Shown here: positions 1-64,000 of the stretch, piece by piece
Layout: every line of letters starts with the position of its first letter
Numbering within the stretch: the stretch's first letter is position 1
DNA from: SAR116 cluster bacterium AG-321-K23
Lineage (GTDB): Bacteria > Pseudomonadota > Alphaproteobacteria > Puniceispirillales > Marisalimonadaceae
Length of the DNA stretch: 64,000 bases
Assembly: GCA_003284565.1 (NCBI GenBank)
Contig: QBXO01000004.1
Coordinates: forward strand, 1 to 64,000
Reading direction: 5' to 3'
Notes under the pieces: model-generated
The model's input: the letters and a program-made list of their open reading frames with translations, nothing else
The model's database searches: none
Told to the model about the DNA's origin: nothing
Program-made: the position numbers and the translations under genes

Positions 1-53
1 TAATTAAATAATTAAGAGTAAAATTTGTTTATCTTTAAAGCCTGGGAGAGGTT

Positions 54-374
54 ATGAGGTCAAAATCTATACTTTTATTAATTGTTTTATGCTTTTTTTT
101 AACAAATAAATTATGCGCTGACCAAAAACAATTAATAGGTGCTGATGCTGATTATGGTGAACATCTATTTGGTGAATGCGTTACTTGCCATAATTCAACT
201 GGTTTAGGTCAAGGTATACCCAAAATAACTGGTATGAAAACAAGTCAATTTATAACAAAAATTTTAGCCTATAAAACTAAAGAAAAAGAAAACGCAGTTA
301 TGCAAATGGTTGCAGAAAGACTTGGTGAAGAAGAAATTAATTCTCTTGCTCTTTACCTAAGTAAATTAAAGTGA
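54..374 (+). CDS. Small monoheme c-type cytochrome, SoxE/FccA-like flavocytochrome c subunit
   Basis: N-terminal signal peptide, CVTCH heme-binding motif, directly upstream of an FccB/SoxF-like flavoprotein. Confidence 0.75.
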   Translation: MRSKSILLLIVLCFFLTNKLCADQKQLIGADADYGEHLFGECVTCHNSTGLGQGIPKITGMKTSQFITKILAYKTKEKENAVMQMVAERLGEEEINSLALYLSKLK

Positions 375-430
375 AAATAAAATTTTACTTAAAAACAAAA
401 AACGTTAACATTTAAAATGGATATTAATTT

Positions 431-1711
431 TTGGAGGAGGATTATATGACTAAAATGAAAAGACGTACCTTCGTTGGTCTAGCTGCAGCAACGACAACAG
501 CTCTGTCAATGCCTTCAATTGCTTTTGGAGCGCTTCCAAGAGTTGTTGTAATTGGCGGTGGGGCTGGTGGTGCAACTGCTGCAAAATATATAGCTAAAGA
601 CTCAAAAGGTGCAATTGATGTTACTCTGGTTGAAGCTTCAAAAAGATACTATACATGTTTCTTTTCAAACCTTTATTTAGGAGACTTTAGAGCCTATGGT
701 TCTATTGGTCATAATTATTATGGTTTAGCGGTAAATCATGGTGTAAATATGGTTCATGAATGGGCTTTATCTGTTAATAACGCTGCTAAAAAAGTTAATC
801 TAGGTTCTGGTGCAAGCATATCATATGACAAACTGGTAATTTCACCTGGAATTGATCTTAAGTTTGAAAGCGTTAGTGGTTATTCTGCTGAAGCACAGTC
901 TAAAATGCCTCACGCATGGAAATCTGGTACTCAAGTTCAATTGTTGAAGAATCAGGTTAAGGGAATGAAAAAAGGTGGAACATTTGTGATGGTGCCTCCA
1001 CCAAACCCATATCGTTGTCCTCCTGGACCCTATGAGAGAGTGTCAATGATTGCTCATCAATTTAAAAAGTCTAATCCTACAGCTAAAATAGTAGTTTTAG
1101 ATCCTAAAAATAAGTTTTCCAAACAAGGATTATTTATGGAAGGTTGGCAAAAGCATTATCCTGGAATGATTGAGTGGATAAGTGCAGAAACTCACGGTGG
1201 TATCAAAAAAATTAATGCTGATACAATGACGTTTGAAACTGACTTAGACACTTTTAAAGCAGATGCCGCAAGTGTTGTTCCTGCCCAAAAAGCTGGACGC
1301 ATAGCAATGAATGCTGGTGTAAACAATGGTGATTGGTGTCCGATTGTTCCTGCATCTATGCAAGCTCAAGCTGACGAAAATATTTATGTTCTTGGTGACG
1401 CATCAATTGCTAAATCAATGCCTAAATCTGGCTTCTCAGCTAACAGTCAAGCCAAAGTTGCTGCAAATCATATAAGAGGAAGCTTAACAGGTAGTAAAGT
1501 CTTTACTCCTCGTTTTGCAAATACTTGCTGGTCTCTAGTTGCAACAAATGACGGTATCAAAGTTGGAGCTAACTATAAAGCTACTGCTGAGAAAATAGAT
1601 AAAACAAGTGGGTTTATTTCTAAAACAGGTGAAGATAGTAACCTTAGAAAAGCAACCTACGAAGAATCAATTGGATGGTATTCTGGAATAACATCCGATA
1701 TGTTTTCTTAA
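431..1711 (+). CDS. soxF: FAD-dependent sulfide dehydrogenase / flavocytochrome c flavoprotein (FccB/SoxF-like); start probably at 446 (MTKMKRR)
   Basis: Twin-arginine-like leader KRRTFVGLAAA, VVVIGGGAGGATAAKY dinucleotide-binding motif, ENIYVLGDAS C-terminal FAD motif, RBS ggaggagg. Confidence 0.8.
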   Translation: MEEDYMTKMKRRTFVGLAAATTTALSMPSIAFGALPRVVVIGGGAGGATAAKYIAKDSKGAIDVTLVEASKRYYTCFFSNLYLGDFRAYGSIGHNYYGLAVNHGVNMVHEWALSVNNAAKKVNLGSGASISYDKLVISPGIDLKFESVSGYSAEAQSKMPHAWKSGTQVQLLKNQVKGMKKGGTFVMVPPPNPYRCPPGPYERVSMIAHQFKKSNPTAKIVVLDPKNKFSKQGLFMEGWQKHYPGMIEWISAETHGGIKKINADTMTFETDLDTFKADAASVVPAQKAGRIAMNAGVNNGDWCPIVPASMQAQADENIYVLGDASIAKSMPKSGFSANSQAKVAANHIRGSLTGSKVFTPRFANTCWSLVATNDGIKVGANYKATAEKIDKTSGFISKTGEDSNLRKATYEESIGWYSGITSDMFS

Positions 1712-1719
1712 TTGAACCA

Positions 1720-1749
1720 CTAGAAGGCAATCTCTCGATTGCCTTCTAG
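1720..1749. terminator. 13-bp perfect stem, 4-nt loop hairpin between convergent genes
   Basis: CTAGAAGGCAATC-tctc-GATTGCCTTCTAG between the soxF-like and soxB stop codons; no clear T-tract. Confidence 0.6.
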
Positions 1750-1751
1750 AC

Positions 1752-3440
1752 TTACATCCCTTTTATTTTTACAACTTTTGAATTACTCTTTTTAAGTATC
1801 TTTTTTTGAGATATGAACTTTTCTAACAATTTATAAATAGGCGGTCCTTCAACATTAGGATTAATTGAACCCCATCCACCTACTATATACTTCTTGTTTG
1901 CTTCTAAAAGATTATCTGTAGAAACAATTCGCAAATTGCTTATTCTTTTTCCAATATCATTTTTTGGAGTACAGGTATATGTAAGTCCACCAACTCTAAC
2001 CATGTCTCCCCCTTGTTGAAAAAAAGGATCAGGGTTAAAAATATTATCACAAACATCTTCGAGAATTTCTTTTATCATTTTTCCTGTCATTTCAACTCTA
2101 TAAACCTCGGGATAATTCATTGCAGTTTGTGCATAAATATCATCAATTGTAATTTTTTGTCCTGGCAAAATCGTAGTTCCCCATCTAAATCCAGGACTTA
2201 AAGATATTTCAGTATCCCTTTCTTGAATAATTGTGTCACAAATTACATCATCCCAACTTCCATTAAAGTTTCCCCTTCTATATAAGAGTGTTTCTGTTTC
2301 TCCTACGACACGCTTACATTCTTTTTCAAAAGGTGCTCTTACTTTATTAATTAAATTTCTTATTTCTTTATTTGGTGGTATTATATCAGAAAATATTGGT
2401 ATTAGATTTGAGGATGTTTCTACGACTCTGCCATTATTTACTTTTAAGTCTATTCTGCCTAAATATTTACCGTGAGAACCGGATGATAAAACAAGCGTCT
2501 CCTTAATTCTTATTGCTTTAGGTATAGCATCGTGAGTATGTCCAGTCAAAATCACATCTATACCCTCTATCATTGTTGCTAACTTCTGATCAACATCAAA
2601 ACCATTATGAGAGAGAAGCACAACTATTTCAGCACCTTTTTTTCTTGCACTATCTACATTTTTTTGAATAATCTCCGGTCTAATTCCAAAAGACCATCCT
2701 TTTACCAAATAGCTGGGATTTGCTATTGGAGTATATGGGAAATGTTGACCTATTACAGCCACATTCACACCACCTTTTTCAAAAAAAGCTGTACTTTCAA
2801 ATACTGGCTCATCCCATTCAGTGTCAAAAACGTTTCCACCTAAAAATGGGTATCCCATCTTGTCTATTAATTCTTGCACCCTTTCTTTACCAAGTGTAAA
2901 TTCCCAGTGACCAACCATAGCCTCAGTTCCTATGGCTTTCATAAGTTCTACCATGTCTTCACCTTGAGTTTTTAGCGAAGTAAAAGATCCTTGCCAAGTA
3001 TCACCACCATCTAAAAGAAGAACTTTGTCATTACCTCTTTCAGAACGAATTTTATTAATTAATGTTGCAGTGTGATCTAGACCTCCTAATTTTCCATATT
3101 CCATTGCCAAAGGAATATAATCAACCATGGTGTGTGCATATGCTAATGGTGTCCCTGGAGAAATATTAAAATGTTCAAGGAATGCTTGCCCTACCAAATG
3201 CGGCGGTATACCCTCATACTTTCCTACACCAAAGTTTTCTGAAGGTGGTCTAAAATATACAGGTTTCAATTGACCATGTAAATCTGTCAAATGTAATATT
3301 GTCACTTGACCTTTAGAATCAAAATCTAATAAATCTTCAATACTTAATTTTTGTTTTGCGGCAACAGAATTCCATGATTTAGTCGCCAATAGCATTGCTG
3401 AAATAGATGCTAGTTGAATAAATTCACGTCTCGAACGCAT
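1752..3440 (-). CDS. soxB: Thiosulfohydrolase SoxB
   Basis: Tat-like leader RSRREFIQLASIS, metallophosphoesterase motifs LHLTDLHGQLKP, LLLDGGDTWQGS, VVLLSHNGFDVD, LTGHTHDA; Sox gene context. Confidence 0.92.
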   Translation of the reverse strand: MRSRREFIQLASISAMLLATKSWNSVAAKQKLSIEDLLDFDSKGQVTILHLTDLHGQLKPVYFRPPSENFGVGKYEGIPPHLVGQAFLEHFNISPGTPLAYAHTMVDYIPLAMEYGKLGGLDHTATLINKIRSERGNDKVLLLDGGDTWQGSFTSLKTQGEDMVELMKAIGTEAMVGHWEFTLGKERVQELIDKMGYPFLGGNVFDTEWDEPVFESTAFFEKGGVNVAVIGQHFPYTPIANPSYLVKGWSFGIRPEIIQKNVDSARKKGAEIVVLLSHNGFDVDQKLATMIEGIDVILTGHTHDAIPKAIRIKETLVLSSGSHGKYLGRIDLKVNNGRVVETSSNLIPIFSDIIPPNKEIRNLINKVRAPFEKECKRVVGETETLLYRRGNFNGSWDDVICDTIIQERDTEISLSPGFRWGTTILPGQKITIDDIYAQTAMNYPEVYRVEMTGKMIKEILEDVCDNIFNPDPFFQQGGDMVRVGGLTYTCTPKNDIGKRISNLRIVSTDNLLEANKKYIVGGWGSINPNVEGPPIYKLLEKFISQKKILKKSNSKVVKIKGM

Positions 3441-3455
3441 GACTTTTCCTTTTAT

Positions 3456-4100
3456 TTAGGATTTTTCTTCTTCTGGAGTTACGTCAATATCGCGAGCTTT
3501 GCCAATTATTTTAGTTGGAGAATTACAATTTTTCATGCACGGATTCCCACTTATGTTAGCAATATCTGGTCTTGGATCAGGCATAAGAAACCCTTCCACA
3601 TTTGGCATTTTTATTTTACCAATATTTTTATCATTTAAAATAAAATCTTCTTCAATAATTTCGTTCATATAAAGGAGATAAGCGACTACTTGATATGTTT
3701 CATCATGAGTTAATGACTGAGCCACACCAAAAGGCATTGCACGATAGATATAATCATACATAGTCGATGCGTAAGGCCAATAACTTCCTGTTGTTTTAAC
3801 AGGATCATGAGTATCTAGACTATCCTCACCACCAACTAATTCTGGCCACCTATCAAGTCCTTCTCCAAAATCTCCGTGACATGAAGCGCATTGTTCAGCA
3901 TAAACTTCTTCACCAATTATCGCGCTTCCACTTCCTATTGGTGCCCCTAATCCATCAGGTCTTACATCAATATCCCAACCAGCGATTTCTGTCTTAGTTG
4001 CAATCTTACCAAGATTAAACTTTCTTTCCTCAGCAATGAGTAAATTAGGAATAATTACTATTAATAAAAATATTAATAATTTTTTAACCAAGGCGAACAT
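3456..4100 (-). CDS. soxD: Cytochrome c SoxD-like, short single-heme form
   Basis: Signal peptide, CASCHGDFGEG heme motif, located between soxC and soxB. Confidence 0.8.
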   Translation of the reverse strand: MFALVKKLLIFLLIVIIPNLLIAEERKFNLGKIATKTEIAGWDIDVRPDGLGAPIGSGSAIIGEEVYAEQCASCHGDFGEGLDRWPELVGGEDSLDTHDPVKTTGSYWPYASTMYDYIYRAMPFGVAQSLTHDETYQVVAYLLYMNEIIEEDFILNDKNIGKIKMPNVEGFLMPDPRPDIANISGNPCMKNCNSPTKIIGKARDIDVTPEEEKS

Positions 4101-5445
4101 TGTCTACCGTTCCATCTTTATTAACTTTCCAAGTTGCAATGGAATTATTATGATATATTGAATTAACTCCTCTTAATTTTTGAAGTTCATTAATAGTTGG
4201 CTGTACATAATTTGTTTCATCAATAGCTCTTGATTGAACTAGAAGCTCTTGTCCATTCCATTCAAATGGTAGTGTAAATCGTGCTAAGCTTTTGCTCATT
4301 ACAGGGTCATGTAATTTAGCAGTCTGCCAGTTTTTCCCTCCATCTAGAGAAACATCAACACGTTTGATTTTTCCTCTACCTGACCATGCAAGACCTCTTA
4401 ATTGATGAATACCTTTATGTAAAATTGATTTTTCTGGACTGGGTGATGTTACAACAGATTTTGCGTCCATTACCCAGGTAAACATCCTTGCTTTTCCGTC
4501 TGGTAACAGATCTGTGTATTTTGAAGTTTCTTCTCTTGTCATATATGGCATATCACCAAATTCTAATCTTCTTAACCACTTAACCCACATATTTCCTTCC
4601 CATCCGGGAACAACAAGCCTTGCAGGATATCCTTGCTCGGGTCTTAAAGCTTCACCATTCATAGCCCACGCAATAACGCAATCATCCAGTATCTTTTCAA
4701 TTGGTATTGATCTTGTCATACCTGAAGAATCACTTCCCTCAGCCAGGACCCACTTAGCCTTTGATTTTAGACCTGTTTCTAAAATTAAATCTGATAATTT
4801 AACACCTGTGTATTGGACATTATGAACCATGCCAAAGGTATATTGACAACCATTAAGTTGTGATCCTTTCCATTCCATTCCTCCATTAGCGGCACATTCT
4901 AAAAAATAAAATTTATTGGTTTGTGGAAATCTTTTCAAATCATCTAATGTGAAAATCATTTCTCTATCAACTAAGCCATTGATCATAAGCCTATAATCTC
5001 TAGGGTTTATTACTGATACCCCACCATGATGTCTTTCAAAACATAAGCCATTCGGTGTCACTATACCTTCTAAGTCTTGAATGGGAGTAAAGTTTACAGA
5101 TGATTCAGTGCTAGCTGTCAACCATTCAACATTTCTTCGAATTACATTATTTTCAAATTCAGAAGGCATTCCATAAGGATTAGCATCAACTCCAACTCCT
5201 AATTCAGAAGTCCATTCTGGTACATTAGGTGGCAAATTATTAGGATTTGTTTCTTGTGAGTTACTAATTTTAGAAGTAAGAGCAATAGCACTTAATGATG
5301 CTGTGCCTACTAGTAACTGTCTACGATTTAGCCTTATTTTTTTATTTTTGTTTTTTCCCAAAGCAAAACCTAATAGTTTAAGAAACAGACATTTTTCTAG
5401 ACATTGAATATTTTTCACCATTATCGTCAGTCCACTCAAAGTCAA
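4084..5445 (-). CDS. soxC: SoxC sulfane dehydrogenase (molybdopterin oxidoreductase of the sulfite oxidase family); start uncertain because the ORF overlaps soxZ
   Basis: NRRQLLVGTASL Tat signal, FLECAANGG, GYPARLVVPGWEGNMWVKWL motifs. Confidence 0.88.
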   Translation of the reverse strand: MTLSGLTIMVKNIQCLEKCLFLKLLGFALGKNKNKKIRLNRRQLLVGTASLSAIALTSKISNSQETNPNNLPPNVPEWTSELGVGVDANPYGMPSEFENNVIRRNVEWLTASTESSVNFTPIQDLEGIVTPNGLCFERHHGGVSVINPRDYRLMINGLVDREMIFTLDDLKRFPQTNKFYFLECAANGGMEWKGSQLNGCQYTFGMVHNVQYTGVKLSDLILETGLKSKAKWVLAEGSDSSGMTRSIPIEKILDDCVIAWAMNGEALRPEQGYPARLVVPGWEGNMWVKWLRRLEFGDMPYMTREETSKYTDLLPDGKARMFTWVMDAKSVVTSPSPEKSILHKGIHQLRGLAWSGRGKIKRVDVSLDGGKNWQTAKLHDPVMSKSLARFTLPFEWNGQELLVQSRAIDETNYVQPTINELQKLRGVNSIYHNNSIATWKVNKDGTVDNVRLG

Positions 5446-5704
5446 AAGTTCCTGTTTCTTTTGCCTTAAAAGGGAAAGCTATATATGGATTTGTTGATAT
5501 AGAGGGCTCTAAATCCATTCCAAAGACTTGTTTGCCATTAAACTTAACTAAAAATTTGTTAATTATTCTTTTGGGAATATTTTTACCATTTTTGTCTTTC
5601 ATACGCCCACTATGCATTGGATGTCTTATAAGTGTTTTTATTTCGATAATTTCATCAACAGACGCTTTTTTTGGAACTTTCCCTCTTGGTTTAATCTTAG
5701 ACAT
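5378..5704 (-). CDS. soxZ: Thiosulfate oxidation carrier complex protein SoxZ
   Basis: KTLIRHPMHSGRMKD and FEWTDDNGE, typical of SoxZ; adjacent to soxY. Confidence 0.9.
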   Translation of the reverse strand: MSKIKPRGKVPKKASVDEIIEIKTLIRHPMHSGRMKDKNGKNIPKRIINKFLVKFNGKQVFGMDLEPSISTNPYIAFPFKAKETGTFDFEWTDDNGEKYSMSRKMSVS

Positions 5705-5719
5705 ACCCTATCTCCCCTT

Positions 5720-6193
5720 TTAACCGCCACAACCGCCAATTGTTACTTTTACTTTTGATTTTGTCATTGCAAATTTTCCATTATTATATTCTGCCAATAA
5801 ATATACGTTTTGGGTTTTTGACAATCTCATTCTAGTTGTGGCAGCGCAAGCACCCATATCAGTACTAAAAGAGAACTTAGCTACGTTAGGTGCTGGATTA
5901 CCATCTGCAAACAAATATACTGTTTTCACAAAATCATCCTTTGTCATAGGACTTTCAATATCAAAACTTACTTTAACTTGGTTTCCATTTTCAGCAATCT
6001 CTGGAACATCTAAAAATAAGTCAATTTCTTCAACATTGTTCTTACTTATTTCTTTAATTTTTTGTAAAGCAAGATTAGGTTTTGCTATTGCATATTTTGA
6101 AAATAATACAGTACTGGCAACACCACTCATCAAATAAATAGCATTTCTTCTTGAAATCGTTATCATTTTTTGACGTTTCATCAAAATCTCCAA
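5720..6193 (-). CDS. soxY: Thiosulfate oxidation carrier protein SoxY
   Basis: C-terminal KVTIGGCGG carrier-cysteine motif, Tat-like leader SRRNAIYLMSG. Confidence 0.93.
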   Translation of the reverse strand: MEILMKRQKMITISRRNAIYLMSGVASTVLFSKYAIAKPNLALQKIKEISKNNVEEIDLFLDVPEIAENGNQVKVSFDIESPMTKDDFVKTVYLFADGNPAPNVAKFSFSTDMGACAATTRMRLSKTQNVYLLAEYNNGKFAMTKSKVKVTIGGCGG

Positions 6194-6230
6194 ATCAACT
6201 ATATTATATATAATTACTTATTACATCATA

Positions 6231-6605
6231 TTAGTCACCAACTATTTCGTCAACTTGCCACCAAAACATTTCTGGACTTGTGTATCCTTCAATTCGACCC
6301 TTCTCACTATTATTTCTTATAAAAATAAATGTTGGCGTTATATTTGTTTTTTTTAGCTTATGTTTAGAATAATCAACAAAATCTTTGATTTCAATTCTTG
6401 AAAGAGGAAATTTATTCGCAATTTCAGTTTTAGGATATATTTTACCAATTTGTTTTTCCCATACCATGCAAATTAGACAAGACTTATCAGTAACCATAAG
6501 TAATAAAGTCTTTTCCTTTCCATAAGAGGAACTTAGAGTTAATTTCATAAAAAATATAAATAAAACAAAAACTCTTAATAATGAAATATTGTAAGTTTTA
6601 AACAT
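6231..6605 (-). CDS. SoxS-like periplasmic thioredoxin-family protein
   Basis: Signal peptide, CLIC redox motif, TPTFIF thioredoxin-fold segment, adjacent to soxY. Confidence 0.65.
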   Translation of the reverse strand: MFKTYNISLLRVFVLFIFFMKLTLSSSYGKEKTLLLMVTDKSCLICMVWEKQIGKIYPKTEIANKFPLSRIEIKDFVDYSKHKLKKTNITPTFIFIRNNSEKGRIEGYTSPEMFWWQVDEIVGD

Positions 6606-6673
6606 ATTTTTACTCTTATACTACTTTATCAAACATAGATTATTAATGTGCAAAACATCAAAGCCTTAATTGT

Positions 6674-7213
6674 TTATCTATTTTTTAGATAAATCCATAT
6701 AGGTGTTGCAGTTATTTTCTTAAAAAAAAGCTCAAGTTGATCTAAAGATATTTCGATAGTTTGATTATTTACTAATGGATGTGCAAAAATTTTTTTAAAT
6801 GACTTTAAATTATTATCTAAGAAGAGTTTAACGTCATGTTTTACACCATTAATCATTGAAAATGGTGAAACTGCGCCAGGCAAAACACCTAAATTTTCCA
6901 TTAATCTTGCAGGGGACCCAAAACTAAGTCGATCCATTTCTATAGTTTCTGCAAGTAATTTTAGATCTACAAGGGTATCTTGATGGGTAACGAATAATAT
7001 ATTATTTTTTCTTTTATCCCTTAAAAATAGATTTTTAATATGTCCGTTAGATTTATCTAGGCCAAATAATTTTTCTTGCATCACTTTTGATTCTTTAACT
7101 GTCATAAGAGGCTGATGGGAATAAGATTTATAAGATATTTCCCAATTATCTAATTTATTTAGTAATTCACTTGATAAGGTTGGTAAAAAAAAATTTTGTT
7201 CTTCAATATTCAT
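6674..7213 (-). CDS. YbaK/ProX-family aminoacyl-tRNA deacylase-like protein
   Basis: KNLFLRDKRKNNILFVTHQD, SFGSPARLMENLGVLPGAVSPFSMIN are typical of prolyl-tRNA editing domain proteins. Confidence 0.85.
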   Translation of the reverse strand: MNIEEQNFFLPTLSSELLNKLDNWEISYKSYSHQPLMTVKESKVMQEKLFGLDKSNGHIKNLFLRDKRKNNILFVTHQDTLVDLKLLAETIEMDRLSFGSPARLMENLGVLPGAVSPFSMINGVKHDVKLFLDNNLKSFKKIFAHPLVNNQTIEISLDQLELFFKKITATPIWIYLKNR

Positions 7214-7259
7214 TTAATGGTTTACATTTTTTTTAGGCAAATAAAACTTACTAAAAAAA

Positions 7260-7739
7260 TTAACTTTTTTGAGTTTCTTTATTTCCGTCATTTTGCATAT
7301 GTTCTTTAAAATTTTCAAAAAATTTCTTAGAAAGTTTTTTTGCTGTACTTAATATAAGACGACTTCCTAATTGTGCGATTTTTCCTTTCACTTCACTCTT
7401 GGCAATATACTTTAATATAGTCTCATCTCCACTTGGAACTAGTTCAACATCTGCCCCACCTTTTGCAAAACCTGCTACTCCGCCATCACCTTCTCCGATA
7501 AGAGAATATTTAGTAGGACCATTACTCAAATCTAAGGTAACTTTCCCATTGAATTTAGCTTTTATGGGGCCAATTTTCAAAACAACCTTTGTTGATAATT
7601 TACCATCTTCTTCTTCTATTAACTCTTCACACCCAGGGATACATACTTTTAAAACTTCTAGGTCATTTAAAGATTTGTAAACAAGATCTAGTTTAGCAGG
7701 TATTGTTATTTCATCATTTAATTCCATGTCATTCTCCAA
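7260..7739 (-). CDS. coxG: CO dehydrogenase subunit G family (CoxG, SRPBCC fold)
   Basis: LKVCIPGCEELIEEEDGKLSTKVVLKIGPIKAKFNGKV motif; cox context. Confidence 0.85.
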   Translation of the reverse strand: MENDMELNDEITIPAKLDLVYKSLNDLEVLKVCIPGCEELIEEEDGKLSTKVVLKIGPIKAKFNGKVTLDLSNGPTKYSLIGEGDGGVAGFAKGGADVELVPSGDETILKYIAKSEVKGKIAQLGSRLILSTAKKLSKKFFENFKEHMQNDGNKETQKS

Positions 7740-7776
7740 TTTATGAAAATTTATACTAAAAGTATTTTATAATTAC

Positions 7777-8616
7777 TTAGTATTTATTACTTTTAATTTC
7801 TCCAGACCTTTTTAATTCAATAATTTCGGCAAATATAGATAAAGCCACCTCTTCAGGCATAATTGCACTTATGAAGATACCTGTAGGACATGTTATTTGT
7901 CGAATATTTTCTTTGAATCCGTCTTTGATTAATGTTTTTTTTAACGATTCAAATTTCTTCTTGCTAGCAATTAGGCCTGTGTAATTCGCTTTGATCTTAA
8001 TTGCTTCTTTGATTGCTGATAAGTCATAATTTCCTTGAGTAGCGATTATAATATATTTTTCTGAATTTTGCTTTAAGTTTAATTTTACAATTTTTTCAAA
8101 ATTTTTAATTTGTACACAGTTAAAACTAAATTTCTCTGCAAATTTAATTAATTCATTTGCAATAGGTGTGTTTCCAAAAACAATTAATTCCGGTTTAGGA
8201 TAAAAGGGTTCTACAAAAACATCCATAGAACCTTCACTAGGACAGTAGTTTTTTTTATGAAAAATTTGTTCATTATCTAATTCTTTTAAATCTTTTTTTA
8301 AGTCATCCGGACTTAAAACAACTAATTTAGGTTTTTTATGATTTAAAGTTTCTATTGCTGTATTACAGACTGCTTTAGTAACACATCCACCTCCTAACCA
8401 ACCTGACAAAATCTTACCTTTATCTGAAATTATGGCCTTCATACCTGGCTTGGCAGCTGTCGATGACATAGTTCGAATCACTGTCGCAATAGCGAAGGAA
8501 GAACCTTTTTTTTCAAGTAAATCTAATACTTTTTCAAAATCTTGATTTTTATCATTATCCATCATATCGAGATCAGATCTTTTTCTAAATTTTCTAAATG
8601 CTCTAAAGTGTTGCAA
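7777..8616 (-). CDS. XdhC/CoxI-family molybdenum cofactor insertion protein
   Basis: SSTAAKPGMKAIISDKGKILSGWLGGGCV N-terminal XdhC motif; YTGLIASKKK C-terminal domain. Confidence 0.82.
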   Translation of the reverse strand: MQHFRAFRKFRKRSDLDMMDNDKNQDFEKVLDLLEKKGSSFAIATVIRTMSSTAAKPGMKAIISDKGKILSGWLGGGCVTKAVCNTAIETLNHKKPKLVVLSPDDLKKDLKELDNEQIFHKKNYCPSEGSMDVFVEPFYPKPELIVFGNTPIANELIKFAEKFSFNCVQIKNFEKIVKLNLKQNSEKYIIIATQGNYDLSAIKEAIKIKANYTGLIASKKKFESLKKTLIKDGFKENIRQITCPTGIFISAIMPEEVALSIFAEIIELKRSGEIKSNKY

Positions 8617-9758
8617 GGGGCAAATAGATCTAAATATTTTGATGCAGCTTGCATACTTAAGGCCACAGGTTCATAATTTTGCCATCCTAACAATGGATTT
8701 AACCAAATAATTTTACAATTTCTTTTTTTAAGTCTTTCCAATTCTTCGGCAACTATTTCAGGGTTGCCTGTATCATATCCATCTGAAATAACTATTACTA
8801 CTGTTCTTCCATTTACGGTATTTTTTGAATATACATTATTAAATTCCTTCAAAGATTTTCCTATTTTAGTGCCACCCGAAAAACCTTCAGTAAGCATAGA
8901 AATTCTATTTACAGCCCTGAGAGTATCGTTTTCCTTAAGATAATCTGTAACTCTCATTAACCTGGTATGAAATAAATAAACATCAACACTTTGATTAACA
9001 CCCACCAATCCTTTTACGAAAGTTAAAAATATTTGACTATAAATTTTCATTGAACCGGATATATCTAGTATCGTTACTATTTTCATTGGTTTTTTAGGCT
9101 TGCTTTTTTTATAGAGTTTAAGAGGATAACCTTCGTAAGCTAATGATTTACATATAATTTTTCTTAAGTCTAATTTTTCACCTTTCTTTTTGGCTAATAA
9201 TCTTCTTGATCTCTTATGTTTGATTGATTTTGCAATTCTCAAAACTGCAGCATATATTCTTTTTTGTAAATCAGAATCAATTAATTCCTTTAAATCTGTT
9301 TTTCTATTATTCTCTAAATAACTTGCAGCAATTTTAGATTTAGTTTCATTTGAAATCTCTGATTCATTATCATCATTTAAAATATCATTTGTTGATTCAT
9401 TGGTAAAAGTATGACCCTCTATAGGTGTTAAAATACTTTTTGTATTTTTGTTGCTTTTATTTGTATTTAGATCATTTTTTTTTCTCTCAAGATTAGTTTT
9501 TTTTCTTCCTTCATTTCTCCAAAATGAATCAAATAACTCATCAAAATTTTCGAAAGTTTGCAAGTTATAACAATAAATTGATTTTAAAGCACTTTTCCAG
9601 TCGTTTATGTGTAACAAATCAATATGTTTTAAACCTTTTAATGATTGATAAACTTGATCAAAACTAGTGTTAAACCCGTTCGCATGCATATGATGTGTAA
9701 AATCCAGTAAGCGAGATGTTATTGAAGATCTTACCAAAAATTTTGTAGGTTTAAGCAT
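8562..9758 (-). CDS. coxE: VWA-domain protein CoxE-like
   Basis: MIDAS-like DISGSMKIYS, GGTKIGKSL, VISDGYDTG; next to a MoxR-type ATPase and CODH genes. Confidence 0.82.
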   Translation of the reverse strand: MLKPTKFLVRSSITSRLLDFTHHMHANGFNTSFDQVYQSLKGLKHIDLLHINDWKSALKSIYCYNLQTFENFDELFDSFWRNEGRKKTNLERKKNDLNTNKSNKNTKSILTPIEGHTFTNESTNDILNDDNESEISNETKSKIAASYLENNRKTDLKELIDSDLQKRIYAAVLRIAKSIKHKRSRRLLAKKKGEKLDLRKIICKSLAYEGYPLKLYKKSKPKKPMKIVTILDISGSMKIYSQIFLTFVKGLVGVNQSVDVYLFHTRLMRVTDYLKENDTLRAVNRISMLTEGFSGGTKIGKSLKEFNNVYSKNTVNGRTVVIVISDGYDTGNPEIVAEELERLKKRNCKIIWLNPLLGWQNYEPVALSMQAASKYLDLFAPCNTLEHLENLEKDLISI

Positions 9759-10628
9759 TTATATTTTAGCTATTTTTTGAAGTGTTTCAGGTGAAATTAC
9801 AGCCTTATCTGCTTCGGTCTTTAGCAAACATACTAATGTTGAATGCAGGATTTTATAATTTTCTGATAAATCTTTTAGTCCTAAGCCTGATATTGCTGCT
9901 GCCCAATCTAGAGTTTCAGCAATACCTGGCTTTTTTTCTAAATCTTGTAATCTTAAATTTTGAACAAAATTTACTATTTGCGTTGAAAGTTGAAAATCTA
10001 TATCAGGTAATTTTTTTTGTAAAATTTCTAGTTCGAGTTCTTTTTTAGGATAATATAAATAATTATAAATACATCGCCTTCTAAGAGCATCTGACAAATC
10101 TCTTGTATTGTTAGATGTTATAATGACAATAGGTTTTGTAACAGCTTGTATTGTTCCATATTCAGGAATTGAGACTTGATATTCTGACAAAATTTCTAAG
10201 AGATAAGCTTCAAACTCTTCATCAGCTCTATCGATTTCATCAATAAGTAAAACAGGCGTTTTCTTTTGTGTTAACGCTCTTAAAAGTGGTCTTTCCAAGA
10301 GAAATTCTTTAGAAAAAATATGCTCATCAATTTTTAATTTATTATCATTTTTGTTTTCATTTAATCTAATTGATAATAGTTGTTTTTGATAATTCCACTC
10401 ATAAATTGTAGATGCAGAATCAAGGCCTTCATAACATTGTAATCTAATAAGATTAGTTTTATGCAATTTAGATAATGCGATGGCTAAAGCAGTTTTACCA
10501 ATACCGGCCTCACCTTCTAATAATAGAGGTCTTTCTAAATTAATAGCTAAGTGTATGCTCATCGCAAGCTCTTCAGAAGCTATATAATCTAAATTATATA
10601 AACTCGTCTTAATATCATTCCACTGCAT
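9759..10628 (-). CDS. coxD: MoxR-type AAA+ ATPase CoxD-like
   Basis: Walker A GEAGIGKTALA, Walker B PVLLIDEIDRADEEFEAYLLEILSE. Confidence 0.85.
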   Translation of the reverse strand: MQWNDIKTSLYNLDYIASEELAMSIHLAINLERPLLLEGEAGIGKTALAIALSKLHKTNLIRLQCYEGLDSASTIYEWNYQKQLLSIRLNENKNDNKLKIDEHIFSKEFLLERPLLRALTQKKTPVLLIDEIDRADEEFEAYLLEILSEYQVSIPEYGTIQAVTKPIVIITSNNTRDLSDALRRRCIYNYLYYPKKELELEILQKKLPDIDFQLSTQIVNFVQNLRLQDLEKKPGIAETLDWAAAISGLGLKDLSENYKILHSTLVCLLKTEADKAVISPETLQKIAKI

Positions 10629-10647
10629 TTTTTATTTATCGTAAAGA

Positions 10648-13071
10648 CTAATTATGAAGTCCAAGGTCCTTAGCGATCTTCCAAACTCTCCAGTGATCAT
10701 GAGGCATATGTGCTTGGGTTAACCCAAATGGTTTGAAAGCATCATGAACTGCATTAGAGAAAGCAGAAACACCACCAACATTTGGACTTTCTCCTACCCC
10801 CTTAGCACCAATTGGATGGTGTGGACTAGGAGTTTCTGTAAAGTCCGTTTCATAATTTGGAGTTTCCCATGCAGTAGGAACAAAGAAATCCATCAAAGTC
10901 CCAGTCATGACATTACCTTGTTCGTCGTACGCTATTTCTTGGCCCATTGAAATAGCTAGAGCTTCTGTTAATCCACCATGGACCTGGCCTTCAATAATCA
11001 TTGGATTAATCCTTGTTCCACAATCATCGAGAGCATAAACCTTCTTTATTTCAGAAACACCTGTGTCAACATCAATTTCCATAACACAAATATATGCGCC
11101 ATTAGGATAAGTCATATTTGGTGGGTCATAGTAACTTACAGCTTCTAAACCTGGTTCTACACCCGGAATAGCTTGATTATAAGAAGCAAATGCAATTTCC
11201 TTCATAGTTTTGAATTTATCAGGAGCGCCTTTTACTACAAATCTATCTACATCCCACTCTAAGTCATCATCGTGAACTTCGAGTAAATATGCAGCTATCA
11301 TCTGAGCTTTTGCTCTAATTTTCCTACCAGCCATTGCGGTGGCAGCACCGGCAACAGGTGTAGAACGCGAACCGTAGGTTCCTAACCCATAAGGTGCAGT
11401 GTCTGTATCACCTTCTTCAAGAGTTATATCAGATGCAGGAATTCCAATCTCAGATGCCAAAATTTGAGCAAATGTTGTGGCATGCCCTTGACCTTGTGAA
11501 ATTGTTCCCAATCTTGCAATTGCTGATCCAGTAGGATGAATTCTGATTTCACAAGCATCAAACATACCAAGACCTAAAATATCACAGTTTTTAACAGGTC
11601 CTGCTCCAACTATCTCAGTAAAATGACTTAGTCCAATTCCTATCAATTTTCTTGATTTTCCAGATTTAAATAACTCTAATTGTTTGGCTTGGTCTTCTCT
11701 TAGTTTTTTGTAATTTACGGCTTCAAGAGCTTTATCCCATGCTTTGTGATAATCACCAGAATCGTATTCCCAACCTAGAGCTGATGTATATGGAAACTGT
11801 TCCTTTTTAATGAAATTTTTCGATCTAAGTTCTGCAGAGTCCATTCCTAATTTTAAAGCTAAAACTTCAATCATTCTTTCAATAAAGTATGAAGCTTCAG
11901 TCACTCTGAATGAACACCTGTAAGCAACCCCACCTGGTGCTTTATTAGTATAAACACCATCAACTGCTAAGTATGCTACCGGAATGTCATAAGAACCTGT
12001 ACAAATATTCATGAAACCAGCGGGAAACTTAGTTGGATCAGCGCAAGCATCAAAGGCTCCATGGTCAGCGGTCGTATGACACCATAATCCAGTTATTTTA
12101 CCTTCTTTCGTTGCTGAAATTTTTCCATGCATCCAATAATCTCTGGCAAAAGCGGTGGCCATTAGGTTATCCATTCTATCTTCAACCCACTTTATTGGAA
12201 CGCCTGTAACAATAGATGCAACAATAGCACACACGTAACCAGGATAAACTCCAACCTTATTACCAAACCCACCGCCAATATCTGGGGAGATAATTCTTAT
12301 ATTATGCTCTGGTATACTTGAGATTAATGATGCTACAGTTCTAACTGCGTGAGGAGCTTGGAAAGTACCCCAAACTGTAAGCTTCCCATTAACTTTATCC
12401 ATTGAAGCAACACAGCCACAAGTTTCTAATGGACAAGGATGTGTTCTGTGGTAATAAACCATTTCATCTGCCACAACTTCTGCCTCATCAAGTACTTTAT
12501 TTGTCCCTTCTTTATCTCCTGACTCCCATGTAAATATATGATTTGGGTGTCTTCTAGGACCGTGTGCGCCCTCTTTTTGATCAGCGATATCTTCTCTTAA
12601 GACTGGTGCATTTTCCATTTCTGCTTTAAATGGGTCTGTGACAACAGGAAGTTCGTCATATTCAACCTCTACTAGAGCAACCCCATCAGATACTGCATAC
12701 CTATCGTCGCCAACTACGAAAGCAACTTCTTGGCCTTGGAAAAGAACCTTTCCGTCAGCTAAGACCATCTGTTTATCTCCAGCTAATGTAGGCATCCAAT
12801 GTAAGCCTAAGGGTTCAAGATCAGCTGCTGTTAAAACGGCATGAACGCCAGGTAAAGCTAATGCCGCGGTTGTATCAATCTTTTTTATTTTAGCATGTGC
12901 GACTGGTGATCTTACAAAATCACCAAATAACATACCCTTAAGTTTTATGTCATCAACATAATTACCTTTACCTTGCGTAAACCTTGCATCTTCTACTCTT
13001 TTTCTTGAAGTACCAAGACCACTTAAAGCACTTTTTCTTTCTTCACTTGATGGGGTTTTAACATCATCCAT
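10648..13071 (-). CDS. coxL: Aerobic carbon-monoxide dehydrogenase large subunit, form I
   Basis: GVAYRCSFR matches the form-I AYXCSFR active-site loop (nt 11905-11925); GGGFGNKVGVYP, GQGHATTFAQI, GAKGVGESPNVGG molybdo-hydroxylase motifs. Confidence 0.95.
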   Translation of the reverse strand: MDDVKTPSSEERKSALSGLGTSRKRVEDARFTQGKGNYVDDIKLKGMLFGDFVRSPVAHAKIKKIDTTAALALPGVHAVLTAADLEPLGLHWMPTLAGDKQMVLADGKVLFQGQEVAFVVGDDRYAVSDGVALVEVEYDELPVVTDPFKAEMENAPVLREDIADQKEGAHGPRRHPNHIFTWESGDKEGTNKVLDEAEVVADEMVYYHRTHPCPLETCGCVASMDKVNGKLTVWGTFQAPHAVRTVASLISSIPEHNIRIISPDIGGGFGNKVGVYPGYVCAIVASIVTGVPIKWVEDRMDNLMATAFARDYWMHGKISATKEGKITGLWCHTTADHGAFDACADPTKFPAGFMNICTGSYDIPVAYLAVDGVYTNKAPGGVAYRCSFRVTEASYFIERMIEVLALKLGMDSAELRSKNFIKKEQFPYTSALGWEYDSGDYHKAWDKALEAVNYKKLREDQAKQLELFKSGKSRKLIGIGLSHFTEIVGAGPVKNCDILGLGMFDACEIRIHPTGSAIARLGTISQGQGHATTFAQILASEIGIPASDITLEEGDTDTAPYGLGTYGSRSTPVAGAATAMAGRKIRAKAQMIAAYLLEVHDDDLEWDVDRFVVKGAPDKFKTMKEIAFASYNQAIPGVEPGLEAVSYYDPPNMTYPNGAYICVMEIDVDTGVSEIKKVYALDDCGTRINPMIIEGQVHGGLTEALAISMGQEIAYDEQGNVMTGTLMDFFVPTAWETPNYETDFTETPSPHHPIGAKGVGESPNVGGVSAFSNAVHDAFKPFGLTQAHMPHDHWRVWKIAKDLGLHN

Positions 13072-13574
13072 TATGCAATTTCCTTTTCTTCAACTTTAGC
13101 TTCTTCATTTATTTTTTTGGCAGCTGCCATTATTGATTTCACAATATTTTGATAGCCAGTACATCTACATAAATTTCCTGAAATACCAAATCTTACCTCT
13201 TCTTCAGTAGGGTTAGGATTTTCCTGCAAAAATCTGTAAGATCTCATAATCATCCCTGGCGTACAATATCCACATTGAAGACCATGATGTTCTTTGAACA
13301 TTTCCTGAATTACGTGAAGTTTATCTGGAGTACCAATGCCTTCAACAGTTAAAATTTCTGCTCCTTCGGCTTGTGGTGCAAAAATAGTACATGATTTAAC
13401 AGATTTTCCATTTAAATCTACAGTACAGGCACCACAATGAGAAGATGAACACCCTATGTGTGCACCTGTGTATTCTAGATGTTCTCTTAAAGCGTGAACT
13501 AATAGAGTTCTTGGTTCTACGTTTAGATTTTCATCTTTACCGTTAACCTTCATTGAAACGTTAATTTTTTCCAT
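13071..13574 (-). CDS. coxS: Aerobic CO dehydrogenase small [2Fe-2S] subunit
   Basis: [22 protein letters not shown] and [13 protein letters not shown]...[13 protein letters not shown] cluster-binding motifs. Confidence 0.94.
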
Positions 13575-13586
13575 ATTTTCCCCCTA

Positions 13587-14441
13587 TTATGAACGTTCAA
13601 AAGCTCTTTTAAGAGCTTTATTAATTACTACCCCTGCAACATATTTTTTAAATTCAACTGGTCCTCTTTGATCAGCAACAGGGTCACTCTGTTCAACACA
13701 AGACTTTGTTACTTGACTTAATAAATTATCATCAATTTTTTTGCCCGTAAGCAAACCTACTGCTTCATAACAGTAAACAGGTGTGTCAGATAAGTTGGTT
13801 AACGCTATAGATGCACTTGAACAAACGCCCTTATCAACATTTAAAATCACTCCAGCAGCAGCAGTCGCATAATCACCAATTTTTCTTTTTTGTTTTTCAT
13901 ATGCATAACCGCCTATTGGAGCGTCAAAAGAAATTGAAATTAATATTTCATCATCCTCTCTAGCAGTAAAATAAGCGGCTTCGTAAAATTCTCTTGCCTT
14001 AACTTCTCGCACGCCATTAGTGCCACTTAATTTGTAAGTTGCATCCAACAGTTGCATTAAGCCAGGCATATCATTTGCAGGATCACCGTTTGCAACATTA
14101 CCTCCAATTGTTCCAAGATTTCTTACTTGTGGGTCTGCAATTTGTAGTGAAGCTTCTCTGATGACAGGGGCAGATTTAAATAGGTTTTCATTAGTAATTA
14201 ACTCAACTTGGGTTGTCATAGCGCCAATGGAAATAGATTTACCACTAATATTAATCCCTTTAAGTTCTTTTATAGCAGACAAGTCTATTAAATGCTTTAT
14301 ATCTGTTAGTCTTTGCTTCATAACTGGGATTAAACTATGGCCTCCAGCTATTACTCTCGCCTCATCTCCAAAATCTTTCATAATGGAAACTGCTTTTTCA
14401 ATACTATTCGGTTTATAAAATTTGAAAGCGCTTGGTATCAT
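13587..14441 (-). CDS. coxM: Aerobic CO dehydrogenase medium FAD subunit
   Basis: ARVIAGGHSLIPVMKQRL and RNLGTIGGNVANGDPANDMPG FAD-binding motifs. Confidence 0.94.
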   Translation of the reverse strand: MIPSAFKFYKPNSIEKAVSIMKDFGDEARVIAGGHSLIPVMKQRLTDIKHLIDLSAIKELKGINISGKSISIGAMTTQVELITNENLFKSAPVIREASLQIADPQVRNLGTIGGNVANGDPANDMPGLMQLLDATYKLSGTNGVREVKAREFYEAAYFTAREDDEILISISFDAPIGGYAYEKQKRKIGDYATAAAGVILNVDKGVCSSASIALTNLSDTPVYCYEAVGLLTGKKIDDNLLSQVTKSCVEQSDPVADQRGPVEFKKYVAGVVINKALKRAFERS

Positions 14442-14570
14442 CCATATCTCCCCCGATTAACTTTAAAATGATTCTAAACTATAATGTAGGTAAAAGATAT
14501 AAAGATCAAGCTATTTAATTCTGAAAAATAAATATGTTAAGTTAATATTATAATCTTAATCCTCTAAAGA

Positions 14571-14798
14571 TTATTTCTTACAATCACAAGTTTTTAAAAA
14601 AAAATGAGAAATTCCCATTACTAGCCACATCCATGTCATTTCGTTTAAACCAAGTAATTTATTATTAAGATGATTTGCATTTTCATGTGATAATAATAAA
14701 AAATAAAAACCAAAGAAAATAAAAATTAAACCAACTACAATTGACCTATTTCTTTTTAATCCTCTAACCATAATAATTCTCCCAAGACAAATTTTCAT
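14571..14798 (-). CDS. Small membrane protein of unknown function
   Basis: 75-aa ORF with two hydrophobic segments; no recognised family. Confidence 0.4.
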   Translation of the reverse strand: MKICLGRIIMVRGLKRNRSIVVGLIFIFFGFYFLLLSHENANHLNNKLLGLNEMTWMWLVMGISHFFLKTCDCKK

Positions 14799-15017
14799 TA
14801 AAAGTAAAGAAATGAATTAATTACTCAATTTTTTTTATCATGAATCTATAAATAGTTTTTATTATTTTATAATTATATGAGTATTTTTCGCGATAATTAA
14901 AAATTTAAGCAAAATTTATTTAAATCAAACAACAATCACTTTGATCTTATAATTTAGGAAAAATTTTTTCTTGTTGAAATAATATTCTTAACTTACTCAT
15001 ACCTAAAGTCAGTCAGA

Positions 15018-15311
15018 CTATTCGTTTATTTTAAATCTATTTAGGAATTTTTTTATAAATCTGCTGAAATATTGAAACTCTCCGAATATTAGAGCAATTA
15101 ATATTAATAAAATTTGGTAAATTACTAGTAAAAATAATAACTTCAAAAATAAATAGACTATTAAAATACTTATATATTTCCCCAAATCTATGTAATTTAA
15201 TATATATTCGGAAACAAAAAGTGATAAACTTCCTGTTATTCCGAAAATTACAAATATCTTACACAAATGATAAAATGACTTAGCTTTGAAAAAGTTTATA
15301 AGTTTCTGCAT
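15018..15311 (-). CDS. Small hydrophobic membrane protein, unknown
   Basis: 97-aa ORF with several hydrophobic segments, just downstream of the heme-uptake genes. Confidence 0.4.
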   Translation of the reverse strand: MQKLINFFKAKSFYHLCKIFVIFGITGSLSLFVSEYILNYIDLGKYISILIVYLFLKLLFLLVIYQILLILIALIFGEFQYFSRFIKKFLNRFKINE

Positions 15312-15336
15312 AATTAAAATACTTCTATTTATAACG

Positions 15337-16125
15337 TTAATAATATTTTATAAAAAAAGGCTTAGTAAAAATTTTCATTTTTAAACCATAAATTTTTTCT
15401 AAATTCTTTTGATTTATAACCTTTTCAGGATTTCCAAAATATTTTACTTTACCATCTAACATTAGAGCTATTTTGTTTGAAAATTTATAAGCTAAGTTTA
15501 TATCATGCAAAATCATAAGTATTCCTAATCCATTTTTGGCTAATTTTCTAATAATTTTTATTAATTTAAATTCGTAGAAAATATCTAAGTTCGCTAAAGG
15601 CTCATCTAATAAAATATATTTGTTTTCATATATATTTTCTATGCTCTTAATATGCAAAAGTGTTCTTGCTAAGTGTACCCTTTTTTGCTCACCTCCAGAT
15701 AGATATCTAAATTTTCTTTCAATAATATCTTCTATAGAACACTCTTTTGAAACTTCATTTAGTATTTTTTCAAAATTATTATTAAAATCATTAATCCATC
15801 CCATTTCAACTATATCTCTAACCGTAAAATCAAAGTTAATATTCTGTGATTGGGACAAAACACTTCTTCTATGAGATTTATTTTCTAATGTAAGTTTGTT
15901 TAATAGGATTTTATCATATAATATTTCTCCAGAAGACGGCTTCATATCACCTGATATCAATCTAATTAGAGTTGATTTGCCTGCTCCATTGGGACCTAAT
16001 ATTGTAGTTATTTCACCAGGATTAATATCAAATGTAATTTTGTCTAAAAGACAAGCGTCATTTACCATGTATCTAACATCCTTGATTTCTATACTCATGA
16101 TTTTTTTATCCTTAAAACTAACCAC
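15337..16125 (-). CDS. hmuV: Heme ABC transporter ATP-binding protein, HmuV-like (start near 16098)
   Basis: Walker A LGPNGAGKST, signature YLSGGEQKRVHLAR, Walker B ILLDEPLANLD; adjacent FecCD permease. Confidence 0.82.
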   Translation of the reverse strand: MVSFKDKKIMSIEIKDVRYMVNDACLLDKITFDINPGEITTILGPNGAGKSTLIRLISGDMKPSSGEILYDKILLNKLTLENKSHRRSVLSQSQNINFDFTVRDIVEMGWINDFNNNFEKILNEVSKECSIEDIIERKFRYLSGGEQKRVHLARTLLHIKSIENIYENKYILLDEPLANLDIFYEFKLIKIIRKLAKNGLGILMILHDINLAYKFSNKIALMLDGKVKYFGNPEKVINQKNLEKIYGLKMKIFTKPFFIKYY

Positions 16126-17138
16126 AGAAAAAAAGGAGCTCCAATAGCACTAGTTACAAGGCCTACAGGCAATTCAGCTGGTTGAATTGTAATTCTTGAA
16201 AGAATATCTGATAAAACTAAAAGACTAGATCCTAAAAAGGCAGAACCAATCAATAAATAATTATGATTAACACCTCCAATTAATCTAACTAGATGTGGAA
16301 TAACCAAACCAATAAAACCTATCATACCAGAAATGGAAACACTAACTCCAACCATTATTGCTGATGACATTATGACAATAAATTTCAATTTAATTACATT
16401 TATTCCTAGTCTTGATGCTTCAAGCTCTCCAATTTGAATGATGTCAATTTTTCTAGATTGAGGTATAATCCAAACAATTGATATTAATATTAAAAAAATA
16501 GTGGGTATTACTAGGTTCCACTGAGCATTTGCAAAACTTCCCATCATCCAAAAAGTTAAACCCCTTAGCTGAGCATCATCACTAACAAAAGTTAGTATGC
16601 CTATTCCAACACTTGCCAAAGCATTTATAGCTATGCCTATTAGCAGCATGTAAGTAACTCCGTCATAGATAAATCCTTTACTGAGAGAGTACAAAATTAA
16701 AATTACAACTAATGCTCCAGTTACAGATGAAATAGGTAATAAATATATTCCTAAAAAGTGATGCTCTAGCAAATTTGAAAAAACAACAATACTCAACACG
16801 GCACCTAAGGCAGCACCAGCCGAAACCCCTATTAACCCAGGATCTGCGAGTGGGTTTCTGAACAAACCTTGCAAACAGGCACCTGCTAAACCGAGAGCTG
16901 CACCAACAAAAGCACTTAATAATACCCTTGGTATTCTGATTTGATAAAGAATTTCTTTTTCTAATTGACTTAGATTTCCATGAACAAATTTTTTTATTGA
17001 AATGTCAAAACTTCCAAAAAAAAATCCAAGTGTCATGCATATTAATGTGAATACTATAAAAACTGATATTAATTTTAATTGTATATTATTTATATATCTG
17101 AAAAAATTTTTATCGACTTTAACTATATTAGTCCCCAA
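16095..17138 (-). CDS. hmuU: FecCD-family heme/iron ABC permease, HmuU-like
   Basis: RIPRVLLSAFVGAALGLAGACLQGLFRNPLADPGLIGVSAGAALGA, typical of FecCD permeases. Confidence 0.88.
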   Translation of the reverse strand: MGTNIVKVDKNFFRYINNIQLKLISVFIVFTLICMTLGFFFGSFDISIKKFVHGNLSQLEKEILYQIRIPRVLLSAFVGAALGLAGACLQGLFRNPLADPGLIGVSAGAALGAVLSIVVFSNLLEHHFLGIYLLPISSVTGALVVILILYSLSKGFIYDGVTYMLLIGIAINALASVGIGILTFVSDDAQLRGLTFWMMGSFANAQWNLVIPTIFLILISIVWIIPQSRKIDIIQIGELEASRLGINVIKLKFIVIMSSAIMVGVSVSISGMIGFIGLVIPHLVRLIGGVNHNYLLIGSAFLGSSLLVLSDILSRITIQPAELPVGLVTSAIGAPFFLWLVLRIKKS

Positions 17139-17973
17139 TTTTCTTATCTATATCTAGAGCAACATTTATTGTTCTTGGTCCAAAACCCAACATAGACATT
17201 CCATCTTTAACAATTATATTCTTTTTTTTAGCTGCTAGAGTAGAAGATATTCCTGGAACACTTAAGAATTGATCTAATGATGAAAAATTTTTAAAAGCTC
17301 TTTTCGTTATAATTATATAATCAGGATTTTTCTTTATTATTTCTTCAGAACTAACCGGTTTCCAACCATTTAAATCATTCATCGAATTTTCATGTCCTAT
17401 CATGTCAATGAAACCTTGACCGGAAGTATTCTTTCCTGCAACCACAGGTGATGCCCCCCTCATCATAAGGATAAGGAGTATTTTTTTTATTTTTTCACTA
17501 TTAATTTTTTTTAACTTTCTAACCATATGTAATTTGTTTTCAAATTCAATGAAATCTTCATTTTCATCTAAGGATGTATTTAAAATCTTAGAAATACACA
17601 TAATTTTGTTACGGATACCATTTAGATTATTTTTTTCTTTTATAATTCTCAAATCTATAGATGTTTTTCTTAATTGGTTTATAATTATAGGGGGACCTAT
17701 GTCTTCTTCAGCTAATACTAATCCTGGACTTAAAGATAATATACCTTCTATAGATAAATTTCTTAAATAACCGATTGATTTTAACTTTTTTGCCTCTTTA
17801 GGAAAATTAGAGGTAATATCAACGCCAACTAATTTATCTTCCATCCCTAAAAAATAGACAATTTCAGTGATTGATCCTCCAGCTACAACAATCTTGGATC
17901 TAGACATTGATTGCTCACAAATCGCATAAGCATTGGATATTGACAATAATAGAATTAAAACAATTAATCGCAT
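17128..17973 (-). CDS. hmuT: Periplasmic hemin-binding protein, HmuT-like
   Basis: Signal peptide; VVAGGSITEIVYFLGMEDKLVGVDITSNFP; precedes permease and ATPase genes. Confidence 0.82.
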   Translation of the reverse strand: MRLIVLILLLSISNAYAICEQSMSRSKIVVAGGSITEIVYFLGMEDKLVGVDITSNFPKEAKKLKSIGYLRNLSIEGILSLSPGLVLAEEDIGPPIIINQLRKTSIDLRIIKEKNNLNGIRNKIMCISKILNTSLDENEDFIEFENKLHMVRKLKKINSEKIKKILLILMMRGASPVVAGKNTSGQGFIDMIGHENSMNDLNGWKPVSSEEIIKKNPDYIIITKRAFKNFSSLDQFLSVPGISSTLAAKKKNIIVKDGMSMLGFGPRTINVALDIDKKIGD

Positions 17974-18014
17974 TTTTTACCTTTATAAATATTTCTAATT
18001 TTTTAACAATTATT

Positions 18015-18911
18015 TTATGGAAATGACTTTTTTATTTCAGATACTAGAAATTCCTTAAAAGCCTTTACCCGAGGATCATTTTTTAATTGATCTTTAAATG
18101 AAAGAGAAATATTTAATTCAGGCCCCCTTAATTTGGGTAAAATTTCTGTAAGCGAATTCATATCAAACTCCATCCAATCTGGTAAAGAAGCAATACCCAT
18201 TCCTATTTCAGCAGCCTTAGCAATACCAGAAATACTTGATACTTCTAATACTGACTTTCTAGGGTTTTTATCATCTCTACCAATGAATAATAACCAATTT
18301 AATCTATTTCTATCAAGAGGTGGTTGGGCTGTTTCACCATAGGAAATGATACGATGAGCGTCCAATTCTTGAATATCATATGGAACTTTATTCTTTTTGA
18401 GATACTGTCTAGATGCATAAATTTTATATCTGCATTTTGCTAAATTAATTTGAATATCATCTTGAGAAGAACTTGGTGTCATTCTAATTTCAACATCTGA
18501 CTCTATATGTACCACTTTTGGTTCGGAATCTCTTAAATTCAAGGCAACTTCAATATTTGGATATTGTTCATTGAATTTAATCATATTTGGCGCAACCCAA
18601 AGTGATCCAAAAGCATTTGTTGCTGACACCCTTAATTTTCCTGCTGGCACATCATCATGATGTCTAATTTTATTATGAATCTCCTCAATAGTTTCAGCCA
18701 AATTTGAAACATGAGAGAGCAGAGATTTACCTTCATTTGTTAAATAAATACCATTGGATTTTCTCAAAAAAAGTTTAGATCCAATTTCATGTTCTAAAGA
18801 TTTCATTTGTCTACTAAGTGACGATTGGCTTTGATTTAAAATTTCTGAGGCGTGAGTAATGTTGCATGTTTGTGCAACAATGTTGAATAATTTAAGTCTG
18901 TCCCATTTCAT
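18015..18911 (-). CDS. LysR-family transcriptional regulator
   Basis: N-terminal HTH LKLFNIVAQTCNITHASEILNQSQSSLSRQMKSLEHEIGSKLFLR. Confidence 0.9.
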   Translation of the reverse strand: MKWDRLKLFNIVAQTCNITHASEILNQSQSSLSRQMKSLEHEIGSKLFLRKSNGIYLTNEGKSLLSHVSNLAETIEEIHNKIRHHDDVPAGKLRVSATNAFGSLWVAPNMIKFNEQYPNIEVALNLRDSEPKVVHIESDVEIRMTPSSSQDDIQINLAKCRYKIYASRQYLKKNKVPYDIQELDAHRIISYGETAQPPLDRNRLNWLLFIGRDDKNPRKSVLEVSSISGIAKAAEIGMGIASLPDWMEFDMNSLTEILPKLRGPELNISLSFKDQLKNDPRVKAFKEFLVSEIKKSFP

Positions 18912-18925
18912 AATATTAAAATAGT

Positions 18926-18944
18926 AATAATGATAACGATTATC
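18926..18944. promoter_or_regulatory. Fur-box-like palindrome upstream of lysR-hmuTUV
   Basis: AATAATGATAACGATTATC matches 16/19 of GATAATGATAATCATTATC; core TGATAA-CGA-TTATCA. Confidence 0.55.
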
Positions 18945-18972
18945 AATATCAAAGTTATAAAATTATTATTTT

Positions 18973-20721
18973 TTAATAAACATCCCTAAGATATCTTTTT
19001 TCTCTTTTTAAGTTATTCAAGTATTCAAATGCCGCGTCAAAAGAAATATTAGAACATTTCATAATTATTTTAATTATCATATCCTCAACATCTTTAGCCA
19101 TACGATTAGCGTCTCCACATATATACAAATAAGCGCCTGATTCTAACCAATTGTAAAATTCGTTTTTATTTTCGTACATTACATTCTGAACATAAATTTT
19201 ATTTTTTTGATCTCTAGAAAAAGCTAGATCTAATTTATTTAAAACCCCAGAGGAAATGAAATCTTCAAGCTCATTTTTATAAATGAAGTCATCATTTTTT
19301 GTTTGATCTCCAAAAAATAACCAGTTCTTGCCTGAACTATTTCTATATTCCCTTTCTTGTAAAAAAGCTCTGAAAGGAGCAATACCTGTACCCGGGCCAA
19401 TCATTATTATATCTTTATTGTCATCTGGTAACCTGAATGATTTGTTTGGTGTAAAAAAAACTTTTATATTATCACCAGGGGTACAGTCATCAGCAAGAAA
19501 AGTAGAACAAACACCATTGTAATTTCTAGTATCTCTTTTCCATCGCACAGATGATACAGTTAAATGAACTTCATTTTTAACTTTATTTAAACTTGATGAA
19601 ATTGAATAAGTTCTGTGTTGTAAAGATTTTAAAAGGCCAAGAAAATCTGTGATATCAATTTTGAAGTTGGGATTAATATTCATGAAATCTAAAACATCCT
19701 TACCCCATTTGTAATTTTCAAGTTCTTTATTATTAGTATGATCGATAATTGACTTTAATTTTTTATCATTTGTGTTTTTTGCAATATATTCTATCAACCT
19801 CTTTGTAGGAGTAAGTATTTCAAACTTTTCAGTTAATAACATTTTAATGTCATTTTCATAACCTTCCGGCACAAAGTCAAATTCAACTCCTAATCGATCA
19901 ATGATTTTGTTTACAAGATCTTCTTTATTTGTTGGGAAGATACTCAATGAGTCACCAACTTCGTATTTTAAACCACTATCTCCTAAATCAATCTCATAAT
20001 GCATAATCTCTTTATTTGAATTAACGCCGGAAAGCATTCTATTCGATAAAAGTTTTGCACTATATGGATTCTTTCTATTGTATTCTTTTAAATTGGATTG
20101 ATCATTTGATTTTTCTTTTATAACTTGAACCCTTGGTTTCCATTTGGCAATTAATGATGAAGTCCATGTTTCAGATAATTCTTCATAATCAACGTCACAG
20201 TCAACACGATCTTGAATTCGAGTAGCCCCAAGTTGTTCAAACCTAGTATCAATAAGTTTCCCAGCATGACAAAATTCTTCATATCCTGTATCACCAAGAG
20301 CTAGAACGGAATATTTAATATTACTTAAATTAGGGGCTGTATTAGCTGACAAAGCATCCCAAAATAGTTGGGCGTTATCAGGCATCTCACCTTCTCCGTA
20401 GGTGGAAGTAATAATGGCTACATTTTCCATGTTACCTAAAATATCCATTGTTATATTGTCTAAGGAATTAACTTTTGCTCTAAACCCAGCCTCATTAGCA
20501 ATTTTAGACATATCTTCAGCTATCGCTTCTGAATTACCAGTTTGTGTACCAAATAAAATATCTAAATTTATAAGATTTTTGTTATGTTCTTGAATTAAAC
20601 TATTATTAGAGAGGGAGGCAGATTGTTTCATGCCAGCAATAAAACCTGAGATCCAAGCTTCTTGGTCATAACTAAAAGGTTTTATTTCTTCACCAGTTTC
20701 AATTTTCTTATAATTATTCAT
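18973..20721 (-). CDS. NADPH-dependent diflavin reductase, sulfite reductase flavoprotein (CysJ)-like
   Basis: Flavodoxin motif FGTQTGNSEAIAED, FAD motif RTYSISSS, NADPH motif GPGTGIAPFRAFLQER, C-terminal YLRDVY. Confidence 0.85.
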   Translation of the reverse strand: MNNYKKIETGEEIKPFSYDQEAWISGFIAGMKQSASLSNNSLIQEHNKNLINLDILFGTQTGNSEAIAEDMSKIANEAGFRAKVNSLDNITMDILGNMENVAIITSTYGEGEMPDNAQLFWDALSANTAPNLSNIKYSVLALGDTGYEEFCHAGKLIDTRFEQLGATRIQDRVDCDVDYEELSETWTSSLIAKWKPRVQVIKEKSNDQSNLKEYNRKNPYSAKLLSNRMLSGVNSNKEIMHYEIDLGDSGLKYEVGDSLSIFPTNKEDLVNKIIDRLGVEFDFVPEGYENDIKMLLTEKFEILTPTKRLIEYIAKNTNDKKLKSIIDHTNNKELENYKWGKDVLDFMNINPNFKIDITDFLGLLKSLQHRTYSISSSLNKVKNEVHLTVSSVRWKRDTRNYNGVCSTFLADDCTPGDNIKVFFTPNKSFRLPDDNKDIIMIGPGTGIAPFRAFLQEREYRNSSGKNWLFFGDQTKNDDFIYKNELEDFISSGVLNKLDLAFSRDQKNKIYVQNVMYENKNEFYNWLESGAYLYICGDANRMAKDVEDMIIKIIMKCSNISFDAAFEYLNNLKREKRYLRDVY

Positions 20722-20744
20722 TTTATCAATCTCGATTTTATAAT

Positions 20745-23700
20745 TCAGACAAAACTATGAAGTGATTGTTCAAAAAATAATTCTTCATAAGAAGGCATAT
20801 TGTAAATAATTTTACTGTTTTTATTTTGCTGATAAATTAACCAACCATAAGTGCTTGGACTGTCAATTGAAATGACATTTCGTAATCTTAAGGCTGATTT
20901 ATAATCATCAATTCTTTTATTAGATATTAATACTGACAATTCTTCATCATTATATTTAGATATAGCATCTTTTGAAAACTTCAATAGTTTAGATATAAGA
21001 TTAAAGTCTTCAGTTAAAATTAAGTCTCTAATTGTTTTAGAGCTTCCTGGAACAATAAGAGTTTTCGCTGTTTCATATATCTTCCAATTATTTAAGAGTT
21101 CATGAGTTTTTCTTTTGTCTGTCTCATCAGTATTAGGAACATGACCGTCTAAAACATGTTTGCCATCTTTCCATATTTTTTTTAATTTCTGTATTTGAAA
21201 TTTTACCAAGTAAGAAGATAATTCTTCTAACAGTTCTTTTCTGGTTTTGGATTTTAAAATTTCTTCATAATCTTGATACTGTAATAGAGACTTCGGAGTT
21301 ACAAAAGAAAAGTTATTTTTTTCTATACTCCAATTATCTAAAATATATTTGGCTTTCTTAGATCCTGACGCGTCAAAGTGCCATTTCAGTAAATTTTGGA
21401 TGGTATGTGCATGTATTTCAGAAATTTCTGTATTTTCAGACAATTCTCCAATGAAAACAGAGTCTGAACTTATAAAATTACTTAATTTTTTATATGGATC
21501 ATATTGATATAAAAATCCTCCAGACATTCCATTTCCATAACCTCTTGAAAAAGAACCAAGGTTTAAAATAGTTCCATTGGTCATATATTCACCGCAATAA
21601 TCTCCTACTCCTTCAATAACAGCTGTCGCACCTGAATTTCTAACAGCAAATCTGTCGCCTGCTTGACCTTCCACAAATAATTTTCCTCCTGTTGCACCAA
21701 ATAAAGCAAAATTACCGATCAAAACATTTTGAATTATATTTTTATTATTATTTATTGGAGATTTGATAATTATTTCTCCACCAGAGCAAGATTTACCTAC
21801 TCCATCATTACATGTCCCAATATGTTTGAATACCATACCATCATTACAAAAAGCTGCATATGATTGGCCAGCAGAACCATCTGTATTTATGAAAAGTGAT
21901 TTGGGTTTTAAAGACTTTCTCCCAGAAGGAAGAGTAAAAAAACGAGATTGCCCTAATTTACTGATTTTGGATTCATAATTTAAATACCTTTCAATATCAA
22001 TTGATAGTTGTCCACCAAACGTTTTATTTCGATTATTTAGCGTAATTTTTTTTGCTGACATTGTATTGTCTTTTGAAAAATTAAATTTTTCTAAGAACCA
22101 ATTATATAGATTTTGGTCATGATCGTAGTTTTTTTCAAGATAAATTGGATTCAAAATTTCAAGATTATCTACCTGCTTCAACATCATTTTAAGGTTAAGT
22201 TGCCCTACAGAAGATTTATGATTAACTAAATGTAATAAATCAGTACGCCCTCTAATATCCTTAAGAGATTTAAAGCCAATATTAGCTAAAATTTCTCTTA
22301 CCTCATGTGCAATATTTAAAAAATATTGGGCTAGTGCTCTTGGATCACCATCAAATAACTCCGAATTTGTTGTTAAGCCAGCTGGACATTTAATGTTACA
22401 ATTTTTGGCCATGACACATTTCAGCATCATCATTGCCGATGTTCCAAACTCAAAACTATCGGCGCCCAATATAGCTGATTTAACGACATCAGTACCGGTT
22501 TGATGTGCTCCAGAGCAACGTAAGATTACTTTTTGTCTTATTTTGTTAATACATAGGGCTTGGTTAACTTCAGCCAATCCAATTTCTGCTGATCTTCCCG
22601 TATATTTTAGTGACGTTACAGCTGCCGCACCAGTGCCCCCAGTACCACCTGCTATATTTATTACATCAGCTCCAGCTTTGGCAACACCAACGGCAATAGT
22701 ACCTATACCATCAGATGATACAAGCTTTACAATAACCTTTACCCTAGCTGCTTTTGCATCATGTATTAGTTGAGCTAAATCTTCAATTGAGTATGTATCA
22801 TGATGGGGAGGTGGAGAAACCAACTCAACGCCAGGTACACCCCCTCTGGCAGCAGCTATTTCAACTGATACTTTAGATGCAGGTAACTGTCCACCTTCTC
22901 CAGGCTTTGCCCCTTGTCCAATCTTTATTTCAACTTGTTCTAACATTGGGTCAGCAAGATATCCTGCCCAAACACCAAAACGACCAGAGGCAAATTGTTT
23001 GATTTTGGATGCACGAATGGTACCATATCTTGAGATATGCTCTCCACCTTCACCAGAGTTTGAGAGAGCTCCTACCATATTAGTACCATGAGCTACTGCT
23101 TCGTGAGCATTTGAAACTAATGCACCATGACTCATAGCTCCTGAAGCAAAAGTTTTTGTAATCTCTGAAGCAGGCTGAACTTGACCTAATTCAATTGAAT
23201 TAGGTGCTGTTTTAAAATTTGAGAAAAAATTGTCAGCTATACTTCTTGCTCTAAATTGTAAATGTTGGTTTTTAATCAACATTTCAGAGACATTTTCTTT
23301 AAAAACTTTTTGAAGAGAAATTGAAAGGTTTTTAATTTTAATATTGATATTTTCCTTGTTACTAAATGTAACATTGTAGATGTTTCTATGGACTTTATTT
23401 ACTATTAATCCCTTTATTAAAAAATTATGGTTACCAACATAATCTAACTTTAATAGTTCACTAGTAAAATCATGGGTATCAATTTTGTTTTCAAAATTTA
23501 GGGGAAAGTCAAGCACATCTCTTAACGCAGCTGGTCTAACTAATCTTTCTTTTCCAACTAATTTTATAAAATTAAAGTAGCCAGGAGTGATTTTAAATTC
23601 ATCAATTTGTTTGTCACTTAATGAATCAAAACTTGTGTTTTTGTAACCTGCGTCACTAATACCATATGCGTCCTCCATTTGATTAATAGTGAAAAAACTT

Positions 23701-26166
23701 AATTTCTTAGTATCTTCTGAATAACTTTGTTTTTTAAACAAAATCTTTTCTTCTGTTAAGTCAACAAACTCTCTTACCGCTGTTATACCATAAGAATGAC
23801 CTGCACCTTCCGAACGCTCCTTGAAAAGCCCAAGGATAGGGATGTCTTTATCATTATTTACAATTTTAGATCTTAAGTGCCAATCAAGAGAACTTTGAAC
23901 AATTGTTTTAAATCTCACCCCCCCAACAGGAGAAAACATGTTAGGAAAATATTTTTTTAATGAAGGATCAGACGTATCTAAATAATTAGGTTCAAAAAAT
24001 TCACCACCTGAGTAACTTTCTACAGTGCATAATCCAACCTTACCCATAGTTTTCATAAGTGATTTTTCAGAAGCTTTAACAAACTTGTAGTAAGCTGAAG
24101 TTTCATTTTGTGAATATTTTTCTTTTATTCTCATTTCAACACATAATGGGTAAATAGCAGCAGCTCCAAAACCTAGTGTGCACGCTATATGATGCGACGA
24201 ACAAATTTGACCACTCTCAACTATAATTGAAACATTAAATCGTAAACCCTCATTAATAAGACTTTGATTTATGGCTGAAACTATAAGAATTAATGGTATT
24301 ACCGCCTTTTTGGCATCAACATTGGTATCTGAAATTATAATTATTCCTCCACTAGATGATGCAAACTCGCATATATTTGAACAAATTTTTTCAATTTGAT
24401 CTTTTAAAATTCGTTCATTTTTTTGAGCGTTGTTATGATCAGGTTCATACAAAATTTCAAAATTTTTAATTGGAGTATAATTCTGGTTTTTAATTTTATT
24501 TAAATCGTCAAGTTTTAAAATAGGAGAATCTATTATTATTTGTGGAAACTTCTTATTTAAACTTTTAGTTTTAGATCCTAGTGATACCCTAAGTGTCATT
24601 CCATCCGCTTCTCTGATTGAGTCAAGAGGAGGATTAGTTACTTGTGCAAACTTTTGTGAAAAATATTTAGCCATACCACCTTCTTGATCAGACAATGCAT
24701 TAATTGCATTTCCATAACCCATAGCAGAAACTTTTTCTGCTCCAGTTTCAAGCATCGGATCCAAAAAAAATCTAAAAGTTTCTTGATTATGATGATAAGC
24801 AACGTATTTAGCTGAAAAATTATTAATATTATCTATTGAATTTTGACTACCATTAAATTGTTCGATTTGGTGCAGCTTAACGCTGCACTCATGTAAAAGT
24901 TTTTTATAATCAGTTTTAGAAGAAAGAAGTTTTAATGCAGCTTCTGTATTATATGTTTTTTGTTCTTTATGGTTGTAATATAGGATACCCCCTGCCTCTA
25001 TTCTTCCCCTAGAAATAATTTCTTCTTCTGGGAAACTTATTTGTCCTGCTTCTGACATAGCTGCTAAATAATCAACAGTTTCAATTGTTCTCAACGGTCT
25101 AAGACCTAGTCTATCAAGTCTAGCACCAATAACATTTCCGTCTCCAAATATAACAGCCGCTGGACCATCATTTTTTTCTTCAAATAATGAAAAATATTCA
25201 AACATTGCTATAATATCTTCAGATAAATTTTTGTCTTTCTCCCACGCTGGTGGCATCATAGAAATTACAGCAGAAACTATGTCTAATCCATCTTCAAAAA
25301 TTCTATTTTGTAAAGTTTGATCCAATCTACAACTATCAGATTGACCCTTTGGTCTTGTAATATTTTTATTCTTAGATCTATAGGCTGCGTTTTCTGATAA
25401 AATATTTTTTTTATTTGTATTTAATTCTCCGTTATGCGCTATCAATCTAAAAGGTTGCGCCATAAACGGATGAGGTTCAGTGTTTGTTGAAAACCTAGTA
25501 TGAAAATATAAAGAAAAAATCTTATGAGATTTGTTATTTAAATCTTTAAAATAAGGTATAATCTCATTTGATTTTAACCTACCTTTTAATACCTGTAGCT
25601 TTCTGGATAAGGAAAGAGGATACAACTCATCTAACTTCTTATCATTAAATGCTACTGCTTCAATGTCTAGTAAACATTGGTGTATAGCTTTATCTATATT
25701 TTTATCATTAATGTTTTGAATACTAAAAATAAATTGCTTTATAATTAGTTGAGACGATTGAGATATTTCATTCAAAACTGATTTATTTACAGGCACATCT
25801 CTTGATTTAATGAGTTTAAAGCCATTATTTTCTAAAGTTTTAATAATTAAGTTATTAGCGATTACTTTGTTAGCTGTATTTTTTGGGATGAAGAAATTGC
25901 CAACTACAAATTCTCCAAATTTTAACGTTTTGTTTGTGATTTTTGAAAAAAAAATCTACTGATAAATCAATTGATATTCCTGCACCATCTCCAATTCCCT
26001 CAGAAGACATCCCACCACGATGGGGAACTGAGCACAGAGCTTCATGGGCCTTTATTAATAATTCATGAGTTTGTTTACTATCTTTTTTTGTAATAAAACC
26101 GACACCACAACTGCTTTTTTCAATATTGTGGTCATATAGTAATACTGTTTGTTTTTTATTATTCAT
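20745..26166 (-). pseudogene. gltB: Glutamate synthase large subunit (GltB), frameshifted; ORF fragments 20745-25796 and 25870-26166
   Basis: N-terminal fragment has SSCGVGF; large fragment has LIAHNGELNTN, GEGGEHISRYGTIRASKIKQFASGRFGV, CVMAKNCNIKCPAGL. Removing one T from the T9 run near 25946-25954 joins the frames; span is 5422 nt = 3x1807+1. Confidence 0.82.
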
Positions 26167-26365
26167 GTAAATCCCGCATAATTTTTATTCTGTTTAATGC
26201 AAAATGATTAACTTTTACTCTGTTATTGATAGATTTCAGACATGCAAAAAAGGCAATTCACTCATTTTGTTTAATAATGTGTGTGAAAAGATCAGTTAAA
26301 TGCTCAAAACAAATACAAAAATCAAGATCAAGTTTGAGAAATTTTATTATTACTAATCTGTGAGA

Positions 26366-26420
26366 TTTTGTAGGGATTCCCAATATCGAACCGGGAACCT
26401 TTGCAACACTGGTTTTTGAG
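26366..26420 (-). repeat. Degenerate att-like tRNA-Leu 3' fragment
   Basis: ttgtagggattcccaatatcgaaccgggaacctttgcaacactggtttttgag resembles the tRNA-Leu 3' part (about 9 mismatches in 53) and has related downstream sequence to the 28.2 kb copy. Confidence 0.8.
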
Positions 26421-26706
26421 TTGCTTTATAACACTTTTCAATAATCACTATAGTCAATTGTTACTAGACATTCCACCAATTGCAAATTGCTAGTTATTCT
26501 GTACTGTAAACACTATCAAGCCAGTTTAGTTGTTTTTCGTAAACTTTTTCGTACCTTTTTTAACAGTTTTGCAGAATAAGTTGACGATGATTTCTTAAAC
26601 TACTTGTCCGGGATTTTAAAAATATTTCCATTGGAACCTGATATAGATAATGTTTATGGAAATCGTGCAAAGTTTATAGAAGTTAAGTTATAGAGGTTAT
26701 ATTATC

Positions 26707-28026
26707 ATGTATCTTTTTAGAAAGTATTTCATAATTTCATTTATTGCTTATTTTATTTTAGGAGATTTAGCTCTCGCTAACTCAAATGAAAAAATAATTG
26801 TTTCGGATATTTCTATGCCCAAATATTTTTTTGCAGATCAAATCAATAAGACTTGTAAAATGAAAAAAGATACAAATGAATTTTACTCAAATAGTCTTTT
26901 TTCTGATTTTGATCTCAAAAAGAATAATAATTATCAATGGTTGGCAAAACTAAAGGATTATAATTGGGTAGAAGATCATGCCAAAAGAAGTGATAGTCTT
27001 GATGTTTTTTTTCATAAATTAACTGACAGAATGGAGTATCTACACGCTACTTTGGTTAATAGCTTAATTGACGGAACCATTGAAGTTCAAGCAGATAAAG
27101 CAATTGACTTAATGGTTTCTTGGGCAAAAGCAGATTTTATCATGCAAACAACTACAATTTCACAAATTAAGGAAATGATCAAGGCTGGCACTTTTTCATC
27201 TTGTTATCAAGGTAAAGGAGATGAAAGGGCTAAATGTCACTGGCATGCTGCACAAGAAGCAGCCAGATATGCTGGTCAATTTGGTATAAATGCTAACTTA
27301 GTTAAGCCTTACATGAATAAAAATGAGCTTGCAATAATTGAAAAATATTTCGTTTCCTTATATAAAAAGTATATTCATCCTTGGTATTTTTTGACTGGAG
27401 CTGGCTTAAAAAATATAAATTATGGCTTTTACCAAATGGGACATGGTGCAATTAGTGTTCTTGCATTTGCACATTGGAATAATGACAAAAAACTTGTTAG
27501 CAACACTTTTAAATCTACTTTAAGGCACATTAATACTTTGGTGCTCAAAGATGGTTTCATTAACAATAATAGCTTTAGAGGTGTAAGGGGTTATTGGTAT
27601 CACGGAACTGCACTTAACAATATGTTAGGAATTGTTGCATTAGCAGAAGAATACAATTATCCAGTTAGTGATAATATCCTTAACAAACTTACTGATGCTG
27701 TGAATTTTATGGATAAAGATGCTATAAAATACCTTAGTTGGTTAGAGAAACTTCCTAGAAAGAAAAGCTTTAGTGATGGTAAAGCTTACCTTAAACATAA
27801 TGGGGAAAATATTTACGTAGGGAATGCTAGTTGGAAACACAAAAATTCAAGAAATCATATGAAAAGTTCAGCATTGTTTTTAGATTATTTATCAGAAACT
27901 TATACTAAAGGAAAAATCAATAGAGATAGAAAAGAATACAAGATTTATAATTATAAAAGAAAGAAAACAGGCCTAGGTCTTAGTGATCAGGAGTTAGGTT
28001 TTAATCCTAAATGTATTTACAGATAA
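26707..28026 (+). CDS. Secreted alginate-lyase-like protein (tentative)
   Basis: Signal peptide; NNNSFRGVRGYWYHGTALNNMLGIVALAEE resembles the alginate lyase alpha/alpha-toroid family. Confidence 0.5.
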   Translation: MYLFRKYFIISFIAYFILGDLALANSNEKIIVSDISMPKYFFADQINKTCKMKKDTNEFYSNSLFSDFDLKKNNNYQWLAKLKDYNWVEDHAKRSDSLDVFFHKLTDRMEYLHATLVNSLIDGTIEVQADKAIDLMVSWAKADFIMQTTTISQIKEMIKAGTFSSCYQGKGDERAKCHWHAAQEAARYAGQFGINANLVKPYMNKNELAIIEKYFVSLYKKYIHPWYFLTGAGLKNINYGFYQMGHGAISVLAFAHWNNDKKLVSNTFKSTLRHINTLVLKDGFINNNSFRGVRGYWYHGTALNNMLGIVALAEEYNYPVSDNILNKLTDAVNFMDKDAIKYLSWLEKLPRKKSFSDGKAYLKHNGENIYVGNASWKHKNSRNHMKSSALFLDYLSETYTKGKINRDRKEYKIYNYKRKKTGLGLSDQELGFNPKCIYR

Positions 28027-28189
28027 AAAAAGTTTATGCACTTCCTTGATTTAAGGTTTTAACTTTAAATAAATTTAACACTCTTAATTTGCCTTTAGAT
28101 GTTAAACTTAAGCTGAGAAAGAAATAATTAAACTATTTAATTGAAATTACTAAGAAACTCGGGAAACGAAATCTACCTTAATTTATGAG

Positions 28190-28245
28190 GTTTGGTAGGG
28201 ATACCCGGAATCGAACCGGGAAGCCTTGCGGCACTGGTTTTTGAG
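28190..28245 (-). repeat. attL: 56-bp exact direct repeat of the tRNA-Leu 3' part
   Basis: gtttggtagggatacccggaatcgaaccgggaagccttgcggcactggtttttgag identical to 38592-38647, offset 10402 bp. Confidence 0.93.
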
Positions 28246-28385
28246 TTACTTGATGACACTTATGTATAATCAACATAGTCAACTTAATCGTTGTCTAACC
28301 TAGGATAATAATCACTACCCTTTAAACATTGTAAACAGAATCAAGCCAGTTTAGTTGATTTTCGTACCATTTTTCGTACCATATT

Positions 28386-29483
28386 TTAAGAAGTGTATGA
28401 AATCCATTTTTCGTATATTGAAATCATGTAATCATTTTTATTTGATTTAATTAAGATTTCTTTTGCTTTTCTAAAATATTTATTTGCTTCAAGTTTATTT
28501 TTATTCAAATTAGGCCAAGATAAAGATGCTTTACCTTTTAAAAATAACACTCGATGATATTCTTTTGCTTCTTTTAAATACTCTTCCGCTTCATTTAAAA
28601 AAACTAGTGCTTTGTCATAATTTAAATTTTTAAATTGATCTTCTGTATAAAAATCAATTGCCAATTTATAACACCTAAATTCCATACTTTTATTAATGCA
28701 ATTATTAGCAAATTTTATTGCTTTTTTAATATTAAAATAAGATTTAAAATTTTGAATATTTGCCTCTTTTAACCAATAATTAGCACTTTCTTTTTTTCCC
28801 TTTTTTAAATCACTTTTGTGAAGATTTATATAATCGAAATAAAGTTTATTACTAAATAAATTAGCTAACTCATAATCGGCATCTGAGTTTTTATTACTAG
28901 CTTTTGAAGCCTTAATTAAAAGAGATAATCCTTTATCTAAGTCTTTTTTTTCTGTCTTTAAATAGAAAATTTGTCCTAAGAAATACTTTGCTAGACTAAC
29001 CATTGCAGGAGGATATTCTTTTTCAGCAGATTTTTTTAACCAATTTAATTTTTCTGAATTATCCTTTGATATTTTCCATAATTCAAATTGAGCTTCACGA
29101 TTTTGTAATCTTGCAGATTTCAATAACCAATAATTTTTGTTTAAATTTGTTTTTTTAACAACAATAACTTTTGGGCAATCAAAAATTTTAACAAAATTTT
29201 CAAACACTTTAATGTAATTATATAATTTAAATGCAGCTTCTGAGTTGTTCTGTTCAGCAGATTTATAATACCATTCACACGAAGAATAGCTTCTCGAATT
29301 AGGAATTGAACCGTTAAAAATAGCATCACCAAGCCATAATTGTGCAGTTGGGTCACCATTCTTAGCATATACTATAATTTGGCTAGGCGACATTTTCAGT
29401 AAATCTTGTTTAGTTAAATTTTCACTATAAGAAGCTTTAGAAAAAACTAATGCGAGTAATATAATGTAGAGATTATTTTTCAT
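28386..29483 (-). CDS. Secreted Sel1/TPR-like repeat protein
   Basis: Signal peptide, repeated AxxxLxxxxxxG-like segments (GDPTAQLWLGDAIFNGS, WYYKSAEQNNSEAAFKLY, WLKKSAEKEYPPAMVSLAKYF). Confidence 0.65.
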   Translation of the reverse strand: MKNNLYIILLALVFSKASYSENLTKQDLLKMSPSQIIVYAKNGDPTAQLWLGDAIFNGSIPNSRSYSSCEWYYKSAEQNNSEAAFKLYNYIKVFENFVKIFDCPKVIVVKKTNLNKNYWLLKSARLQNREAQFELWKISKDNSEKLNWLKKSAEKEYPPAMVSLAKYFLGQIFYLKTEKKDLDKGLSLLIKASKASNKNSDADYELANLFSNKLYFDYINLHKSDLKKGKKESANYWLKEANIQNFKSYFNIKKAIKFANNCINKSMEFRCYKLAIDFYTEDQFKNLNYDKALVFLNEAEEYLKEAKEYHRVLFLKGKASLSWPNLNKNKLEANKYFRKAKEILIKSNKNDYMISIYEKWISYTS

Positions 29484-29527
29484 ATTTTAACTTTACTAAA
29501 TTTCCTTAATTAATTATATTGTTAGCA

Positions 29528-29587
29528 GGTATTTAATCAACCAACTTGTACGCCTTGGCATCCAGCCTAAAGTACTAAAGCGGAGGC
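29528..29587 (+). promoter_or_regulatory. Structured 5' leader, copy 1
   Basis: ggtatttaatcaaccaacttgtacgccttggcatccagcctaaagtactaaagcggagg; GTAC/GTAC outer and GGC/GCC inner pairing; ends at the RBS of the 29592 ORF. Confidence 0.55.
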
Positions 29588-29591
29588 ACAA

Positions 29592-29837
29592 ATGACTTCA
29601 AATAAATTATCAAAAAAAGATCAAGACTTTGCTAATGCAATGGCTACTAAGCTTCGTTTGAATAGAGAAAAACTTAAACAAACTTTAACCCCAGACGAAA
29701 AAATTAACCAACTTACTCCTGAACAAAGAGAACAGATTGGTGAATTTAGGTTATCAATTATTCGTGAAGGTCTAAAAGAATTTCCAGGTTTAGACCCAAT
29801 GGATGCACTTCAAATGTTAGAAGAATTTGGAGGTTAA
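29592..29837 (+). CDS. Small hypothetical protein (81 aa)
   Basis: ORF with RBS gcggagg; no recognised family. Confidence 0.6.
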   Translation: MTSNKLSKKDQDFANAMATKLRLNREKLKQTLTPDEKINQLTPEQREQIGEFRLSIIREGLKEFPGLDPMDALQMLEEFGG

Positions 29838-29860
29838 GAAAACTTTATAGTCAAACTAAA

Positions 29861-29918
29861 GGGTATTTATAAACCAACTTGTACACCCTGTCATAAAGAC
29901 AAAAGTACTAAAAAGGAG
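29861..29918 (+). promoter_or_regulatory. Structured 5' leader, copy 2
   Basis: ggtatttataaaccaacttgtacaccctgtcataaagacaaaagtactaaaaaggaga; same architecture as copy 1, inner pairing changed to GTC/GAC. Confidence 0.55.
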
Positions 29919-29925
29919 AAAAACA

Positions 29926-30117
29926 ATGGCTAAAATCGAATCTATTAAATATTTAGATAAAGATGACCCAATTTATAATGGTAGACCAACAATATCTTCA
30001 CACAATAATAAAGTAGAACTTGTAAAGTTAAATAAAGAAATGAGTAGAGCTGAAAAAGAAAAAGCTCTTACTGAAGCTTTAATCCGTCAAGGATGGAAAT
30101 TAGTGGAGGATAAATAA
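29926..30117 (+). CDS. Small hypothetical protein (63 aa)
   Basis: ORF with RBS aaggag directly after leader copy 2; stop overlaps the next start. Confidence 0.55.
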   Translation: MAKIESIKYLDKDDPIYNGRPTISSHNNKVELVKLNKEMSRAEKEKALTEALIRQGWKLVEDK

Positions 30118-30575
30118 TGGCATATTATGAATATGAATTTCCTCAACAAAAAATTTTTGAGGTTAAAGATTTACCTTCAATAAATAATTCTAATAAACTT
30201 TATATTGATAGTGAAAAACCACTTCAAAAAAACAGACCTAAAATAAAACCACAAAAGGTAATCTTTTTATTTTCAGTTGAATGGATGTGGTCACCTGCAC
30301 ATAACAGAGTAGATAGTTATTTTATTAATATAAAACCATCCAGGTATTATCTTTGGAATAGTTTTTTTGACTGCCATAGCTTTTCAGATTATTGGGATTT
30401 TATTGGATACACAGATAATAAAAAAGGTGATCTACACGAAATTTCTATGAACTTTATAAAAAAATACTGGGAAATTGAAGCCAAAGATTCATGTCTAGAT
30501 CATTTCCATGTCATTAGTATGGAGGGTTTGTTGAAAGTGAGTGATATAAAGTCTATTGGAAGAGATGTTTGGTAA
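30117..30575 (+). CDS. Hypothetical protein
   Basis: 152-aa ORF translationally coupled to the previous ORF (taATGg). Confidence 0.55.
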   Translation: MAYYEYEFPQQKIFEVKDLPSINNSNKLYIDSEKPLQKNRPKIKPQKVIFLFSVEWMWSPAHNRVDSYFINIKPSRYYLWNSFFDCHSFSDYWDFIGYTDNKKGDLHEISMNFIKKYWEIEAKDSCLDHFHVISMEGLLKVSDIKSIGRDVW

Positions 30576-30601
30576 GAGTTTTTTAAAATTGATTTTAAAA
30601 A

Positions 30602-31654
30602 TTAGTTAATGATCTGCATTAGATCATTATGGATGCTTTGCCAATTTTGGTCTAAATTGATAGACTTGATAGATACCTTACAGTCTCTCCAGATGAAGTC
30701 TTCATTCAGAGATTCTTCGCCTATAGGATTAGCATATAACAAAATCCCATGTATTTTTTTATTAACAACTAGTTCATCTTGCATATTCATCATGTAAGAA
30801 GTGATTTGACGTAAGTGTTCAGATTTAAATTTATCCTGACCATAAAAGCTATCTACTAAAGTTTTCTTATAGTATTTAGTATCTATTATAATCACCTCAT
30901 CTTTATTACTAAGTGTAATGTCAGTTTTTTGCTTTGGAACTAGCTTCAAATCCCCTCCGAGAGACTTAAATTGCCAGTCTAATTGTTCTGATGTTTTTAC
31001 TTTAAACTCAGATTGTTCATATTTATAAAAATTGCCTACAAATCTCTCAAAAATGTCTGACATTCTTACTTCGTCATCTAATATATCTTTGAATATATAG
31101 TTACCTTGTTTTTGATTAGGCATTTTCAAATTATCTAACATTTTACAAATTTCTATTGGTAATCTGTAATAGTTATTATTTTGAGACAATTGAAACTTTG
31201 AGAAATATGAACTCAAATTATCTTGAGTGTTTACATCATTAAAAAATTTTAAAATTGAATTAATTTCTTCTTTGAGGTGTTTCTTTAGCTTTTGATTTTT
31301 TAAAAGATTCAAGAAGCTTCTCTTTATAATTTTATTTAAAATACTATCTACTGATAATTCGGAAAATCTGCAGTAAAGCTTATTTGAAATTTGAAAATTA
31401 TTTTGAATACTTTTTTTAAAATCAATTTTACCTTTGATAAACTGTTCATTAATTAATTTTGGCTTATAGTCTTTATGTAAGCCTTTTTTTATAATTCTCT
31501 TAACTGACTTTAAAAGCATATTAGCCATTAAATTTGGCAAATCAGGACTTTCATCTATTTCTAACTTTAATGATCTGCCTTCATTAAATTTTTCCCATGC
31601 ATATAAAAATACATAATATAAATTCTGAATTTTAATGTGGTCTTGTATTATCAA
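30602..31654 (-). CDS. mcrC: McrC-like subunit of type IV (5-methylcytosine) restriction system
   Basis: C-terminal PD-(D/E)xK-like segment LVPKQKTDITLSNKDEVIIIDTKYYK; overlaps mcrB. Confidence 0.8.
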   Translation of the reverse strand: MIIQDHIKIQNLYYVFLYAWEKFNEGRSLKLEIDESPDLPNLMANMLLKSVKRIIKKGLHKDYKPKLINEQFIKGKIDFKKSIQNNFQISNKLYCRFSELSVDSILNKIIKRSFLNLLKNQKLKKHLKEEINSILKFFNDVNTQDNLSSYFSKFQLSQNNNYYRLPIEICKMLDNLKMPNQKQGNYIFKDILDDEVRMSDIFERFVGNFYKYEQSEFKVKTSEQLDWQFKSLGGDLKLVPKQKTDITLSNKDEVIIIDTKYYKKTLVDSFYGQDKFKSEHLRQITSYMMNMQDELVVNKKIHGILLYANPIGEESLNEDFIWRDCKVSIKSINLDQNWQSIHNDLMQIIN

Positions 31655-33627
31655 GATAACAACTCAGCTCTAAGCTCTTCAACTTTTTCAGGTCTATCAA
31701 AATAGTACTCTTCTAAAAGTGGAATAATTTGATTATCAATAACCTTCTTGTACCACTCAATACCATAAGTTAAGTCATTATTGGATGGGCAGAAAAAACT
31801 ATGACCAATACAGTAACCTGGCCCAAGTTCTAGGTTCTCATCTGAAATTTTTTGATTTATTGATTCCATGTTATTTATGATTTTATCTACAACAGTTGAG
31901 CTTACTTTTTTATCTAAAAGAAATTTTTTGAAATCAGGACTTGCAAACTCTGGCACAAAAGTAAAAAAAGAAAATCTACGTCTTAGAGCGTAATCAACAA
32001 CTTTTAAAGACCTGTCGGCTGTGTTCATTAGGCCTATAATGTGAATGTTTGAAGGAATATAAAATTTGTCGTCTAAGGAATATAAGAGCTTAATAGCATG
32101 CTCCGGGCCTCTCTTATTCTCTTCAATACTAACAAGAATTTCACCAAATACTTTTGTAATATTAGCTCTGTTAATTTCATCAATCATAATAACGTAATTA
32201 TTGTCAGTATCTTCTTTGGCTTTCTCACAAAAATTGACAAATTGGCCTGGAGAAAGCACAAATTTACCGTCATTGTTGGGCCTTATACCCATAATAAACT
32301 CTTCATAAGAATAATTTTCATGAAAAACTAAATTCAATTGTCTATTCACATCGCCAGCTATATACCGAGATATTTTTTTAGCTATAAATGTTTTTCCAAC
32401 ACCCGGTGGTCCTTGGATAATAATATTTTTTTTGATTTTGAGTTCTTCACAAATAGCTCTAAAGGTATCTTTAGAAAAAAATGTGTCTTTAATCATTAAG
32501 GAGATATCGTCATTATTTTCTAAAGAAAGTTCTGATGTTTCATTTCCAAAATAAAATTCGTTAATTTTTTTTACATAGTCAGTGTATTTTGTAATATTTG
32601 TAAGAGTTTTTGTTACTGCTCTATTTCCAAAAACTTCCTCATGATTCATCTCTTTTAAACTTAACCATTTGACCTTTCTAGTATGAGGATGATTTTCATC
32701 TTCTTGATATTCATAATCACCTTGAACTTCACCTGCAGCTAATAATTTTTTTGTTCCTTCTTTAACAAAAACTAAATCTCCATTTTTAACTGTCTTAACA
32801 AAATCAAAGCAACACAAAACATTATTTCTTGGTTTATTTTCCCTAGATGGTTCAAGCTCAATCATCTTATTCTCTATTTCTTGTTTTGTTTTGAATTTTG
32901 AGAGATCACCAATTTGCCATCCAATTGAAATAAAGTTTTGAGACTTAAATTCATCCCAATATACTGCTTGTTCACCAGCAGCAATTATCCAATAATTTTT
33001 TTCTGAAAAAACTTTTCTTAAATTAGAAGACACGCCCTTATCTAAAAGATTATCATAGCAATTAATCAAATCATTCAAATATGATTTAATTAAATTGTCA
33101 TCAGGCAATTCCGTTTTACTAATTAGCTTATGCATGCAAATACCTGGACCATACCTCATTGCAACACCGCCTGTTGCTGCCAGATCAAATTGTTCATGTT
33201 CAAATTTGAAATCAAATTTCTGCATTTTTTCAAAAAAAGGTCTAGCTTCAGTTGCTTTTTCTAATAGATATTCTGCACCACCTCTTCTCCCATAGTTATC
33301 TCCAGGACCAGTTATTCCTTGTCCAAAGCACAAATAAAACCCTGTCATATCATGTTTAAATAAAGCAACTATATAAAACCCATCTTTAGTATCCGTAGCT
33401 TCCTTCTTATTCAAAATTGAACAATGAGGGACTTGTGCCCAACTACCTTTTCCACAACTAACCTTTACGTCTAAATCATCTCTATCTTTTGTAATTTCTT
33501 CCTTTATCCAATCTCTTAATTCTTCAAAAGCTCTATAAGTTGGAAGATCACTTCCAAATGATCCACTTCTGTAGTCAGTTGGATAATTTAAAAATATTTT
33601 TTCAACAATAGATTTGAATTCATTCAC
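31651..33627 (-). CDS. mcrB: McrB-like AAA+ GTPase with N-terminal MrcB_N/DUF3578-like and EVE-like regions
   Basis: GPPGVGKTFIAKKI, VIMIDEINRANITKVFGEIL, MNTADRSLKVVDYALRRRF; N-terminal YLCFGQGITG...GGAEYLLEKA; EVE-like NGDLVFVKEGTKKLLAAGEV. Confidence 0.87.
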   Translation of the reverse strand: MNEFKSIVEKIFLNYPTDYRSGSFGSDLPTYRAFEELRDWIKEEITKDRDDLDVKVSCGKGSWAQVPHCSILNKKEATDTKDGFYIVALFKHDMTGFYLCFGQGITGPGDNYGRRGGAEYLLEKATEARPFFEKMQKFDFKFEHEQFDLAATGGVAMRYGPGICMHKLISKTELPDDNLIKSYLNDLINCYDNLLDKGVSSNLRKVFSEKNYWIIAAGEQAVYWDEFKSQNFISIGWQIGDLSKFKTKQEIENKMIELEPSRENKPRNNVLCCFDFVKTVKNGDLVFVKEGTKKLLAAGEVQGDYEYQEDENHPHTRKVKWLSLKEMNHEEVFGNRAVTKTLTNITKYTDYVKKINEFYFGNETSELSLENNDDISLMIKDTFFSKDTFRAICEELKIKKNIIIQGPPGVGKTFIAKKISRYIAGDVNRQLNLVFHENYSYEEFIMGIRPNNDGKFVLSPGQFVNFCEKAKEDTDNNYVIMIDEINRANITKVFGEILVSIEENKRGPEHAIKLLYSLDDKFYIPSNIHIIGLMNTADRSLKVVDYALRRRFSFFTFVPEFASPDFKKFLLDKKVSSTVVDKIINNMESINQKISDENLELGPGYCIGHSFFCPSNNDLTYGIEWYKKVIDNQIIPLLEEYYFDRPEKVEELRAELLS

Positions 33628-33818
33628 AATTTTTATTCCTCTAGTTTGTAAACATATTTCACATTAGTATATCCTAAGATATAATCTATCGATTTTAAAA
33701 CCTTTGCACAACCTATGTAGGTTATATCTACAGAGGTCACAATGTCGCAAGGGGTTAAGAATTGGAAAGTTTAGTACATTTTTGTAGTATAATATTAATA
33801 TATTTTTAAGGTCATAAA

Positions 33819-34421
33819 ATGGTTATCCGTTTAACAGACAAATATGTTCGTGAAAAAATGCTTAGAGAATATGTTTCTCAAAGTTGTGCTAGTAGAGAAA
33901 AAGGAAATGACATTCTTAACGAAAGGGATAATAGACATAGAGAACTGAATAAAGAATTTGGTTTTATGGATAAAGATGGGACTTTTGGTATAGGTTGTAA
34001 ATCTCACATAAACATAAAATACAAAAATGTTTATACGTGGATAAACGATAAAGCTTCAAAGGACTACAAAAATGCATGTGATGAGTTTAAAAAATGGGAA
34101 AAAACTCAAAAATTCTCCATTTATGAATATCTGTTTCTTCAAGATTTTAGTTTAGGTTATTATGAAACGTTAGATAGAGCATTATCAAAAGCAAAAATTA
34201 CAGATGGCTTAATATTTGATTCAATAACCATTCATGCAAACCATTTGGTTGGTAGAAAAGAAACAATGGATCAACTGAAAATTTATTTTGAGGCCAGAAA
34301 ATTGGAAACACATCATTATGAAAAATTTTTACAAATAAAAGTTTGGCACTTTAAAGAAAAAAAATTAATTAAAGATTATTATGCTGAATTAAAAAATATT
34401 GCATTTTCTAAATTTAATTGA
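33819..34421 (+). CDS. Hypothetical protein
   Basis: 200-aa ORF with no recognised motif. Confidence 0.5.
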   Translation: MVIRLTDKYVREKMLREYVSQSCASREKGNDILNERDNRHRELNKEFGFMDKDGTFGIGCKSHINIKYKNVYTWINDKASKDYKNACDEFKKWEKTQKFSIYEYLFLQDFSLGYYETLDRALSKAKITDGLIFDSITIHANHLVGRKETMDQLKIYFEARKLETHHYEKFLQIKVWHFKEKKLIKDYYAELKNIAFSKFN

Positions 34422-34443
34422 TTCATAAAAACAAAGATTAATC

Positions 34444-34488
34444 TGCACGCACAGTATCCCACCCCTAGAGGGTAGGCTTGTTCGTGCA
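34444..34488. terminator. Nested inverted repeat between convergent genes
   Basis: TGCACG...ACCC-ctaga-GGGT...CGTGCA overlapping the stop of the RepA-like gene. Confidence 0.4.
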
Positions 34489-35673
34489 CATGTAAAAATT
34501 ATCATCTTTTTCAATATAACCAAGGCTTAAAAGTTTATTTAATGATCTACTCTTTCTCATTCTGCTTGCATTCTTAGAAATATCCTCATCAAGTATATAC
34601 AAATCGAATTCTTCTTTGGTAATGCCTTGATTAATTAAATCATAAACCTTTATATCTTGATTATTAAGATGGTCACTTCTTTGATCAATTGGTTCAATAA
34701 TAGTTGTTCCATAATTACCAAAAGGAGCTGACTTTTGTACTATTTTATAATGTCCTTTTAAACCTCCCTGGGTAGCTCTAGATCGTTCTAACTCCCAAGT
34801 GCCAGTATCTTTACAGTTTTGCAGTTTAGTAATTCTTAAATGATGATCTACTGCACCCATAACACTTGAATGACCTCTTGCTCCTTTAGTTGGGTCTTTA
34901 CCAATGTGATGAATGAGAACAATAAGAGAGTTTGTTCTTTGCTGAATAATTTTAATATTCTGTAAAAAATGACTTAGTTCATTCTCTCTTAAATTAACGG
35001 AAGCCACAGTATCAAAAACGATCACTAATGGTAAGTTTTCATATTTATTTGAATGAAATTTATGGTTTAAAAATTCATTTATTTTTCTATCAAATCTATA
35101 GGGTATATCTGTCTCAACTTCAAAAGGTTCATCATTTAAAGTTAGATCTGTACAAACTTTATAATCATAATGACCTTTACCCACTCCTTCAATTCTCTCA
35201 GACAACCATTCTTTACTGTTCCATTGTTTAAATGGATGATCATCGAGATTAATTTGATATTCTCTAATAAATTCTTCAACTATATCCTCATCCATAATGT
35301 GTGTAATTACAGCTTCTAATTGCTGTTTGTCTTCTCTAGACAAATCTATTTGATCAGTTGTAGTTCTTATTAAATGTCCAGGAACCTTAAAAACTTCTTT
35401 AATATAATTTTTAATTCTTTCCATAGCTGATTGTTCACCATCACCGCACCAATAAAAAAGCTTACACTTAGATGTTTTCCTTCCAAAAAAATTTTGTCCA
35501 CTCATGCAAGAAAAAATTGCTTGTAAAACAAAAGTTGTTTTTCCTGATCCATAGTTTCCATAATAAAGACAAGTTCCTTTTTCAGGTAAAAATGTATCAA
35601 TTAAAAAAGATTGAGGATTGTGTTTTTCGTTTAGTAAATCATTTCCATTTTTAACAGTAAACTTATATGACAT
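34465..35673 (-). CDS. RepA-like AAA ATPase (RecA-fold, AAA_25-type) of a plasmid/phage-like replication module
   Basis: Walker A YYGNYGSGKTTF, Walker B LPLVIVFDTVAS, IVLIHHIGKDPTKGARGHSSVMGAVDHHLRI. Confidence 0.8.
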   Translation of the reverse strand: MSYKFTVKNGNDLLNEKHNPQSFLIDTFLPEKGTCLYYGNYGSGKTTFVLQAIFSCMSGQNFFGRKTSKCKLFYWCGDGEQSAMERIKNYIKEVFKVPGHLIRTTTDQIDLSREDKQQLEAVITHIMDEDIVEEFIREYQINLDDHPFKQWNSKEWLSERIEGVGKGHYDYKVCTDLTLNDEPFEVETDIPYRFDRKINEFLNHKFHSNKYENLPLVIVFDTVASVNLRENELSHFLQNIKIIQQRTNSLIVLIHHIGKDPTKGARGHSSVMGAVDHHLRITKLQNCKDTGTWELERSRATQGGLKGHYKIVQKSAPFGNYGTTIIEPIDQRSDHLNNQDIKVYDLINQGITKEEFDLYILDEDISKNASRMRKSRSLNKLLSLGYIEKDDNFYMCTNKPTL

Positions 35674-35786
35674 TATAATTCTGATTGTTCCTTATCTTTG
35701 TTGAATAATTTAAAATGTTCTAAGATATAATTTTTCTTCGTCATTTTTTTAAAAATATTTTTGTGACACCTCCATCTATGAGTAAA

Positions 35787-35806
35787 GGGTGGGAGGGGGG
35801 CAAGGG
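35787..35806 (+). other. Canonical G-quadruplex motif
   Basis: GGG-T-GGG-A-GGGGGG-CAA-GGG in otherwise AT-rich DNA. Confidence 0.6.
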
Positions 35807-35945
35807 TCACTTTTACTGGTTGTAATAAATTAAAATTTTTTTTATTGAGAACCATCGTTATTTAACTCACACTGAATATTGCGACCATTGTGAACTCCAT
35901 TTTTATCCAATGATATCAGTTGCTTAGTAACAGTAACTTTTTTTG

Positions 35946-35967
35946 TGGTACGAAAATGAACGTACCA
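35946..35967. promoter_or_regulatory. Inverted repeat TGGTACG-N8-CGTACCA
   Basis: Perfect 7-bp arms; same word as in the TTCGTACCA repeats at both element ends. Confidence 0.5.
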
Positions 35968-36065
35968 AACCATAAGTAGATAAGAAAAAAATAATGTTGA
36001 ACTAGGGAAGGAAGATACATTACGAGTTGCCTGGCTACACATATGTGAGGAGATGCTAAGCATAC

Positions 36066-36458
36066 TCATTTCCCCTCCCCTAGAACCCCACCGTTATGGG
36101 TAACATTTGGCAGACGTAAAGATGAGATCACATCAGTTCTTTGTACTTCTAATGGTGGAATTGGATCGCTTACTCTTGTAGGAATAAAATATCGATTACC
36201 TCTTTTGTAACCCCAGGGATGCTTCTTCCCTATAGGCTCTAAATCGATGATATATCCATTATCTCTAAGGATACCGATATTCCTGGTAACCAAAGCTCTA
36301 GAAACTCCTATAAGGTCTCCAAGGGTAGATTGATTGGGATAACAGATTTGATTGGCTGAAGTAAAACAACAAAGAGCTGACAATGTCCTGACTACATTAG
36401 GCTGAAGTCTAGGATCAGATACTGCTCTTGAAGGCATGATACTAAACTTCATTTTCAT
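36066..36458 (-). CDS. Winged-HTH DNA-binding protein of the element
   Basis: LSALCCFTSANQICYPNQSTLGDLIGVSRALVTRNIGILRDNGYI helix-turn-helix pattern. Confidence 0.7.
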   Translation of the reverse strand: MKMKFSIMPSRAVSDPRLQPNVVRTLSALCCFTSANQICYPNQSTLGDLIGVSRALVTRNIGILRDNGYIIDLEPIGKKHPWGYKRGNRYFIPTRVSDPIPPLEVQRTDVISSLRLPNVTHNGGVLGEGK

Positions 36459-36636
36459 TCTTAGTACCTTTAAGAATATGAGTATTAATTATGTTTGCTG
36501 GAAATCGTATATAATTTCCAATTCTGTAATGTGGCAAATTTCCTAATTTAGCTTGGGTATAAATATGTTGAGGAGTACAACCTATTCTCTTTGCCACCTC
36601 TTCAGCAGTTAATGGTCTTTCAACAGTATCTGTCAC
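36442..36636 (-). CDS. Excisionase/MerR-type HTH protein
   Basis: RPLTAEEVAKRIGCTPQHIYTQAKLGNLPHYRIGNYIRFP, typical of excisionase-family DNA-binding proteins. Confidence 0.8.
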   Translation of the reverse strand: MTDTVERPLTAEEVAKRIGCTPQHIYTQAKLGNLPHYRIGNYIRFPANIINTHILKGTKNENEV

Positions 36637-36720
36637 TTATTTCTCCCTAATTAAACTAATAACTTGATCAAACTATACTTAATATGTTATAGGGGTAAAA
36701 GGGGTATTTAAGGGGTTTAT

Positions 36721-37347
36721 ATGTTTACTGCTGAATTCAATATTGTTTGTAAATTAAAAGTTCATGAAAGTGGATATGAAATTGTAGATGGGAAAATTAG
36801 ACCTATACACAAGAACTCGAATACGACAGAGAAAATTTTTTCAAATAAAACTTACACAGAATTTATGGATCTAAATAATCATAGAATAGATCAAGTAGAT
36901 TTCGAAGAAAGGTTGATAGTATTTACTGACAGATGGGGAATGTTATCAGATGATATTTATGTTCAAGAAGTACTTGGATTGTTAGGTTCGTACTTAATGA
37001 TAAAAGATGATTTTCAAAAAATGAAAAAACCAACATCTAAATTAAATATATTAAAACCTACTACAAAGTTATCTTATCAATTTAGAAATAAAAAAATTTT
37101 ACCAACCTTTGAAGTTAAAACAATTGCAGAAGCTATTGAGCTAACCTTCTTTTTAACCTCTGAGTTGGAACAAGTAGAATACGTAACTTGCAATTACTAT
37201 AAAAATTATGGTCCTAGAAATGGATGCATGAAAAGATTTCCTTACAGACCAAATAAAAAGCATTGCTCTCGAGAATGTAAGGAAGCAGTTAAAAACGAAA
37301 AGAAGAGAGCAAAAAAAAGTCAAACTAACACATACGAAAGGAGATAG
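36721..37347 (+). CDS. Hypothetical protein with C-terminal CGNR-like zinc-ribbon
   Basis: CNYYKNYGPRNGCMKRFPYRPNKKHCSRECKEAVKNEKKRAKKS; immediately upstream of the integrase. Confidence 0.55.
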   Translation: MFTAEFNIVCKLKVHESGYEIVDGKIRPIHKNSNTTEKIFSNKTYTEFMDLNNHRIDQVDFEERLIVFTDRWGMLSDDIYVQEVLGLLGSYLMIKDDFQKMKKPTSKLNILKPTTKLSYQFRNKKILPTFEVKTIAEAIELTFFLTSELEQVEYVTCNYYKNYGPRNGCMKRFPYRPNKKHCSRECKEAVKNEKKRAKKSQTNTYERR

Positions 37348-37348
37348 T

Positions 37349-38461
37349 ATGGCTATAACTAAAATGAAGAATGGTCGTTGGAGGGTTAGTGTTTACCAAC
37401 CCAATGATGCACCAAGAATAAGAAAGGTTTTCAAAACTAGAGAAGAAGCTAGAAAATTTGAAACCATCACCAAAGGAGAATTAGCTCAAGGGAAAACTTT
37501 TTATACTAAAAAAGAAGACCCAGGCAATGAACTCTTTTCTAACTTTCTAACTAAATGGCACAATGGTAAAGAAAGTTCTGTTACCGAAGGTACTTTCAAA
37601 AGACTTGGTTATGACTTAAAGAATTATATTATACCAACTCTTGGTTCTATTAAGCTATGTGATATAAGTTACGATCACGCCATTCATTTAAGAAAAAAAA
37701 TGTTGGCTAAAGGGTTAGCTAAACAGACTATCAAAAATTGTGAAATAACTTTGAAGCAATCTTTAAGATTCGCAACAAGACAAAGAAAAATTCCTTTTTA
37801 TCCTTTAGAAGGTTTTGATCTTATCAAAGTTAATGATGCAAAGAAAGTAGATGCATTATCTGATAGTGATCAAGAAAAACTACTAGAAGTTTCTCGAGAA
37901 TATTCTGATAGAGTTAATGATCAAAGACGTTTCATCTTCTTCTATACTCTTCTAAATACTGGGATGAGATATGGAGAGCTTATTGGTCTTAAATGGATGG
38001 ATATAAATCTTGATGAAAAGTTATTAAAAATAGAAAGACAATGTATTTTTGTTGAGAGTGATTCTATTCCTAAGTTATCTATATTGAAGACTTTAGGTAG
38101 TGAAAGAGAAATTGCTCTTACAGATGAAGATATTAAGACTTTCAAAAAGTATAGAGCTTGGTTGTCAGAGATGATGTTACCTCAATCGGATACACCATTT
38201 ATTCCAAAACTAGATGGAAATCACCTGAATAAAAACTTTGGTAGAACAACCATGACAATTTTAACTAGAGAAGCTGGATTACCCTACTATGCTCCTCATG
38301 GTTTAAGACACACTCATGCTACCAATTTAGCAAACACAGAAATACCTATAAAATTGTTATCCCATCGATTAGGTCATGCTTCTGTAAAAACAACTATGGA
38401 TAGATACGCTAAAGTAAAGGCTAAAGCTTCAGTTAAGTATCTAAAGAAAGTCCAAAAGTAA
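37349..38461 (+). CDS. int: Tyrosine recombinase (integrase)
   Basis: TGMRYGELIGLKWMDI, HGLRHTHATNLA, LGHASVKTTMDRYAK; adjacent to tRNA-Leu. Confidence 0.93.
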   Translation: MAITKMKNGRWRVSVYQPNDAPRIRKVFKTREEARKFETITKGELAQGKTFYTKKEDPGNELFSNFLTKWHNGKESSVTEGTFKRLGYDLKNYIIPTLGSIKLCDISYDHAIHLRKKMLAKGLAKQTIKNCEITLKQSLRFATRQRKIPFYPLEGFDLIKVNDAKKVDALSDSDQEKLLEVSREYSDRVNDQRRFIFFYTLLNTGMRYGELIGLKWMDINLDEKLLKIERQCIFVESDSIPKLSILKTLGSEREIALTDEDIKTFKKYRAWLSEMMLPQSDTPFIPKLDGNHLNKNFGRTTMTILTREAGLPYYAPHGLRHTHATNLANTEIPIKLLSHRLGHASVKTTMDRYAKVKAKASVKYLKKVQK

Positions 38462-38594
38462 GATGCATATAGTGTCATCAAATACTCAATTTCGTACCAT
38501 TTTCGTACCACGTTTAGATAAATTAGAAATGTTGGTTGAATTGAAAATTACGAATAATCTTCCGAAATCGTTATCTACCTTTATTTGTGAAGTT

Positions 38595-38679
38595 TGGTAG
38601 GGATACCCGGAATCGAACCGGGAAGCCTTGCGGCACTGGTTTTTGAGACCAGCGTGTTTACCTATTTCACCATATCCCC
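38595..38679 (-). tRNA. tRNA-Leu(CAA)
   Basis: Reverse complement GGGGATATGGTGAAATAGGTAAACACGCTGGTCTCAAAAACCAGTGCCGCAAGGCTTCCCGGTTCGATTCCGGGTATCCCTACCA; class II variable arm, anticodon loop CTCAAAA, encoded CCA. Confidence 0.93.
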
Positions 38680-38769
38680 AAATTAATATTGTAATTCACT
38701 TAGTAATACATATAACAATGTCAACAAATTTAAAATATTAATATAATTTTTTATTATAAAACAAGCGGT

Positions 38770-39369
38770 ATGAAATACTTAAAAATAAAAACCAAAATCA
38801 ATCTTTTAATTGAAAAAGCGAAGCATAATGCAGAAAAATCTCTTGCCGATAAAATTCTGGGTTTAATTTCTATAATAGAATCCATAATTTTTCCTATCCC
38901 AGTTGACCCATTTCTTGCTGGATTGACACTAGCTACCCCAAAAAAAGCATTTAAATTTGCATTATTTTGTACGGTTGGCTCTGTGATTGGAGGAGTTATT
39001 GGATGGTTACTTGGATATTTTGTAGGTCCCTCAATTGAAAATATACTATTAAATATACCTTGGTTTACTGAAGAAAAATTTAAAGCAGTAAAACTGGCTT
39101 ATAATGAAAATGGTATGCTTATAATTTTTTTAGGGGCATTTACCCCACTACCTTACAAAATTATAACTGTTACAAGTGGTATGGCTGGAATAAACATTTT
39201 TGGTTTTATATTAATGTCTCTTGTAGGAAGGGGTATTAGATTTTTTGTAGTTGCATATTTGGTTAAATTTTTTGGCATACCTGCTCTATTATTTATACAA
39301 AAACATCTTCTTTTATCCTCAAGTATTTTTGGAATAGTAATTATCATTTTTTCGATTTATATTTTTTAA
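38770..39369 (+). CDS. YqaA/VTT (SNARE-associated)-family membrane protein
   Basis: ESIIFPIPVDPFLAGLTLATPKKAFKFALFCTVGSVIGGVIGWLLG, FLGAFTPLPYKIITVTSG. Confidence 0.75.
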   Translation: MKYLKIKTKINLLIEKAKHNAEKSLADKILGLISIIESIIFPIPVDPFLAGLTLATPKKAFKFALFCTVGSVIGGVIGWLLGYFVGPSIENILLNIPWFTEEKFKAVKLAYNENGMLIIFLGAFTPLPYKIITVTSGMAGINIFGFILMSLVGRGIRFFVVAYLVKFFGIPALLFIQKHLLLSSSIFGIVIIIFSIYIF

Positions 39370-39864
39370 ATGCCCATAAATAATATTTTTAAAATCTCGT
39401 TTCTAATATCCTCTTTAATGCTAATTTCAGCTTTTTATTTGGAATATTTTCATGGGGCTTTGCCATGTGATCTATGTATCACTCAAAGATGGTTTCATGC
39501 TGCAATCATTAGTTATAGTTTGATAATTATTTTTATTGTTAAGATAATTTCAATTTCTAGAAAGCTTCTAATTTTAGGAGTAGGTATTCTGTGGTTATCA
39601 AGTTCTATAGCAGGATTATACCATTTTGGAATTGAGATGAGTTTTTGGACTGGTCCTGATGGATGTTCATCAAATATTAATTTTTCAAAAGACACTCTTA
39701 CAAATTTATTAAATAAATCTCCAATAAAGTGTGATGAAGTTATGTTTGAAATATTTGGTTTTTCTCTTGCTGGTTGGAACGCACTAGTATCATTCTTTGC
39801 ATTCTTAATAATAAGTATTTTATTATTAAATAAAAAGCTAATCAAAATACGAACAATACATTAA
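39370..39864 (+). CDS. dsbB: Disulfide bond formation protein DsbB
   Basis: PCDLCITQRWFHA CXXC motif, four hydrophobic segments, second Cys pair GCSSN/IKCDE. Confidence 0.82.
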   Translation: MPINNIFKISFLISSLMLISAFYLEYFHGALPCDLCITQRWFHAAIISYSLIIIFIVKIISISRKLLILGVGILWLSSSIAGLYHFGIEMSFWTGPDGCSSNINFSKDTLTNLLNKSPIKCDEVMFEIFGFSLAGWNALVSFFAFLIISILLLNKKLIKIRTIH

Positions 39865-39980
39865 ATTAAAATCATATTGGTTTAATCTTGAAAGAAGATC
39901 ACGCTAGTAAAACATGCTGTTAATAGAGAACATAGATAAGCTATAAAATTTTAGAAAAACTATAATTTATCTAAGTAAAA

Positions 39981-40538
39981 TTAACTTTCTAGTTCTGTAT
40001 CCCAATACAAAAAATCGCGCCAAGATTCATGTAAATAATTTGGGGGAAAATGCCTTCCATTTCTTTTAAGCAAATTAGTTGTTGGGGCTTCAGGTTTAGT
40101 GATTGGAAACATACTAATTTCCTTACCAATTTTACTACCTTTTTTAAAATTACAAGGTCTACATGCGGCTACCACGTTTGACCAATTAGTTTTTCCACCT
40201 TTAGATCTAGGTATAACATGATCAAAAGTTAAATCATGTGACTGTTTTACAACACCACAATACTGACAGGAGAATTTATCTCTTAAAAAAACATTAAATC
40301 TTGTAAAAACAGGTGATTTCTGATTTTTTACATATTCTTTTAAAGAAATTACACTCGGTACTTTCATAGAAAAACCAGGAGATCTTACAATTTCATCATA
40401 TTCAGATACTATATTTACCCTATCCAGGAAAACAGCTTTTATTGTATCCTGCCATGACCACAGCGATAGCGGAAAATAACTTAAAGGTTGATAGTCAGCA
40501 TTTAAAACTAAAGTAGGAGAGAATGAAGTAGCAGCCAT
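39981..40538 (-). CDS. HNH endonuclease
   Basis: FSCQYCG...LTFDHVIPRSKGGKTNWSNVVAACRPCNFKKG. Confidence 0.88.
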   Translation of the reverse strand: MAATSFSPTLVLNADYQPLSYFPLSLWSWQDTIKAVFLDRVNIVSEYDEIVRSPGFSMKVPSVISLKEYVKNQKSPVFTRFNVFLRDKFSCQYCGVVKQSHDLTFDHVIPRSKGGKTNWSNVVAACRPCNFKKGSKIGKEISMFPITKPEAPTTNLLKRNGRHFPPNYLHESWRDFLYWDTELES

Positions 40539-40625
40539 AAAATTAAATGTGTGATTAACGTTAGAATTAGAATAACACTAACAATATTAAAATTTAATTA
40601 AACAAAAAATTACATTTATATGAAT

Positions 40626-41282
40626 TTAATTTAGTGATTTTAAAAATTCCATTCCCTTACTGATTCCTTCAGGATCAATCCCATGAGCAAGGTTTTGTCT
40701 AGAGAATGTCTGAACGTTAAATCCAATCTTATTTAAAAGATACTTTGATTTTTCTAATGAGTGAAATGGAACAACTTCATCTTGTTCTCCATGAACTAAC
40801 AATACAGGCGTATCTGAATATTTGTGTTTGCCATTTAAAATAAGATCATTAGCTGCATCTATGTTTTCCTCTTTCAATGCACCAGAATATCCAATTATTG
40901 CACCGAGTTGTTCATTATTAATTAACAAACACTGCATACTCATCATAGCACCCTGTGAGAAACCAATTAATATTACATCTTTGAAGGTAAGACGTAATTT
41001 TTTTGCTTCATTTTGTATTAAGTCAAGCAAACCTAAAGATGCTCTAATAGCACCCATTGGAATTTCCTCGATTGGGAACCATTGCCTTCCTAGAGGAGAC
41101 ATTGAGCAAGGATGAGGAGCATCGGGGGAAATAAAGCTCGCATTTGGCAAAGCCATTCCAAAAGGTTTAGCTAAGTCAATTAAATCTTTTCCATTTGCAC
41201 CATATCCATGAAGAAAAACTACTAACTTGTTTGCATTTCCACCTGCAGCTGGAATTTGTCTATAAATTTTATTATTGTCCAT
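40626..41282 (-). CDS. Phospholipase/carboxylesterase-family alpha/beta hydrolase
   Basis: VVFLHGYGANGKDL, LIGFSQGAMM, VHGEQDEVVPF. Confidence 0.85.
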   Translation of the reverse strand: MDNNKIYRQIPAAGGNANKLVVFLHGYGANGKDLIDLAKPFGMALPNASFISPDAPHPCSMSPLGRQWFPIEEIPMGAIRASLGLLDLIQNEAKKLRLTFKDVILIGFSQGAMMSMQCLLINNEQLGAIIGYSGALKEENIDAANDLILNGKHKYSDTPVLLVHGEQDEVVPFHSLEKSKYLLNKIGFNVQTFSRQNLAHGIDPEGISKGMEFLKSLN

Positions 41283-41394
41283 TTTTCATAAAGTTGTTTA
41301 TTTAGCATATTATATAAACTAAAAAAAATTGTTACTTAAATTTTAAAAATTAAAGTATGATGTATAATCTTTACGAAACATGTAAGAAATTTTT

Positions 41395-42411
41395 ATGAAT
41401 AAAATAATTGAAAATTCAAATAAGCTGATTGACCCTTTTGGAAGAACTGTAGATTATTTAAGAGTTTCTGTTACTGATAGATGTGATTTCAGATGTACCT
41501 ATTGTATGGCAGAAGATATGCAATTTCTCCCAAAAAAAGATATTTTAAGCCTAGAAGAGATTGAAGACATTTGCAGGATCTTTATAAAACTTGGAACAAG
41601 AAAAATTAGATTAACAGGTGGTGAACCTCTTGTAAGAAAAGGGATAATGCAAGTTATAAATAATTTAGGAGAAGAAGTAGGAAATTATCTTGATGAATTA
41701 ACTATTACCACAAACGGTAGTCAACTGGAATTTAAAGCTGAAGAATTATACAATGCTGGTGTTAGAAGAATTAACGTATCATTAGATCACCTTGATCCTG
41801 ATAAGTTTAGAGAAATAACTAGATGGGGAGATTTAGAAAAAGTTAAAAGAGGATTAAAAAAAGCTCGAGAAGTTGGTCTTAAAATTAAAATTAATACTGT
41901 TGCCATTAGTAATTTCAATCAGAATCATTTAGCTGAAATATTGATGTGGTGTGGTAAGGAAGACTTTGACATGACCATAATTGAAGTTATGCCAATGGGT
42001 GATATAGGTGGAGATAAAAGATATGGACAATATTTACCTGTATCTCAAGTAAGAAAAGATCTTGAAAAACAATTTACTCTTGTGGACATTCCTGAAAGAT
42101 CTAGTGGTCCTGCAAGATATGTTTCTGTAAAAGAAACCAGAAACAAACTTGGTTTTATTACCCCTTTAACTCATAACTTTTGTGAAAGTTGTAATAGAGT
42201 AAGGCTTACAAGCACCGGCATCCTCTATATGTGCTTAGGCCAAGATGATCATGCTGATTTAAAAAATGTATTAAGAGAACATGGCTTAAATGCACTTGAA
42301 GATGCTATTAGAAAAGCAATTGGAAGAAAACCTATGGGGCATGATTTTGAAATTTCACGTCAGTCACCAAATGTATCAGTAAACAGACATATGTCATTGA
42401 CCGGAGGATAA
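41395..42411 (+). CDS. moaA: GTP 3',8-cyclase MoaA
   Basis: [14 protein letters not shown] radical SAM motif, [22 protein letters not shown]-terminal cluster motif. Confidence 0.93.
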
Positions 42412-42414
42412 CCT

Positions 42415-43587
42415 CTAAGTTGGCTTTATTTCTCTAGGATTAATTAAGACTATACTTAAAAATAAAATAAATATTGGTATTGATGTATAAAGCATCATAA
42501 TTTCCCATCCAAGATTACTGTGTAAACTACCTGCTAAAAAAGATCCGGATGCAACAAATATAAAAATAATAAAGTCTGTTACACCTTGAACTTTTGCTCT
42601 TTCTTCAGGTAAAGCAGACTTAGCTATTATGTCACTTCCTCCTACATAAAGAAAATTCCATCCTAAGCCACATAAAAATAATGATATCCAAAAGTATTGG
42701 ATGGTTTGACCCATAATACCGAAACAAATTGACATTACGTATAACATAACACCCATCATCATAACTTTACGATTACCCAGAAGATTTATAATTGATCCCG
42801 TAAAAAATGAGGGTGCAAACATTGCAATAACATGCCACTGAATTACAGTTGCACTTGCACTATCTCCTAATTTACAAACATTTACAATCTGCAGAGGAGT
42901 AGCAGTCATGATAAAACTCATTAGAGAATATCCAACTGAAGCAGCTAAAATTGCTATAATGACTGTTTTACGCATTAAGATTTTACTCAAAGGCCTAATT
43001 GAAACTTTCAATGGATTTGGTTTTTTTATTTCTACAAATATTAAAATTCCAAAATTAAATATTTGTATAAGAGCAGCACATAAATAAGTTGCTAAATAGA
43101 TATAATCTGGGAAAAAATCAAAAGAGTATCTAGAAACCTCTGGCCCTACTATTGCAGCGATTAGCCCTCCTGCTAAAACTAAAGATATAGCTTTACTTTT
43201 TAGTTTTGTTGTGATGTTGTCAGCTGCAGCATAACGATAAAACTGTTGATTAGCTTGAGAAAAACCTAATAAAATTGATCCAAATATAAATAAAGAAAAG
43301 ACTTTATAAAAAATTGAACAAGCTATTATTAAGCATCCTGTAAAAGCTGCCATTGCTCCAACCAAAAACATTGGTCTTCTTCCTATTTTGCCCATTAACA
43401 GTGAAACAGGTATTAGAGTTATTGCTATGGTCAAAAATTGCAGTGATAATGGAAGGGTAGCATATGATGGATCTTTTGCTAATATAGATCCAACTAAACC
43501 TGTATTAATCATATTAATATTTGTAGTAGTAATAGACAAGCCTTGCGCAATCGAAAGAATTAAAATATTTCTTCTATCTATTTCCAA
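42415..43587 (-). CDS. MFS transporter
   Basis: About twelve hydrophobic segments; LLMGKIGRRPMFLVG. Confidence 0.8.
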   Translation of the reverse strand: MEIDRRNILILSIAQGLSITTTNINMINTGLVGSILAKDPSYATLPLSLQFLTIAITLIPVSLLMGKIGRRPMFLVGAMAAFTGCLIIACSIFYKVFSLFIFGSILLGFSQANQQFYRYAAADNITTKLKSKAISLVLAGGLIAAIVGPEVSRYSFDFFPDYIYLATYLCAALIQIFNFGILIFVEIKKPNPLKVSIRPLSKILMRKTVIIAILAASVGYSLMSFIMTATPLQIVNVCKLGDSASATVIQWHVIAMFAPSFFTGSIINLLGNRKVMMMGVMLYVMSICFGIMGQTIQYFWISLFLCGLGWNFLYVGGSDIIAKSALPEERAKVQGVTDFIIFIFVASGSFLAGSLHSNLGWEIMMLYTSIPIFILFLSIVLINPREIKPT

Positions 43588-43668
43588 CTACTTGTTGTCT
43601 TTATAAGGAGATAATATTAACTTCATTGAATAATCATTCTAAAAAATAATGATAGAGAAAGATCTAAA

Positions 43669-44730
43669 ATGGATCCTGCCCTCAGAAATAAAAATCTTAT
43701 TACAGATATACCTGGAATTCAAGTTGGTCATGCCGAAGATAATAAAATTGGTACAGGTGTAACGATAATTACTGGTGATAAACCTTTTTCAGCTGCTGTA
43801 GATGTAAGGGGAGGAGGTCCTGGTACCAGAGAAACAGATATGTTAAGTTTAGAAAATTCGATTGGACGTGCTGATGCAATTGTACTTTCTGGCGGTTCGG
43901 CATTTGGGCTAGACGCTTGTGCAGAAGTTCAAGATTTATTAAGACAAGACAATAAGGGGTATAAAGTAGGCAAAGCAGTTGTACCACTTGTTCCTGGAGC
44001 GGTAATTTTTGATCTAAATATAAATGACAAGCCTCATGTAAACATTATTGGGGAACATTCTCCTTGGAGAATACTTGCCAACAAAGCATATAAATCAATT
44101 AACACAGACTTTCTTTTAGGCTCGTTTGGTGCTGGATGTGGAGCAACCACAGCCACTCTTAAGGGAGGACAAGGCTCCTCATCATACTTACAAGCCTTAT
44201 CAAATGGAAGAGAATATGTAGTTGGGGCAATTGTGATAAATAATGCTGTAGGAAATCCTTTGCTTAATGAAGGACCACACTTCCTATCTGCTAATTTAGA
44301 AGTTGGTAATGAATTTGGTGGACATGGTGTTTCTAATGATCTTTATGATAATATTTTAAGGGCAAAAAGGTTACCATCATCAACTGAGCAAAATGAAATT
44401 TTTAACAATATTTCAAGTAATACGGTTATTGGTGTGGTGGCTACAAATGCGCCATTAACTCGTTCAAATTTAAAAAGGTTGGCTATTATGGCACATGACG
44501 GTATAGCAAGATCCTTAAGTCCTTCTCATACACCTATGGACGGGGATACAATATTTGCTATAACAACATGTCAAAATATTGAAGAACAACTATTAGAAAA
44601 TGTAGATATACTAGCTTTAGGTGCAAGAGCCAGCGATTGCGTTGCTAGAGCTTGTAACAGAGCCATCTATGAAGCTGAAGCAATTGGAAATTCCAAGCCA
44701 GGGTGGAAAAACCTTTTTCGGTCCAAGTAA
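43669..44730 (+). CDS. P1 family peptidase (DmpA-like aminopeptidase)
   Basis: LITDIPGIQVGHAED, VRGGGPGTRETDML, LSGGSAFGLDA. Confidence 0.85.
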   Translation: MDPALRNKNLITDIPGIQVGHAEDNKIGTGVTIITGDKPFSAAVDVRGGGPGTRETDMLSLENSIGRADAIVLSGGSAFGLDACAEVQDLLRQDNKGYKVGKAVVPLVPGAVIFDLNINDKPHVNIIGEHSPWRILANKAYKSINTDFLLGSFGAGCGATTATLKGGQGSSSYLQALSNGREYVVGAIVINNAVGNPLLNEGPHFLSANLEVGNEFGGHGVSNDLYDNILRAKRLPSSTEQNEIFNNISSNTVIGVVATNAPLTRSNLKRLAIMAHDGIARSLSPSHTPMDGDTIFAITTCQNIEEQLLENVDILALGARASDCVARACNRAIYEAEAIGNSKPGWKNLFRSK

Positions 44731-44735
44731 TTTTT

Positions 44736-45527
44736 TTAAGTTTTGAGGTTCAAGGCTTCAGCTTTCTTTTTCAAACGTAAGTAGAAAATTGAAGCAAAAG
44801 GAATACTTGTTATATAAACTAATACTAAAATAATAAAACCTTTGATAGGATTACTTATTATTGCATTACTCAATATGGCCAGAATTATCAATAAGGGTAT
44901 CACAAAAGATTTAGGTATTTGAAAAACTTTTCCAGAAAAGGTAGGTAGATTACTTACCATTGCAATTGAAATAAAACCTATCCATAATGCAATTATATCA
45001 AAAGATTTAAAATTATATGAGATTAGGAAATCATCAATAGCTATTGGAAACAAAATTAAAAAAGCTGCCGCAGGGGTAGGTACACCAGTGAAATAATTTT
45101 TGGCATAATTAGGTCTTTCAGATAACTCTGAATTAAACCTAGCTAGTCTCAATGCAGAGCAAATTACATATAAAACTATTATAATCCAAAAAAAGTTATC
45201 TTGAGGTTTATCCATCCATAAATAGATAGAAAATGCTGGCACAGCTCCAAAAACAACAAAATCAGAAAGGGAGTCAAGGTGCATGCCAAATTCACTTGTT
45301 GATTTAAACAATCTAGCCACTCTTCCATCTAACATATCGAAAACAGAGGCAATTATAACCATTATAATAACACTGTCCCAATTATTAAAAATTGCTTGAT
45401 ACATTGCCTGCAAACCGAAAATCAAAGCACATATCGTTAGAAAATTAGGTAGCATCCAAATCACAGAAAAACGCCTTGGCCTAGACTGAAATGCTTTTTT
45501 GGCAATTTTAATGCCTTTATTTTTCAT
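44736..45527 (-). CDS. pssA: CDP-diacylglycerol-serine O-phosphatidyltransferase
   Basis: DMLDGRVARLFKSTSEFGMHLDSLSD CDP-alcohol phosphatidyltransferase motif. Confidence 0.92.
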   Translation of the reverse strand: MKNKGIKIAKKAFQSRPRRFSVIWMLPNFLTICALIFGLQAMYQAIFNNWDSVIIMVIIASVFDMLDGRVARLFKSTSEFGMHLDSLSDFVVFGAVPAFSIYLWMDKPQDNFFWIIIVLYVICSALRLARFNSELSERPNYAKNYFTGVPTPAAAFLILFPIAIDDFLISYNFKSFDIIALWIGFISIAMVSNLPTFSGKVFQIPKSFVIPLLIILAILSNAIISNPIKGFIILVLVYITSIPFASIFYLRLKKKAEALNLKT

Positions 45528-46272
45528 TTAATGTTTCCTTGACAGGTTTTGCATTTTTACTAAAGTCACCAATGATTGTCTCACCAGCTATCATTTTTTG
45601 CCCTTTTAATATCATTACAGAAACATCAGAAGGAAAATAAATATCAACTCTGCTTCCAAATCTAATTAGGCCAAATATCTCTCCAGCTTTTAATGATTTA
45701 CCTATATCAACATCACAAATAATTCTTCTAGCGACTAATCCTGCAATTTGAACAAATGCAATCTTTTTTCCATTTTCTGTATCCATATTAAGAATAAGTC
45801 TTTCATTTTCATCAGATGCTTTATCTAAACTTGCATTAAAAAAGGAACCTGGAACATATTTTTTATATGTAATTTGGCCTAACATTGGAGATCTATTTAC
45901 GTGAACGTCAAAAACATTCATAAAAATACAGACTCTTTTCCACTTTCCCTCAGGCAACCCTATCTCTTCAGCAGGAGCTATTTCTGAAATTTCAATAACT
46001 CTTCCATCAGCAGGGGATATTATTAGGTTATTTACATTTGAGCCTGACAATACTGGGGTAACTCTTGGAGGATTTCTAAAAAAATATATGCACCAAACTG
46101 TTAATATAATTCCAATAAAATATAAGGGAGTCCATAACCAACCAATAATCACAGACAAAATAAAAAACAGGGCTATAAATGGAATACCCGCAGGATGTAT
46201 TGGAGTTAAAATAGACGTCTTGATAGAATCAATAATGTTCATTTTTTTTCCTATAGAATTTTTATTATGCAA
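45517..46272 (-). CDS. psd: Phosphatidylserine decarboxylase
   Basis: ISPADGRV, MNVFDVHVNRSP, RFGSRVDIYFP; overlaps pssA. Confidence 0.92.
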   Translation of the reverse strand: MHNKNSIGKKMNIIDSIKTSILTPIHPAGIPFIALFFILSVIIGWLWTPLYFIGIILTVWCIYFFRNPPRVTPVLSGSNVNNLIISPADGRVIEISEIAPAEEIGLPEGKWKRVCIFMNVFDVHVNRSPMLGQITYKKYVPGSFFNASLDKASDENERLILNMDTENGKKIAFVQIAGLVARRIICDVDIGKSLKAGEIFGLIRFGSRVDIYFPSDVSVMILKGQKMIAGETIIGDFSKNAKPVKETLNEK

Positions 46273-46374
46273 TTATTATATCTAAGATATAGCATCAATA
46301 CAAAAAAATGATAATATATACAAATGTTAACTTTTATACAACAAGCATAATTAAAGAGAGAATCGGATATAAAA

Positions 46375-46662
46375 TTGAGCAAAATTAAAGAAAAAAAACT
46401 TAATTCAATTAAGTCAGAAATCGAAGATATTAAAAAATATGTAAATTCTAGTGATATGTTAGATACATATCCAAAAAATGATACAGAATTTTCCGACAAT
46501 ATAGTTAACGATACCTTAACATTAACTAATATTGTAAATGAGGAAAATAAAGTATTTAATAACAAAGACTTAGATATAATAAAAAATGAATTAATAGAAT
46601 TAAAATCTGCAATATATCATAATAAAGATTTACTTGAAAAAATTTTATTAAAAATTAAATAA
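46375..46662 (+). CDS. Small hypothetical protein, TTG start
   Basis: 95-aa charged, helix-prone ORF. Confidence 0.4.
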   Translation: MSKIKEKKLNSIKSEIEDIKKYVNSSDMLDTYPKNDTEFSDNIVNDTLTLTNIVNEENKVFNNKDLDIIKNELIELKSAIYHNKDLLEKILLKIK

Positions 46663-46807
46663 AAGTTATAATGTGTAAAAATTCTTTTTTTTAATTAATT
46701 AAGTTGAATAAACATATTAGATTGATTTTAGAGAATTAAAAAAACTGTTTATTTTTTAGTTCTGTGATATATATTGTTTGCTAGTCATTTAGTTAGTGGA
46801 GGTTTAA

Positions 46808-47986
46808 ATGCGTTATATAAGAGACAATCTCTTACTATTGTTATTTTGTGCAATAGTCGGAATTGCAACGCTTGATACCAAAATTGTTTTTGCAGGTGGT
46901 GACCCATCAATAAAAGATAGTAAAGTAAAAAAGCAAAAAAATAATATAAAACAACATGACCATAATAAACTATATGTTGATAAACAAAAAAAATTAACTT
47001 CAACTGATAAAAATAGTGTTGCCAACAAAGGCTCCTTATCAAAAAATAAAAACAATTCAAACAAAGATGAAAATGTTGAAACAGCTGGCTTTGCTGCCAT
47101 AGAAGATGTACCTCTAATCATTGATCTTTCCTCTGTCACCGACTCTGATGGAATGGGGTCAGTAAGTGTGCAGTGGCAAATTTCTTCAGATAACAAAAAA
47201 TGGACTAATATTAGTGGTGCGACTAATCAATCATTTACTCCAAGAGAAATTCACGTTGGTAGCAGATTACGTGTTGCCATTTCATATGTTGATGGACAGG
47301 GTAACTTAGAGCCTCTTATAAGCCCGCCTTCCACTCCTGTAAGAAACGTAAATGACAAGCCAACTGGTTCAGCTCGACTAATTGGATCTGCTGTTGAGGA
47401 CAGTGCACTTGTGGTTGATACTTCAAGTATAGCTGATGAAGACGGAATTGGTGGATTTGATATAACTTGGCAAAGATCATCTTCAAAGTCATCATGGGAA
47501 GCATATCCTACTGCTCAAAATGAAGTTCTTAGATTAACGCAAAATCAAGTTGGATATTCATATAGAGCAGTTGTATCTTACATTGACTCTCATGGTACAA
47601 GAGAAGTGCTATATACAAGTCCTTCTGAAACAATCGATAACCTAGATGATCCTGTGCAAGGTGAAGTCACTATTATAGGGGAACCGAAAGAAGGTATCAC
47701 TTTAAGAGCATTATCAAATTCTTTGTCAGATGAGGATGGAATTGCTTCAATATCAATAAGTTGGGAAACTTCAAAAGATGGTAGAAATTGGGTTGGTTTA
47801 AACAGCCTAAGTGGACCTGTTCTTTCACTTAACCAGTCTTTAGTTGGTTCACAAGTTAGAGCGAGAGTTGCTGTAGTTGATAACTTTGGAATAGAAACTA
47901 ATTTATATAGTCAAGCCACTAGAACAGTTGAAAACGTCAATAATAAGCCTTCTGGTAGAATTGTTATAAGAAGAGTTGGTCAATAA
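46808..47986 (+). CDS. Secreted protein with three tandem Ig/cadherin-like repeats
   Basis: Signal peptide, Lys/Asn-rich linker, three ~95-aa repeats with SD(S/E)DG and (V)(R/D)N(V/L)N(D/N) boundaries. Confidence 0.7.
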   Translation: MRYIRDNLLLLLFCAIVGIATLDTKIVFAGGDPSIKDSKVKKQKNNIKQHDHNKLYVDKQKKLTSTDKNSVANKGSLSKNKNNSNKDENVETAGFAAIEDVPLIIDLSSVTDSDGMGSVSVQWQISSDNKKWTNISGATNQSFTPREIHVGSRLRVAISYVDGQGNLEPLISPPSTPVRNVNDKPTGSARLIGSAVEDSALVVDTSSIADEDGIGGFDITWQRSSSKSSWEAYPTAQNEVLRLTQNQVGYSYRAVVSYIDSHGTREVLYTSPSETIDNLDDPVQGEVTIIGEPKEGITLRALSNSLSDEDGIASISISWETSKDGRNWVGLNSLSGPVLSLNQSLVGSQVRARVAVVDNFGIETNLYSQATRTVENVNNKPSGRIVIRRVGQ

Positions 47987-48011
47987 TTATTATTTTTGTG
48001 GAGAATAATTA

Positions 48012-48287
48012 ATGAAGCATAAACCTGGTGCTAGTAATTCACCATGTAATATAATTTCATTTAAAAATTATAAAAATAAAAGGGTGAAAAAAGTTTCATC
48101 TACTATAGCTGCAATAATAGCAATTAGAATTGAACATCCATCTAACATAACTGCCGAAGATTTTTTTGTTAATGAGATAGAGGCTGCAGAAAATATCGAA
48201 GTTCTTGCATTTGAAGATGCGTTGGATAATAACAATATCTTCCTCTCTTCGATTGATGCACAAAATAATGCGTTAAATGACGCTTAA
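48012..48287 (+). CDS. Small hypothetical protein
   Basis: 91-aa ORF 25 bp downstream of the repeat protein, with an upstream ggag. Confidence 0.45.
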   Translation: MKHKPGASNSPCNIISFKNYKNKRVKKVSSTIAAIIAIRIEHPSNITAEDFFVNEIEAAENIEVLAFEDALDNNNIFLSSIDAQNNALNDA

Positions 48288-48304
48288 TTTATTATAATTT
48301 TACT

Positions 48305-48901
48305 CTATTTTTTAACTTTATTAACAAGCTTCCAAATCTGTGGAAGTAGTAATGCAGCTAAAATAAGCTTATATAAATCACCAATGATGAAAGGCTTTAA
48401 ACCATTTAAAATTGCAAAATCAAAACCTTTTAAAATACTAAGTTGAAAAACTCCACAAGTATAGATAACAAACAACCCTAACAACATTGCAAAAACAGAT
48501 TTAATTAGAAATTGTCCCCAACCTCTATCTGCAAGCTCACCTATTAGTATTGAGGCAAATAAAAATCCAAATAAGAAACCTCCAGTTGGCCCTAATAAAT
48601 ATGGCAAACCTCCCCCATAAGCAAATACGGGAAATCCAATTATTCCTTGAAATAAATATAAACTTACAGCAGCTACAGATATATTTCTTCCACATAACAT
48701 TGCTATCATGAGCACTGCTAAGGGTTGCGTTGTCATCGGAACTGGATACAAATCAACTTTTATTTTTGCAGATAATATTAATAAGAAGCTACAAATAATA
48801 ACAGTCACAAAATTAGTTAATTTAGATAAATGTTCCTGAGGTTTATCTTTTAAGATAAAACTTTCTAACCAAGAGACCCTTGATAATTTAGTGTTATTCA
48901 T
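48305..48901 (-). CDS. bioY: Biotin transporter BioY
   Basis: PVPMTTQPLAVLMIAMLCGR, GLPYLLGPTGGFLFGFLFAS. Confidence 0.9.
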   Translation of the reverse strand: MNNTKLSRVSWLESFILKDKPQEHLSKLTNFVTVIICSFLLILSAKIKVDLYPVPMTTQPLAVLMIAMLCGRNISVAAVSLYLFQGIIGFPVFAYGGGLPYLLGPTGGFLFGFLFASILIGELADRGWGQFLIKSVFAMLLGLFVIYTCGVFQLSILKGFDFAILNGLKPFIIGDLYKLILAALLLPQIWKLVNKVKK

Positions 48902-49002
48902 AACAAATTTCCTTTTAAAAAAAGTTTAACTTACTAATATTATAATATGTGTATATATCATAAATTATTTTTTTATAAAATTATATTTTATGGGGTTATA
49001 AA

Positions 49003-49956
49003 ATGAATGATGTAGATGACATACTAACACCAACAAGTATTTGGTTAAAACAAAATAGAAGAATTGCTCTTGCTACAGTAATTTCAACATGGGGAAGTTC
49101 ACCTAGACCTGTTGGTGGTCAAATGGCTATTGATCAAAATGGTGAAATAATAGGTTCTGTTTCTGGTGGATGCATTGAAGGGGCAGTAATTTCTGAGGGT
49201 ATTAACTCTATAAAAGATGGTAAATCAAGAATAAAAGATTATGGAATTACTAATGATATGGCTTGGGAAGTTGGGTTGGCATGTGGTGGTGAACTAAAAG
49301 TCTTGATCCAACCTCTAGATTTGGAAGATAATATAGTTTATTCAATTGTAGATTTTATAAAAAAAAGAGAAATTGTTAAATTAAGAATTGATTGCTCAAC
49401 TGGCTTTAGGACAATTGATAACACAATAGATAAGCAGATAAGTTATTTTGATAAGTCAAAAAACCAATTTATTCATATTATTGACCCTAAACCTAGATTA
49501 TTTATTATTGGAGCAGTTCACATTGCGCAAGCACTTGTTTCACTAGCTGATGTGGCTGATTATGAGATAATATTGATTGATCCCAGAAATCATTTCGCAA
49601 CAAAAGATAGGTTTCCAAACTGCAAAATAATTAATGAATGGCCGGATATAGCACTTTCAAATTATGATCTTGATAAATCATCGCATTTAGTTACGTTAAC
49701 GCATGATCCTAAAATTGATGACTTGGCCTTAATCTATTGTATGAAAAATAATTTTGGATATATAGGATCTTTAGGAAGCAAAAAAACTCATAATAAAAGA
49801 TGTGAAAGATTAATTGAGAAAGGGTTCAATGAAATCGAATTATCTAAAATTCATGCTCCTATAGGCCTGGATATTAAGGCAAAAACACCTGCAGAGATAG
49901 CTACTTCAATATTAGCAGAGATAATAAATTATAGACGCAAAAATCATGATGAATGA
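49003..49956 (+). CDS. XdhC/CoxI-family protein
   Basis: TVISTWGSSPRPVGGQMAIDQNGEIIGSVSGGCIEGAV; IGSLGSKKTHNKR; HAPIGLDIKAKTPAEIATSILAEI. Confidence 0.88.
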   Translation: MNDVDDILTPTSIWLKQNRRIALATVISTWGSSPRPVGGQMAIDQNGEIIGSVSGGCIEGAVISEGINSIKDGKSRIKDYGITNDMAWEVGLACGGELKVLIQPLDLEDNIVYSIVDFIKKREIVKLRIDCSTGFRTIDNTIDKQISYFDKSKNQFIHIIDPKPRLFIIGAVHIAQALVSLADVADYEIILIDPRNHFATKDRFPNCKIINEWPDIALSNYDLDKSSHLVTLTHDPKIDDLALIYCMKNNFGYIGSLGSKKTHNKRCERLIEKGFNEIELSKIHAPIGLDIKAKTPAEIATSILAEIINYRRKNHDE

Positions 49957-50554
49957 AAAGAAGGACTATAAAATAAAAAAAATTTTACTTGCTGCAGGTG
50001 AAAGTAAACGTTTTGGAAATAAAAATAAACTTGCAGAAGTTATCAATGACAAACCTATAATTAGTCATATTTTAGATACATTATTTGGAATATTTGATCC
50101 CTCTGAAATGATTGTAATAGTTGGACACGAAAATAAAATAATTAAAAATTTAATATTTAATAAAGACATTAAAATTCTAGAAAATTTAGATTATAGAAAA
50201 GGTATTGGAACTTCAATTGCATTAGGAGTAAATAATTTAGATACTGATATCGATGGAGTTATGATTATTCCAGCAGATATGCCTTATATTAATTCTATGG
50301 ACCTTATTAATTTAGAAAAAAAGTTTATGGAACTCAATTGTGTAAAAGTAGTAATGCCTGAACATAATTCTATAATCGGTAATCCTGTTATCTTGCCAAG
50401 AAGTTATTTTAACACTCTTAAAAGTCTCAAAAATGATTTTGGTGCTAGATCACTAATTAAAAAAAAAGATGTAATTACTTTTAAAACTGGATTTGGAACA
50501 ATTTTTGACATTGACACAAAAGACGAACTAGTTAAACCCAAAACAAATTTTTAA
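49946..50554 (+). CDS. MobA/MocA-like molybdenum cofactor nucleotidyltransferase
   Basis: LLAAGESKRFGNKNKL nucleotidyltransferase motif, MIIPADMPYI; overlaps xdhC. Confidence 0.82.
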   Translation: MMNEKKDYKIKKILLAAGESKRFGNKNKLAEVINDKPIISHILDTLFGIFDPSEMIVIVGHENKIIKNLIFNKDIKILENLDYRKGIGTSIALGVNNLDTDIDGVMIIPADMPYINSMDLINLEKKFMELNCVKVVMPEHNSIIGNPVILPRSYFNTLKSLKNDFGARSLIKKKDVITFKTGFGTIFDIDTKDELVKPKTNF

Positions 50555-50555
50555 T

Positions 50556-52400
50556 TTAAGATGCAGCTCTTGCTGCTTTTTTTCTCTCATGTTCTTTTAA
50601 AAATTTTTTTCTAATTCTAAGGCTGATGGGGGTTACTTCAATCAGTTCGTCATCATTAATAAATTCCAATGCAAATTCTAAAGTAACATTTATAGGAGTT
50701 GTTAATAAAACTGCATCATCATTACCGGAGGCCCTAACATTTGTAAGTTGTTTTCCTTTGAGAGGATTGACAACAAGATCATTATTTCTACTATTTATAC
50801 CAATTATCATTCCCTCATATACTTCAATGCCACTTTTTATGATCATTTTTCCTCTATCTTGAAGATTAAATAATGCATATGGAAGTGCTTTTCCCTGACC
50901 AATTGATATAAGAGCTCCATTTCTTCTTCCAGTTTGTAATCCCTCTACAACAGGTCTGTACTTATCAAAATTATGATACATAAGACCTGAACCAGAGGTT
51001 AATGTCAAAAATTCTGTTCTAAAACCAATTAAGCCTCTACTAGCAATAATATAATCTATACGAACTCTTCCTTTACTATCAGGCACCATGTCAATCAATT
51101 GAGCTTTTCTTTCGCCTAATTTTTCCATTATTTTTCCCTGATGAATTACTTCTATATCAATTGTTAAGTTTTCAAATGGTTCATTTTTTACGTTATCAAT
51201 AACTTTTGTAATCACTTCTGGGGATGAAATACCCATTTCAAAACCTTCTCGTCTCATATTTTCAATAAGAATAGATAAGTGAAGTTCTCCACGGCCTGAG
51301 ATTCTAAATTTATCTGGATTGTCTGTGTCTTCAACTCTAAGTGCAACATTAGTTTTTAATTCTTGATCTAATCGTTCACGTATTGATCTACTTGTAACCA
51401 ATTTTCCTTCTTGGCCTGCGAATGGACTGTCATTTACTTGTACCACCATACTAATAGTGGGTTCATCAACTGAGAGTTTCTCTAATGCTTCAAACTCTCC
51501 AACCTCACAAATTGTATCAGAAATTTTTAACTCTCCTAAACCACTTATTGCTACAATATCCCCCGCATTAGCTTCATCAACTTCCTTCTTTTCTAAACCA
51601 TGAAAATTCATAATTTGTAGAATTTTACCTTGACGAACATTCCCGTTTTCGTTTCCTATAGATACATTTTGACCTTTTTTCAAATGACCTCTTCTGATTC
51701 TTCCAGTTCCTATCAAACCAACATAACTAGAGTAGCTAAGGGCTGATATTTGCATTTGAAAATTACTATTTGGATCGACATTAGGATATGGAACTTTGTT
51801 TATAATCGTTTCAAAAATTTCATCCATATTATTTTTTTTATATATCAAATCATTGGTTGCCCACCCTTCAATTGCAGACGCATAGACAACAGGAAAATCG
51901 AGTTGAGTTTCATTAGCACCCAACTTATCAAAAAGATCAAAAGTTTGATCTAATACCCAATCTGGTCTGGCACCATCTCTGTCAACTTTGTTTATTACGA
52001 CAATAGGACAAAGTCCTGCCTCGAGAGCCTTTTTAGTAACAAAACTAGTCTGTGGCATGGGGCCATCAACAGCGTCAACTAATAACAATACAGAATCTAC
52101 CATAGATAGAACCCTTTCAACTTCACCACCAAAATCTGCATGTCCTGGAGTATCTACAATATTAATTCTCCATTCTTTCCATTTTAATCCTGTATTTTTT
52201 GATAAGATTGTAATGCCACGTTCTTTTTCTAAATCATTTGTATCCATTACTCTTTCAATTAATTCTGCATGAGCAGCAAACGTACCAGATTGTTGTAACA
52301 ACGTATCAATTAAAGTTGTCTTACCATGATCTACATGAGCAACAATAGCTATATTTCTAATTAATTTTATTTTTTCTTCTGTTGAGCTAAAATTTTTCAT
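50556..52400 (-). CDS. typA: Translational GTPase TypA/BipA
   Basis: AHVDHGKTTLIDTLL, DTPGHADFGGEVERVL, NKVDRDGARP. Confidence 0.95.
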   Translation of the reverse strand: MKNFSSTEEKIKLIRNIAIVAHVDHGKTTLIDTLLQQSGTFAAHAELIERVMDTNDLEKERGITILSKNTGLKWKEWRINIVDTPGHADFGGEVERVLSMVDSVLLLVDAVDGPMPQTSFVTKKALEAGLCPIVVINKVDRDGARPDWVLDQTFDLFDKLGANETQLDFPVVYASAIEGWATNDLIYKKNNMDEIFETIINKVPYPNVDPNSNFQMQISALSYSSYVGLIGTGRIRRGHLKKGQNVSIGNENGNVRQGKILQIMNFHGLEKKEVDEANAGDIVAISGLGELKISDTICEVGEFEALEKLSVDEPTISMVVQVNDSPFAGQEGKLVTSRSIRERLDQELKTNVALRVEDTDNPDKFRISGRGELHLSILIENMRREGFEMGISSPEVITKVIDNVKNEPFENLTIDIEVIHQGKIMEKLGERKAQLIDMVPDSKGRVRIDYIIASRGLIGFRTEFLTLTSGSGLMYHNFDKYRPVVEGLQTGRRNGALISIGQGKALPYALFNLQDRGKMIIKSGIEVYEGMIIGINSRNNDLVVNPLKGKQLTNVRASGNDDAVLLTTPINVTLEFALEFINDDELIEVTPISLRIRKKFLKEHERKKAARAAS

Positions 52401-52503
52401 TTCATTTCTTCAATAAATTAAAAGTTTATAGAGTTTGTCTATATAGCTTTTTATTAAACCTCTTGTCATTAAATAAAAGCAAAGATACATAAATTAATTT
52501 AAA

Positions 52504-55500
52504 TCAGACAAATTCTTCTTGTTTAGTTTGAGGTATTGGTTTTATATTTTCAAATTTAAGTGCTAAAGCGAGTAGTGGTGGGACCATAAGTAAAGTTAAA
52601 ATTGCTGAAGTAGATAACCCTCCAAAAACTACCGTGCCAATACCACGATATAATTCTGATCCAGCACCTGGAAAAATAACAAGTGGAATTAATCCAAATA
52701 AGCTAGTCAAAGTTGACATGAAAATTGGTCTAATTCTATTTCTTGTTGCTTCAGTTATAGCATCTGAAATACTAAAACTGTCGTATCTTATATGCCAAAG
52801 AGTTTGCTCAACCATTAAAATAGAATTATTAACAACAATACCGGTTAAAATTATAAAGCCTAACATAGTAAGCATATCCATAGATTGAGAACTAAATTGA
52901 TTTAAAATAACTAGACCTATTACACCTCCTGCAGCTGCAACAGGAACCGTTATGACTATTACAAAAGGAAGAATAAATGACCTCATTAATACTGTTAGCA
53001 GTAAAAAAATCACAAAAAGTGCTATCATTACATTATTTTTCATTGCTATCCAAGTTCGTTCCAATTCACTTGCAGCCCCTGATAAATTTAAGGAAATACC
53101 GTCAGGAACTTCTCCAGAAAAAGGTTTAATTATTGAGTTTTGAAGTTTAAAAACCGCATCTTCTAAAGAAATGTTTTCATGTGGCCGTAATTGTAAAGTA
53201 ATTACTCTTCTTCCCGATAATCTTTTTATTTGTTCAGGCACACCAATTAAATTAATGTCAGCAACTTGTGACAATCGAACTAACTCCCCAGTTTTAAGGA
53301 TTAATGGTAAATTTTTTAAGTCATCTATCTTATTCGTATTTGCTTTATTTGAAGTCAATACAAGCTCAATTAATTTTCCTTGGAAAGGTATCTCAATTAC
53401 TCTTATTCCGTCATTATAAACATCTAAAGATTGGGCTAATTCTTTAGCTGTCATTCCAATGTCAGCTAATTTTTCCGGGATGGGTTTTATTATTACTTGC
53501 GGAGATCCACTTCCCATTTGAGGAACAGAGCGAACTTGATGTCCATCCTTAGGTTGAAACTCTTTTTTTATAGCTCTGAGAGTTTTTTGAGCTGTTGGCT
53601 GTATTAAATCTAAAGAAGGTCCGGTAATTTCTAATTTTATTACCCTTGATCCTCCTACTGATCTTCCAAATAATGACGCTTGCTGAGCAAATGCTCTTGC
53701 ACCTGGTTGTGCCCTAATTGGTTTAGTTAATACTGGTAGAATTTCTTTAACTCTGTTGGGATTTTCTGTTGCTGCTCCTGCAAATGCTCCGCCTGAAAAG
53801 GCTACGAAAAAGAAACGTGAAATCTTTGGCTTTCCATAAGGGCCATCACTTTCAGCTTCCCAAAGTGGTTTTGCTGCTTTCTCCATCGCTCTGGATATCT
53901 CAACAGTTGATTCTTTGTTATAACCTTGCGGCACTATTATACGAGCATATACAAAATTTCTATTCCCATCTGGCAAATAATCAAGTGGAGGAAGAAACGT
54001 GAATATTATTAGTGTGGCCGTTATTATTAATAGAAAAACAACTGTCAAACCAGATTTTACTGAACTAGTTGCCCAAAAAGCATATTTTTGTATTAATTTT
54101 GCAAAATTACTAGCAGGATTATCTATAAATTTAATAGAAAATATTTCTTGTTTTTTAGCTTTAGAACTTTTTAGTATTTTTGCCGCCAATGAAGGTATTA
54201 ATGTTATAGAAATTATAACTGAAATTAAAACTGATACTGAAATTGCTATACCTATATCTCTAAATAATTGTCCAACTGGCAAGTCTATTAATAATATTGG
54301 AATAAACACAACAACTGTCGTTAGAGCAGAACCAAGTATGGGAGCCCAAACTTGTCTAGAACCACGATAAGAAGCCATAGTGGAAGACAAACCAGTTTGT
54401 TTTAGTCTGTAAATATTTTCTTGGCTTACAATTGAAGCATCTACAACCATTCCAACGGCGAATGCTAAACCAGCTAAGGATATTACATTTACAGAAAGAC
54501 CTAACCATGAAATTGCTACAAAAGTGCCAACAACAGAAACTGGAATTGCGAGCATAATTATGAATGTGGGCCTAAAACTTCTTAAAAAGAGCATTAATAT
54601 ACAAATTGCTAAAATTCCACCAATAACAATATTTTGCTGAACTAATTTAATAGCTGCATTTATGTAAACTGTTTCGTCATAAACATTGTTTAAGACAAGA
54701 CCATTTTCATAAAGAATACCATTATTTAATTTATTAATTTCTATATTTAAATTTTTAATAATTTCTACAACATTGGAGTTAGGCTCTCTTATCACAGCAA
54801 AAGTAATAGCATCTTGTCCGTTCATTCTCCTAAAACTAGTGGGTTTTTTATAAGACATATAAATTTTTGCTACATCTTTGAGTTTTACGTTAATTGGAAT
54901 ACCGTCTAAACCTTTTTCAGATCGTAAAATTATATTCTCAGCGGTTGTGGGTGTATATGAAATAGCTTCTGCTCTAAGAGAATAAGTTCTTTTGCCTTCA
55001 ATAATTTCTCCGGCTGTAACTTGTGCGGAACTAGATCTCAGTGCCTCTAAAATATCTGGTATTGAAATTGAATATTCCGCTAGTTTTTGGATGTCTAAAG
55101 CTACTTTTAATTCTTTTTTTTGCCCCCCACGGAATGTTATTTCTGAAACACCTTCAATTCTCGATAATTTTTCAACAATTTCATATTCTACAAAATCACC
55201 TAAACTACCTAAATCTTTAATTTTAGATCCAGGTAATTTAATCATGGCCAATCTTGAAATTGGACTGTCATCTGAATTAGATGTACGAACTGTTGGCCGC
55301 TTAGCATCAAAGGGCAGGCCATCAATTACAGAAACCTTGCTAAGAAGCTGTACAAGCGCAATATCCATATCTTGACCAACTGAATATGTCAAAGTTACCC
55401 TTGCAGATCCAAATCTGCTATCTGATTCTACGTTTTCAACACCTACTAGTGAACTAACTGCTAATTCAACTCTAGTTACAATTTCTCTTTCCACATCTTT

Positions 55501-55671
55501 AGGAGAAGCACCTGGCCACGACACTCTTACCTGTAATACAGGTTTGTCTATATCAGGTGTCATTTGGATTGGTATTTTTTGTAAAGAAACAAAACCAAAA
55601 GCTATAATTAAAAAAACCATTGCAGCAACAGCTATAGGTTGTTTTATTGCTAATTTTATTAAATTATCCAT
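52504..55671 (-). CDS. RND-family efflux permease
   Basis: 1055 aa; VRVSWPGASPKDVEREIVTRVE, GLAFAVGMVVDASIV, GFIILTGIVVNNSILMVEQ. Confidence 0.92.
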   Translation of the reverse strand: MDNLIKLAIKQPIAVAAMVFLIIAFGFVSLQKIPIQMTPDIDKPVLQVRVSWPGASPKDVEREIVTRVELAVSSLVGVENVESDSRFGSARVTLTYSVGQDMDIALVQLLSKVSVIDGLPFDAKRPTVRTSNSDDSPISRLAMIKLPGSKIKDLGSLGDFVEYEIVEKLSRIEGVSEITFRGGQKKELKVALDIQKLAEYSISIPDILEALRSSSAQVTAGEIIEGKRTYSLRAEAISYTPTTAENIILRSEKGLDGIPINVKLKDVAKIYMSYKKPTSFRRMNGQDAITFAVIREPNSNVVEIIKNLNIEINKLNNGILYENGLVLNNVYDETVYINAAIKLVQQNIVIGGILAICILMLFLRSFRPTFIIMLAIPVSVVGTFVAISWLGLSVNVISLAGLAFAVGMVVDASIVSQENIYRLKQTGLSSTMASYRGSRQVWAPILGSALTTVVVFIPILLIDLPVGQLFRDIGIAISVSVLISVIISITLIPSLAAKILKSSKAKKQEIFSIKFIDNPASNFAKLIQKYAFWATSSVKSGLTVVFLLIITATLIIFTFLPPLDYLPDGNRNFVYARIIVPQGYNKESTVEISRAMEKAAKPLWEAESDGPYGKPKISRFFFVAFSGGAFAGAATENPNRVKEILPVLTKPIRAQPGARAFAQQASLFGRSVGGSRVIKLEITGPSLDLIQPTAQKTLRAIKKEFQPKDGHQVRSVPQMGSGSPQVIIKPIPEKLADIGMTAKELAQSLDVYNDGIRVIEIPFQGKLIELVLTSNKANTNKIDDLKNLPLILKTGELVRLSQVADINLIGVPEQIKRLSGRRVITLQLRPHENISLEDAVFKLQNSIIKPFSGEVPDGISLNLSGAASELERTWIAMKNNVMIALFVIFLLLTVLMRSFILPFVIVITVPVAAAGGVIGLVILNQFSSQSMDMLTMLGFIILTGIVVNNSILMVEQTLWHIRYDSFSISDAITEATRNRIRPIFMSTLTSLFGLIPLVIFPGAGSELYRGIGTVVFGGLSTSAILTLLMVPPLLALALKFENIKPIPQTKQEEFV

Positions 55672-55692
55672 ATCTAGTAAATATGCCTGAGG

Positions 55693-56844
55693 TTATTTTT
55701 TCTTTGTTTTTTCTTTGTTTTTTCTTTTTTTTATTTTAATTTCTTGGTTTGGTCTTAAGGTTTCATTTCCCTTAACCACTACTAACTGTCCTTCTTTTAG
55801 ACCTTTTAAAATCTCTATCTTATTTCCAACAGATACGCCGCTTTTAATAATTTTTTGTCTAGCGAACCCTTTATCAAAAATATATACAATTTTCTTATTG
55901 GCAGCAGGGATAAGCGCATCTTTTGGTATAAGTAATCTAGGAATGATATCTCCAACAGGAATATGTAAAGAAAATCTAGTACCAGAAGCATTTAAATTTG
56001 CAGGTAAAGGCTCATCCAAACTTATTCTTATTTTCCTAGTTCCGGTTCTGATATTTTCTTTATTGACAATACCTCTTACTTTTCCAGAAAATTTATTTTG
56101 TTTATTATAAATATCTACTTTAGATCCAATTTTTACTTTTGAGGCCAGGTCTGATCTTAAATCAGTTTCTATCTCAGTAAATTTAGCACTCAGAATTGAT
56201 GCTAAAATTTTACCTTTAGTTGTCAAAGCACCAACTTGTGCAACAATATTTACAATGTTTCCATCAATGGGTGATAAAATTTTTGAAAAACTAAGATTTT
56301 CTTTATTTTGATTAAGGAGAATTTGTAGTTTTTTAATATTGTACTTTCTTTGAGCAATTAGTTGTTGATTTTCTAGAAGCAATATATTTGCGTTATCTAG
56401 GTTTTCTTGTGTAATAATATTTTGATTTTTTAAATCTTTTGCACGTTTAAGTTTTGATAATCTTAATAACAATTTTTTTTCTAATATATTAATTGTCTGT
56501 CTTTCATATTTCATCTCAGCGGAAATTTGTTTTATATTTCTTTGTATATCTTTTGAGTCTAGAGTAAATAAGATATCATTTTTCTTAACATTATCCCCAA
56601 TATTAAAGTGAATTTTTAAAATTTCCTGACTGATTTTAGACGATATTATTGTTGGGTTAACAGTTATTAACCTACCTATAGCCTCAGTTTTTTCAGCTAC
56701 CTCAAAAAGTTTGACCTGAGAAACAATGACTAAAGACGCTCTATTACCTTTATTTTTAAAAGAAGATTGAGAGTATGATGAAGACGTTACGAAAATTGTT
56801 AAACTAATTAGAATAGCAATTAAAATTTTCATCATTTTTTCCAA
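55693..56844 (-). CDS. RND efflux periplasmic adaptor (membrane-fusion protein)
   Basis: Signal peptide, lipoyl-like and coiled-coil regions, ILSPIDGNIVNIVAQVG, Lys-rich C-terminus. Confidence 0.88.
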   Translation of the reverse strand: MEKMMKILIAILISLTIFVTSSSYSQSSFKNKGNRASLVIVSQVKLFEVAEKTEAIGRLITVNPTIISSKISQEILKIHFNIGDNVKKNDILFTLDSKDIQRNIKQISAEMKYERQTINILEKKLLLRLSKLKRAKDLKNQNIITQENLDNANILLLENQQLIAQRKYNIKKLQILLNQNKENLSFSKILSPIDGNIVNIVAQVGALTTKGKILASILSAKFTEIETDLRSDLASKVKIGSKVDIYNKQNKFSGKVRGIVNKENIRTGTRKIRISLDEPLPANLNASGTRFSLHIPVGDIIPRLLIPKDALIPAANKKIVYIFDKGFARQKIIKSGVSVGNKIEILKGLKEGQLVVVKGNETLRPNQEIKIKKRKNKEKTKKK

Positions 56845-56861
56845 TTTTAGAATAAGATTTT

Positions 56862-58484
56862 TTAAATTTGCGGACCAGAAGCTAATAGTTTTTTCCCATG
56901 ATCATTATCACAGAATTTTTGAAAATTATTAATAAAAAGTTGTGCCAATTCTCTAGCCTTGGTTTCCCATTCATTATTAGTTTTCCAAGTTGATCTTGGG
57001 TCAAGTAAGTCAGATGAAATGTTTTTTACTTTTTTAGGAATTCTGAGGTTAAAATATGGAATAACTGTTGTTTCAATATCATTCAATTCATCATTCAGGA
57101 TTGCATCTATAATTGTTCTTGTATCTTTTAAAGAAATTCGATTGCCTTGACCATTCCAACCTGTATTTACTAAAAAAACCTTCGAGTTTGAAGCTTTCAT
57201 TTTTTTAGACAGTACATTTGAATATTTTGTAGGATGCAACATTAAAAATGCAGCTCCATAACATGCTGAAAAAGTTGGTTGCGGTTTTGTTATACCTCTT
57301 TCTGTTCCAGCAGTTTTTGCAGTAAATCCTGATAGAAAATGATATTCAGCTTGATCATATGTTAGTATTGAAATAGCAGGGAGCACACCAAAAGCGTCAG
57401 CAGTTAAAAAGATAATTTTAGAGGCATGTTCCCCTTTTGAGATTGGCTTTACAATATTGTCAATATGATAAATTGGATATGATACTCTAGTATTTTCAGT
57501 TATAGATGTATCAGAATAATCAACAATACCATTTTCACTTACACTTACATTTTCTAGTAAGGCATCTCTTCTTATTGCTTTATATATATCTGGTTCTTTT
57601 TCTTTATCAAGATCAATAGTTTTTGCGTAACATCCGCCTTCAAAGTTAAACACGCCCTCTTCATCCCAACCATGCTCGTCATCACCAATTAATTGTCTTT
57701 TAGGATCAGTTGACAGCGTTGTTTTTCCTGTTCCTGAAAGACCAAAAAATAATGCAACAGATCCATCTTCACCTCTATTTGCTGAGCAATGCATCGAAGC
57801 AATATTTTTTTGTGGTAAAATATAATTCATTACCGAGAACATTCCTTTTTTCATTTCACCACCATACCAACTACCACCAATAATTTGAATTTTTTCAGTT
57901 AGATTAAAAGCTATAAATGTTTCGGAATTCAAACCGTGTTTTTTATAATTTTTATTAGTTGATTTAGAGCCATTTAAAACATGAAAATCTGGTTCAAAAT
58001 TTTCAAGCTCTGCTCTAGATGGTCTTATAAACATATTTTTAACAAAGTGCGCTTGCCAGGCTACCTCCATTACAAAGCGTACCTTTAGGGATGTATCCTT
58101 ATTTGCCCCACAAAATGCATCAACAACATAAAGTTTTTTATTAGAAAGTTGTTCGCTAACCGTTTTATATAGACTATCCCATACGTTTTTATTAATTGGT
58201 TTGTTGTCATTTTTAGCAAAGTCTGAAGTCCACCACAAATTCTTTTGAGTTGTTTCATCTTCTAAAATATACTTATCTTTGGGAGACCTTCCTGTATATA
58301 TTCCTGTCATGACATTAACAGCACCAGTTTGTGTATTTTGAACCTTTTCAAAACCTTCTAATTTCTTCTCATTTTCTTCATTGTATAAAAATTCATAAGA
58401 TGGGTTATAAATTATTTCTGAAGTATTTTTTATTCCAATATTAGATAACTGTTTTTGTATTTTAATGTTCATAAAAATTCTCAA
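56862..58484 (-). CDS. pckA: Phosphoenolpyruvate carboxykinase (ATP)
   Basis: [43 protein letters not shown]. Confidence 0.95.
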
Positions 58485-58614
58485 AATTAAATTATTTGTG
58501 TATGTTAATGTTTAATATTTTGTGTGAAAATTCAAGTTAATAATAATTAAAAAATTAAAATCAAAAAATTGAATTTAATCATGTTATTTATTAGTATTAA
58601 ATAGTTTTATAGAA

Positions 58615-59805
58615 GTGTCATTAAACTTTATTTTACTAAATTTAACTATATTCGTAATAAAACAAATTAATCGAAACTTTGTAGAAAATATGAGAAAAAA
58701 TTTAACTATAATTGGTGGAGGATTTGCTTCCTGGATAGCTGCAAGTGTTTTTGCTGAGAATGGTTACTTTATAGATATTTTTGAAGGAAAAAAAGAAAGT
58801 TTTGGGTCCCAACAGATTACACCAAATGGATGGAAGGCATTATCAAACCTTATAGAAACCAAAACAATCGAAAAATACTTTGAACCATTTTATAGTATTT
58901 ACATAAAAAAATTAAACGCAAATAATAATTTAGAAGTTTTATACTTTCGTGACCTATTAGAACAAAACTATATATATGGTTCGATAGAAAGAAAATTTAT
59001 AATTAACTCTTTTAAAAATCATGCCTTAAAAAATAGCGCTATAAAAATACATAAATCAAGTATAACAAATATAATTTCTAATAATAATTATAATGAATTA
59101 ATTAATGATAAGGGTCAGATATACGAAGCTAAATTGATAATTGGTTCTGATGGCATTAATGGAATTAGTAAAAAGTTTGTGGTTGGATATAGTAATTTTA
59201 TTAAAAAGAAAAAAATTTATAGGGCAATATCATTTGATGAAAGCGCGTATAAATTGTCAAAAACAATTCTTCAAGTATTAATTCATCTTAATGGTTATTA
59301 TGTAATCTACCCAACGATTATCAATAATAAAAAAGCAACAAATTATATTTTTGTTCCACAGAATAATAATACCGAACTACCGTCTTTAAATCATCAAATT
59401 TTAAACTACCTCATTCCAGAAGATTTAGATTGGAAGTCAACATATGCCTCATTTAATGATGGAGAAAAAACTTCGATTTATAAGAATGGATTATTTCTAT
59501 TTGGAGATTCTGGATTTGCAATTCCTCCACATACGGCACAAGCAGGTAATCAGATATTAGAGGATGCTGTTTATATTAAGAAATTATTGAATGAAAATTA
59601 TGACTTTTATGAGACTGTAGATATATTTATTAAAGAAAGATATTTAAAGAAAGACATGATAGCTAAAAAATCAAAAATAGTCGGAGAAATACTAAATGCT
59701 CAAAAATTAACGAAATATTTTAGAGATATTGCTTTTAAAACAAATGGATCTAATTTAATAAATAAAATTATGGACCCTATTTGGACAACTGAAAATTATG
59801 AGTAA
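58615..59805 (+). CDS. FAD-dependent monooxygenase/hydroxylase-like protein; start probably 58690
   Basis: MRKNLTIIGGGFASWIAASVFAENGY, IIGSDGINGISKK, LFGDSGFAIPPHTAQAGNQILEDAV. Confidence 0.78.
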   Translation: MSLNFILLNLTIFVIKQINRNFVENMRKNLTIIGGGFASWIAASVFAENGYFIDIFEGKKESFGSQQITPNGWKALSNLIETKTIEKYFEPFYSIYIKKLNANNNLEVLYFRDLLEQNYIYGSIERKFIINSFKNHALKNSAIKIHKSSITNIISNNNYNELINDKGQIYEAKLIIGSDGINGISKKFVVGYSNFIKKKKIYRAISFDESAYKLSKTILQVLIHLNGYYVIYPTIINNKKATNYIFVPQNNNTELPSLNHQILNYLIPEDLDWKSTYASFNDGEKTSIYKNGLFLFGDSGFAIPPHTAQAGNQILEDAVYIKKLLNENYDFYETVDIFIKERYLKKDMIAKKSKIVGEILNAQKLTKYFRDIAFKTNGSNLINKIMDPIWTTENYE

Positions 59806-60340
59806 AATATTAACATATATATATATAATAGTCGGAGTTTTTATGACTACTAATGTTCATGCAAATGTATACAATTTTAGTTTCAACTCAATTGATGGAA
59901 AAAAAATTAATTTAAAAGAATTTAAAGGTAAACCTATTTTAATTGTTAATACAGCATCACTGTGTGGTTTTACTTATCAGTATAGTGATATAGAAGCACT
60001 ACATAAAAAATATAAACATGACGGATTAATAGTGATTGGAATACCTTCAAATGACTTTGGAAATCAAGAACTATCGTCAAATCAAAAAGTTAAAGAATTC
60101 TGTTCTATTAATTTTAACGTTTCTTTTTTGCTTACTGAAATAACTAGTATAAAAGGTGAGGAAGGGCATCCTTTTTTTAAATGGATTAGAAAAGAAGCTG
60201 GATTTTTAGCTTTGCCAAAATGGAATTTTTATAAATACCTTATTAACAAAGAGGGCTTGCTAGTTAAATGGTATGCTAGCACAACAAACCCAACTTCAAA
60301 TAAAATAACGAAAGACATAGATAACGTAATATTAAAATAA
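59798..60340 (+). CDS. Glutathione peroxidase family protein
   Basis: LIVNTASLCGFTYQYSDIEALHKKY, IGIPSNDFGNQE, KWNFYKYLI. Confidence 0.9.
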   Translation: MSKILTYIYIIVGVFMTTNVHANVYNFSFNSIDGKKINLKEFKGKPILIVNTASLCGFTYQYSDIEALHKKYKHDGLIVIGIPSNDFGNQELSSNQKVKEFCSINFNVSFLLTEITSIKGEEGHPFFKWIRKEAGFLALPKWNFYKYLINKEGLLVKWYASTTNPTSNKITKDIDNVILK

Positions 60341-60366
60341 AAAAGCCATCTAACGATGGCTTTTTA
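60341..60366. terminator. Rho-independent terminator, potentially bidirectional
   Basis: aaaaGCCATC-taac-GATGGCttttt between convergent genes. Confidence 0.85.
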
Positions 60367-60384
60367 AAAATGATTTTATTACGT

Positions 60385-61113
60385 TTATTCTCTATTTCCT
60401 AAAAAAGCTAAAAGAAATTGAAACATTAGAATAAAATCTAGATATAAAGTTAATGCCCCTAAAACAGATTTTTTCCCTGCTGCTTCATTATTATCACTTG
60501 CTAAATACATATTTTTAATTTTTTGAGTGTCATAAGCAGTTAAACCAGCAAAGATTAAAACACCTACAATAGAGATCATAAAATCTAATTGTGTAGAAGC
60601 CATAAAAATATTTACTATCTGCGCTATGATTAGACCAAATACACCCATCATTAAAAATGACCCTAATCCTGACAGAGATTTTTTAGTAGTATATCCATAT
60701 ATGGATAAGGCTGCAAAGGCTGCTGATGTAACAAAGAAAGCTTTTACAACTGATGCACCAGTATAAATTAGCAGTAAAGACGATAGAGAAAGACCCATCA
60801 ATCCAGCATATATATAAAATAAGTTTCTTGCCCTTTCTGCAGATATACTATTTAGCTTTGCAGAAATATAAAAAACCATTCCTAAAGGTGCCAACATAAC
60901 AACCCACTTAAGAGGACTTTGGAAAAACAATTCACCAATGGGTGTTAAAGCACCATTTGATATGGCAAGAAAATTTAATCCCATAGCCATTAAACCTGTC
61001 AAAGCTAGGGCAGTTGTCATATGATTATAAACACCAAGCATGTAAGACCTTAACCCTAAATCAATTTGGGTAGCTTGAGCGTTCGAGCTTGACATAAAAC
61101 GATTATCATTCAT
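60385..61113 (-). CDS. Bax inhibitor-1/YccA family membrane protein
   Basis: Multiple hydrophobic segments, GVLIFAGLTAYDTQKIKNMYL. Confidence 0.9.
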   Translation of the reverse strand: MNDNRFMSSSNAQATQIDLGLRSYMLGVYNHMTTALALTGLMAMGLNFLAISNGALTPIGELFFQSPLKWVVMLAPLGMVFYISAKLNSISAERARNLFYIYAGLMGLSLSSLLLIYTGASVVKAFFVTSAAFAALSIYGYTTKKSLSGLGSFLMMGVFGLIIAQIVNIFMASTQLDFMISIVGVLIFAGLTAYDTQKIKNMYLASDNNEAAGKKSVLGALTLYLDFILMFQFLLAFLGNRE

Positions 61114-61204
61114 GAAGTTATTATCCTTTAAATAATTAGATTAATTATTATCAATGTAATACTTAATATGTTCTAAAGCAATAGTTTCACAAAAATTTAA
61201 TTTT

Positions 61205-62338
61205 TTAAAAGTTATGAATTGGAACAAGCTTATTAATTTGTGATTTTCTTATTTTTTCACTATTTGATTTTAACTGTCCACAAGCAGCATAAATGTCTTG
61301 CCCCCTTGGCTTTCTTATTGGAGAGGCAAATCCTGCATCCATCAAAATTTTTGCAAAGTTATTAATATTTTTCTGAGTTGATGTCTCAAACAAAGAACCT
61401 GGCCAAGGATTGAAGGGAATTAAATTTATTTTAGATGGAATGCCATTAATTAATTTTATTAAATTGATGGCATCTTCTGCAGTGTCATTTACATCTTTTA
61501 ACATTACATATTCCCATGTAATTCTTCTAGAATTAGATAATTTAGGATAATGTCTACAAGAATTTATCAACTTTTCTAAATTATATTTTTTATTAATTGG
61601 AACTAATTTATTTCTTAATTCATCATTAACTGCATGAAGCGATATAGCTAAATTAACACCTAACTCAACTCCAGTTTTTTCGATGTTTGGAATAATGCCT
61701 GATGTGGATAAAGTAATTCTTCTTCTTGAGATGGCAATACCATCATCAGACATCATAATCTTTATTGCTTTACGAACTTCATTATAATTAAGTAATGGTT
61801 CTCCCATACCCATCATTACAATGTTAGTTACTTTTCTATTATTCTTGCCAGAAGGCCAATCATTTAAGTGATCCATGACAATCATCAACTGCCCAATAAT
61901 TTCACATGATGTAAGATTTCTTACTAAAGCTTGTGTTCCAGTATGACAAAATGAGCAATTAAGAGTACAACCTACTTGACTAGAAAGACAAACAGTTCCT
62001 CTATCATCCTGCGGTATATATACAGTCTCAACTTCAGAATTATCTTTTAATTTTATCAACCACTTTATCGTTCCGTCTGAGCTAATTTGCATTTCAGAAA
62101 TTTGAGGCCTAGAAATTAGAGAAATATTATTCAGGAATTCTCTTAATGGTTTTGAAATATTATTCATTTCTTCAAAGGATTTTGAACCAAAACAATATAT
62201 CCACCTCCAAATTTGAGATGCTCGAAATTTTGGAAGATTTTTATCTAAACAGAAATTTTCTAATTCACCAAAACTAAAATCAAGTAGGTCTTGTTTAAAC
62301 ATAATAATTTTCTCGTTAATCGTTTTTCTTAAGAACAA
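61205..62338 (-). CDS. rlmN: 23S rRNA/tRNA adenine C2-methyltransferase RlmN; start probably 62302
   Basis: [17 protein letters not shown] radical SAM motif, [12 protein letters not shown]-terminal [12 protein letters not shown]. Confidence 0.94.
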
Positions 62339-62868
62339 CTTTTGTCGATTAATCCAAGCGCTTTTGTAAAACCTAACAATGAGTAAGTATCAATTATCTT
62401 ATTTCCAGGAGTAGATGTGCCCGTCACCATTAAAGTTTTTCCTTTCCTCATAGATTGAACTAAAAACCTATCAATTTTAGTACTTTCTGACCAAGCTCTG
62501 TCATCAACTGGGAAAAGTTTTGTTTTCTTTCCATCAACATTAAAAATAACATCTTTATTTTTTTTGAAATTAAAACCAGCTTTAATAGACACTTCGTGAT
62601 TAGTTCCATTTTTTATATTTGTTACAAAAACAAAAGGCTTTCCTCTGTTTCCTTTATTAAAGTTACCCTCAGTTTTTATTGGTTCAGAAGTAATAAAACA
62701 GGTTTTGGCTTTATCTAATTTGGTTGAATAAGCTTTCCAATATTTTTCTGTTCCTAATAATTTTGTTTCACTTAAAGCTTGGTTTGTGAGTACAGTTGAT
62801 GTGACTATATAAATCAAAATTTTGTAAAGTTTGTAAATCATTATCCTAAATCTCATAAATATAATCAA
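62329..62868 (-). CDS. Invasion-associated locus B (IalB)-like protein
   Basis: Signal peptide, W-K-A-Y...CFITSEP...[21 protein letters not shown] pattern. Confidence 0.7.
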
Positions 62869-63089
62869 AATTTATGCAAATTAACGACCATATTGTTTTG
62901 TTTCAAAAGAAATAAATAATTATTTTAAGTAAATTATATTCTTCATAACATACAATATTTGAAGATAGTGACAACCTTTTTAATAAAGAAGTTTATATTT
63001 TGAACATAAAAAAATAACTTAACATAATTACAAAAATATAGTTTAAGGCTATAAATTAAATTATAATCTTCGAAAATTAGGGAAAAAGA

Positions 63090-64000
63090 ATGCTAAATCA
63101 AAATTCTAAAATAAAAAAAATAGTTTTAGCTTATTCTGGAGGTCTTGATACATCAGTTATTCTAAAATGGCTACAAGACAATTATCAATGTGAAGTGGTA
63201 ACTTTCACAGCCGATATTGGTCAAGGTGAGGAAGTTGAGCCCGCACGAAAAAAAGCTGAGTTATTAGGTGTTAAAGAAATTTTTATTGATGATTTAAAAG
63301 AGGAATTTGTTAAAGATTTTGTTTATCCTATGTTTCGAGCTAATGCTTTATATGAGGGTGTTTATCTACTAGGCACATCTATAGCAAGACCATTGATTGC
63401 AAAAAGACAAATTGAAATTGCTAATTTAACAGGTTCTGATGCTGTGTCGCATGGAGCAACCGGCAAAGGAAATGATCAAGTAAGGTTTGAATTAGGTTAT
63501 TATAGCTTACAACCAAATATTAAAGTAATTTCTCCATGGAGAGAATGGGATCTAACTAGTAGGACAAGCCTGATTAAATATGCAGAAGAAAATCAAATAA
63601 AGGTACCCAAAGATAAAAGAGGTGAAGCACCTTTCAGCGTTGATGCAAACTTATTACACATATCAGCTGAAGGGAAAATTCTAGAAGATCCATGGGTAGA
63701 ACCCGAAGAGTTTATATATTCCAGAACCAAGTCACCCTTTGAAGCTCCAAATAAACCAACAGAAATCGAATTAGAGTTTTTGAATGGAGATCCTGTAAGT
63801 TTAAATGGAAAAGATCTATCTCCAGCAAATATGTTACATCAGTTAAACATTTTGGGAGGAGAAAATGGTATTGGAAGAATAGATTTAGTTGAAAATAGAT
63901 TTGTAGGGATGAAATCTAGAGGTATTTATGAAACTCCTGGAGGTACAATTCTATTCCAAATGCGAAGAGCAATTGAATCTATAACTCTAGATAGAGGTGC
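63090..64000 (+). CDS. argG: Argininosuccinate synthase, truncated by the window end
   Basis: [60 protein letters not shown] read directly; not in the ORF track. Confidence 0.95.

What the first reader, a model, noticed from the sequence alone, without database searches (positions are those of the whole stretch)
28190..38647. Compact ~10.4 kb integrative element with a RepA-like module and no virion or conjugation genes
The element encodes an integrase, excisionase-like HTH, winged-HTH regulator, RepA-like ATPase, a zinc-ribbon protein, McrBC cargo, a Sel1-like protein and several small ORFs. No capsid, terminase, relaxase or T4SS gene was seen. The layout resembles phage satellites or integrative plasmids that depend on a helper for transfer, and may be an undescribed family in marine alphaproteobacteria.
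Basis: partly seen in the sequence, partly recalled or inferred. Interest (0 to 1): 0.72.

Follow-up and report, generated by a model that had tools for sequence, protein, structure and literature searches.

The report
Helper-dependent SAR116 island at tRNA-Leu
A 10.4-kb piece of DNA that inserts into a transfer-RNA gene of a marine SAR116 bacterium appears to be a real mobile element that must borrow another element's machinery to move between cells, and its cargo includes a phage-defence system and two small genes that sit behind S-adenosylmethionine-sensing RNA switches.

Summary
A 10,402-bp element lies between exact 56-bp repeats (28190-28245, 38592-38647); the right copy is in an intact tRNA-Leu(CAA). 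A close relative (G043) has the site empty. Int is full length, and paired arm-type repeats mark both ends. No terminase, capsid, relaxase or T4SS gene was found. The full layout int/Zn-finger | xis/HTH36/RepA recurs on a 10.43-kb element at recO in AG-910-B21; SAR116 relatives at tRNA-Leu and tRNA-Trp keep int, Zn, xis and HTH36 but carry an O-like initiator instead of RepA. It is laid out like a PICI/PICMI satellite but lacks their defining markers, so I file it as a new variant of helper-dependent integrative islands. Helper and transfer are not shown.

The parts
28190..28245 (.). left att copy (displaced 3' part of tRNA-Leu), exact 56-bp repeat of 38592-38647
28358..28386 (+). pair of arm-type repeats TTTTCGTACCA, left end (inferred integrase arm sites)
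   Evidence: 8 hits in window with up to 1 mismatch against 1.15 expected; kept at att ends in relatives
28386..29483 (-). Sel1-like exported protein (cargo)
   Evidence: PF08238 2.8e-4, below cut-off; 47% homologue in G029
29518..29588 (+). SAM-V riboswitch aptamer a, covering the SD of orf81
   Evidence: RF01826 31.3 bits, cut-off 41; supported by covariation over 23 aptamers
29592..29837 (+). orf81, small cargo gene under SAM-V a
   Evidence: 11 genomes of the order have it; no family match
29855..29921 (+). SAM-V riboswitch aptamer b, covering the SD of orf63
   Evidence: RF01826 43.3 bits, cut-off 41
29926..30117 (+). orf63, second small cargo gene, mosaic between cassettes (63-83 aa)
30117..30575 (+). 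orf152, overlaps orf63; often part of the cassette
   Evidence: 89-93% homologues in other cassettes
30602..31654 (-). McrC
   Evidence: PF10117 4e-33; PRK09736 3.9e-83
31651..33627 (-). McrB (MrcB_N + AAA_5)
   Evidence: PF12102 2.8e-28, PF07728 3.1e-22
33819..34421 (+). orf200, unknown
   Evidence: broken homologue in G029
34465..35673 (-). RepA-like AAA_25 ATPase (inferred replicative helicase)
   Evidence: PF13481 1.6e-14; PHROG helicase/primase families
35732..35830 (-). conserved sequence motif downstream of HTH36 (candidate origin, approximate ends)
   Evidence: 284 nt after the HTH36 stop in window, G020, G046; 311 nt in AG-910-B21
36066..36458 (-). HTH36 winged-helix protein (inferred replication initiator)
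   Evidence: PF13730 above cut-off; PHROG replication initiation 1e-4
36442..36636 (-). excisionase Xis
   Evidence: PF12728 1.5e-7, TIGR01764 above cut-off
36721..37347 (+). Zn-finger protein, divergent from xis, 1 nt before int (inferred master repressor)
   Evidence: position and fast divergence:
37349..38461 (+). tyrosine integrase
   Evidence: PF00589 6.8e-25, PF14659 2.9e-8; motifs TGMRYGE, HGLRH, LGH, DRY seen
38488..38515 (+). pair of arm-type repeats, right end
38592..38647 (.). right att copy inside tRNA-Leu(CAA)
38595..38679 (-). tRNA-Leu(CAA), intact host gene used as attB
26370..28189 (.). decayed older insertion: degenerate att 26370-26420, arm site 26505-26561, alginate-lyase-like gene 26707-28026(+)

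Best explanation
It is a helper-dependent integrative island (a 'hitcher') built on PICI-like logic. SHOWN: Int is full length, the element sits precisely in tRNA-Leu(CAA) with the tRNA kept intact, and the site is empty in a close relative. INFERRED: Int recombines within the 56-bp tRNA repeat, using paired arm sites at each end, and together with Xis excises the island as a circle. The Zn-finger protein, co-oriented with int and divergent from the early operon, is the master repressor and sets the island's immunity or induction type. When repression is lifted, xis, HTH36 (initiator, acting at the conserved motif downstream) and RepA (helicase) are expressed and the circle replicates. Copies leave in a particle or channel made by something else, most likely a phage. 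Between transfers the cargo (McrBC; orf81 and orf63 under SAM-V OFF switches, probably orf152; the Sel1 protein) pays for the island's upkeep. Cargo, replication and repressor segments are exchanged between islands, and islands often lose int and stay behind as fixed cargo.
For: Exact att repeat and intact tRNA; empty site in G043; arm-type repeats at both ends, kept in relatives; full-length Int, and Xis above cut-off; syntenic int-Zn | xis-HTH36-RepA element of 10,428 bp with its own direct repeats in AG-910-B21; same core minus RepA in G020 and G046, where an O-like initiator replaces it; HTH36 changes mostly synonymous (28 synonymous, 4 non-synonymous codons against G020); Zn/xis segment at 50-55% DNA identity between int (92-99%) and HTH36 (82-97%) in window against G020; no virion or conjugation gene.
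Against: No direct evidence of excision, circular form, replication or transfer. No packaging or transfer site identified, no helper found, and no terminase in the 69% complete host assembly. RepA has no primase domain. The Zn protein has no recognisable DNA-binding fold. The complete module with RepA was found in only two places.
Confidence: 0.6

Rival explanations
1. A true phage satellite in the strict sense: packaged in helper virions, i.e. a SAR116 PICI/PICMI analogue or a VEIME/tycheposon member (a special case of the best explanation).
For: PICI-like gene order; integrase relatives with 95% coverage are mostly satellite or phage integrases, e.g. Streptococcus satellite Javan319, which also carries RepA; replication proteins resemble phage families.
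Against: Integrase identity is only 28-29%; no TerS, capsid or size-redirection gene; no DNA match to phages; no virion evidence because viral contigs did not answer.
Confidence: 0.35
2. A mobilisable element carrying only an oriT (iOriT), moved by a conjugative helper's relaxase and channel.
For: Elements with integrase and replication genes but no relaxase can move this way (PMC11389934).
Against: No oriT was sought with a model or found; no relative among plasmids.
Confidence: 0.12
3. A passively moved island (transformation, vesicles, generalised transduction) with int only for site-specific landing.
For: Cargo blocks without int persist at the site in six genomes at 92-95% DNA identity; cargo is shared with unrelated islands.
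Against: Dedicated xis and replication module under purifying selection would be unneeded.
Confidence: 0.15
4. A decayed prophage or immobile remnant.
For: Replication proteins resemble phage families; decayed neighbours exist at the site (G029, G006, G053).
Against: No virion relic; core frames are open; a syntenic element of near-identical size sits at recO in AG-910-B21, so this is a stable form.
Confidence: 0.07

Closest known systems
PICI / SaPI-type satellites (e.g. Streptococcus satellite phage Javan319)
   Same: Size about 10 kb; int at one end; divergent operon with xis-like and RepA genes; a gene in the repressor position that diverges faster than its neighbours
   Different: No packaging-interference genes (TerS, ppi, cpm-like) found; repressor candidate is a Zn-finger protein; integrase only 28-29% identical
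PICMI (Vibrionaceae; PMC10803314)
   Same: Minimal gene set; a gene abutting int; Xis of the PF12728 type accepted in the PICMI model; defence cargo
   Different: No primase (DUF3987/DUF5906), not at fis, RepA/HTH36 instead
Tycheposons and VEIMEs (marine)
   Same: tRNA-targeting tyrosine recombinase, cargo, no virion genes, cargo left at the tRNA
   Different: Not comparable here; no reference sequences held
IncQ-type replication module (RepA helicase + RepC initiator; from general knowledge)
   Same: Pair of a hexameric-type helicase and a wHTH initiator
   Different: No RepB primase, no plasmid match
SAM-V riboswitch (RF01826)
   Same: Same aptamer and SD-covering position; a translational OFF switch on binding SAM (PMC6061858)
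   Different: Described in SAR11 next to metY, mmuM and, behind SAM-II, bhmt (PMC2704228, PMC9481103); here two SAM-V copies serve two consecutive unknown genes on mobile islands

Membership tests
Integrative element (tyrosine recombinase type) | Intact integrase, flanking att repeats, empty site in a relative | tested here: met
PICI | int and divergent xis/rep operon at an att site | tested here: met
   gene order; compare
PICI | Packaging redirection genes (TerS, ppi or capsid-size genes) | tested here: not met
   no PHROG/Pfam match; unknown ORFs remain
PICI | Induction by a helper phage | not testable with these tools
   needs culture or induction data
PICMI | int + AlpA-type Xis (PF05930 or PF12728) | tested here: met
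   PF12728 32.0 bits, cut-off 27; model
PICMI | Primase PF13148/PF19263 and location at fis | tested here: not met
cfPICI / prophage | Capsid, portal, terminase genes | tested here: not met
ICE / iMOB | Relaxase (and T4SS for ICE) | tested here: not met
iOriT | oriT recognised by a helper relaxase | not tested
   no oriT model available
Tycheposon / VEIME | Recombinase and marker genes clustering with reference sets, presence in virions or vesicles | not testable with these tools
   no reference sequences; viral contigs did not answer
SAM-V riboswitch | Score above the Rfam cut-off, conserved pseudoknot, SD at the 3' end | tested here: met
   copy b 43.3 against 41 bits; copy a 31.3, below cut-off, supported by covariation in 23 aptamers: pseudoknot A-U/G-C and U-A/C-G/U-G, hairpin G-C/U-A; SD 5-7 nt before the start codon

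The most novel reading that the evidence does not exclude
The island carries, and spreads among SAR116, a SAM-sensing cassette: SAM-V, orf81, SAM-V, orf63/82, often orf152. Its genes are made only when cellular S-adenosylmethionine falls, by sulfur/methionine starvation or by a phage that destroys SAM. Because 5 or 6 of 12 cassettes lie beside restriction or methylation genes, the products may stop self-restriction when methylation fails, or act as a defence triggered by SAM loss. That would be a riboswitch wired into a mobile defence island.
Probability: 0.3. Interest if true: 0.8.

Novelty: new variant of a known kind. Interest (0 to 1): 0.6.

Why it matters
SAR116 is an abundant, little-cultured marine group (general knowledge), and how its genes move is largely open. 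The element gives exact ends, an empty site and a conserved core that make excision, induction and packaging directly testable with a PCR across attP or with virome reads. The Zn/xis swap gives a candidate satellite repressor that is not a standard HTH protein. The riboswitch cassette links mobile-island cargo to cell SAM level; one full-text search for riboswitch plus prophage plus anti-phage plus SAM returned no paper, which is weak evidence that this is undescribed.

Tried and rejected
Viral contigs: seven attempts failed. RepA against genome contigs: no confirmed relative. A hairpin as the reason for the conserved motif after HTH36: rejected, folding z-scores -1.2 to +0.8; the sequence conservation stands. 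orf75/orf60 after HTH36: probably not genes; the frame is not kept between relatives. First thought that 94-97% identical HTH36 meant recent transfer: rejected, the changes are mostly synonymous, so it is purifying selection. CGNR zinc-finger identity of the Zn protein: recalled, not supported by any hit. Plasmid origin: no match. Charybdis elements: different gene set. RepA structure: mean pLDDT 38.5, unusable. Distant HTH36 hits elsewhere in Alphaproteobacteria mostly lack the full module. One search was a meaningless pattern and is ignored.
Full report
WHAT WAS CLAIMED AND WHAT IS THERE. The exact 56-bp repeat 28190-28245 / 38592-38647 gives a unit of 10,402 bp. The right copy lies in an intact tRNA-Leu(CAA), 38595-38679 on the minus strand, and stops in the anticodon loop; the left copy is the displaced 3' part. 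A 24-base core of the repeat occurs only twice in the window with up to three mismatches, none expected by chance.

EMPTY SITE AND TANDEM REMNANT. G043, whose DedA protein is 94% identical, has gltB, then about 200 bp, then the same tRNA, then DedA. The window's left flank aligns to it up to ...TTTTTGAG and the right flank continues from there: a natural attB. The window's total insert is about 12.2 kb, not 10.4, because a degenerate third att (26370-26420) and arm site (26505-26561) bound a 1.8-kb remnant that keeps one gene with an alginate-lyase domain.

THE HOST. The window's own assembly is 1.8 Mb, 69% complete.

THE CORE MODULE. In order from the tRNA: int and the Zn protein (both +), then divergently xis, HTH36, a spacer of about 390 nt and RepA. 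AG-910-B21 has the full same order on an element of 10,428 bp (distance between repeats); the best repeat pair is 90 nt at 93% and reaches the 3' end of recO, and the cargo is a 1944-aa repeat protein. In G020 (same tRNA) and G046 (tRNA-Trp) int, Zn, xis and HTH36 are kept, while RepA is replaced by a second wHTH; the G046 copy matches lambda-O-like and other phage replication initiators. I infer that the slot after HTH36 is a replication slot. No left att was recognised for the G046 element, though its far end keeps the arm region at 88%. A sequence motif sits 284 nt after the HTH36 stop in window, G020 and G046 and 311 nt in AG-910-B21; it is my candidate origin, but the hairpin first suspected is not supported.

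A SWAPPED REPRESSOR-LIKE SEGMENT. Window and G020 share int at 92-99% DNA identity and HTH36 at 82-97%, but 36.7-37.3 kb (Zn gene and the gap to xis) is at 50-55%, about what unrelated AT-rich sequence gives in a forced global alignment, and xis is intermediate. Relatives of the Zn protein share position, cysteines and some N-terminal residues at 21-26% identity. In SaPIs the master repressor Stl holds the island silent until a phage protein binds it (PMC6695447, abstract). Position and divergence make the Zn protein the likely repressor; this is inference. The PICMI gene that overlaps int and is needed for excision (PMC10803314) is the alternative model for its role.

THE HOTSPOT. At the same tRNA, relatives show every stage: empty (G043), full (G000, G020), RepA and int joined by a deletion (G029), int C-terminal stubs (G006, G053). 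Six genomes carry a 4.4-kb att-bounded block of an amino-acid ABC transporter and an amidohydrolase (named from the sequence) at 43% GC against 33% nearby, 92-95% identical in DNA, with left arm sites in varying decay but no int. I read these as cargo left behind after loss of the int end.

CARGO AND RIBOSWITCHES. McrB and McrC are full length; an 84% DNA copy lies in an unrelated island (another integrase type, AlpA, tRNA-Ser) of G046. Two SAM-V aptamers precede orf81 (31.3 bits, below cut-off) and orf63 (43.3 bits, cut-off 41). Searching the family found paired hits about 333 nt apart repeatedly, each around an orf81 homologue. In 12 cassettes the aptamer precedes orf81, and in 11 the second aptamer was recovered before a second gene (the twelfth, in G055, was missed by my script, although paired hits are listed there). 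Pairing is kept by compensatory change at two pseudoknot positions and one hairpin position, and the SD lies 5-7 nt before the start. In the SAM-V crystal-structure model bound SAM hides the SD (PMC6061858), so these genes should be made when SAM is low. Neighbours within about 6 kb include McrBC (2), C5 methylase (2), MvaI/BcnI nuclease with Vsr (1) and an Mrr-type nuclease-helicase (1). Islands are rich in such genes anyway, so the link is suggestive only. orf81 was not found outside this SAR116 family in a 387-genome sample of the class nor in phages.

WHAT IT IS. The element works like a satellite or other hitcher: it has enzymes to integrate, excise and probably replicate, and none recognised to leave the cell. 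It fails the marker test of PICI (packaging genes), PICMI (primase, fis) and ICE/IME (relaxase). VEIME and tycheposon membership could not be tested. I file it as a new variant of helper-dependent integrative islands, and put 0.35 on a phage helper specifically. The weakest steps are induction and transfer, for which there is no direct evidence.

LIMITS. Genomes are incomplete single-cell assemblies, so absence counts are lower bounds, and amplification chimeras could mimic some remnants (G029). Protein-family calls name resemblance, not tested function. The phage-satellite rival is a special case of the best explanation, so those confidences overlap.

Noticed in passing
window 29518-29588 and 29855-29921; paired copies in L010, L090-L099: Double SAM-V riboswitch cassette around orf81 on many SAR116 islands, often beside restriction-modification genes.
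   Followed up: partly
L042, L044, L045, L047, L048, L049 at tRNA-Leu(CAA): 4.4-kb att-bounded cargo block (amino-acid ABC transporter + amidohydrolase), GC 43%, 92-95% identical across genomes whose DedA neighbours differ more; no integrase.
   Followed up: partly
window 26370-28189: Degenerate older att with one alginate-lyase-like gene left; G027 (L049) holds a 31% relative in its own att-bounded block.
   Followed up: partly
window 25796-26166: gltB is split by an apparent frameshift near its start (98-aa piece plus 1683-aa piece); assembly error or real is unclear. G018 (L093) reads through as one 1708-aa frame.
   Followed up: no
L029 11962-17796: 1944-aa protein with glycine/aspartate-rich nonapeptide-like repeats as cargo of the AG-910-B21 element.
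   Followed up: no
L007 15064-15750, L091, L092, L097-L099: ADP-ribosylglycohydrolase-like genes recur as island cargo, near the SAM-V cassette in five loci.
   Followed up: no
L009 (G089) 2032-5856: A different SAR116-order island with int, AlpA-like gene, primase-RepA fusion and an HTH36 homologue (45%): a possible full-primase cousin of the module.
   Followed up: partly

Follow-up and report, generated by a model that had tools for sequence, protein, structure and literature searches.

Tandem SAM-V leaders precede orphan small reading frames on a tRNA-Leu island of a SAR116 bacterium

The window is a 64,000 nucleotide stretch of contig QBXO01000004.1 (positions 1 to 64,000, forward strand) from SAR116 cluster bacterium AG-321-K23, assembly GCA_003284565.1. 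Two leaders of about 60 nt are found on its forward strand directly before consecutive small ORFs, each ending at its own Shine-Dalgarno sequence, as the earlier note had described. The first leader (copy 1, 29518..29588) is 5' of an ORF of 81 aa (29592..29837) and the second (copy 2, 29855..29921) is 5' of an ORF of 63 aa (29926..30117). The Shine-Dalgarno GGAG is at 29582-29585 in copy 1 and at 29915-29918 in copy 2, 6-7 nt 5' of the ATG. The leader copies described in the note are at about 29525-29585 and about 29859-29918. A third ORF on the same strand, of 152 aa (30117..30575), shares one base with the stop codon of the 63-aa ORF and is probably co-translated with it. This third ORF was overlooked in the earlier note, as were the pseudoknot helix P1 of the leaders and the mobile island that surrounds the operon.

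The three ORFs belong to orphan families, designated A (81 aa), B/D (63 aa) and c6 (152 aa). The orphan families tested had no significant match in Pfam, NCBIfam or PHROGs, and the two compared with PADLOC had none there. Variation in the 81-aa ORF is biased by codon position (42, 18 and 28 at positions 3, 2 and 1), and its structure model is all-helical with a pLDDT of 83; a fold search with this model gave no match. The structure model of the 63-aa protein is of low confidence. Families B and D form a single family (hhalign 95.5%, E 1.5e-8), and the C-terminal part of the 63-aa protein has homologues on phage contigs. The c6 relatives of the 152-aa ORF share 29-39% identity with it (E down to 1e-38), and in those other genomes they are preceded by a SAM-V leader of their own. 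Since the 81-aa and 63-aa ORFs are unrelated, plain gene duplication is ruled out, and the leader pair is not a by-product of ORF duplication, in agreement with the first reading of the sequence.

The operon is inside a 10.4-kb island. Its inner border is attL (28190..28245), a 56-bp copy of the tRNA-Leu 3' end, and attR (38592..38647) is inside the tRNA-Leu(caa) gene (38595-38679, minus strand). Arm-type repeats TTTCGTACCA are found near attL (28358..28386, forward strand), and their partners at 38488-38515 are next to the island's tyrosine integrase (37349..38461, forward strand; PHROG integrase, 5.6e-62). The minus strand encodes a winged-helix, replication-initiator-like protein (36066..36458; PHROG replication initiation, 1e-4), a replicative helicase-like AAA ATPase (34465..35673; Pfam AAA_25, 1.6e-14; PHROG primase/helicase) and a McrBC-type restriction pair (30602..33627; Pfam McrBC, 4e-33; MrcB_N, 2.8e-28), made up of a McrC-like gene at 30602-31654 and a McrB-like gene at 31651-33627. 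In a relative, G007, about 0.4 kb separates the start of gltB from dedA, and this interval, which contains an intact tRNA-Leu, represents the empty site; the window aligns to this genome in two blocks whose junction is the tRNA. The 12.2 kb inserted in the window consists of the 10.4-kb element and an older element of 1.8 kb. The tRNA 3'-end direct repeats, the adjacent integrase and the empty site in a relative are those of an integrative element.

The island is similar to tRNA-integrated marine islands and phage satellites (tycheposons, PICMIs and PICI-like elements), with a length of about 10 kb, a tyrosine integrase at a tRNA, a replication gene, defence cargo and no capsid genes. It differs from them in that no packaging or capsid-hijacking gene was recognised on it with Pfam and PHROG profiles. 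SAM-V cargo on such elements is not described in the literature found. The older nested insertion at the same tRNA-Leu (26420-28190) contains an alginate-lyase-like ORF (26707-28026) and has at its border a third, degenerate copy of the tRNA-Leu end (26334..26420, 72%). At 25796-25870 the gltB gene of the window is broken into frames of 98 and 1683 aa, while in three relatives it is a single open frame of 1806 aa; this is a frameshift, either real or a sequencing error.

Both leaders have a common fold. In copy 1, P1 pairs 29527-29530 with 29552-29555 (AGGT/GCCT), the third strand AUUUA is at 29531-29535, P2 pairs 29546-29551 with 29572-29575 and 29577-29578 around a bulged U at 29576, and P3 pairs 29557-29559 with 29565-29567. 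The corresponding elements in copy 2 are P1 at 29861-29864 with 29885-29888 (GGGT/ACCC), the third strand AUUUA at 29865-29869, P2 at 29879-29884 with 29905-29908 and 29910-29911, interrupted by the bulged U 29909, and P3 at 29890-29892 with 29898-29900. The presence of P1 makes the fold a pseudoknot. The pairing of GTAC with GTAC noticed earlier is present in both copies (29548-29551 with 29572-29575; 29881-29884 with 29905-29908), and so is the covariation of the inner stem, which reads GGC-ATCCA-GCC in copy 1 and GTC-ATAAA-GAC in copy 2. A CC at 29541-29542 in copy 1 can pair with the GG of the Shine-Dalgarno (29582-29583), as can the CC at 29874-29875 in copy 2 with the GG at 29915-29916.

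The two leaders are members of the SAM-V class, Rfam SAM_V (RF01826), for which the Rfam gathering score is 41. Copy 2 exceeds this score with 43.3 bits (E = 1.3e-5, 721 nt searched). At a low threshold copy 1 matches the model from end to end with 31.3 bits, which is below the gathering score (E = 0.005, 721 nt searched); a search of its own genome also gave 31.3 bits, and it is conserved beside copy 2. Matches to RF02914 and RF02089 on L004 and L005 were below cut-off and were set aside.

Further homologues with covariation were found, and the pair counts for both copies are based on 33 distinct leaders from the same order. Standard pairs occupy 98.8% of the P1/P2/P2a/P3 cells in this set, and 7 of 15 pairs, across P1 (the pseudoknot), P2 and P3, have changes on both sides. 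When the partners are slid by 1-3 columns pairing is only 30-55%, and it is also far lower in shuffle controls. The CC/GG (or U-G) pairing with the Shine-Dalgarno is standard in 97% of cells. A covariance model made from the leaders of the order recovers phage and metY copies outside or distant from it with E < 1e-9. Taken with the Rfam E values and with conservation of the leaders at orthologous positions, the resemblance exceeds chance. The covariation is real, and the earlier proposal of a structured cis-regulatory RNA placed for translational control is borne out.

Pocket nucleotides were numbered by our own mapping onto the crystal structure of the metY SAM-V RNA (PMC6061858). By this mapping the UUU, UUG and CUAAA of both copies are U8-U10, U19, U20, U47 and A48-A50. 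Both copies differ from the solved RNA at two positions, G11 of the third strand being A and A18 being C. In the solved RNA, A18 pairs with the SAM-contacting A50 (PMC6061858). The A11/C18 leader type also precedes a homocysteine S-methyltransferase gene followed by a metY-like gene (L089, L090), and in relatives metY and metK follow leaders of a G11/C18 type. Genes for metY, metK and homocysteine S-methyltransferase are classical SAM targets. As the changes are common to leaders of classical targets, SAM is still the best guess for the ligand, and C18 may be treated as variation inside the SAM-V class.

A SAM-V fold whose specificity has shifted to another ligand is an unlikely explanation of the leaders. 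Some known riboswitch classes do include variants with changed specificity, and the systematic differences in the pocket region (A11 and C18, and in family D also U8 to G) go with orphan targets. However, the same A11/C18 type serves the homocysteine methyltransferase-metY operon and the C18 type serves metY and metK, and the equivalents of U47, A48, A49, A50, U9, U10, U19 and U20 are kept. The family D leaders (L010, L011, L013, L014) have AGUUA in place of AUUUA in the third strand, which changes the nucleotide in contact with U47 in the solved RNA; they nevertheless score above the Rfam cut-off.

Less probable again, and by some distance, is a mobile ribosome-binding cassette or protein-binding leader in which the SAM-V sequence is kept without SAM sensing. 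The spread of the leader before many unrelated small ORFs on mobile DNA would fit such a cassette, but the pocket nucleotides are invariant while the stems covary in the 33 leaders, which is needless for a mere ribosome-binding site. The new RNA class suggested in the earlier note has practically no probability and is refuted by the existing Rfam entry, for although copy 1 alone is below the cut-off, copy 2 is above it, and the P1/P2/P3 fold, the CUAAA and UUG core and the targets in relatives are the same.

Both leaders are very probably SAM-V riboswitches with SAM as ligand and translational OFF control, one for each small ORF, in an operon that is cargo of the island. Counting against this reading are the score of copy 1 below the gathering score, the changed G11 and A18, and targets that are not recognisable methionine genes. 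The Rfam placement, together with the covariation in 33 leaders, makes SAM the likely ligand of the window leaders and translational OFF control the likely mechanism.

In the published model for SAM-V, binding of SAM makes the P2 triplex more stable and the Shine-Dalgarno is masked by CC/GG pairing, giving a translational OFF switch (PMC6061858). Each of the window leaders would accordingly form an H-type pseudoknot (P1, P2, P3), in which the AUUU third strand and P2 would make up the SAM site. With SAM bound, P2 would be stabilised, the CC would pair with the GG of the Shine-Dalgarno and translation of the ORF behind the leader would stop; as SAM falls, the small ORFs would be translated. There would be one switch per small ORF, with the 152-aa ORF probably on the second switch via translational coupling. 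As cargo of a mobile tRNA-Leu island, the operon would supply small accessory proteins when the host is short of SAM. Candidate triggers are sulfur or methionine limitation and phage-driven loss of SAM. Exhaustion of sulfur in Pelagibacter raises the expression of all genes that follow SAM riboswitches (PMC5069961), from which we infer that the small proteins of the island would appear at low SAM.

The window leaders share with the metY/bhmT SAM-V (RF01826) of Pelagibacter ubique the H-type pseudoknot of P1, P2 and P3, the AUUU third strand, the bulged U before AAA, the Shine-Dalgarno at the 3' end, the lack of a terminator and the setting in marine Alphaproteobacteria. They differ in having a 3-bp P3 with a variable loop, A11 and C18 for G11 and A18, a place on a mobile island with orphan small proteins rather than methionine genes as targets, and a switch before each of two successive ORFs. 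Tandem SAM switches elsewhere likewise place two in one transcript region, but there two classes precede one gene, whereas in the window each of the two SAM-V copies has a gene of its own behind it. SAM-II control is mostly transcriptional, and no match to SAM-II (RF00521) was found at the window leaders. The pseudoknot architecture and SAM site of SAM-II are nearly identical to those of SAM-V (PMC6061858). Riboswitches on marine phages are known as such: a parallel in setting is the glutamine riboswitch (Melnitz, Mosig; PMC9004378), which likewise senses a metabolite and is carried by mobile or viral DNA in streamlined marine bacteria, although its ligand and RNA class are different and its targets are tmRNA- and glutamine-related rather than orphan small ORFs.

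A search of 61 relatives with the Rfam model found RF01826 matches in 22, at 37 places. In this search, which is free of the CUUGU bias of the pattern scan, orphan small ORFs are found in all but two of the listed leader-ORF combinations. The 81-aa family is behind a leader of the copy 1 type in 8 of the 22 matching genomes, and a pattern scan of contigs adds more. The complete array of SAM-V, 81-aa ORF, SAM-V and 63-aa ORF recurs in about a dozen SAR116 genomes, with leader starts 329-333 nt apart, and there are 26 distinct tandem SAM-V pairs of all kinds.

A total of 158 non-redundant SAM-V-like sites were catalogued, most of which precede six recurring orphan protein families; many of the sites came from a pattern demanding CUUGU, which leaves too few canonical AUUGU leaders in the set and biases the ratios. 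The ORF clusters at these sites are B/D (38), c1 (17), A (14), c5 (13), c6 (11), metY (9) and c3 (6), followed by homocysteine methyltransferase (2), metK (1) and smaller groups. Close variants of the leader precede metY (L055, L057, L058, L060) and metK (L098). Other SAM-V cassettes of the genus are close to restriction genes, of type III, NgoPII type and others (L066, L067, L068, L073, L077), and terminase-small-subunit-like genes are near SAM-V in L068, L080, L081 and L086. On three Rhodobiaceae contigs (L128, L140, L146) conserved SAM-V-like leaders (GCGGAGGTAAA) have no start codon at the expected place.

The RNA itself is a further SAM-V member, and the interest of the pair is in its gene context, which is apparently unreported. 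SAM-V in the literature found is tied to methionine supply genes, whereas most leaders catalogued here precede small proteins of orphan families. Mobile islands and phages are not mentioned in the SAM-V literature found, a body from which most subscription journals are absent. Some of the catalogued SAM-V-like leaders are on mobile islands and some are between phage structural genes. This suggests that, in streamlined ocean bacteria, the sulfur or methylation state of the host is read by mobile elements. Control by SAM-V would also indicate when the orphan proteins are made, at low SAM, which opens their role to testing. It is possible, though we put it forward tentatively, that marine mobile islands and phages rely on SAM-V as the same means of control, so that a fall in host SAM would release small accessory proteins from a pool that they have in common. 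These proteins would serve in host take-over, in defence or in satellite-phage conflict, and the 63-aa family, which is also present as an overprinted frame in a phage gene, would connect island and phage.

The SAM-V core pattern was found on 22 viral contigs. One of these matches, on L099, is without a Shine-Dalgarno and ORF and is probably due to chance. The tested viral leaders with an Rfam match score 32.8-42.4 bits. Portal and/or major-head genes are present on L094, L111 and L101, and L094 also has a large terminase; the leaders on these contigs are at L094:7072-7133, L111:6475-6534 and L101:10595-10653. In the manner of moron cargo genes, the leader and small ORF of L094 and of L111 lie between structural genes but on the opposite strand. 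The leader was not found in annotated phage records by blastn, and a protein search of the viral contigs with the 81-aa ORF found nothing. On a 37.7-kb viral contig (L098) a tandem of SAM-I/IV and SAM-V (541-642 and 725-793) precedes metK, with a helicase-like gene adjacent; to our knowledge such a pairing has no precedent.

The C-terminal part of the 63-aa protein is encoded on five viral contigs (L005-L009) with 65-76% identity. There it is a second reading frame (L005:4938-5123) inside an ORF of about 750 codons (L005:3989-6241). Substitutions in the overlap are synonymous in 54% of cases in the small frame and in 20% in the long frame; just upstream of the overlap this is reversed, with 11% synonymous in the small frame and 58% in the long frame. 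Third positions of the long frame account for 158 of 256 variable sites in the flanks and for 5 of 21 in the overlap (binomial 5e-4). For this small sample of five related contigs, the pattern is suggestive of an overprinted small frame. An ORF of 47 aa (L042 / L084:7900-8043) combines the N-terminal motif of c1 (MTNIVEFP) with the C-terminal part of family B, so that the small proteins controlled by SAM-V look modular.
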